From a virus, in IMG/VR virus record IMGVR_UViG_3300037264_000699, positions 1-27,558 of that record: 27,558 nt of DNA. One strand, given 5' to 3'. Under the pieces are notes generated by a model. That model did no database searches and had not been told where the DNA came from. It worked only from the letters and a program-made list of their open reading frames with translations. The translations under genes and the position numbers were made by a program. Below, piece after piece: positions 1 to 27,558 of the stretch (the stretch's first letter is position 1; each line of letters begins with the position of its first letter).

Positions 1-1
1 T

Positions 2-328
2 ATGGAGGAGTGGAGGAACAGGCTGGGCGGACGGTGCATCCGTTGTGGGGCTACAGATGATCTGAACTTCCACCACAGGGACCCATCAGAGAAGTCCTTT
101 ACCATCAGCCGACTGTGGTCGATGCGGGATGAGATCATCGAGACAGAGTTGGCCAAGTGTGATCTATTGTGCAGGGAGTGTCATAAGAAGCACCACGAAT
201 CCAAGGCAACGCATGGCGAGGTGCGGCGTTATTGGAGGGGGTGCCGGTGTGGCCCCTGCAAGGAAGCGGCTAGGTCGTACAACCGGAACTTGAAGCGCCG
301 CGCCGCCCCCTCCGCCCCCACCACCTAG
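2..328 (+). CDS. Small HNH/zinc-finger nuclease-like protein, possibly 5'-truncated
   Basis: The 108-residue product has CIRC near its start, then a His-His pair (LNFHHRDP), then LLCRECHKKHH. This spacing is that of small HNH endonucleases, in which paired CxxC knuckles bind structural zinc and the central His lies in the beta-beta-alpha metal finger. A second Cys cluster, GCRCGPC, follows near the C-terminus with an Ala/Tyr/Arg-rich helix; this tail recurs in small actinophage HNH proteins. The likely role is DNA nicking or cleavage, either as a free-standing homing-type enzyme or in packaging. The ATG lies one base from the window edge, so the true start may be further upstream. The family call is fairly safe, but activity is not shown because the first His of the triad is hard to place. 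Confidence 0.65.
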   Translation: MEEWRNRLGGRCIRCGATDDLNFHHRDPSEKSFTISRLWSMRDEIIETELAKCDLLCRECHKKHHESKATHGEVRRYWRGCRCGPCKEAARSYNRNLKRRAAPSAPTT

Positions 329-334
329 TAGGCC

Positions 335-354
335 CTTCGGATCATCTTCCGAAG
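335..354 (+). terminator. Short hairpin after the first gene
   Basis: CTTCGGA (335-341) pairs perfectly with TCCGAAG (348-354) around a 6-nt loop, just downstream of the first stop codon. No U-tract follows. An alternative larger pairing of GCCCTT (332-337) with AAGGGC (365-370) could enclose it. It may end the upstream transcript before the Y-RNA promoter, but 7 bp without a U-run is weak evidence. Confidence 0.35.
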
Positions 355-370
355 AATCCCCAGAAAGGGC

Positions 371-399
371 TTGAACCTGTCAGGGGTGTTTGCTAGAGT
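371..399 (+). promoter_or_regulatory. Sigma70-like promoter for the Y-RNA array and Ro60 gene
   Basis: TTGAAC (371-376) and TAGAGT (394-399) are separated by exactly 17 nt, the standard spacing for a housekeeping actinobacterial promoter. Transcription would begin near 406, about 50 nt before the first Y-RNA stem. No better promoter is visible between here and the Ro60 start, so one transcript could carry all four RNA modules and the mRNA. The assignment rests on sequence match only. Confidence 0.5.
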
Positions 400-456
400 G
401 TGCTCATGTTCGCAAGGCCCCACCGGGCGGAGCGAGCCACAACTGAATAGAACGCT

Positions 457-597
457 GAGGCAGCGTTGCGTAGGAATGGGTTACTTCTCCTTTCACGAGA
501 GAGTTCCGGGTTCGAGTCCCGGCGGTGACCGCAAGGCCACTGTGGTGTAACGGCAACACGCTTACAGACACCTGATCCGACTTGATCTCGCTGCCTC
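457..597 (+). ncRNA. Y-RNA-like module A with tRNA-like insert
   Basis: A perfect 9-bp terminal stem joins GAGGCAGCG (457-465) to CGCTGCCTC (589-597). Inside it lie the 5' box shared by the four modules (466-487, containing GGGTTACTTC) and the 3' box (568-590, containing ACACCTG and GACTTGAT). Bacterial Y RNAs bind the Ro60 ring through such a conserved lower stem and carry a variable effector module above it. Here the 80-nt insert (488-567) has T-arm-like and D-arm-like hairpins. The position immediately upstream of a Ro60 gene makes a YrlA-type Y RNA the best reading. It is not a normal tRNA, since there is no anticodon arm or linear acceptor stem in tRNA order. Confidence 0.8.
506..559 (+). 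other. Circularly permuted tRNA-like effector module of Y RNA A
   Basis: Elements appear in the order T-arm, acceptor, D-arm. The T-arm is CCGGG/CCCGG around TTCGAGT (506-522), a full 5-bp stem with a 7-nt T-loop. Then CGGTGAC (523-529) pairs 6 of 7 with GCCACTG (536-542) around a 6-nt loop, matching a closed acceptor stem. After a 2-nt linker (543-544, the place of bases 8-9) comes the D-arm GTGT/ACAC (545-559), whose loop contains GG. Such tRNA mimicry with a closed acceptor end is known for bacterial YrlA RNAs. The fold was derived by eye and not computed. Confidence 0.7.
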
Positions 598-604
598 AAC
601 CTCT

Positions 605-721
605 CATCGGTGACGATGCGAAGCGTTGGGATACTTCTTGAAAAGAACTCCGGTCACAAACCGGACTCGTGGGGTCAAACCCACTTACTCCTGATGCGAC
701 TTGAACACGTCACCTCCGATG
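605..721 (+). ncRNA. Y-RNA-like module B with two-hairpin insert
   Basis: GTGACG (610-615) pairs with CGTCAC (708-713), and CATCG (605-609) with CGATG (717-721), leaving a 3-nt bulge. The shared 5' box is at 616-637 and the 3' box at 687-709, containing GACTTGAACACG. Relative to module A, paired bases inside the boxes change together (GCGTT opposite GATGC), as expected of a conserved stem. The 49-nt insert holds two hairpins, TCCGGT/ACCGGA and GTGGG/CCCAC, but lacks a clear T-loop or D-loop. It begins 7 nt after module A. It may be a separate Y RNA or part of one processed precursor. Confidence 0.7.
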
Positions 722-722
722 T

Positions 723-788
723 GGGGCGATGCGAAGGCATGGGTTACTTCGGATAAAAGACACCTGGGCCAACACTGAACACGCTCCC
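723..788 (+). ncRNA. Minimal Y-RNA-like module C
   Basis: GGG and GCG (723-728) pair with CGC (782-784) and CCC (786-788) across a bulged T. The 5' box (729-750) differs at only a few positions from those of the other modules, and the 3' box (760-783) contains ACACCTG and TGAACACG. Only 9 nt separate the boxes, so no effector domain is present. The inner pairing is weaker than in modules A, B and D. It could be a Ro60-binding stem without an effector, or a decayed copy. Confidence 0.55.
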
Positions 789-793
789 TCAAT

Positions 794-886
794 CTGGGGG
801 GTGGTGGCGTTGCGAAGTTGCGGGTTACTTCAACTCACATTTGGCAAACACCTGCGACGACTTTGATCTCGCCACCTCCTCACCAG
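794..886 (+). ncRNA. Minimal Y-RNA-like module D, adjacent to the Ro60 start
   Basis: GGTGGCG (803-809) pairs perfectly with CGCCACC (870-876), extended by CTGG (794-797) with CCAG (883-886). The 5' box is at 810-831 and the 3' box at 848-871; inner bases GTTGC and GCGAC also pair. The insert is only 16 nt. The module ends 8 nt before the Ro60 ribosome-binding site at 894-899, so Ro60 bound here could block or mark its own mRNA leader. An in-frame ATG at 818 falls inside this RNA and is unlikely to be used. Confidence 0.65.
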
Positions 887-907
887 ACCGACGAAAGGAA
901 AACCACC

Positions 908-2512
908 ATGGCAAAGTTCTCGAACACCAAGACCAAGACCCGTCGTCCTGTGGCGGCCACGCGCGTGACCAGCACCCCGGCCCTCACCCACGAGGGCGGC
1001 ACCGGCTATACCAAGGACGACAAGACCGCTCTGTTCACGCTGGCTGTGACCAACATGGTTGGCGAGCCGACTTTCTATGAGTCCGGCAAGGACCGTGATG
1101 ACCGCTTCCGCACCCTGATCACCAAGGTGACGGCTGAGGACCCGGCCTGGATCGCGGGCTTCATCGGATTCCTCCGCAACGAGGCCAACATGCGGTCGGC
1201 ATCGATCGTCGTCGCCGCTGAGGCGTCGCTCACCCTGCTCGGCCTTCGGGCCAAGGGTGTGGAGATCGACGGCAACATCCGCTCCATGATCGACTCCGCC
1301 TGCGTGCGTGCCGACGAGCCTGCCGAGATGCTCGGCTACTGGCTAGCCAACTATGGCCGCGCCATCCCCATGGGCGTCAAGCGTGGAGTCGGTGATGCGG
1401 CCAAGCGCCTCTACACCGAGCGCAACATCCTCAAGTACGACGGCGTGAGCCGTGGTCTGCGGATGGGTGACGTGCTCAACCTGACGCACCCGACCTCCAA
1501 GGTGGACAACCCCGCCTTCACCTACCTGCTCGATCGTCGCCACGGTCACCTCGACTCGATCCCCGAGTCACTGACCATGATCATGGCGGCCACCGATCTC
1601 GACACGACCCCCGAGGACCAGCGGCGCGCAGTCCTGCGTGAGCGCGGCCCCGAGGCTCTGGCCGAGGCGGGCTACACCTGGGAGCGGCTTTCGGGCTGGC
1701 TGCCGGGTGGCATGGACGCTGAGGCGTGGGAAGCCATCATCCCTTCGATGGGCTACATGGCTCTCCTGCGGAACCTCCGCAACTTCGAGCAGGCCAAGGT
1801 GAGCAAGGCCGTCCTCAAGGGCGTCGCCGATCGCCTGGCCGATCCCGATGAGGTGGCGCGCAGCCGTCAGTTCCCCTACCGCTTCTTCTCCGCGTGGAAG
1901 GCGTCGGGCAGCACCTTCTTCGGTGCTGCACTCGAAGCCGCCCTCGATGAGTCGGTGAAGAACATCCCCGAGTTCTCGGGCAAGACCCTGGTCGCCATCG
2001 ATACCAGCGGCTCCATGCAGTCGCCCGTATCGGGACGCAGCCAGGCCGAGTGCTACGAGGTGGGTGCGCTGTTCGGCTCTGCCGTGGCATCCCGCTCCGA
2101 CTGCGACGTGATCCTCTACGCGGATACGTGGGCACACTTCTCTACCGAGGTGTCCGTGCTCCGTTCCGTGGAGAAGGTCCGCAACCAGATCGGCAAGGTG
2201 GGCTATGGCACCAACACCTGGCCCTCCGTCGCTCAGGCATTCGCCAAGCGCGGCGGCTATGACCGCATCGTGGTCATGACCGACATGCAGGACCACCCCA
2301 ACGCGGTGGGCGGTGGCATCGGCTACTCCCGCCACAACTCGGGGATCGTTCTGCCTGACGTACCCATCTACGTCTGGGACCTTCGCGGGTACCAGACCAG
2401 CAACATCGACAACTCGCCCGGTCGCTACCTGTTCGCAGGGTTCTCCGACGCAGCCTTCAAGATGATCGCGCTCCTTGAGCGTGGTCGGGATGCAGGATGG
2501 CCCTGGGAATAG
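908..2512 (+). CDS. Ro60 / TROVE-vWA RNA-binding protein
   Basis: The 534-residue product matches Ro60 in length and architecture. An N-terminal alpha-helical TROVE domain (about residues 30-330, beginning near YTKDDKTALFTLAVTNMVGEP) forms the HEAT-repeat ring that binds Y RNAs and 3' ends of misfolded RNAs. A C-terminal von Willebrand A domain follows. Its metal site is intact: DTSGSM from residue 365, GTNTWPS for the Thr ligand, and TDMQD with Asp near 459. The start at 908 is chosen because AAAGGA lies 8 nt upstream and TROVE homology begins soon after; the earlier ATG at 818 lies in Y RNA module D. Bacterial Ro60 works with Y RNA in RNA decay, rRNA maturation and stress survival, often with PNPase. 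In a phage it may remodel host RNA; that part is inference. Confidence 0.93.
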   Translation: MAKFSNTKTKTRRPVAATRVTSTPALTHEGGTGYTKDDKTALFTLAVTNMVGEPTFYESGKDRDDRFRTLITKVTAEDPAWIAGFIGFLRNEANMRSASIVVAAEASLTLLGLRAKGVEIDGNIRSMIDSACVRADEPAEMLGYWLANYGRAIPMGVKRGVGDAAKRLYTERNILKYDGVSRGLRMGDVLNLTHPTSKVDNPAFTYLLDRRHGHLDSIPESLTMIMAATDLDTTPEDQRRAVLRERGPEALAEAGYTWERLSGWLPGGMDAEAWEAIIPSMGYMALLRNLRNFEQAKVSKAVLKGVADRLADPDEVARSRQFPYRFFSAWKASGSTFFGAALEAALDESVKNIPEFSGKTLVAIDTSGSMQSPVSGRSQAECYEVGALFGSAVASRSDCDVILYADTWAHFSTEVSVLRSVEKVRNQIGKVGYGTNTWPSVAQAFAKRGGYDRIVVMTDMQDHPNAVGGGIGYSRHNSGIVLPDVPIYVWDLRGYQTSNIDNSPGRYLFAGFSDAAFKMIALLERGRDAGWPWE

Positions 2513-2537
2513 TGAGAGGCCCCAACATGAAGTCCGC

Positions 2538-2571
2538 AGTGAAGCCCCTCCCCATCGGGAGGGGCTTCACT
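2538..2571 (+). terminator. Strong hairpin terminator after Ro60
   Basis: A perfect 15-bp inverted repeat, AGTGAAGCCCCTCCC (2538-2552) with its complement (2557-2571), surrounds a 4-nt loop 26 nt after the Ro60 stop. There is no U-tract, which is common for actinobacterial and actinophage hairpin terminators. It closes the Y-RNA/Ro60 unit and separates it from the XRE gene. Confidence 0.75.
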
Positions 2572-2588
2572 GCGTTATCGGAGACAAT

Positions 2589-2786
2589 ATGAATCTCGAC
2601 GGTCAGAAGATCAAGAGGCTCAGGGAGGATTTGGGAATGACTGCACGCGACCTCTGTCGGGCATCATCAGTCTCCCCACCCTTCCTCAGCCAGATCGAGA
2701 ATGGATCACGAAATTGCTCACCTCACGTCGCCAGCCGATTGGCTGCAGCCCTTGATGTGGCCATAGTTGATCTGAGGGACGAATGA
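2589..2786 (+). CDS. Small XRE-family helix-turn-helix regulator
   Basis: The 65-residue protein is a single Cro/C1-type HTH domain. It reads KIKRLREDLGMTARDLC, then SVSPPFLSQIENGSRN, the recognition helix and its Ser/Gln contacts, then helices ending AAALDVAIVDL. It should bind operator DNA, probably as a dimer, although no separate dimerisation or cleavage domain is present. The ATG at 2589 follows GGAGA (2580-2584) and is preferred over an upstream in-frame start that would run through the terminator hairpin. It overlaps the next gene by 4 nt (ATGA), so the two are translationally coupled. It may be a Cro-like or late-gene regulator. No operator was identified. Confidence 0.82.
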   Translation: MNLDGQKIKRLREDLGMTARDLCRASSVSPPFLSQIENGSRNCSPHVASRLAAALDVAIVDLRDE

Positions 2787-3223
2787 AGCGGCCCTGGAAA
2801 CTCACAATCGAAGTCGGGGGTGATAGCCCTAGGGGTATCGAATCCAATACCCCCTCCCCCTATGGGGTAGCGGTTGACACCACTGCAGCCTGGGCCATGC
2901 TGGTCGATGCTCGTCGCAAGATGCTCGACGCCATGGCCAAAGGGGATGACAACAAGGCGAACACGACCGTCTCTTGGATCGGTGGTGCCTTGGCAGCATG
3001 GGGGAAGATGACTGGTGAGGACCCTGCCAGCCTGTATGAACGGCTGGTCGAGGAGGTCCCTAACCCCAACGCGTCGCCCTATGGAGGCATGGAGTTCAAG
3101 AAGGTGGAGCGGACCCGGCCCGAGCCTCACCCTGGCGCCCAGCGAGTTCTTGACCTCTCAGAGTTGACCCCCGAGGAGCGCGACCAACTTGGTATCACGC
3201 TCCCCGCTGCGGATGATGTTTGA
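2783..3223 (+). CDS. Hypothetical protein, coupled to XRE gene
   Basis: I do not recognise the family of this 146-residue product. It starts at an ATG that overlaps the XRE stop (ATGA). The middle part (about 35-90) is predicted alpha-helical, with AAWAMLVDARRKMLDAMAKGDDNK and ASLYERLVEEV-like heptads. The N-terminus is Gly/Pro-rich, and the C-terminal 40 residues are charged, ending in a helix around LTPEERDQLGI. No Cys, signal peptide or membrane segment is evident. Placed between a regulator and the capsid gene it might be a small packaging or head-assembly protein, but nothing in the sequence proves this. Confidence 0.7.
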   Translation: MKRPWKLTIEVGGDSPRGIESNTPSPYGVAVDTTAAWAMLVDARRKMLDAMAKGDDNKANTTVSWIGGALAAWGKMTGEDPASLYERLVEEVPNPNASPYGGMEFKKVERTRPEPHPGAQRVLDLSELTPEERDQLGITLPAADDV

Positions 3224-3248
3224 TCCTTCTGGCGTCACACGGTAGGCT
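3220..3248 (+). promoter_or_regulatory. Promoter-like sequence before the 67-residue gene
   Basis: TTGATC (3220-3225) and TAGGCT (3243-3248) are 17 nt apart and sit 32 nt upstream of the ATG at 3280. The -35 element overlaps the stop of the preceding gene. This is the only late-region candidate with both a fair -35 and a -10. Confidence 0.4.
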
Positions 3249-3279
3249 ATTACCAACTTGGATTTACCAGGAGGTCATC

Positions 3280-3483
3280 ATGACCAAGGTGATTGCTGAG
3301 GCCATTGCTGTGGCCGACGAACTTGACCAGATTCGCTCCGTCTTTGGAGATGAGTGTGTTGGTTTCGTCAAGCGCGCTTTGATGGTGAATTGCGAGACGG
3401 ACGATTGGCGAGATGTGGTCGATGGAGCAATGTCCAATTGGACTAGGCACCACCCACAGACCTCCTTCGATTCGATCCTCTAA
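3280..3483 (+). CDS. Small hypothetical protein
   Basis: The product is 67 residues, acidic and mostly helical (MTKVIAEAIAVADELDQIRS, then VKRALMVNC), and I do not recognise it. The start at ATG 3280 is supported by a perfect AGGAGG (3269-3274) and a promoter-like sequence upstream; a longer in-frame reading from 3220 would cross both and is rejected. It stands alone between the XRE pair and the capsid gene, with 188 nt of non-coding sequence after it. Such small acidic proteins in phages are often host-takeover or regulatory factors, but no function can be assigned. Confidence 0.7.
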   Translation: MTKVIAEAIAVADELDQIRSVFGDECVGFVKRALMVNCETDDWRDVVDGAMSNWTRHHPQTSFDSIL

Positions 3484-3549
3484 CTGTCGCGGTTGTGCTA
3501 CTTCGCGATTTCTTCTAAGCCATCCACACACCGCCTTGCGTGCCCCGCT

Positions 3550-3555
3550 TATAGT
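3550..3555 (+). promoter_or_regulatory. Possible -10 element upstream of the capsid gene
   Basis: TATAGT in the 188-nt gap between 3483 and 3672 is a good -10 match, but no matching -35 lies 16-18 nt upstream. The rest of the gap has no ORF or strong hairpin that I can see. A leader of about 110 nt would result. Confidence 0.35.
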
Positions 3556-3671
3556 AGGAAACGCAGCAACCCCCATGGGTTGGTGGGCCGCAACCTAGTT
3601 GGCGGCAAGGGAAGTCGGCGTAGCCGGTCTTTCGAGCCAGAAGAATCCGACACAACCCGGAGGCAACCCAA

Positions 3672-5585
3672 GTGGAGCCGATTCAGATTCCTGAGGACCT
3701 TGCTGGTCTTTCGGAAACGGAACTGACTGAACTTGGCCTTGAGATCAAGGAGCGCGTCGAGGGGCTGGCCGAAGATGCCCGCACTTCCGACGAGACGCTC
3801 GCTCAGGTCGAGGGACTCATTTCCGACTTCGATCGCATCAACGACGAACTCAACACCCGAGAGGAAGCAGCCGCAACCCGGTCTGCACGCCTCGACGCCG
3901 CACTCGAACGCTTTGGTCCCGCCGATGATGGCGAGACGGAGGATGTCGAGGAAGTTGTCGCCGAAGATGCCGAGGCTGACTCGGCAGACGAGGTGACCGA
4001 CGAGGCTGCTGACGAAGGGGCCGACGACGAGACTGAGGTCGAAGTCGCCGCCGCCGCCGATGACGCTGCCGAGTTCACCACCGAGACGGAGGCCCCTGAG
4101 GTCGCCGTCGCCGAGTTCACCGCCGAGGAGGCTCCCGTTGAGGAAGCCACCGAGGAGTTCACCATCGAGGTAGAGGCCGAGGAAGCCCCTGCCGCCGAGT
4201 TCACCAGCCAGGACACGCAGTCCGACAGCACCCAGGAGGTCACCGAAGTGGCTGATTCCAATGACCGTCGTCCCACGGTCGCTCGCCTTCGTGACCGCCG
4301 CCCCGAGGCTGTCGCCCCCCGCTCTCGTCCGAGCGGTGGAGCGATCCTTGCGGCTCGCGGTATCGGTGGCAACGTGACTGAGGGTCAGACCATCGACATC
4401 TCGGCGTTGGCCAAGGCCATCACCGACAAGCGCATCGCGATGGGCAACTCGCCTTCCGGTACCTTCGACAAGATCACGGTTGCCTCGGCCACCGTGGACT
4501 TCGGTGAGGACATGGTTGGCGGCGGCGCCCAAGAGAACTTCGCCACGCTGCGTCGTCTCGGCGCCGACGATGCCCGCTATCGCTCTGAGGTGACGACAGT
4601 CGTCGCTTCGGGTGGTGTGTGTGCCCCGTTGGAGCCGAATTACGACTTCTTCCGGCTGGCCGACGCGATGAACCCCGTCGAGGGCTGCCTGCCCACCGCA
4701 GGCGCACCCCGCGGCGGTATCCGGTTCATCTCGCCGCCCGACTGGCGGGATGCGTGCCCCGGCGTCCGTGTGACGACCGAGGCTGAGGACGCTGCTGGCT
4801 ACGTCAGCCAGGGCGGCCCCACCCCCGACAAGCCCTGCGTGGCTGTCGAGTGTCCCCCCATCGAGGAGTGCCGTGTCGATGCGGTGTCGCAGTGCGTCAC
4901 CTTCGGCAACCTGAACTACCGGGTGTTCCCCGAGCAGGTTGAGGCATTCCTGGCAGACCTCGCCGTCTGCTTCGCCGAGACGAAGGAAATCTTCTACCTC
5001 GACGCCATCGATGCCGGTTCGACTCCGGTGACCTACACGGCGCCTTATGGTGCGTCCCGCGGTTTGGCTTACAGCCTCTCCGTGACGGCCGCCAACTACC
5101 GCCGTCGGCACCACATGTCGCCGAACGCCACCTTGCAGGTGCTCCTCCCCTCGTGGGCCATGGAGTTCCTCAAGATCGACATGCTCAACGATCACTCGTT
5201 GGGCCTGGCGAACTGGTGCCTCAGCGACGCCGATGTGGCTTGCTGGTTCGCCCAGAACAACCTGGATGTGTGCTTCTACTACGACTCGGCAACGGGCGCG
5301 GGACAGGCATTCAACAACACCCAGGCTGCTGGCGTCATCAACGAGTGGCCGGACACCGTTGTGGCCTACCTGTTCGCCCCTGGCACCTTCGTCCGTCTGG
5401 ACGCTGGCACCTTGGACGTGGGCCTCATTCGGGACTCCGCCCTCAACGGCACCAACGACCTCCAACTGTTCTCAGAGCAGTGGGTTCAGGTCTGCAAGGT
5501 CGGCATCGAGTCGCTTCGTCTCGAACTGACCTTGTGCCCGAACGGTACGGCTCCTGAGCCGGTTGCTCCGTTCGACTGCGACTGA
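3672..5585 (+). CDS. Major capsid protein candidate (HK97-fold) with acidic N-terminal extension
   Basis: The 637-residue product has three parts. Residues 1-80 are a helical, coiled-coil-like segment (LTELGLEIKERVEGLAED onward) typical of the scaffolding delta domain of HK97-type capsids. Residues about 85-205 are extremely Glu/Asp/Ala-rich with several EFT repeats. From about 215 a basic patch (RPTVARLRDRRP) leads into the folded part, with VEAFLADLAVCFAETKEIFY and LEVLLPSWAME-like capsid features and a late DLQLFSEQWVQVCKVG segment as in actinophage hexamer capsid proteins. The GTG start has GGAGG 8 nt upstream. No protease gene is visible nearby, so whether the delta and acidic parts are removed is unknown. 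Several Cys residues in the fold are unusual. The capsid call is by pattern and position, not by search. Confidence 0.75.
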   Translation: MEPIQIPEDLAGLSETELTELGLEIKERVEGLAEDARTSDETLAQVEGLISDFDRINDELNTREEAAATRSARLDAALERFGPADDGETEDVEEVVAEDAEADSADEVTDEAADEGADDETEVEVAAAADDAAEFTTETEAPEVAVAEFTAEEAPVEEATEEFTIEVEAEEAPAAEFTSQDTQSDSTQEVTEVADSNDRRPTVARLRDRRPEAVAPRSRPSGGAILAARGIGGNVTEGQTIDISALAKAITDKRIAMGNSPSGTFDKITVASATVDFGEDMVGGGAQENFATLRRLGADDARYRSEVTTVVASGGVCAPLEPNYDFFRLADAMNPVEGCLPTAGAPRGGIRFISPPDWRDACPGVRVTTEAEDAAGYVSQGGPTPDKPCVAVECPPIEECRVDAVSQCVTFGNLNYRVFPEQVEAFLADLAVCFAETKEIFYLDAIDAGSTPVTYTAPYGASRGLAYSLSVTAANYRRRHHMSPNATLQVLLPSWAMEFLKIDMLNDHSLGLANWCLSDADVACWFAQNNLDVCFYYDSATGAGQAFNNTQAAGVINEWPDTVVAYLFAPGTFVRLDAGTLDVGLIRDSALNGTNDLQLFSEQWVQVCKVGIESLRLELTLCPNGTAPEPVAPFDCD

Positions 5586-5612
5586 ACGTCGGACACACCG
5601 CTGATCGGCTAG

Positions 5613-5618
5613 TACGAT
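5613..5618 (+). promoter_or_regulatory. Possible -10 element before the second capsid gene
   Basis: TACGAT, a one-base variant of the TACAAT motif seen before other genes, lies 83 nt before the ATG at 5696. A transcript starting here would begin almost directly with the hairpin at 5629-5658. There is no clear -35. Confidence 0.3.
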
Positions 5619-5628
5619 CATGAAGCAG

Positions 5629-5658
5629 AGGGCCGGGTGGCTACGGCCGCCCGGCCCT
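5629..5658 (+). terminator. GC-rich hairpin between the two capsid genes
   Basis: A 13-bp stem with one G-U pair, AGGGCCGGGTGGC (5629-5641) with GCCGCCCGGCCCT (5646-5658), has a TACG tetraloop. It sits 44 nt after the major capsid stop. It can act as a partial terminator that lowers expression of the next gene relative to the major capsid protein, or as a 5' stabilising hairpin if 5613 is a promoter. Confidence 0.65.
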
Positions 5659-5695
5659 GTGTGTATAAAGACTCAAGGAGTGAGGGGATAACCGA

Positions 5696-6877
5696 ATGGG
5701 TATCGCACCAGAAACAGTTGTGGCTCCTCCGGCTACTACCCCACCGCTGCATTCACTGTTGTCGTCTGCTGTGGTCATCGATGAGCCTGCAGGCTCTCGA
5801 TGGGAGTCGGGCTTTGCTTTCCAGCCGGAGAATTGCATCGAGGCCGAAACGTGGAATGCCTGCGGCACGCCGGGCGAGATCGATTCAATCGAACTCGCGT
5901 GCGACGGCGGCACATGGGACATCACTTTCGATGGCAGCACCACCGCTCCTATCCCTTGCGGCGCTTCCGCCGGGAGCATCCAGAGTGCCCTTGAGGCGCT
6001 GCCCAACATCAACCCTGGCGATGTCGTGGTGTCTGCCGACTCGCAGTTCATCTACCTGACCTGGGGCGGTGCTTACACCGGATTGGATGTCAGTGCCCTC
6101 GTCTCGGTCAGTGACATCAGCCTGAGCAACATGGCCGGTCCTGTTGTCCTCAACTTGGTGGCACCGCTGTATGCCGCCGGGGAGAAGGTTCAGAAGAAGG
6201 AATATGACGGCGCCCAAGGTGAGGTGGACTACTGCCCCTTCATCATCGAGGTGCCCTACACCTGTAGCACCTTCGGGTTCCAGGCGGCCGACTACGAGAA
6301 GCGCGCTCGGCGCCAGTTGGAAGCCACGATGCACAAGTCGTTGGAGTACGAGTTCTGGACGGGTTCGATCAACCCGCAGAATCTTTCACTGATCAAGACT
6401 CCCAACGATGACGCCCATGTCCTCAACCCCGGCGGTGCTGCCGCCCCCATCGCCGTGAATCCTGCTGTGGCCCTTATGATGTTGGCCCAGGCGCTCTCGA
6501 ACTGCGGCTCGGGTGGTCGTGGGATGATCCACGCGACTCCGGCTGTTGTGGAGCGCTGGGTGGGCCTGGCGACGGTCCAATGCACCGACAAGTTGATCAC
6601 CACCTGCGCTCGCGGCGACATCATCGTGGACGGTTCCGGCTACCCCGGCACCGGCCCCATCGGGCAGCCGCCCCCCGGACCGAACGAGGTCTGGGTATAT
6701 GCGACCGGCATGGTCAACATTCGCATGGGCGAACCAGAGGTCTACCCCAAGGAGTTCTCTGAGGCTATCGATCGCAAAACCAATACCGTCACCTACCGGG
6801 GCGAAATCGTCGCCTCGGCCGTACACGATCTCTGTTGCTCATTCGCCGTTCTCGTTGATCTCTGCGGCACGTTCTAA
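5696..6877 (+). CDS. Second capsid-like protein (pentamer/minor capsid candidate) with inserted beta-domain
   Basis: The product is 393 residues. Residues about 64-145 resemble a beta-sandwich module common in actinobacterial and phage surface proteins: GGTWDITFDGSTTAPIP, then SIQSALEALPNI, then PGDVVV. The flanking sequence looks capsid-like, with VDYCPFIIEVPYTCSTFG, a helix ADYEKRARRQLEA, EFWTG, and a C-terminal stretch NIRMGEPEVYPKEF. Some actinophages encode separate hexamer and pentamer capsid proteins side by side, and the order here fits the pentamer role. Alternatives are a minor capsid or cement protein. The ATG at 5696 follows GAGGGG and lies behind the 5629-5658 hairpin, which would suit a low-copy vertex protein. 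Not confirmed by search. Confidence 0.6.
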   Translation: MGIAPETVVAPPATTPPLHSLLSSAVVIDEPAGSRWESGFAFQPENCIEAETWNACGTPGEIDSIELACDGGTWDITFDGSTTAPIPCGASAGSIQSALEALPNINPGDVVVSADSQFIYLTWGGAYTGLDVSALVSVSDISLSNMAGPVVLNLVAPLYAAGEKVQKKEYDGAQGEVDYCPFIIEVPYTCSTFGFQAADYEKRARRQLEATMHKSLEYEFWTGSINPQNLSLIKTPNDDAHVLNPGGAAAPIAVNPAVALMMLAQALSNCGSGGRGMIHATPAVVERWVGLATVQCTDKLITTCARGDIIVDGSGYPGTGPIGQPPPGPNEVWVYATGMVNIRMGEPEVYPKEFSEAIDRKTNTVTYRGEIVASAVHDLCCSFAVLVDLCGTF

Positions 6878-6891
6878 GAGAGGAGTAAGCC

Positions 6892-7431
6892 ATGTCAATG
6901 CAGGGCGCTCCGATCCCCGAGTGTCTCCCAAGCGCAGGAAGTAACTGCCAGCCCGTCCAGGCTGTCATCCTGTGCGACCAGCACCCGGAACCGCCTGTAG
7001 GCGATGGGCTGTGCGTTTCCTTTCTGCGCGTCTATTTCTACAACTGCGATACCGGCGCGCTCATGTCCTTCTCGGACTTCGATCTCGATGGCAACCTTTA
7101 TGTGGTCATTGGAACGGTCGAGAACTGCGAGGACAATGGATGTATTGAGTGCATCCCCGATACCTTCCATCAGCATCGTGAGCAGATCGTTGGTGTTGGC
7201 GCATGGGTGCGTCCGGTAGGGGCGTCCGCTGTGACGGTAAAATGTCGTGCAGTTGGCGATGTCTTGAATCCCCCCACCATTACAGATGCAAGCGCCGTGG
7301 TTACCCCATTGTTCGTGGGAGACGAGGAGACGTGGGAATCGCCTGACGGGACACCATTTTTGAGCGGCTTCACTGTCACGGCCAATGATCCTGGTGATCT
7401 CATCACCATTATCTGGTTGGAGACTATCTAA
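6892..7431 (+). CDS. Virion decoration/fibre-like protein with one Cys-containing repeat
   Basis: The 179-residue beta-rich protein carries VILCDQ, then FLRVYFYNCDTGALM, then FDLDGNLYVVIGTV (about residues 24-78). This is the same domain found three times each in the products at 11724 and 12824. The C-terminal half is a separate predicted beta-sandwich ending ITIIWLETI, resembling the ends of other proteins in this block. The start is clear: AGAGGAG 6 nt upstream of ATG 6892. The stop overlaps the next ATG (TAATG). Position directly after the capsid genes suggests a capsid-surface component. No enzyme motif is visible. Confidence 0.6.
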   Translation: MSMQGAPIPECLPSAGSNCQPVQAVILCDQHPEPPVGDGLCVSFLRVYFYNCDTGALMSFSDFDLDGNLYVVIGTVENCEDNGCIECIPDTFHQHREQIVGVGAWVRPVGASAVTVKCRAVGDVLNPPTITDASAVVTPLFVGDEETWESPDGTPFLSGFTVTANDPGDLITIIWLETI

Positions 7432-8108
7432 TGGCCTGTCGAGTTCGTTGTGAAACATCCCCGATTGTCGCCGAGGGCGATACCTGTATCGATGTCTCTG
7501 GTACTGGCATTTCGGGTGACCCCCTGCAGATCAGTGCCATCATCCCAGCCGGTGCCGTAGTCCCGCATCCGCTCGCTCCGGGCTTCTTGCCTGACACCAT
7601 CAATGGCCTTGCCTGCACCCTGACGGGCCTCATGGCTCCACAGCCGGGCTTCCCTGCTGGCGCCGACGGCAACCTGCCGTTCGGCTCCAACCCCGACATC
7701 ATCGCCAACACTGGCGGCCAGATTCCGTGGGGGCCGGTGCTGTCGATCAGCATGACGAACCTCAACAGCGACCGCCTGCTGCTGTTCCGCAATTTCATCC
7801 AGCACCCGTTCTGTACGATGGTGCTTGAGCCTGGGGCCGTCGGCACCATCGGTGCCATCTTCGACCCGCTCGGCCTCGCCATCTACCTGCCACTGTGGAA
7901 GGTGTCGAACAATTCTGGGGCGGCGGTCGAAACCTATGGCGCTTACCCGCAGACATTCGTTGGCGGGGGCAACGTCGTGCTGCCCGCTGCTGCAGCGCTC
8001 CTCGACGGCCAAATGTGGGTGGAGTTGTCCGGCGCCACTGGCGCCTCAAGCATTACCACCATCGGGCAGGCTGGCATGGTCCTCGGCATGTTGGGAGTAC
8101 CGATCTAA
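7431..8108 (+). CDS. Beta-rich structural protein, first copy of the CRVRC cassette
   Basis: The 225-residue protein opens with MACRVRC, followed by VAEGDTCIDVSGTG and DPLQIS. The same N-terminal plan (M-A/S-CRVRC, AEG-TC, GTG, DPL) begins the product at 8474, so the two are paralogues with conserved N-termini and divergent bodies. The body is Gly/Pro/Ala-rich and predicted beta, with repeated short hydrophobic strands and an alpha-poor C-terminus ending GMVLGMLGVPI. A shared N-terminus with variable C-terminus suits an attachment domain carrying different display domains. It is coupled by TAATG overlaps to the genes on both sides. Specific function unknown; head fibre or minor tail protein are both possible. 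Confidence 0.6.
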   Translation: MACRVRCETSPIVAEGDTCIDVSGTGISGDPLQISAIIPAGAVVPHPLAPGFLPDTINGLACTLTGLMAPQPGFPAGADGNLPFGSNPDIIANTGGQIPWGPVLSISMTNLNSDRLLLFRNFIQHPFCTMVLEPGAVGTIGAIFDPLGLAIYLPLWKVSNNSGAAVETYGAYPQTFVGGGNVVLPAAAALLDGQMWVELSGATGASSITTIGQAGMVLGMLGVPI

Positions 8109-8449
8109 TGGCTGGACGAGTAGTAACCCATACCTACTGGAAGGCTGGCAATGGCGATCCCTACAACGGGGGCCGTTTCGGCTTTGACACTGAGATCACC
8201 GAGGACGGCGATGTAGCCGCCACGGTCACCTACCGACCGGCCGGTGCCATCGACATCGCTGAGGCTGAGTATGACGCCCTAGTGGCGGCTTTCCAGGCCG
8301 AGTGGGACGCACGCGCCGTCGGCGGCCAGGAGTTCGTTGACGAGTCGGTCGCCGAGCGCGACGCCCTCCGCAACTCGGCCACTGCGAAGTTGGTTGCTGG
8401 AACCCCCCTCACGGCGGCCGAGGCGACCGCGATCACTGGCGGCTCCTGA
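8108..8449 (+). CDS. Small helical protein, first copy of the AEYDA cassette gene
   Basis: The product is 113 residues. The N-terminal half is beta-like (VVTHTYWKAGNGDPYNGG, ATVTYRPAG) and the C-terminal half is helical, with AEYDALVAAFQAEWDAR, then ATAKLVAGTPLTAAEATAI and the end TGGS. The product at 9166 has the same helical plan and the end LTGAS. ATG 8108 overlaps the preceding stop (TAATG). Pairing with the CRVRC protein in both copies suggests a dedicated chaperone or partner, similar in logic to tail-fibre assembly proteins. This role is inferred only from gene pairing. Confidence 0.6.
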   Translation: MAGRVVTHTYWKAGNGDPYNGGRFGFDTEITEDGDVAATVTYRPAGAIDIAEAEYDALVAAFQAEWDARAVGGQEFVDESVAERDALRNSATAKLVAGTPLTAAEATAITGGS

Positions 8450-8473
8450 TGACTGTCTATAGGAGGATGGCTA

Positions 8474-9169
8474 ATGTCTTGTAGGGTCCGCTGTATCCCA
8501 GGCCCCGTTCAGGCCGAAGGGTCTACTTGCTTGTCGGTGACGGGAACCGGCACGCTTGCCGACCCCCTTTTGTTCGACACCATCATCGACCCCGATCTGC
8601 CGGATGCCCTGAACGCTCTGGTATGTGGTCCTGATGGACTCTTGGCCCGCGTGGGGCAAACGCACGCGTTCAATCTCATCTTCGCTCCCCCTTTTGGTCC
8701 TGCTCCCCCTGGACCGCCGGGTCCCAACTATTACTCCTCTGGGTTGAGCACGGTTTCGATCACCAATGACGGCACCACCCCGATGGACGTTTTTGCATTG
8801 GCATATCTTCAATCGACGGTGTTCTCCCAGGGATCGTGTCAGCCAGACATCAAACACGAAATCGACTTCGGATTCGGCTTGTTCCCTGCTAATCAAGTTC
8901 TTCAAGGATTTTCGGCCGGTCCGGTGGCCCTGGACCCAGTATTTGGTGGGGATGGTTCGATCTCACCGTTCGGGACTAACGAACTACATGGTTCTGAGAA
9001 CTCGTTTAATGTCCTTCCAATCTCAACGATTCTTGGTTCTCCACTTGCTCCTGCCGCCTCCTTCTCCGTTGACCATCAAATGACCCAAAGTTACATTGGG
9101 GCATGGAACGCATCGTCAGTCGTCATTACCTTTGCGGCATTCATCCTGATGGGGGTTAGTAGGGCATGA
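8474..9169 (+). CDS. Beta-rich structural protein, second copy of the CRVRC cassette
   Basis: The 231-residue protein starts MSCRVRC with VQAEGSTCLSVTGTG and DPLLFD, matching the N-terminus of the 7431 product. It then has a short Pro/Gly stretch (FGPAPPGPPGPN) before a different beta-rich body ending ITFAAFILMGVSRA. A textbook AGGAGG (8461-8466) lies 7 nt before the ATG. Its last codons overlap the next gene (ATGA). The Pro/Gly stretch is too short to call a collagen domain. Likely a virion surface or fibre component that shares an attachment domain with its paralogue. Confidence 0.6.
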   Translation: MSCRVRCIPGPVQAEGSTCLSVTGTGTLADPLLFDTIIDPDLPDALNALVCGPDGLLARVGQTHAFNLIFAPPFGPAPPGPPGPNYYSSGLSTVSITNDGTTPMDVFALAYLQSTVFSQGSCQPDIKHEIDFGFGLFPANQVLQGFSAGPVALDPVFGGDGSISPFGTNELHGSENSFNVLPISTILGSPLAPAASFSVDHQMTQSYIGAWNASSVVITFAAFILMGVSRA

Positions 9170-9447
9170 TTACTCGTTATTACAGGCTTGTTGATGGAAC
9201 CTACGGGCAACTTGCGTCGATGTCCGCACCAGACCTCCCAGCGGGGAGCACTGAGGTGACCAAGGCGGAATATGACGCGGAGATTCAGGATCGTAATGAC
9301 ATGGTTGTCCAGAAGATTCAGGACAACGCTGACGCTGCGGCAACGGCTACTGCTACCCACCAAATTCAGGCTGCTGCCGACTACGCCGCCTTGATCGCCG
9401 CTGGCATCCCTGCCGCAACGGCCACGCGTCTAACCGGGGCTTCCTGA
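9166..9447 (+). CDS. Small helical protein, second copy of the AEYDA cassette gene
   Basis: The 93-residue protein has a short beta-like N-terminus (MITRYYRLVDGTYGQ) and a long Ala-rich helical region containing KAEYDAEIQDRNDMV and AALIAAGIPAATATRLTGAS. The KAEYDA box and the C-terminal TG-A/G-S match the 8108 product. It overlaps the upstream gene by ATGA and is followed 22 nt later by the beta-helix gene. It may be a partner or assembly factor of the 8474 protein. No catalytic motif is present. Confidence 0.6.
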   Translation: MITRYYRLVDGTYGQLASMSAPDLPAGSTEVTKAEYDAEIQDRNDMVVQKIQDNADAAATATATHQIQAAADYAALIAAGIPAATATRLTGAS

Positions 9448-9469
9448 TGACTTTCTTCCGGGGGCTGTA

Positions 9470-11122
9470 ATGCCTTGCTGCCAAGTCTCCTGCGCTACCG
9501 CAGTAGGTGAAGGCCGCCCCTATGCGACTCGCGTCGTGGCTGCCGTTGACTCAGTAGCGACCGACGCCATCAACGCCGACTTCGTGTGCGACGGCATCAA
9601 CGATGAGGTAACCATCCGCCAGGCGTTCCTTTCGCTTGTCGAGGACCTCGGTGGTGGCTCCTACCTCTACAACGGTGGCAAGGTCGTCTTGTTGGAGGGC
9701 AACTACTACTGCTCCGACACGATCGACCTCGACTTCACGGGCGAACCCTTCTCGACCATCCCACCAGCGTGGTTCACGCTTGAGGGGATGGGTTTCGGGA
9801 CCAAGTTGATCTTCACCCCGGCCCCCCTTGCATCGCACGGCATTGATGTGATCACCCCGACGCAGATCAAGGGCTTCATCCTGCGCGACCTTCGCATCTT
9901 CGACCCTGGCAACACTGGCGTCCACATGGACAACGGCCAGGTCGCTCTCATCGAGAGGGTCGCCGTCATCGGCGGTCAGTTCGGCATCGACATCGAGAAC
10001 GGGTGGATGACCGAGATCACCGATTGCTGGGTCGAGGGTGCTGCGGATACTTGCATCCGAACCGACAATCCAGCCACGATCCACGGTTGTGCCATCAACC
10101 TGAACGCCGACTTCACCACCACGGGTTACTCCGAGCGTGGCATCGAGGTCAGTGGCGTGGAGTCGATCGTGTCCAACAACCGCATCTTCCGGTCAGGCAT
10201 AATCCAGAATGAGATCGGTTGGTCCGACATCGAGATCCCGACTCGCGCCCAAATCAACGGCCCGGCGTCGAGCACCGTTCAGGCTGGCATCCGCGTGTCG
10301 AGCGCAGATCGTTCAGTGGTGGAGGGCAACATCATCTTCCAACTGCCCAACCATCGGCCCATTGACTGCGCCAGCAGCGGGGTCAACATCATCGGCAACG
10401 TCATCTTCAACTGCGATTGGGTCGCTCGCAACCTTCCAGCATCCTCGCCAGCCATCAACTGCAATGGTAGTGAATGTACGGTGGTGGGCAACTTCTTGTC
10501 CAGCCTCGGGCAGATGGGCGGCATTCTCGTCACCGGAGATGGGATCGTCTCTGACAACACTCTGGCCTCCATCAGTGGGCACGGGATCGTGCTCAATGGC
10601 AGCAGCAACGTGTGTTCAGGTAACCGCCTCGACGCCGTTGCGACGGCTGGTGCAGGTGGCGACGGCATTACAGTGAGCGGCACTCTCAATACGGTGCAGG
10701 GAAACTACGTCCTGGCCACCCGGACGACCGATGTCGGTTCCTTCGGCATCGCCGTCACCGGGTCGCGCTGCGTCATCAGCGGCAACATCGTTGAGCGCAC
10801 CGAACGTGAGGCCATCTACGTCACCGGGGCCGACAACTTGGTTGAGGGCAACTCAACCTCCCAGATCGCAGCGACTCACATCGCCGTTCCTGCTGGGGCC
10901 GGAACACGCAATCACATCGCCCACAACAAGGCCAACTTCGTTGCTGCTGGTCCTGGTGCGGTGAACGCCCCGAGGGCCTTCCTCACGGGTGTGCTCACCC
11001 AGGTCGTCGTTGGCAACGACGCTACCAACGGTCCGTGGGCAGTTGACGCGACGGGGTACAACCTCATCGTCGGCACCATCGACACCTTTGCTGGCGGCGC
11101 CGGACCGGGCGACAACTTCTAG
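9470..11122 (+). CDS. Right-handed parallel beta-helix protein (tailspike/head-spike-like)
   Basis: The 550-residue product begins MPCCQVSC, a Cys-rich start like its upstream neighbours. Residues about 20-55 (VATDAINADFVCDGINDEVTI) are the usual opening of phage beta-helix proteins. From about 120 to 480 it shows short repeated coils such as GIDIENGWMTEITDCWVEG, VVEGNIIF, VVGNFLSS, VSDNTL and VISGNIVERTE, with stacked Asn and Val ladders typical of pectate-lyase-like solenoids. Such proteins often bind or cleave surface polysaccharide, but catalytic residues cannot be named from sequence alone. The start has only a weak G-rich site upstream. Because it lies between capsid and tail-tube genes it may be a head-mounted spike. 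Confidence 0.75.
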   Translation: MPCCQVSCATAVGEGRPYATRVVAAVDSVATDAINADFVCDGINDEVTIRQAFLSLVEDLGGGSYLYNGGKVVLLEGNYYCSDTIDLDFTGEPFSTIPPAWFTLEGMGFGTKLIFTPAPLASHGIDVITPTQIKGFILRDLRIFDPGNTGVHMDNGQVALIERVAVIGGQFGIDIENGWMTEITDCWVEGAADTCIRTDNPATIHGCAINLNADFTTTGYSERGIEVSGVESIVSNNRIFRSGIIQNEIGWSDIEIPTRAQINGPASSTVQAGIRVSSADRSVVEGNIIFQLPNHRPIDCASSGVNIIGNVIFNCDWVARNLPASSPAINCNGSECTVVGNFLSSLGQMGGILVTGDGIVSDNTLASISGHGIVLNGSSNVCSGNRLDAVATAGAGGDGITVSGTLNTVQGNYVLATRTTDVGSFGIAVTGSRCVISGNIVERTEREAIYVTGADNLVEGNSTSQIAATHIAVPAGAGTRNHIAHNKANFVAAGPGAVNAPRAFLTGVLTQVVVGNDATNGPWAVDATGYNLIVGTIDTFAGGAGPGDNF

Positions 11123-11130
11123 GAGGGGTG

Positions 11131-11349
11131 ATGGCTGCTATCGGTGATCAGTTCAAGCACAAGGCCCTCTGGGACTCTGAGACAGACGACTTCTGCGTCT
11201 GCGAGATCACCGAGGTTGGGCCAGAGCACGTCATCTTTGCCACCCCGGCCGGGGTGGAGTCGCGACTTCCCCTGAACGCCGATCCTGACACCACCTGGAC
11301 CGGATTTGATGCCGAAGTTGTCCATGAATGGGTAGTGGGGCCGAACTGA
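11131..11349 (+). CDS. Small hypothetical protein after the beta-helix gene
   Basis: The 72-residue acidic protein is predicted to be a small beta-barrel or SH3-like fold (GDQFKHKALWDSETDDFCVC, then VIFATPAGVESRLPL). The ATG at 11131 is chosen with AGGAGG (11121-11126) upstream; a GTG at 11128 directly precedes it and is too close to that site. Its stop overlaps the next ATG (TGATG). I do not recognise the family. Position suggests an accessory to the beta-helix protein. Confidence 0.6.
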   Translation: MAAIGDQFKHKALWDSETDDFCVCEITEVGPEHVIFATPAGVESRLPLNADPDTTWTGFDAEVVHEWVVGPN

Positions 11350-11711
11350 TGGACCACGTTGCCCTCGCACTCTGCGTCTCCAAGGCGATCGAGACTGCCT
11401 CTGTCGGTACGGCCACGGAGTCGAACGCCCAGCAGGCAGCCCTTGCCACCCAGGCTGATTGGGATTCGATCTCTCACGACGACATCGACCCCGCAGTTGC
11501 GGTCGCCTACGTCGATGCTGCAATGGCGGGGCAATTGGCCTGCCATCAAGCGCGCCGCGCCTGGATCGATGACTATGACCAGAATCCGGCGGCCGCCCTC
11601 GCAGAGCACCCCGAAGCCTGGACCCCCGAGGAGGGTGAGCCGGAGTGGCTCGATGTCCTCATTTCTGCGTTCATCAACCGCCCAACCACCGCTCAAGTGC
11701 TCGGATTGTGA
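11349..11711 (+). CDS. Hypothetical helical protein
   Basis: The 120-residue product is Ala-rich and helical throughout (MDHVALALCVSKAIETASVG, then AVAVAYVDAAMAGQLACHQA), with an acidic Pro/Glu segment near residue 90 (WTPEEGEPEWL). It is translationally coupled to the preceding gene through TGATG. No domain is recognised. Helical small proteins alternate with beta-rich ones throughout this block, so it could be a partner protein, but this is only analogy. Confidence 0.55.
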   Translation: MDHVALALCVSKAIETASVGTATESNAQQAALATQADWDSISHDDIDPAVAVAYVDAAMAGQLACHQARRAWIDDYDQNPAAALAEHPEAWTPEEGEPEWLDVLISAFINRPTTAQVLGL

Positions 11712-11723
11712 GAGGATAGGTAC

Positions 11724-12821
11724 ATGGCTGGCGCACCGATCCTGCAAGGGGACTGTCGAGACTGCCCGGAGGCGACGACTTCGATCGCCACCACGGGCCT
11801 ATGTCTAGACGACGCGACCCCAATCGCGATCGTTGTCACGCGCGACTGCAACGGCGTTGTCACCGAGGATGGCTGGCTCGACCTGACCACGGGCATCTTC
11901 ACCCCTGGTCCCCCTCCTCCCGGCACGGCTGCCTGCACCACCGACAACTACGACTTCGCTCTCTCGGGCTGGCTCTGTGACATCTTGCCGGACGGCTCGG
12001 TCGCTGGGATCGCCTTGGTTCAGATCGAGCGCAACGCATCCGGTGCTGTCATCGGCATCACGCTGATCGGCGTTGATGGCCTGCCCTACGTTCCCGTCGG
12101 CATCATGACGCGCTGCCCCGAGGACCGCTTGGCTGCCGAAGTCCTCTGCGACGCTGGCGCTGCTGGCATCCCCTTCGTCCGCTTCTACACCTACAGCCCC
12201 GTTGGTTCGATCCCCGCTCGCGACACCGATCTCGACGGCGCCCCCTATGTCGTCGTCGGCCCGGTCGTTCGCTGCATCGAGGAGGTCACCGGCACTGGTG
12301 GCGATCCCGTTGTGGTCGATGTCAACAACTGGCGCGACGACGCCGAGTACGTCGTGCTCTGCGACCAGGGAACGGCCGACGCCCCGTTTGTGCGGCGCTT
12401 CGACGTTTCCGACACAGGTGTGGTCACCGCCACCGACACCGAACTCGATGGCACCACTGCTTACTTTGCGGTCGGCCCGGTTGGCGTCTGCGCCCTCGAC
12501 CTTGGGTCCATTCAGGTTGTCGCTGACCCGGATGCCAATGTGCGCGCTGGCATGGTGCTGCTATCGGGGGTTGGCGATTCATGGACGCTTGGAGTTGATT
12601 CTGGCGGCGGCAAGGTCAAGTCGATCACTATTGTGCGGCGCGCTGGCGGAACCGCCGCGTCGGTCACCGTCGCGGATGACTTCGGCAACGTGACTGCCGT
12701 GATCTCAGGCGAGTCGCTGACATGGGGCGTTAGCGCCCTGGAAGATGAGATCACGGGTACGTTTGTGGTCGCGACCACCAACGCCGGGGACCGCGTGCTC
12801 GTTCTTTGGACTGAGGTGTAG
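11724..12821 (+). CDS. Multi-repeat virion surface protein (three Cys-containing repeats)
   Basis: The product is 365 residues. After a Cys-rich N-terminus (DCRDCPE) and a Pro linker (GPPPPG), three related units follow: WLCD to VGIMTRC, EVLCD to VGPVVRC, and VVLCD to VGPVGVC. Each has the plan LCD, aromatic strand, Asp/Val turn, LDG or VDG, then Y-VG-V-C. The last 100 residues form a different beta-sandwich (SWTLGVDSGGG to VLVLWTEV) resembling the end of the 6892 product. The ATG follows GAGAGGA. Paired Cys at the edges of each unit could form disulfides or bind metal. Probably a decoration or fibre protein; no enzyme motif. Confidence 0.65.
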   Translation: MAGAPILQGDCRDCPEATTSIATTGLCLDDATPIAIVVTRDCNGVVTEDGWLDLTTGIFTPGPPPPGTAACTTDNYDFALSGWLCDILPDGSVAGIALVQIERNASGAVIGITLIGVDGLPYVPVGIMTRCPEDRLAAEVLCDAGAAGIPFVRFYTYSPVGSIPARDTDLDGAPYVVVGPVVRCIEEVTGTGGDPVVVDVNNWRDDAEYVVLCDQGTADAPFVRRFDVSDTGVVTATDTELDGTTAYFAVGPVGVCALDLGSIQVVADPDANVRAGMVLLSGVGDSWTLGVDSGGGKVKSITIVRRAGGTAASVTVADDFGNVTAVISGESLTWGVSALEDEITGTFVVATTNAGDRVLVLWTEV

Positions 12822-12823
12822 TC

Positions 12824-13744
12824 ATGGCTGGTACTGGTGCTCAGAACTCCAACCCAACCGAGCCAGTAGAACTTGCCGAGCCGGTCACCATCGACGGGAC
12901 CGTCGATGTCGGCAACCCGTGCTCCGACATCGAGCAGGTTCTCCTCACCGACGAGGGCACCGATCCCGACACCGACTTCCTCCGTACCTACGAGTACGAC
13001 TGCGACGGCGACATCGTTGGGTTCACCGACACGCTGCTCGACGGCTCGACCGGCTACGCTCCCGTCGGCCCGATCGTGGTCACCGTGCAGGCCGCGGCCA
13101 CTCGGGACATCGAGCAGGAGGTCCTGTGCGACGACCAGGGTGGCGGCACGATTGTCCCGTTCGTTCGCCGCTACCGCTACAACCCGAACGGGACCTTCCA
13201 GGGCTTCCTGAACTTGACCCTCGCTGGTGCCCCTTACGTCCCGCTGGGCACGGTCATCAGGTGCGTTGATGTCGCCGTCATCGAGAGCGACTGCGCTGAT
13301 GTCGAGTTCCTCGACCTGATCGACTGCACCCAGACGGCGTTCCTGCGGCGCATCGACCATGCGTGCGACGGAACCGTCACGGTCGTTGATACCGAACTCG
13401 ACGGCACGACGCTATATGTCGCCTGTGACCCGGTGCGTTTCGCTTCTGAGGGTGCGCTGCAATCCGGTGCGGGTGGTCCAGCCATCGTCACTCGCGTCAC
13501 GAGTCTTGCGAACTACACGACTTCCGTTACGACTCGCCGGGTGACGCTCATCTGGACCGGCAACGCTGCGTCTATCGGCAACCGGGTGGCGTTGCAGATC
13601 AACGCCGGTGCGTTCGTCGCTCTCGTGAACGAGGCTGGCCTCATCATCTTCGGCGATCTCGCCTCACCCGATCAGATGGGCTACACGATCACCATTGACG
13701 TGAATCAGGCGGCCGACGACGTGACTGTGATCGAGGAGTTCTGA
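12824..13744 (+). CDS. Multi-repeat virion surface protein, paralogue of the upstream gene
   Basis: The 306-residue protein has three units of the same Cys-containing repeat. They run from DIEQVLLTD to YAPVGPIVV, from DIEQEVLCD to YVPLGTVIRC, and from DVEFLDLID to YVACDPV. Some edge Cys positions are lost in the first and third units. The C-terminal domain ends DDVTVIEEF, matching the DIVIVEEF end of the next product, so a terminal domain has been shared. ATG 12824 lies just after the upstream stop with GAGGTG as ribosome-binding site, and its own stop overlaps the following ATG. Best described as a repeat-built capsid or tail surface protein. Confidence 0.65.
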   Translation: MAGTGAQNSNPTEPVELAEPVTIDGTVDVGNPCSDIEQVLLTDEGTDPDTDFLRTYEYDCDGDIVGFTDTLLDGSTGYAPVGPIVVTVQAAATRDIEQEVLCDDQGGGTIVPFVRRYRYNPNGTFQGFLNLTLAGAPYVPLGTVIRCVDVAVIESDCADVEFLDLIDCTQTAFLRRIDHACDGTVTVVDTELDGTTLYVACDPVRFASEGALQSGAGGPAIVTRVTSLANYTTSVTTRRVTLIWTGNAASIGNRVALQINAGAFVALVNEAGLIIFGDLASPDQMGYTITIDVNQAADDVTVIEEF

Positions 13745-14046
13745 TGCCACTAGGCCCGTACCCCGCAGAGAATCCAGAGCCGCGTCCCGATCCGATCGTC
13801 GTCGCGCTCATCGGCAACGGGTTTACGCACGACACCAGCCCCCTCGCCCGCAAGGTTTCTATCTACGTTCATGCTCCCATCGAGGGGGCTGAGCGCGCTC
13901 GTCCGACCGTGAACGGGGCTGCCATCCGTGGAGCGAATAGTGGCACCCCCTACATCTTCGAGGCACCTGCTGGATTCACGGTGCCCGTGCTCATCATCGC
14001 GACCAGGGCGGGCAACAACGACATCGTGATCGTGGAGGAGTTCTGA
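13744..14046 (+). CDS. Small beta-sandwich protein sharing a C-terminal domain with its neighbour
   Basis: The 100-residue product has a Pro-rich start (MPLGPYPAENPEPRPDP) and a single beta-rich domain ending NNDIVIVEEF, close to the end of the 12824 product (VTVIEEF). It appears to be a stand-alone version of that terminal domain. ATG overlaps the previous stop (TGATG). It may be a small decoration protein or an assembly partner. No Cys is present, unlike most of its neighbours. Confidence 0.6.
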   Translation: MPLGPYPAENPEPRPDPIVVALIGNGFTHDTSPLARKVSIYVHAPIEGAERARPTVNGAAIRGANSGTPYIFEAPAGFTVPVLIIATRAGNNDIVIVEEF

Positions 14047-14047
14047 G

Positions 14048-14512
14048 ATGGATGACGAGATTCTCTCTCTGGATCGCTCCTACTTCCGGGTGATGGCGCG
14101 TAACAATGGCACGTTGCAGATCACGGCCATCGCCGCGACGATCGACCACGGCGACGAGAGCGACATCACTGATTTCGTTGAGTCGCAGATGAACAACCCG
14201 GCCGTTGCCCCTATCTTGCAGGGCGGAGAGATGCGTTGGGAGTCCAACGGAATCATCGCTTTGCTGCTGACCGACTCGGCTGACGTGAAGCAGGTCCTCA
14301 TGCGGGACTTCCTGTTCATGGCGATGCTGTCGGGCCGCTTCCGTCCCACCGAGGGCACGCAGAAGTTGATGTGGGCCGACGCCGCCACAGGCGTGCAGCC
14401 CACTTTCCCCCCGGTCCCCGAGGACTGGTGGGTTGAGTTGGATGCCGGAACCGCTCCTGCTGGCCCTGCTGGCTATGCGGCGTGGTACGCGGCATGGGTG
14501 GCGGCTCAGTAG
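14048..14512 (+). CDS. Hypothetical structural-region protein
   Basis: The 154-residue product starts after GGAGGAG inside the end of the preceding gene. Residues 1-75 are mixed alpha/beta; 75-110 are hydrophobic and helical (IIALLLTDSADVKQVL, then LFMAMLSG) but too interrupted for a clear membrane span. The C-terminus is Pro/Trp/Ala-rich, ending AGYAAWYAAWVAAQ. No family is recognised. It is the last gene of the decoration block, 44 nt before the first tail-tube gene. Confidence 0.6.
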   Translation: MDDEILSLDRSYFRVMARNNGTLQITAIAATIDHGDESDITDFVESQMNNPAVAPILQGGEMRWESNGIIALLLTDSADVKQVLMRDFLFMAMLSGRFRPTEGTQKLMWADAATGVQPTFPPVPEDWWVELDAGTAPAGPAGYAAWYAAWVAAQ

Positions 14513-14556
14513 TTCCAAGGCGCCTCGTGCGCCCCTCAACGTGGGATACTTGAGCC

Positions 14557-15342
14557 GTGGCCATTTGTTGTCCGAAGTCCATCAAGGCATGTGCCCTTCG
14601 TATTACGCGCCTGAATGGATCGGACGTTCCTCTCGACCCCCTGACTCCAAACAGCCGAATCCAGACGGCGGGGTTCATGGAGTTGAACCTCTCCCCCGAC
14701 ATCATCACGGGAGAAGTCACCGACATCGCCACTACGTGTGGCGACATCTGCATCTCGCACAACGACTGCGACAAGGTGAGGGGATTCGACATCGAGTTGA
14801 AGTTGTGCGGCGTCCCTCTACCCGTCCTAGAGATGTTGACCGGCATCACTTTGATGGACGACGGCATGGGCAACTTCGTGGGGGCGGCCCTACGTGAAGG
14901 CAAGAGCAACCGCTGCAGCAACGATCCGAAGATGATCGAACTGTGGACCAAGAACGCGGATCGCCCATCTTGTGACATCGATGGAGTCCCTGGCAGCCTA
15001 TGGATTCACTGGATTCTCCCCAGGACCATCAAGTGGGAAATCAGTGGAAGCATCAACTTCAACTCGGGGCCACTTGAGTTCGCCCTCTCGGCTTACGCTG
15101 AGAACAACCCCAACTTCTACCCGTCGTGGCCTGGGCTTACCTTTCCGTCCTATGTGCCGGGCGGTGGTGACCCAACCGGACTCCCCACTGGCGCTCCCCC
15201 TCCGGTCCTTCCGGCTGGCATCACGGCCGACCCCTGGACCATCACGGATCAAGTGGTCATCCAGGGAGCCGGTCCCCTGGCTTGGAAGTGCGTGGACAGC
15301 CTTCCTTCCCCCATCGATGACTGTGGATATGTGCCGGTATGA
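14557..15342 (+). CDS. Major tail (tube) protein paralogue 1
   Basis: The 261-residue protein begins with GTG and MAICCPKSIKACALRITRL. It contains MELNLSPDI, then LKLCGVPLPVLEMLTG, then PRTIKWEISGSINF and a C-terminal PSYVPGGGDPTGLPTG linker and PSPIDDCGYVPV end. This pattern is that of actinophage tail-tube subunits. It is collinear with the product at 16161 over its whole length. The Shine-Dalgarno match is poor (GGGA 10 nt upstream), while GATACT (14545-14550) ends 7 nt before the GTG, allowing a leaderless start. One of the two paralogues probably forms the main tube and the other a minor or specialised ring. Confidence 0.8.
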   Translation: MAICCPKSIKACALRITRLNGSDVPLDPLTPNSRIQTAGFMELNLSPDIITGEVTDIATTCGDICISHNDCDKVRGFDIELKLCGVPLPVLEMLTGITLMDDGMGNFVGAALREGKSNRCSNDPKMIELWTKNADRPSCDIDGVPGSLWIHWILPRTIKWEISGSINFNSGPLEFALSAYAENNPNFYPSWPGLTFPSYVPGGGDPTGLPTGAPPPVLPAGITADPWTITDQVVIQGAGPLAWKCVDSLPSPIDDCGYVPV

Positions 15343-15379
15343 CTTGTGGGACTATCGTCCCGGTAACGCCAGCCACCCC

Positions 15380-15385
15380 TAGAAT
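15380..15385 (+). promoter_or_regulatory. Possible -10 element (TAGAAT)
   Basis: TAGAAT lies in the gap between 15342 and 15425, 45 nt before the chosen GTG start. There is no convincing -35. A short 5-bp hairpin (15348-15361) just upstream could close the preceding gene. Confidence 0.3.
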
Positions 15386-15424
15386 CTGTCCTGTAATCCT
15401 TAATCTCTGACGATGGAGACACGC

Positions 15425-15679
15425 GTGAAGAAGAAGTTGTTGGTGGCCTCCTTGAGTGACCAAGGGGCCGGGAAGGTGAAGATCGTCCTCGGAAATCGCA
15501 CGGGTCACCCTGAGGACTATTACATCTTGGGCGTGACGCCCAGGGTGACTATTGGCCTCGATGGGAACACCACCTATGCAGTAACCCTCGATGTCGCTCT
15601 CGACGCGACTATTGTGGAGGTACGCCAGGGAGGACGAGACGGTGAAGTCCTGGCCTTATTGGAACTAGAGCATCGGTAG
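15425..15679 (+). CDS. Small hypothetical protein between the tail-tube paralogues
   Basis: The 84-residue product is predicted beta-rich: KKKLLVASLSDQ, VKIVLGNRTG, TTYAVTLDVALDATIVEV and a charged end. GTG 15425 is preferred because GGAG (15415-15418) lies 6 nt upstream. The in-frame ATG at 15413 has no ribosome-binding site and would add four residues. No family is recognised. It ends 5 nt before the next gene, so the two are probably expressed together. Confidence 0.55.
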   Translation: MKKKLLVASLSDQGAGKVKIVLGNRTGHPEDYYILGVTPRVTIGLDGNTTYAVTLDVALDATIVEVRQGGRDGEVLALLELEHR

Positions 15680-15684
15680 GGACC

Positions 15685-16095
15685 ATGAGCAACAAGCCGA
15701 GCGGACGATTCAGCAACTACCCCAAGGTGAACCGTGGGGTTTCTTCGGATGAGCCGAAGGAAGTGGTCGTTCGCGCCCCAGAGCCGGAGGAAGTGGTCGA
15801 TACGGCCCCAGAGCCGGAGGAAGTGGTCGCTCCCACCCCAGAGCCGGAGGAAGTGGCAGACGACGGAGAGTCCACTGAGACTGCTGAATCTGTCGAGGAC
15901 GAGGGGGCTTCGGATGAAGCCGCCGAAGATGTCGCCGAGGCTGCCTTCATTGGCGCTGACGACATTTCCGAGATGACGGCCAAGGAAGTCTTGGATTGGG
16001 TCGGCGACGACCTGAGCCGTCGCGAGTACGCCTTGGCTACCGAAAGTTCTGGCCGGGAGCGCAAGACCCTACTGTCGCGGTTGGCAGAGGGATAA
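15685..16095 (+). CDS. Acidic repeat protein with C-terminal helical domain
   Basis: The product is 136 residues. The N-terminus is basic (SNKPSGRFSNYPKVNRG). The middle (25-90) is highly acidic and contains three PEPEEVV/PEPEEVA repeats encoded by 30-bp direct repeats. The last 40 residues (MTAKEVLDWVGDDLSRREYA to TLLSRLAEG) form a helical domain seen at the C-terminus of small phage proteins encoded near capsid genes, where it is often linked to head-tail connection. Here it lies between the tail-tube genes. The disordered acidic linker resembles the acidic part of the capsid protein. Role not established. Confidence 0.6.
   Translation: MSNKPSGRFSNYPKVNRGVSSDEPKEVVVRAPEPEEVVDTAPEPEEVVAPTPEPEEVADDGESTETAESVEDEGASDEAAEDVAEAAFIGADDISEMTAKEVLDWVGDDLSRREYALATESSGRERKTLLSRLAEG
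15751..15859 (+). repeat. 30-bp in-frame tandem repeat
   Basis: Units starting at 15781, 15811 and 15841 share GAGCCGGAGGAAGTGG, preceded by a degenerate unit at 15751 (GAGCCGAAGGAAGTGG). The 30-nt period keeps the reading frame and gives the PEPEEVV repeats of the acidic protein. It looks like recent slippage or unequal recombination. Confidence 0.85.
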
Positions 16096-16119
16096 ACACA
16101 CCACCATCAGTCTTTGACA

Positions 16120-16125
16120 TACAAT
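16120..16125 (+). promoter_or_regulatory. TACAAT promoter-like element before tail-tube gene 2
   Basis: TACAAT is preceded directly by TTGACA, too close to act as a -35. It starts 41 nt before the ATG at 16161. The same hexamer occurs at similar distance before the genes at 17681, 18256 and 20865. Confidence 0.45.
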
Positions 16126-16160
16126 GACGGTGATCGGTCAAGCCTAGGAGGCAAAACCAC

Positions 16161-16958
16161 ATGGCAATCTGCTGCCCCAAGTCCATCAAGGCGTGTGCCA
16201 TGCGGATCACGCGCCAGAACGAGTGCGACATCGCTCTCGATCCATTGGTTCCCAATAGCCGCATCCAGAGCGCAGGCTTCATGGAGTTGAACCTCTCCCC
16301 GGACGTTGAGTCCGGCGAGGACATCACCACCAAGAACGGCTGCGGCGACATCTGCATCCGTGACAAGGACTGCGACCGCCTCAAGGGCTTCGAGGTCGAA
16401 CTCAAGTTGTGCGGCGTTCCGCTCACCGTCATCGAGATGCTGACGGGCGCAACCCTCCTATCGGACGGAGACGGTGGCTTCAATGGCGCCGTCATGCGTG
16501 AGTCCAAGGACGCAGCCTGCGAATACTCGAAGGCGTTGGAGTTCTGGTCCAAGAACGCCGACAAGGGTGCTTGCACCGTGGACGGCCTCGTAGAGAACCT
16601 CTACATCCATTGGGTGCTTCCTCGCACGATCAATTGGGAGTTCAGTGGTGGCCTCAACTTCACCAATGGCCCCCTTGAGATCGTCCTGATGGGCTACGCG
16701 GAGAACAACCCCCTGTGGTTCCCCTCGTACCCCGATGGCACCTTCCCGTCCTACGTCCCTGGTGGCGGCGATCCCACCGGCCTCCCGACGGGTCCGGCTC
16801 CGGGCAACCCGAACCCGAACCTGCCACCTGGGATCACGGCCGATCCTTGGAACGGAACCGATCAGGCTGCGATCCAGGCGGGCGGTCCGATGGCCTGGCG
16901 TTGTGTGGGTTCCCTCCCGTCGCCCATTGATGACTGCGGCTACGTGCCCGTCGTCTAG
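16161..16958 (+). CDS. Major tail (tube) protein paralogue 2
   Basis: The 265-residue product is collinear with the 14557 product. It shares MAICCPKSIKACA, NSRIQSAGFMELNLSPD, LKLCGVPLTVIEMLTGA, PSYVPGGGDPTGLPTG and the DDCGYVPV end. AGGAGG (16146-16151) and a TACAAT element upstream, plus a very strong terminator downstream, suggest that this is the highly expressed tube subunit. Conserved Cys residues (CC at 4-5, GCGDIC, DKDC) are shared with the paralogue and may form stabilising disulfides or metal sites. Tail-tube assignment rests on family pattern and on proximity to chaperone and tape-measure genes. Confidence 0.85.
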   Translation: MAICCPKSIKACAMRITRQNECDIALDPLVPNSRIQSAGFMELNLSPDVESGEDITTKNGCGDICIRDKDCDRLKGFEVELKLCGVPLTVIEMLTGATLLSDGDGGFNGAVMRESKDAACEYSKALEFWSKNADKGACTVDGLVENLYIHWVLPRTINWEFSGGLNFTNGPLEIVLMGYAENNPLWFPSYPDGTFPSYVPGGGDPTGLPTGPAPGNPNPNLPPGITADPWNGTDQAAIQAGGPMAWRCVGSLPSPIDDCGYVPVV

Positions 16959-16985
16959 GCGACTCCCACCTCTGACCGATCAGAC

Positions 16986-17015
16986 GGACCCCCCGCCCTT
17001 CCCGGCGGGGGGTCC
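16986..17015 (+). terminator. Strong hairpin terminator after tail-tube gene 2
   Basis: GGACCCCCCGCC (16986-16997) pairs perfectly with GGCGGGGGGTCC (17004-17015) around a 6-nt loop, 27 nt after the stop. It is followed by TTCGCGTCCCC rather than a U-run. It separates the tail-tube transcript from the HNH gene. Confidence 0.8.
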
Positions 17016-17050
17016 TTCGCGTCCCCTATTGATTGCAGAAGGTCGGCGTC

Positions 17051-17569
17051 ATGGCTTTGGTATACGATCATCCGATGGATCGGGTGCTGCTTCTCAACGC
17101 AACCTATGAACCAATCTGCGCGGTGCCGATGCGGCGCGCCGTCGTTCTCGTGCTCTGCGACAAGGCCGAGATCGTCACGGCATACGATGCCGTGGTTCGT
17201 TCGGCGAGCATGGAGATGTCGCGCCCGGCCGTCATTCGCCTGGTCCGCTACGTCAACGTCCCCCGGTTCCGCAAGGCATACCTGAGCCGCCGCACCATCC
17301 TGCAGCGGGACAACCACGAGTGCTGCTATTGCGGTGGCAAGGCATCCACGATGGACCACATCATGCCTCGAAGCCGTGGCGGCGCCCACTCATGGACCAA
17401 CGTCGTGGCTTGCTGCTTCGGCTGCAACCAGACCAAGGACGACAAGACCCCTCAAGAGATGGACTGGAAGATGCGGTACCAGCCATTCGAGCCTGAGGGC
17501 AATCGTCGCATCGTCTTGATCGTCGGCTGTCTCGACCCTACGTGGGAAGAATGGATGGCCGTAGCCTAA
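17051..17569 (+). CDS. HNH endonuclease
   Basis: The 172-residue protein has the usual actinobacterial HNH plan. An N-terminal domain reads VLLLNATYEPICAVPMRRAV. Then comes a zinc knuckle CCYC (91-94), the catalytic DHIMPRSRGG segment (Asp102-His103), a central Asn in SWTNVV, and the second knuckle CCFGCNQTKD. All HNH and zinc positions are present, so activity is likely. ATG 17051 follows AGAAGG; an upstream TTG reading is not needed. The gene sits alone between two strong hairpins (16986-17015 and 17592-17621), like a mobile or homing insertion in the tail operon, though a packaging role is also known for phage HNH proteins. Confidence 0.88.
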   Translation: MALVYDHPMDRVLLLNATYEPICAVPMRRAVVLVLCDKAEIVTAYDAVVRSASMEMSRPAVIRLVRYVNVPRFRKAYLSRRTILQRDNHECCYCGGKASTMDHIMPRSRGGAHSWTNVVACCFGCNQTKDDKTPQEMDWKMRYQPFEPEGNRRIVLIVGCLDPTWEEWMAVA

Positions 17570-17591
17570 GAGGACCGCTTCGCAAGGCGCC

Positions 17592-17621
17592 TAGGGGCCA
17601 CTCCTTCGGGGGTGGCCCCTA
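17592..17621 (+). terminator. Hairpin terminator after HNH gene
   Basis: TAGGGGCCACTCC (17592-17604) pairs with GGGGTGGCCCCTA (17609-17621), 13 bp with one wobble, around a stable TTCG tetraloop. TTATGTG follows. It lies 22 nt after the HNH stop. Confidence 0.8.
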
Positions 17622-17642
17622 TTATGTGTCCGATCGGTGTGA

Positions 17643-17648
17643 TACAAT
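17643..17648 (+). promoter_or_regulatory. TACAAT promoter-like element before the metallopeptidase gene
   Basis: TACAAT lies 38 nt before ATG 17681 and just after a terminator, where a new promoter is required unless read-through occurs. TATTAT at 17620-17625 occupies the -35 position but does not match the consensus. Confidence 0.5.
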
Positions 17649-17680
17649 AGGGTTCCTTACTGACAGAAGGGAGCCTACCC

Positions 17681-18235
17681 ATGGCACGAACGCGAGACAG
17701 CCAACGACAGAAGGTTTACGGGGCTGAGAGGTTCTTGCAGTCGCAAGGACCTCGATATGAGACGGTGCCCGAAATGCAGGCATACGTGGATCGCCTCACC
17801 AAGAGCGCCTGGTTTCGCCGCAGGTGGCCCCGCACGGCCCGTAGGGGCATCCAAGTGCGGGACGGCCGCGGGAGGCGCATAGCGTGCGCTGAGACGATCT
17901 GGGGCACTCCTGTGATCAAGATGCCGCTGTGGAGCCGCTCCAAGGCCGTCATCATCCACGAGATCGCCCATCATTGCTCCGACGAGGCCCACGGGACGCG
18001 TGACGTGGCGGCCCACGGGTGGCAGTTCGCCGCCACCCTGCTCGAACTCGTCACCCATGAGATGGGGGCTGACATCGGAACCGAACTCAAGGCGTCCTAC
18101 AAGGCAAAGAAGGTGCGCCACAAGGCGCCCCGTCAACGGGCACCCATCACCGACGAACAGAGGGCCGTCTTGATAGAAAGGATGGCTGTGGCTAGAGCAG
18201 CGCGTGCAGCCAAGGTACAATCGATGGAGGTCTAG
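17681..18235 (+). CDS. Zincin metallopeptidase-like protein (TIGR04338-type)
   Basis: The 184-residue product begins MARTRDSQRQKVYGAERFL, the characteristic opening of the actinobacterial putative metallohydrolase family TIGR04338. The zinc site is HEIAHH (His93, Glu94, His97), with a third ligand likely in AAHGWQF (His112). The C-terminal 50 residues are basic and Ala/Arg-rich, suggesting nucleic-acid or acidic-surface binding. Ribosome-binding site AGAAGGGAG precedes ATG 17681. Substrate is unknown for the family. In this structural region it could process a virion protein such as the capsid delta domain or be a host-derived accessory gene. Catalytic potential is seen; role is inference. 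Confidence 0.82.
   Translation: MARTRDSQRQKVYGAERFLQSQGPRYETVPEMQAYVDRLTKSAWFRRRWPRTARRGIQVRDGRGRRIACAETIWGTPVIKMPLWSRSKAVIIHEIAHHCSDEAHGTRDVAAHGWQFAATLLELVTHEMGADIGTELKASYKAKKVRHKAPRQRAPITDEQRAVLIERMAVARAARAAKVQSMEV
18216..18221 (+). promoter_or_regulatory. TACAAT promoter-like element before the adaptor gene
   Basis: TACAAT lies inside the last codons of the metallopeptidase gene, 40 nt before ATG 18256. It matches the motif before three other genes. It could be chance coding sequence (Lys-Val-Gln-Ser). Confidence 0.35.
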
Positions 18236-18255
18236 CCCCCCACCCGAGGTATCCG

Positions 18256-19089
18256 ATGGCTGCGCCACCAGTTGAAGTCCCATGCGAACCGTGGACCACC
18301 CCAGAGGAGGTCCGCGAGTGCTGCAATGGCCTCGACCCGCTGTACGACCTCACGGACTCCATCCTGTTTGCTTCGGCCCTGCTTTACCGGCTCTCTGGGC
18401 GCCAGTTCCCTGGGGAGTGTGAGCGCACCATTTGGCCGTGCTCCGGCAACAACTGCGGCTGTGGCTGTGGTACCTGCGGCGGAGGGGCGTCCTTCCTGGG
18501 TAACGATTGGTGGTGGGCTTACCACTCCTACCCGGCGTGGCCGGTGCCCAACGGATCGGGCGACGGATTCATCAACGTCGGGGCCTGCTGTAACTCGTGC
18601 TGCATCCCCTCGGTGCAACTCCCGGCCACGGTCAACGAGATCGTGGAGGTCATCATCGATGGGGTGACCCTCGATCCAAGCGCATACGCCATCAAGGCGT
18701 ACCGCGAGATCGTGCGCGTCGATGGCGGCTCCTGGCCATGTCACAACGACTTGACCGGCGACCCCGGTGACCCCGGCGTGTGGACCATCACCTACCGCTA
18801 CGGGAAGCCCGTCCCACTCGATGGTCGTATCGCCGCTTCCATTTTCGCCTGCCAGATCGCGCTCAACCGCTGCGGCGGGGACTCGTGTCTGCCTCAGCGC
18901 CTCAAGAGCATCACCCGTCAGGGTGTGGAGATGGCCTTCGCTGATCCCCTAGATTTCATCGGACTCGGGCAGACCGGCATCTACGAGGTGGACATGTGGC
19001 TGCAGTCAGTCAACCCCACTAAGTTGAAGCGGCGCTCGCGGCTCCACCGACCTGACAAGGGTCCCGGCAACAACACCTTCACCGGCTGA
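18256..19089 (+). CDS. Head-to-tail adaptor protein
   Basis: The 277-residue protein has the features of actinophage head-tail connectors: EPWTTPEEVREC near the N-terminus, then LFASALLYRLSGRQFPG, CERTIWPC, later VNEIVEVIIDGVTLDPSAY, and a C-terminal helix region IALNRCGGDSCLPQRLKSI with FIGLGQTGI. It should form a ring below the portal. An inserted Cys/Gly segment (CGCGCGTC, residues about 62-74) and CCNSCC (111-116) give a dense Cys cluster unusual for this family core. Its last base overlaps the next ATG. The adaptor call is by pattern; no search was possible. Confidence 0.75.
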   Translation: MAAPPVEVPCEPWTTPEEVRECCNGLDPLYDLTDSILFASALLYRLSGRQFPGECERTIWPCSGNNCGCGCGTCGGGASFLGNDWWWAYHSYPAWPVPNGSGDGFINVGACCNSCCIPSVQLPATVNEIVEVIIDGVTLDPSAYAIKAYREIVRVDGGSWPCHNDLTGDPGDPGVWTITYRYGKPVPLDGRIAASIFACQIALNRCGGDSCLPQRLKSITRQGVEMAFADPLDFIGLGQTGIYEVDMWLQSVNPTKLKRRSRLHRPDKGPGNNTFTG

Positions 19090-19628
19090 TGGCTACTCCC
19101 AACCCCGCACACCTCAACGACATGCTGCAGTCGATTCTCGACGTGGCGTGTAACTGCTTGGATGACACCCCTCTTGGGCGTCCCGCCGACTGCTTCATCA
19201 GCCATGGCCAGCCGCCAGACGATTGCTGTGACTTCCTCTCGGTATGGGCTGAATACATCCGGCCGATCCAGGGCTTCGAGAATGCTCAATATGTCTCCGG
19301 TGTGAAGTTCACCGGGAGGTGCTGCGACATCGGCGCTGTCATGGACATTGCCATTCGGCTCGTGCGTCCGTGCTATCCCACCCTCAAGGACAACGCCACC
19401 AACCCCTTCCCGCCGCCCATCGAAATCCAGGCAGCCGCCGAGAACCTCTTGATTGACGGCTGGGCCATGCGATGCTGCGTGATGCGCGCCTACTGCGAGG
19501 ACTCGCTGTTCCCCGATGACACCGAGTGCCTTGAGGTTGCCTGGGGAGACATGGTTCCTCATGGCCCCAGGGGTGGATGCGCTGGTTGGACTTGGCGCAT
19601 AACCGTCGAGTTGGAGCAGTGCTGCTAG
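19089..19628 (+). CDS. Head-tail completion protein (stopper/terminator-like)
   Basis: The 179-residue product is coupled to the adaptor gene by TGATG. It has an N-terminal helix (LNDMLQSILDVACNCLDD), then RPADCFISHGQPPDDCCDFLSVW and a beta-rich core ending WTWRITVELEQCC. Small proteins at this place, with the LLD-V-C opening and a GxPxDDC segment, occur in actinophage connector modules. It could be the head-closure stopper or the tail terminator. The many Cys residues, including the C-terminal pair, may form disulfides. Confidence 0.6.
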   Translation: MATPNPAHLNDMLQSILDVACNCLDDTPLGRPADCFISHGQPPDDCCDFLSVWAEYIRPIQGFENAQYVSGVKFTGRCCDIGAVMDIAIRLVRPCYPTLKDNATNPFPPPIEIQAAAENLLIDGWAMRCCVMRAYCEDSLFPDDTECLEVAWGDMVPHGPRGGCAGWTWRITVELEQCC

Positions 19629-19637
19629 GAGGCCACC

Positions 19638-20069
19638 GTGCCGCCACCTATTCGTGTTCGGTATCAAGTTGATTTCAAGGTAGACCATGGTGCCTTGAAG
19701 ATGATGCTCGAAAGCCCCACCGACATCGTGGGGGCTTACATCCTTCGCATTGCGTTGATGGCTCAGTCTGGCGCGACCTCAAGGGCGCCCGTAGGGAAAA
19801 CGGGGAACCTCAAGCGCAGCATCGTGATGACCCGAGGGATTCCTGGGTCCCCCAGCGGCGTGGAGATCACGGCCAACATCGAATACGCCCTTGTCGTCCA
19901 TGAGGGACGTGGACCCATCACAATCACGCCCAAGCCGCCCAAGCAATTCCTCAAGTTCCCCAACAAGGCGGGGATCATGGTGTATATGCCCGAGGTCAAC
20001 CAGGGTCCGATCACCGGACGGCCCTTCCTTTGGAACGCCCTACAGGATGCTGTGGCGTCCATGGCTTGA
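19638..20069 (+). CDS. Neck/tail-completion protein (HK97 gp10-like)
   Basis: The 143-residue product starts at GTG 19638 with AGGAGG (19627-19632), which overlaps the upstream TAG. It contains RAPVGKTGNLKRSIVM, a motif of gp10-like minor tail-completion proteins in which a conserved TG-L-SI segment follows an N-terminal helix. Then comes EYALVVHEGRGPITITPK and a C-terminal GRPFLWNALQDAV helix. This whole plan matches that family well. It should join the head-tail connector to the tube. Confidence 0.8.
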   Translation: MPPPIRVRYQVDFKVDHGALKMMLESPTDIVGAYILRIALMAQSGATSRAPVGKTGNLKRSIVMTRGIPGSPSGVEITANIEYALVVHEGRGPITITPKPPKQFLKFPNKAGIMVYMPEVNQGPITGRPFLWNALQDAVASMA

Positions 20070-20076
20070 TGTCTGA

Positions 20077-20082
20077 TAGGGT
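20077..20082 (+). promoter_or_regulatory. Possible -10 element (TAGGGT) before the tail chaperone
   Basis: TAGGGT lies in the 43-nt gap, 36 nt before ATG 20113 and within the spacing range of the TACAAT elements. It is a poorer hexamer, with no clear -35. Confidence 0.25.
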
Positions 20083-20112
20083 GGACACACGGCTTCTCCG
20101 AAAGGAACCCAC

Positions 20113-20535
20113 ATGACCGATACCTCTGCTGCCACCACCTCGACCTCCGGTGAGGTCGATGAGGGTGCTGCGATCCATCCCGTCGAGGCTGGCGAATTGA
20201 ACCCTGAGGCGTACAAGGCGTTGAAGGACGAGGAGGCCGCCACTGTTGATGGTGAGGAATTGGCGACGGTCGAGGTTCGGGATCAGACCTTCAAGGTCGT
20301 GGCCAACCTGCCTGGCATCGTGCTTCTCGATCTCGGCGTGGCTTCCGACCCTTCGGCTACCCAGGGGGAGCAGTTGCGTGCACTGCGCGAGTTCCTCAAG
20401 GCTGCCATCGCTCCCGACGACCTCGGCCGTTTCGAGCATCACCTCCGCACCGCCCAGCCCACCATCTACATCGATGAACTCAACAAGATCGTTGAGAAGT
20501 TGCTGGCGGTGATCGGCGGCCGCCCTACCGAGTAG
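20113..20535 (+). CDS. Tail assembly chaperone, first reading frame
   Basis: The 140-residue product sits directly upstream of a second small frame and the tape measure, the usual place of the lambda gpG-like chaperone. It has an acidic, disordered N-terminus and a compact domain (EVRDQTFKVVANLPGIVLLDLG, then LRALREFLKAAIAPDD and FEHHLR) typical of actinophage chaperones. GAAAGGA precedes the ATG. It ends GRPTE just before TAG at 20533. The second part of the chaperone lies in the -1 frame. Confidence 0.8.
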   Translation: MTDTSAATTSTSGEVDEGAAIHPVEAGELNPEAYKALKDEEAATVDGEELATVEVRDQTFKVVANLPGIVLLDLGVASDPSATQGEQLRALREFLKAAIAPDDLGRFEHHLRTAQPTIYIDELNKIVEKLLAVIGGRPTE

Positions 20536-20558
20536 CCCACGCCCTCATTACTTGGACG

Positions 20559-20843
20559 TTGGCTAACATCTTCGAGATGGATGGTCGCCTCATCGCCATT
20601 GGGCGCAGGCTGACTCAACTCTCGGCTATTGAACTTCTCAACTTCGCCTATGCCACGATCGTCGGAGAAGCGAATGGTGAGCAACGTCGTCACATTGACG
20701 CGGCGCTAGAGGGTCGTCTCGGGCAGGGCGGCGGAATCTTGGTCGATGACCCCGATCTCCCGGCTTCCCTGCAGGGCACCGAGGCGCCTTCATGGTGGTC
20801 CGATGACCACGACCCGTTCGCTCAACAGCATACAATCGGGTAG
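20559..20843 (+). CDS. Tail assembly chaperone, second reading frame
   Basis: This 94-residue frame contains LTQLSAIELLNFAYATIVGE and EAPSWWSDDHDPF, features of the downstream part of actinophage tail chaperones. It lies in the -1 frame relative to the first part and is open from 20496, so a -1 frameshift between 20496 and 20535 would make a fusion. I see no good slippery heptamer there. The alternative is independent initiation at TTG 20559 (MANIFEMDGRL) or ATG 20577, with little ribosome-binding site. The coordinates given use the TTG. It ends 21 nt before the tape-measure ATG. Confidence 0.6.
   Translation: MANIFEMDGRLIAIGRRLTQLSAIELLNFAYATIVGEANGEQRRHIDAALEGRLGQGGGILVDDPDLPASLQGTEAPSWWSDDHDPFAQQHTIG
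20831..20836 (+). promoter_or_regulatory. TACAAT promoter-like element before the tape-measure gene
   Basis: TACAAT lies inside the end of the chaperone frame, 34 nt before ATG 20865, similar to the elements before 16161, 17681 and 18256. No -35 consensus is visible. Confidence 0.4.
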
Positions 20844-20864
20844 TATCCCCGCCCGAGGTAGGTC

Positions 20865-23800
20865 ATGGCGAACGTCGTCGGCTCAGCCACAATTCGCATC
20901 ATCCCTGATACCTCGGGATTCAGCGCGTCCCTGCAGGGGCAACTGAACAGTCTCTCGGGCCAACTCGGTCGTATGGGCGGCCGCAACATCACCGGCAACC
21001 TGAGCACGCAACTCAACAAGTTGGGCACGTCTCTTGACCGAGCCGGTACTCGGGCGGCTCTTGTGGGCCAGGCGTTCACCTACGGTCTGACGCGGCCCTT
21101 GCTGCGCGCTGGTGAGGCCATCATCGGTGTCGCCGCCGACTTCGATGAGGCAGCCCGCATCGTTGCCGCCGTCACTATTCCTGAAATGGACGCGTCGGGC
21201 GCGTTCGAGACGATGGACCAGTTCGAGATACGCGTCGAGGAATTCAAGCAATCCTCCCGCGACATGGCGAAGGAGACGGTGTTCTCCTCGACTGAGGTCC
21301 AGAAGGCGTATGTGGACCTGGGTCGTGCTGGCCTCACCACCGTCAGCCAGATCGAGTCCGTCCTCCCCACCATCGCCAACGTGGCTCTGGTCGAGGGTGG
21401 CCAGATGGCCGATTTCAGCGACAAACTCGTCCAAATCTTCACCGGCTTCGGCGGCAACTTCACCGAGATCGGGAAGGAATACAAGACAATCTTCGGCGAA
21501 ATCCGAGCCACCGAGGAGGATCTGACTGCTGAGTTCGAGCAGATGGGCGACATCCTCACCCTCACCTCACAGCGCACCGTCACCGACATTACCGACCTGG
21601 CTGTGGCCTTCCGTTACGCCGGTCCCACCGCCAAGGCGGCTGGGGTGGGATTTGAGGAAGCGGCGGCCGCTCTTGGTTTGCTCGCTCAGGCTGGTTTCAC
21701 TGCCAGCCTGGGTGGTACCGCCCTGCGAGGCATCATTACTCGTTTGGCCATTCCCACGCTTCTGAGCGAGAAAGTCTTTGAGAAGTTCGGGTTGACCATG
21801 GAGGCGGCGTTCCAGCCCGAGAATGCAGCCAAGTTGTCGGACGCGATGCACGATTTGGGTGCGGCGCAAGAGGACATCGATGAGGCTCTTGCCGGGGGTA
21901 TTACGGGTTTCAAGGATGCTCAGGAAGGGATCAAGGGATACGAGAAGGCGATCTTCGACTCCACTGGCAACATGCGGCCTCTAGTTGAGATCGTTGAGGA
22001 GTTCGTCAACAAGGGCGCTCGCGTCGGCGACATCGGCAAGGTGTTCGGCCAGCGCGCAGGCCCGGCCTTCCAGGGCCTCATGGACAACCTTCCTGCCCTC
22101 AAGCGTCTGACCGAGGACCTTGATGGCGCCACGGGGTCCCTCGACCGTATGTCCGCGAGGATTAAGACATCCGCGTCGGTTCAGTTCAAGTTGCTTAAGA
22201 ACTCACTCACCGAATTGGCTATTTCCTTTGGTGAGGCTGGCGTGCTCAGGTTCTTCGCCGACGCGGCTGCTGACCTTCGCGACTTCGTTATGGAGTTGGC
22301 TACAACCAACCCTCAGGTTCTCAAACTTGCCGGTGGCCTCGCCGTCCTAGTCGCGGCCATCGGACCCCTGGGCATCTTGTTCGGCCTCATGGAACAAGCC
22401 CTGGGCAACTGGTTCAAGATTCTGGCTTTCGGCCTTACCCCTTTGGGTGCCCTCATTATCGGCATCGGGGCCTTGGCCGCCACGCTTGGGGTATTGGCTG
22501 CTAAGTCCGAAGGGCTACGTGACACGCTGGGCAATTTGGCCGACGCTGTTATGCGAGTCATTGGCCCATTGAAAGAACTGTTCATCGCCGTGTTTGGGCC
22601 GAGCGTTGATGCTGCTGGGGCGAAGATCGATGGTCTTTCGGTGCGGCTTTCCAAGTTCTTCAATGACTTGGCTATCTCCATCAACGAGTTTGTCAGCGGG
22701 GGCGGTCTGCGCGATGCGATCTTGTCTCTAATCGACACAATCGAAGCCTTTAAGAATGCGTGGGGGACGGTCGCCGATCTGTTTAGGAAGGCTCAGCCGG
22801 GCATTCAGGAGACTTTCAATCAGATCGAAGAAACAGCAAGGGCCGCGTTCTCTCTCCTTGTTGAAGTGATGGGAGAGGTTTGGGATGGCCTGTTCCGGCT
22901 TGGAGAGGTCGCCATCCCGGTCTTGGCCGCCGCCTTTTACGTCTTGTGGCGATCGATTTTGTTCGGTATGGGACTGTTCACCGGCATGCTTAGCGTCTTA
23001 AAGCCACTTTCCGACATCATCAGCGATGTTCTTGGCCCGGCCCTTTTGGCCCTGGCCCAGATTTTCATTGTCGCCAAAATGGCCGGGTTCCAGTTTGCAA
23101 CGGTGTTCACTTTATTGAGGACCGGATTTACCAATCTGGCAACCGGGGAAGTATTCGCAGCCCAGGGGAGGATCGCTGCGTTCACGAACACACTGCGAGT
23201 GATGTTCGCGTTCTTGGGCCAGGCCAGCGGGATGGCCATTGGCGGCGTATTCTCAAGCATCACCAACGCGTTGGGGGGTCTGGTGCGTGTTGCCGCCGCC
23301 GTCGTGCAGCCCTTTGCCAACGCTCTGGCTGGCATCGTTGGTGGGGTGGGCCGGTTCTTTGCCTTCCTCGACGCCCAACTCCGCAACGGCGGCATTACCG
23401 GAATGATGTCGCGGTACATCATTGACCCAATGACCTTCGCCCTTCTGGGGGCAGTAAACAAGGTCAGGACCGTTGCGGGCGCCATTGGCGGAGCCATCCA
23501 CGATGGACTGCTGCGTGCCTTTGTGTTCGCCACACAAACCATCCTGCCCCTGGCGTCTAGGTTGGCCAGCACTATCTGGTCGGCCCTTGGTAGCGCTATG
23601 AGCGCTGCTGGTGGTGCGGTTTCCGCTGTTTCGACGGCCATTAGTAACCTGCTAAATCGGGCCTTTACGTCTTTGACCAACCTCAACAGTGGGGCTATTA
23701 CTGCGGCAATCGATCGCGTCCTCATGTCTGTTCGTCTCAACGCATCGGCAATCGGCGCTGTGATCGGCAGGGCACTTACTCAGGCCATGGTTACTGCTCA

Positions 23801-26800
23801 GACCTTCTTGCAGTCGGCGGTGTCAGGCTTGTGGAACTCTTTGGTCACGTCTGCCCAAACGGGTGTCGCGAAGTTGAAGAACTTCTTGACGGTTTCTCTC
23901 CCCGCCGCATGGCATGCCGCTTGGATTTCCGTCAAGAGCACCGCAGCGTCGGCGATGATCGCCGTGATCATGAATGTCCAGATGGCTGCCAGGATGATCA
24001 AGGACGCCTTCTTAGTTGGCGTCAACGGAATCCTTGGTGCCTGGACCGCCATGCGTGGACGCCTTGCCTCCATCGACATCGGGGGCATCTTTAGTAGGGC
24101 GGCATTGGCTATCGCCGGTCTACCAACCGCCATGCGTAACGCCGCCAATCAGATGATGGCGAGCGGAACCTCGCTCGGCGCCAGCATGGACAGTCTTTGG
24201 GGAAGGATCAAGGCCGGGGCAACCTCCGCTTTTAACACCTTGAAAATGATCGCCACGACGACGGCTAGTGCGGTGGGGGGAGCGTTCCAGATAGCCGGTC
24301 AGATGGCCATTGGGTTCATGCAGGGCATGATGATTGCAGAGGCCACCGACCTCAAGGGCAAATTGAGCGCCCTCATCCCGGTCCTCATCTCCATTGGCAC
24401 GACCACCGCAATGGTGTTCACCATGGTTGAGGGGGTCATGAAGGTAAACCCCGTCTTTGCTTTGATGGCAGCGATGCAAGCCCTCGTCGTTTTGGCTGCA
24501 ACGGTATTCGGAAAGATGAATAAGGAAGCAAAGGACCTTACTGATTCTATTGACGGATTCCGCTCCGCGATGGAACAAGCCACCGCAGACGACAAGTTCG
24601 TGGCTGTGCTAGGTGAGGTCGAAAGTGCCCTTGACGCGATTGGAACAAAGACCAAGGGCCAAACTGGTTTTACAACTATCCAGACGAACATGGAAAACGC
24701 TGGCGTTTCAATGGGTGGGTTTGTCAAGGCTCTTGGCAAGGGGGACGCCGCTACAGAAAGGTTCTTGAGCAAGTGGCGCAAGGGGGATATTGACCGTCTG
24801 ATCGAGGGGGGCTTCGTCCGTCTCAATGAGGTCAATGGAGATATTGAGATGGTGGACGGCGCCACCGGGCACTTGATTGGCACATTCGATGACGTGGCCG
24901 CGGCCCGCAAGGAATTGGGCAAGGAGTTCGATAAGAGGTTTGATGTTAAGGCGATTAAGTCGCTCATCGATGACTACAAGACTGGCAAGGTCAGCCTAGA
25001 GGGTTATCGAAAGGCTCTTAAGGAACTTGGTGTCAGCGAGGAGGAAGCGGAGGCAGCAACCGAGGAACTTGCCACTGAGGTGCTTACCCTCGGGGGGGCC
25101 TACTCCGAACTTACGTCGAACATGAACGAGTTTTTCGATGATTTGCGGTCGCAAATGGACGGCTTCGACCCGGTTGTTAAGTTGAGGGAGTCGCAGGACG
25201 ATTTCATCGACAGCGTGGAGGGCATGAAAGGGGCACTCCAAGAATTGGCTGGCGAGGGCGGCAAACTTGACTTCTCACTCCCCGGCCTTACCGACAACTC
25301 TGAGCAGGCCAGGGAGATGCGGGACCAAATGGGAGGTCTGGCCAAGGCTTTTCAGGAGCAGGTGTTCTCCCTGGGGGCCGGTGCCACAAGTGCCGACGCG
25401 TACGGATTGGGAATCGCGACCCTGCGTCAGCAGTTCATCGAACTACTGCAGGATCAGGGTGCCACCATCGATGAAGCCACCCTCTTGGCGGACACCATTA
25501 TCAACGCCTCGGGCATTAAGGGCTTGGACTACGGCGACTTTGAGGCGTTGGGGGGTCAGATCGCAGGGGTGACGGCTCAGGCCGACATCCTTAACGAAAC
25601 GCTGGGCGCGGCCGAGGGGCGCTACCTGGCCGAGTTGGCCGTGAAGTACCCCAAAATGAACCCAGAACAACTAGCGGGCATGCTCGCCATGGCGGGCGGA
25701 CCCCTCTCCCTTCGGAGAGAAGAACTCGCGGCCCTTGGGGTCGTAGGGGGGCTGCCCGAGATCACAGCCCCCGGTGGCGTGGAGATCAGTCCTGACGCCG
25801 TGAAGGGGTTGCCGTCACATGGCATCCCCTCTGAGGTAACCGTGAAGATCACCTTCTCGGCCATCGAAAACATGGACGCTGCATTGGCCGAAATCTCCGC
25901 CTTCACCGACAATGTGCAGGCAAAGATCAGGGAGGTGGCATTCGGGGTTCTGGGCCTCGTGGTCGGCACCGTCAAGGCCACTTCGGTCGCAATCCAAACC
26001 ATCGCAATCCTCCCTGGCATGCTTTCCAGGGTCGCGATCGCTGCAGCCAACATCCTCGTGGTGGTGGGGGGTGTGGCGGCTCAGACGGCGATCGCTTTCA
26101 CTGGCTTGGCTTCGATCGTGTACGAATCGATGTCAGCCATGGCTAACTCAATCATCGAGTTGTTTGGATCGTTGACCCAATACATCTTGTTCACCTTCTC
26201 GGCTCTGAATCACTCCGTCCTACAGTCCATTGGATCAATCGCTTCTGGATTCAGCATCATGGCCTCCTCGGCGGTAGCCACCTCGATTGTGGTGGTGTCG
26301 GCCATCAACTCGATCGTCTACGCCTTGCTGCAAATTCCTCTAGTGATGGCCTCGGTGGGTACCGCTATCGCCAGCGGATTCTCACGCCCATTCAACCTCA
26401 TCGCAAACGCCGTGTGGAACCCCTTCGCTGGGTTCATCAATTCAGCCGCCAGCGCCCTCGGGTTGGGTCCCCTCCTGCCCTCCGGTCTGTCCATCCCGGT
26501 ACTGCATACGGGTGGCATCGTTGGTGACGCAACGGGTGACTCCTATAGCGGTTCGCGCTCCGTCACCCAGGACGAAATGTTTGCCCTTCTACAGAAGGGC
26601 GAGGGCGTCATGTCTAGGCAGATGATGTCCAGCATGAGCGCCGCCCAGATCGCCGAGTTCAAGAAGGGCAACCAGCGCTGGTGGGCCGTTGGAGGTCCCT
26701 ACGAATCTGGCAGTGGACGGGCGGGCGCTAGCGTCGGATCGGGCTACTCCTTCTCTACCAGCATCCCCGACTACGACAAGATGAATGCTTTTTGGGAAGG

Positions 26801-27558
26801 AGGGATGAAGCCACTCCTTGGATCGGTGCGCTCTATGTTCGGCGGCAACATCGGGGCCAACACCAGCACCGGGGCGATGGAAGGCATCGGTGATGCAACG
26901 GCCGAATACACCCGTGGCTATACGGACCGCATGACCGCTGAGCAGCGCAAGTATCTCGTCTCCCTCGGCCTCCCTGCCGACTTTGACATCCAGGGCGCGC
27001 TCCCGGCCGGATTCGATCTTGCTCAGTGGCGTTCGTTCCTTGGGGCCAACAAGAAGCCCGGCAGTTGGCCTCTCATCGCTTCATACCTGAACGCTGCTGG
27101 GGTTCCCTTCCTGGCCAACTCCACGCTCCGCCCCGGAGACACCGGGTCCTACCACGCTTCGGGTCGTGCCATCGACCTCGGTGCCCCCGGCGATGCCAAC
27201 TACGACTCGCCTGGACTTCTTCGCATCAACCACGCCCTGGCCCCCCTTCTCGGGGTGTTGAGCGAACTGATCTACTCCGGTCCGGGCGGCATCAACGACA
27301 GCGCTTATGGCGCCGCGGTGGTAGCAGCCCACCACAACCACGTTCACGCTGCCCTGCGCGATGGCGGCATCATCCAAGACCTTGTGTACGCCATGCTTGG
27401 CGAGGACGGCCCCGAGGTCGTTATCCCCCTCAATGACCCCGCTCGTGCCCTGAGCCTCGCCCGGCGCTCTGGATTGATCAAGACCTTGCAGAGCGCCCAG
27501 GCCCGCTCGTCGGCTGGCGCCTACACCGCCCCCTCTCGCAGTGCTGGTCCCAACGGTG
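20865..27558 (+). CDS. Tape measure protein with M15-peptidase-like motif, 3' end outside window
   Basis: The reading frame stays open to the window edge, giving at least 2,231 residues. The N-terminus (IRIIPDTSGFSASLQGQL) and the following region (FDEAARIVAAVT, KAYVDLGRAGLTT, LPTIANVALVEG) are typical of TP901-type tape measures. Several long hydrophobic Gly/Ala/Leu segments follow (for example about 480-550). Late features are LHTGGIV at about 1880 and LGEDGPEVVIPL near the end, both common in actinophage tape measures. Between them SYHASGRAID (His2097, Asp2104) and HHNHVH (2156-2161) match the zinc ligands of M15 peptidoglycan peptidases. The usual acidic residue before the second His motif is not evident. 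ATG 20865 follows GAGGTAGG. The length suggests a very long tail. Confidence 0.93.
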   Translation, partial: MANVVGSATIRIIPDTSGFSASLQGQLNSLSGQLGRMGGRNITGNLSTQLNKLGTSLDRAGTRAALVGQAFTYGLTRPLLRAGEAIIGVAADFDEAARIVAAVTIPEMDASGAFETMDQFEIRVEEFKQSSRDMAKETVFSSTEVQKAYVDLGRAGLTTVSQIESVLPTIANVALVEGGQMADFSDKLVQIFTGFGGNFTEIGKEYKTIFGEIRATEEDLTAEFEQMGDILTLTSQRTVTDITDLAVAFRYAGPTAKAAGVGFEEAAAALGLLAQAGFTASLGGTALRGIITRLAIPTLLSEKVFEKFGLTMEAAFQPENAAKLSDAMHDLGAAQEDIDEALAGGITGFKDAQEGIKGYEKAIFDSTGNMRPLVEIVEEFVNKGARVGDIGKVFGQRAGPAFQGLMDNLPALKRLTEDLDGATGSLDRMSARIKTSASVQFKLLKNSLTELAISFGEAGVLRFFADAAADLRDFVMELATTNPQVLKLAGGLAVLVAAIGPLGILFGLMEQALGNWFKILAFGLTPLGALIIGIGALAATLGVLAAKSEGLRDTLGNLADAVMRVIGPLKELFIAVFGPSVDAAGAKIDGLSVRLSKFFNDLAISINEFVSGGGLRDAILSLIDTIEAFKNAWGTVADLFRKAQPGIQETFNQIEETARAAFSLLVEVMGEVWDGLFRLGEVAIPVLAAAFYVLWRSILFGMGLFTGMLSVLKPLSDIISDVLGPALLALAQIFIVAKMAGFQFATVFTLLRTGFTNLATGEVFAAQGRIAAFTNTLRVMFAFLGQASGMAIGGVFSSITNALGGLVRVAAAVVQPFANALAGIVGGVGRFFAFLDAQLRNGGITGMMSRYIIDPMTFALLGAVNKVRTVAGAIGGAIHDGLLRAFVFATQTILPLASRLASTIWSALGSAMSAAGGAVSAVSTAISNLLNRAFTSLTNLNSGAITAAIDRVLMSVRLNASAIGAVIGRALTQAMVTAQTFLQSAVSGLWNSLVTSAQTGVAKLKNFLTVSLPAAWHAAWISVKSTAASAMIAVIMNVQMAARMIKDAFLVGVNGILGAWTAMRGRLASIDIGGIFSRAALAIAGLPTAMRNAANQMMASGTSLGASMDSLWGRIKAGATSAFNTLKMIATTTASAVGGAFQIAGQMAIGFMQGMMIAEATDLKGKLSALIPVLISIGTTTAMVFTMVEGVMKVNPVFALMAAMQALVVLAATVFGKMNKEAKDLTDSIDGFRSAMEQATADDKFVAVLGEVESALDAIGTKTKGQTGFTTIQTNMENAGVSMGGFVKALGKGDAATERFLSKWRKGDIDRLIEGGFVRLNEVNGDIEMVDGATGHLIGTFDDVAAARKELGKEFDKRFDVKAIKSLIDDYKTGKVSLEGYRKALKELGVSEEEAEAATEELATEVLTLGGAYSELTSNMNEFFDDLRSQMDGFDPVVKLRESQDDFIDSVEGMKGALQELAGEGGKLDFSLPGLTDNSEQAREMRDQMGGLAKAFQEQVFSLGAGATSADAYGLGIATLRQQFIELLQDQGATIDEATLLADTIINASGIKGLDYGDFEALGGQIAGVTAQADILNETLGAAEGRYLAELAVKYPKMNPEQLAGMLAMAGGPLSLRREELAALGVVGGLPEITAPGGVEISPDAVKGLPSHGIPSEVTVKITFSAIENMDAALAEISAFTDNVQAKIREVAFGVLGLVVGTVKATSVAIQTIAILPGMLSRVAIAAANILVVVGGVAAQTAIAFTGLASIVYESMSAMANSIIELFGSLTQYILFTFSALNHSVLQSIGSIASGFSIMASSAVATSIVVVSAINSIVYALLQIPLVMASVGTAIASGFSRPFNLIANAVWNPFAGFINSAASALGLGPLLPSGLSIPVLHTGGIVGDATGDSYSGSRSVTQDEMFALLQKGEGVMSRQMMSSMSAAQIAEFKKGNQRWWAVGGPYESGSGRAGASVGSGYSFSTSIPDYDKMNAFWEGGMKPLLGSVRSMFGGNIGANTSTGAMEGIGDATAEYTRGYTDRMTAEQRKYLVSLGLPADFDIQGALPAGFDLAQWRSFLGANKKPGSWPLIASYLNAAGVPFLANSTLRPGDTGSYHASGRAIDLGAPGDANYDSPGLLRINHALAPLLGVLSELIYSGPGGINDSAYGAAVVAAHHNHVHAALRDGGIIQDLVYAMLGEDGPEVVIPLNDPARALSLARRSGLIKTLQSAQARSSAGAYTAPSRSAGPNG

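Follow-up and report, generated by a model that had tools for sequence, protein, structure and literature searches.

The window analysed here, on which all coordinates are given, is the whole of IMG/VR record IMGVR_UViG_3300037264_000699 (27,558 bases), and it is a fragment of a genome, since its last gene runs off the window end. The features relevant to the following are:

818: TROVE (Ro60-like) protein
3672..5585, + strand: major capsid (hexamer) protein (phrog_777, 3.7e-82; actinophage matches)
5696..6877, + strand: second head-side gene, function unknown (phrog_779)
6892-14512: block of poorly known proteins
6892..7431, + strand: repeat protein directly upstream of cassette A, overlapping its start (phrog_18824, E 1.9e-6)
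7431..8108, + strand: cassette A fibre-like protein, 225 aa, with MACRVRC leader and one GTGxxDP repeat (7431-7637), then body (7638-8105)
8108..8449, + strand: cassette A partner, AEYDA family, 113 aa, with long N-terminal beta domain
8444..8458, + strand: 15-nt junction at the end of cassette A
8474..9169, + strand: cassette B fibre-like protein, 231 aa, with MSCRVRC leader and one repeat (8474-8647), then body (8648-9166)
9166..9447, + strand: cassette B partner, AEYDA family, 93 aa, with shorter N-terminal domain
9442..9456, + strand: 15-nt junction at the end of cassette B
9470..11122, + strand: beta-helix-type (right-handed) protein, 550 aa, next after cassette B (Pfam NosD 2.2e-7, above cut-off)
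14557..15342, + strand: major tail protein 1, far border of the block (phrog_792, 2.9e-20)
16161..16958, + strand: major tail protein 2 (phrog_792, 2.5e-26)
18256: head-tail adaptor (phrog_783)
19638: tail completion protein (phrog_5)

The long last gene, at 20865, is taken as the tape measure from its size and place, and the two major tail proteins are 65% identical to each other. The cassettes thus sit in the head-to-tail interval and not at the tail tip. The noted two-gene order, a protein with a CRVRC leader followed by an AEYDA protein, indeed occurs twice, with genes at 7431/8108 and 8474/9166. In both cassettes the start of the partner overlaps the stop of the fibre-like gene (TAATG in A, ATGA in B), and the same 15-nt junction, TCCTGATGACTKTCT, a pattern picked only after it had been seen, surrounds the stop of both partner genes. 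With up to 2 mismatches allowed, the window contains no further copy of it, and its first 14 nt were not found in the other loci searched. Furthermore, when the 10 nt following the stop are compared, partners A and B are the most similar of 351 gene pairs (8/10).

Searches with the CRVRC proteins gave no match in named phages at E <= 1 and none that was confirmed in viral contigs, and relatives were reached instead through the capsid and major tail proteins, the major tail profile having no confirmed match in genome contigs. The best relatives of the capsid protein among named phages are from actinobacterial phages, the top match being to Arthrobacter phage Mimi (36% identity, 71% of the protein aligned). 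The 5696 product is a candidate pentamer protein; its relatives in Mimi and DSL-LC01, both annotated as hypothetical, have tail or adaptor genes within one gene behind them, with no intervening block; in Streptomyces phages Mischief19 and Xkcd426 hypothetical proteins are present at the corresponding position of the block.

Fourteen related contigs, some of which may be near copies of one virus, reach across the interval that begins with the second head-side gene, complete or in part, and ends with the major tail gene (L006, L011, L014, L016, L017, L018, L019, L021, L022, L023, L024, L025, L027 and L028). Searching these relatives for more copies turned up a single body and partner in three (L014, L016 and L027), in the same place, with a partner of the A type directly behind the body, and compared with the 14 contigs two copies of the cassette are present in the window only. 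The head-to-tail interval measures only about 1.5 kb in nine of the contigs. Searches of whole records matched the repeat or body in 9/25 records and the partner in 6/25, and scans with partner and body profiles returned only the contigs of L014 and L016.

The shared N-terminus and its repeat

The two CRVRC proteins align with 43% identity over 69 columns (E 1e-13), so that the claim of agreeing N-termini holds far past the first few residues. The shared stretch comprises the first 58-69 residues, the remainder being different, and in an all-against-all BLASTP of the 30 window proteins this N-terminus was found in no third protein. At the DNA level it gives no significant blastn match, and the duplication must therefore be old. 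We can conclude that the two cassettes are an old tandem duplication, the ends of which were kept while the middle changed.

The shared N-terminus contains one copy of a GTGxxDP repeat of ~42 residues (residues 17-70 in A and 17-59 in B). An iterated profile built from seven seed segments was run on the 1381 ORFs of the window and of 38 loci, of which it matches 17 (none in one shuffle of each), and although the window A and B proteins are among the seeds, which makes their own scores partly a matter of construction, the profile also picks up proteins outside the seed set in 10 further loci. One copy of the repeat is found in window A and B, L014, L016 and TP1604 gp25, and two to four copies in the proteins of L043-L047, Mischief19 gp34, phiSAJS1 gp32, Xkcd426 gp31 and gp32, YDN12 gp26, Tonitrus gp49 and a Rhizobium RHEph12 protein annotated "putative tail fiber protein". 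In the named actinophages (Streptomyces phages Mischief19, phiSAJS1, Xkcd426, TP1604 and YDN12, and Rhodococcus phage Tonitrus) the repeat proteins are placed between minor tail and lysis genes. In L043-L047 a gene shortly upstream of the repeat protein matches phrog_837 "minor tail protein" in 5/5 cases, and for this reason these loci are referred to as tail side. TP1604 gp25 and Xkcd426 gp31 furthermore match phrog_863 "tail fiber assembly"; the repeat proteins of L045 and L046 and Tonitrus gp49 gave no match. Mischief19 gp34 matches 16 records, in 13 of them with its first 34-89 residues only, which is a pattern of conserved start and different body in cultured phages.

The leader in front of the repeat appears to recur too. 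The pattern C[RKQ][VIT][RS], chosen after it had been noticed, is found near the start of seven block proteins that we class as fibre-like (7431, 8474 and 9470 in the window, 2137 and 3203 in L014, and 2255 and 3324 in L016) and of three other ORFs among the 1381, as compared to an average of 1.9 and a maximum of 5 in 20 shuffled sets. The 9470 protein, which begins MPCCQVSC, thus carries a Cys leader similar to that of the CRVRC proteins.

The position of the genes between the capsid and major tail genes would also fit CRVRC proteins that decorate and stabilise the capsid or tail tube without binding a receptor; actinophage capsid decorations without known relatives do exist according to the available part of PMC7150772, and the cassette seems dispensable, as it is absent from 11/14 related contigs. 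The N-terminal repeat is however otherwise found in proteins at tail-fibre positions. Furthermore, the neighbouring 9470 protein is of the beta-helix type, a fold common in adhesins, and a decorating role therefore seems rather improbable.

Bodies and base composition

Beyond the repeat the two proteins differ as had been claimed, bodies A and B being 22% identical (32/143) in the multiple alignment. In one series of shuffle tests covering 66 pairs, body A is clearly related to the bodies of L014, L016 and L027 (0/500 shuffles each scoring as high), and body B gave no significant score with L014 (103/500) or L027 (272/500). In a further series body B may be related to the L016 body (7/4000) and to body A (36/4000), and against two profiles it was equalled by 11 and 59 of 1000 shuffles; Pro/Gly-rich stretches may inflate the scores. 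Distant homology of bodies A and B, with very strong divergence, is thus more probable than a swap of unrelated bodies. A model of body A is beta-rich at low confidence (pLDDT 44), and it is from this model that the description of the CRVRC protein as beta-rich draws what support it has. The fold matches of the model, mostly to jelly-roll virus capsids and carbohydrate-binding modules, were discounted, since TM is ~0.3 or less among the 50 best.

The bodies also differ in composition. GC3 is 0.82 in body A and 0.54 in body B (Fisher 8.4e-8; 5.2e-5 at fourfold sites), and 0.75 and 0.59 in the respective partners (0.017; marginal at fourfold sites, 0.064), whereas the N-termini are alike (0.62 in A and 0.66 in B, p 0.85). 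Body B has the lowest GC3 on the contig, with 0/433 overlapping windows of other genes being as low (minimum 0.61); within cassette B the difference between N-terminus and body is not significant (0.17). Since body B is the lowest of the contig in GC3, it is plausible that the middle of cassette B was replaced from a less GC-rich source, a notion that the composition fits but does not prove.

A duplicated pair of plain old paralogues, having drifted apart without any exchange of the middle, would account for the faint collinear homology between the bodies and for the decay of the shared N-terminus at the DNA level, but it sits less easily with a body B and partner B that depart from A in GC3 when the N-termini do not, and with the extreme position of body B among the windows of other genes. 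We regard such simple drift as a real possibility of somewhat less than even likelihood. The original notion of swapped bodies is supported in part, the composition being distinct and a distant homology of A and B probable.

The AEYDA partners

The partners are related through their AEYDA core and, more weakly, their C-terminal parts. BLASTP of partner A against B joins PAG..AEYDA only (E 5e-4), and full-length local alignment joins the C-termini as well, with 0/2000 shuffles reaching the score; the C-terminal part alone is weaker (26/2000), and the N-terminal domains show no similarity (447/2000). Partner A is 54% identical to the partner of L014 and 43% to that of L016. An AEYDA profile seeded with window A, window B, L014 and L016 has eight members, the non-seeds being L027 and the tail-side loci L043, L044 and L045, and its lowest member, window B, scores 33.5 bits, the highest score among 6905 shuffled sequences being 16.1.

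The AEYDA protein had been described as helical, and this is about right, since the model of partner A (pLDDT 87) has strands within residues 4-50 followed by helices at 52-97 and 103-110. Against the PDB and viral models it gave nothing at E <= 0.001 with Foldseek and nothing above Z 3.4 with VIA-align, no known chaperone being among the fold matches listed, and none of nine records, the window included, has a match to the chaperone families Caudo_TAP (PF02413) or DUF4376 (PF14301) at E <= 1. None of the four cassette proteins matches a PHROG or Pfam family at E below 0.009; weaker matches to PHROG (0.014 for partner A, 0.0099 and 0.035 for partner B) and to Pfam (0.053, far under the cut-off) were not used. 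A weak partner match lies near the far end of the Mischief19 genome.

Each of the eight profile members has a gene of its own immediately following that of a larger protein, and the partner goes with the body and not with the N-terminal repeat, since L027 lacks the repeat and has a shortened partner yet keeps both body and partner, and since the AEYDA genes of L043-L045 lie behind a protein without repeat. The latter loci, in which the repeat protein is followed by a different small protein and AEYDA lies behind the next, repeat-less protein (without PHROG match), do however count against a fibre with its chaperone, as do L046 and L047, in which no AEYDA gene was found, and the six named-phage repeat proteins, behind which no separate small AEYDA gene was found.

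An alternative is that the AEYDA protein is no folding factor but a structural adaptor kept in the virion, such as a collar or a linker from the fibre to the beta-helix protein at 9470, in line with the window order of repeat protein, AEYDA-B and beta-helix. AEYDA-like segments are indeed also found fused to other domains: they head phiSAJS1 gp33 (0/2000 shuffles) and Mischief19 gp35 (1/2000), and in L006, L011 and L016 they are joined to a different small domain (0/2000, 3/2000 and 0/2000 shuffles). Both gp33 and gp35 belong to the minor tail proteins of phrog_11699 and come immediately behind the repeat protein; gp35 also has a K1-lyase domain at its C-terminus and, just short of the Pfam cut-off, a beta-helix match. 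An adaptor is nonetheless the less likely option in our view, given that 8/8 profile members stand as genes of their own behind a larger protein and that partners A and B vary most in a part other than the AEYDA core and the C-terminus, as would be expected of a client-binding domain from the available part of PMC9608196.

Proposed function and comparison with known systems

We favour, at a probability of about 0.55, a modular virion fibre with a matched assembly partner, a unit that was duplicated and the middle of which diverged or was replaced. Each cassette would supply a single short fibre or adhesin of the virion together with a small partner dedicated to it. The first ~60 residues, i.e. 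the Cys leader and one GTGxxDP repeat, may constitute a common docking or stalk element, and the C-terminal body the exposed and fast-changing part. Made by coupled translation right behind the fibre, the AEYDA partner would serve as an assembly factor matched to it, with the variable beta domain at the N-terminus in contact with the body and the helix trimerising in the manner described for Pam3 gp25. The two tandem copies would stem from duplication of the two-gene unit, after which both ends were presumably kept and the middle, comprising the fibre body and the N-domain and helix of the partner, either diverged or was replaced.

The original prediction of a diversifying attachment-plus-display system with a paired chaperone can thus be retained in part. 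Attachment plus display is the likeliest reading, in view of the homology of the repeat to proteins at tail-fibre positions, two of which match a tail fibre assembly family, even though the CRVRC proteins themselves match no family. A chaperone is plausible from the gene order, the overlapping genes and the beta-plus-helix layout, but the partners lack both a chaperone family match and a fold match. The term diversifying claims more than the evidence allows: cassette B does differ from A in the sequence and composition of its middle, yet reverse transcriptase (PF00078) was found in 0/6 records (the window contig and five related ones, which may be fragments), and only ordinary duplication with divergence or recombination is therefore indicated. 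Homology supports the fibre module; a chaperone role of the partner, a place on the particle and an active diversification are unproven. The titles and abstract openings searched hold no description of this cassette, which is not to say that none has been published, and the terms searched found no virion proteomics in the available part of PMC11536984.

In kind, the cassette is ordinary, a modular phage fibre with a partner, and it is in place and duplication that it is unusual. A more far-reaching and rather doubtful idea is that one phage group uses the same exchangeable chassis, namely repeat, body and body-matched partner, on both the head side and the tail side. In record G007, repeat, body and partner occupy the interval that the second head gene and the major tail gene enclose (L016); on its tail side (L045), a minor tail protein precedes a repeat protein, behind which comes another protein that has an AEYDA partner of its own. 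This partner-bearing protein is weakly similar to the L016 body of the same record (16/4000 shuffles) and not to bodies A, L014 and L027 (192, 655 and 3340 of 4000). Should both sets be part of the particle, related adhesins would be displayed on head and tail alike, and an exchange of bodies from one site to the other would be conceivable. The range of cells that a phage binds is set by modular fibres and their partners. In related genomes this repeat and this partner family occur beside capsid genes as well as on the tail side, and in the window as two tandem copies, which provides a small natural set for testing the matching of partner to body, and likewise the contribution of head-side genes to attachment in actinophage-type viruses.

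Several known systems invite comparison. Display on the head is conceivable, as the genes lie near capsid genes, and is reminiscent of the 7-7-1 capsid fibres, which attach to flagella (available part of PMC12796354), and of Rosebush gp17, a capsid decoration of unknown role (likewise PMC7150772), the likeness in both cases being one of description and not of sequence comparison. Mischief19 gp34, phiSAJS1 gp32, TP1604 gp25, Xkcd426 gp31 and Tonitrus gp49 share with the CRVRC proteins a Cys-containing leader, the repeat and a variable body, but they are found near lysis genes, mostly have more than one repeat and other bodies, and no separate AEYDA gene was found with them. The closest parallel in layout, and in layout only, is Pam3 gp24/gp25, a fibre gene followed by a small partner of beta domain and helix; as far as the available part of PMC9608196 goes, the variable N-terminal beta-sandwich of gp25 (1-55) binds the fibre and its conserved C-terminal helical part trimerises. 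In the case of A5 gp8/gp9 and V22 gp26/gp27 of Alteromonas phages, distant phages have fibre and chaperone in common (available part of PMC10579305). As in these modules (Pam3, V22, A5 and Mu Tfa), the partner gene lies directly 3' of the putative fibre in both cassettes and in L014, L016 and L027, whereas the present cassette differs from them in having no Caudo_TAP or DUF4376 match, in being tandem-duplicated and in occupying the interval between the capsid and major tail genes.

Genes beside the capsid and tail genes

Beyond the two cassettes, the window carries the following genes:
818-2512, TROVE/Ro60-like protein, adjoining the capsid genes
14557-15342 and 16161-16958, two major tail proteins
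17033-17569, HNH endonuclease, lying after the major tail genes and before the head-tail adaptor gene
17681-18235, protein with a weak SprT-like match below the cut-off, in the same interval

The TROVE/Ro60-like protein has a counterpart with 66% identity in the related viral contig L006, and the head-tail adaptor homologue of that contig (17488-19344) contains a long in-frame insertion which, judged by eye, is intein-like in appearance. The two major tail proteins are 65% identical to each other within the same genome, and paired genes of this kind are likewise found in the loci L010, L011 and L013. Several structural proteins encoded within 3672-19628 are rich in cysteine, with 17 residues (6.1%) in the head-tail adaptor at 18256, 15 (8.4%) in the protein at 19089 and 11 and 12 in the tail proteins, and cysteine is absent from the 2231-residue last gene product and from both AEYDA partners.

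Repeat proteins and phage relatives

Downstream of the cassette in two related loci are proteins with many AIIAGxxNxI-like repeats, beta-roll-like as judged by eye and each followed by a small gene:
L014, 3203-5593
L016, 3324-4469

Three window proteins are related to phrog_18824 and to one another:
6892-7431
11724-12821
12824-13744

The second of these has relatives in the Streptomyces phages Mischief19 and Xkcd426 and in Saccharomonospora phage PIS 136. The start of the Mischief19 minor tail protein gp35 appears to be annotated too late, since an upstream in-frame stretch (4607-4709 of the Mischief19 locus L049) is similar to the annotated start of phiSAJS1 gp33, and the true start probably lies 34 codons before the annotated one.
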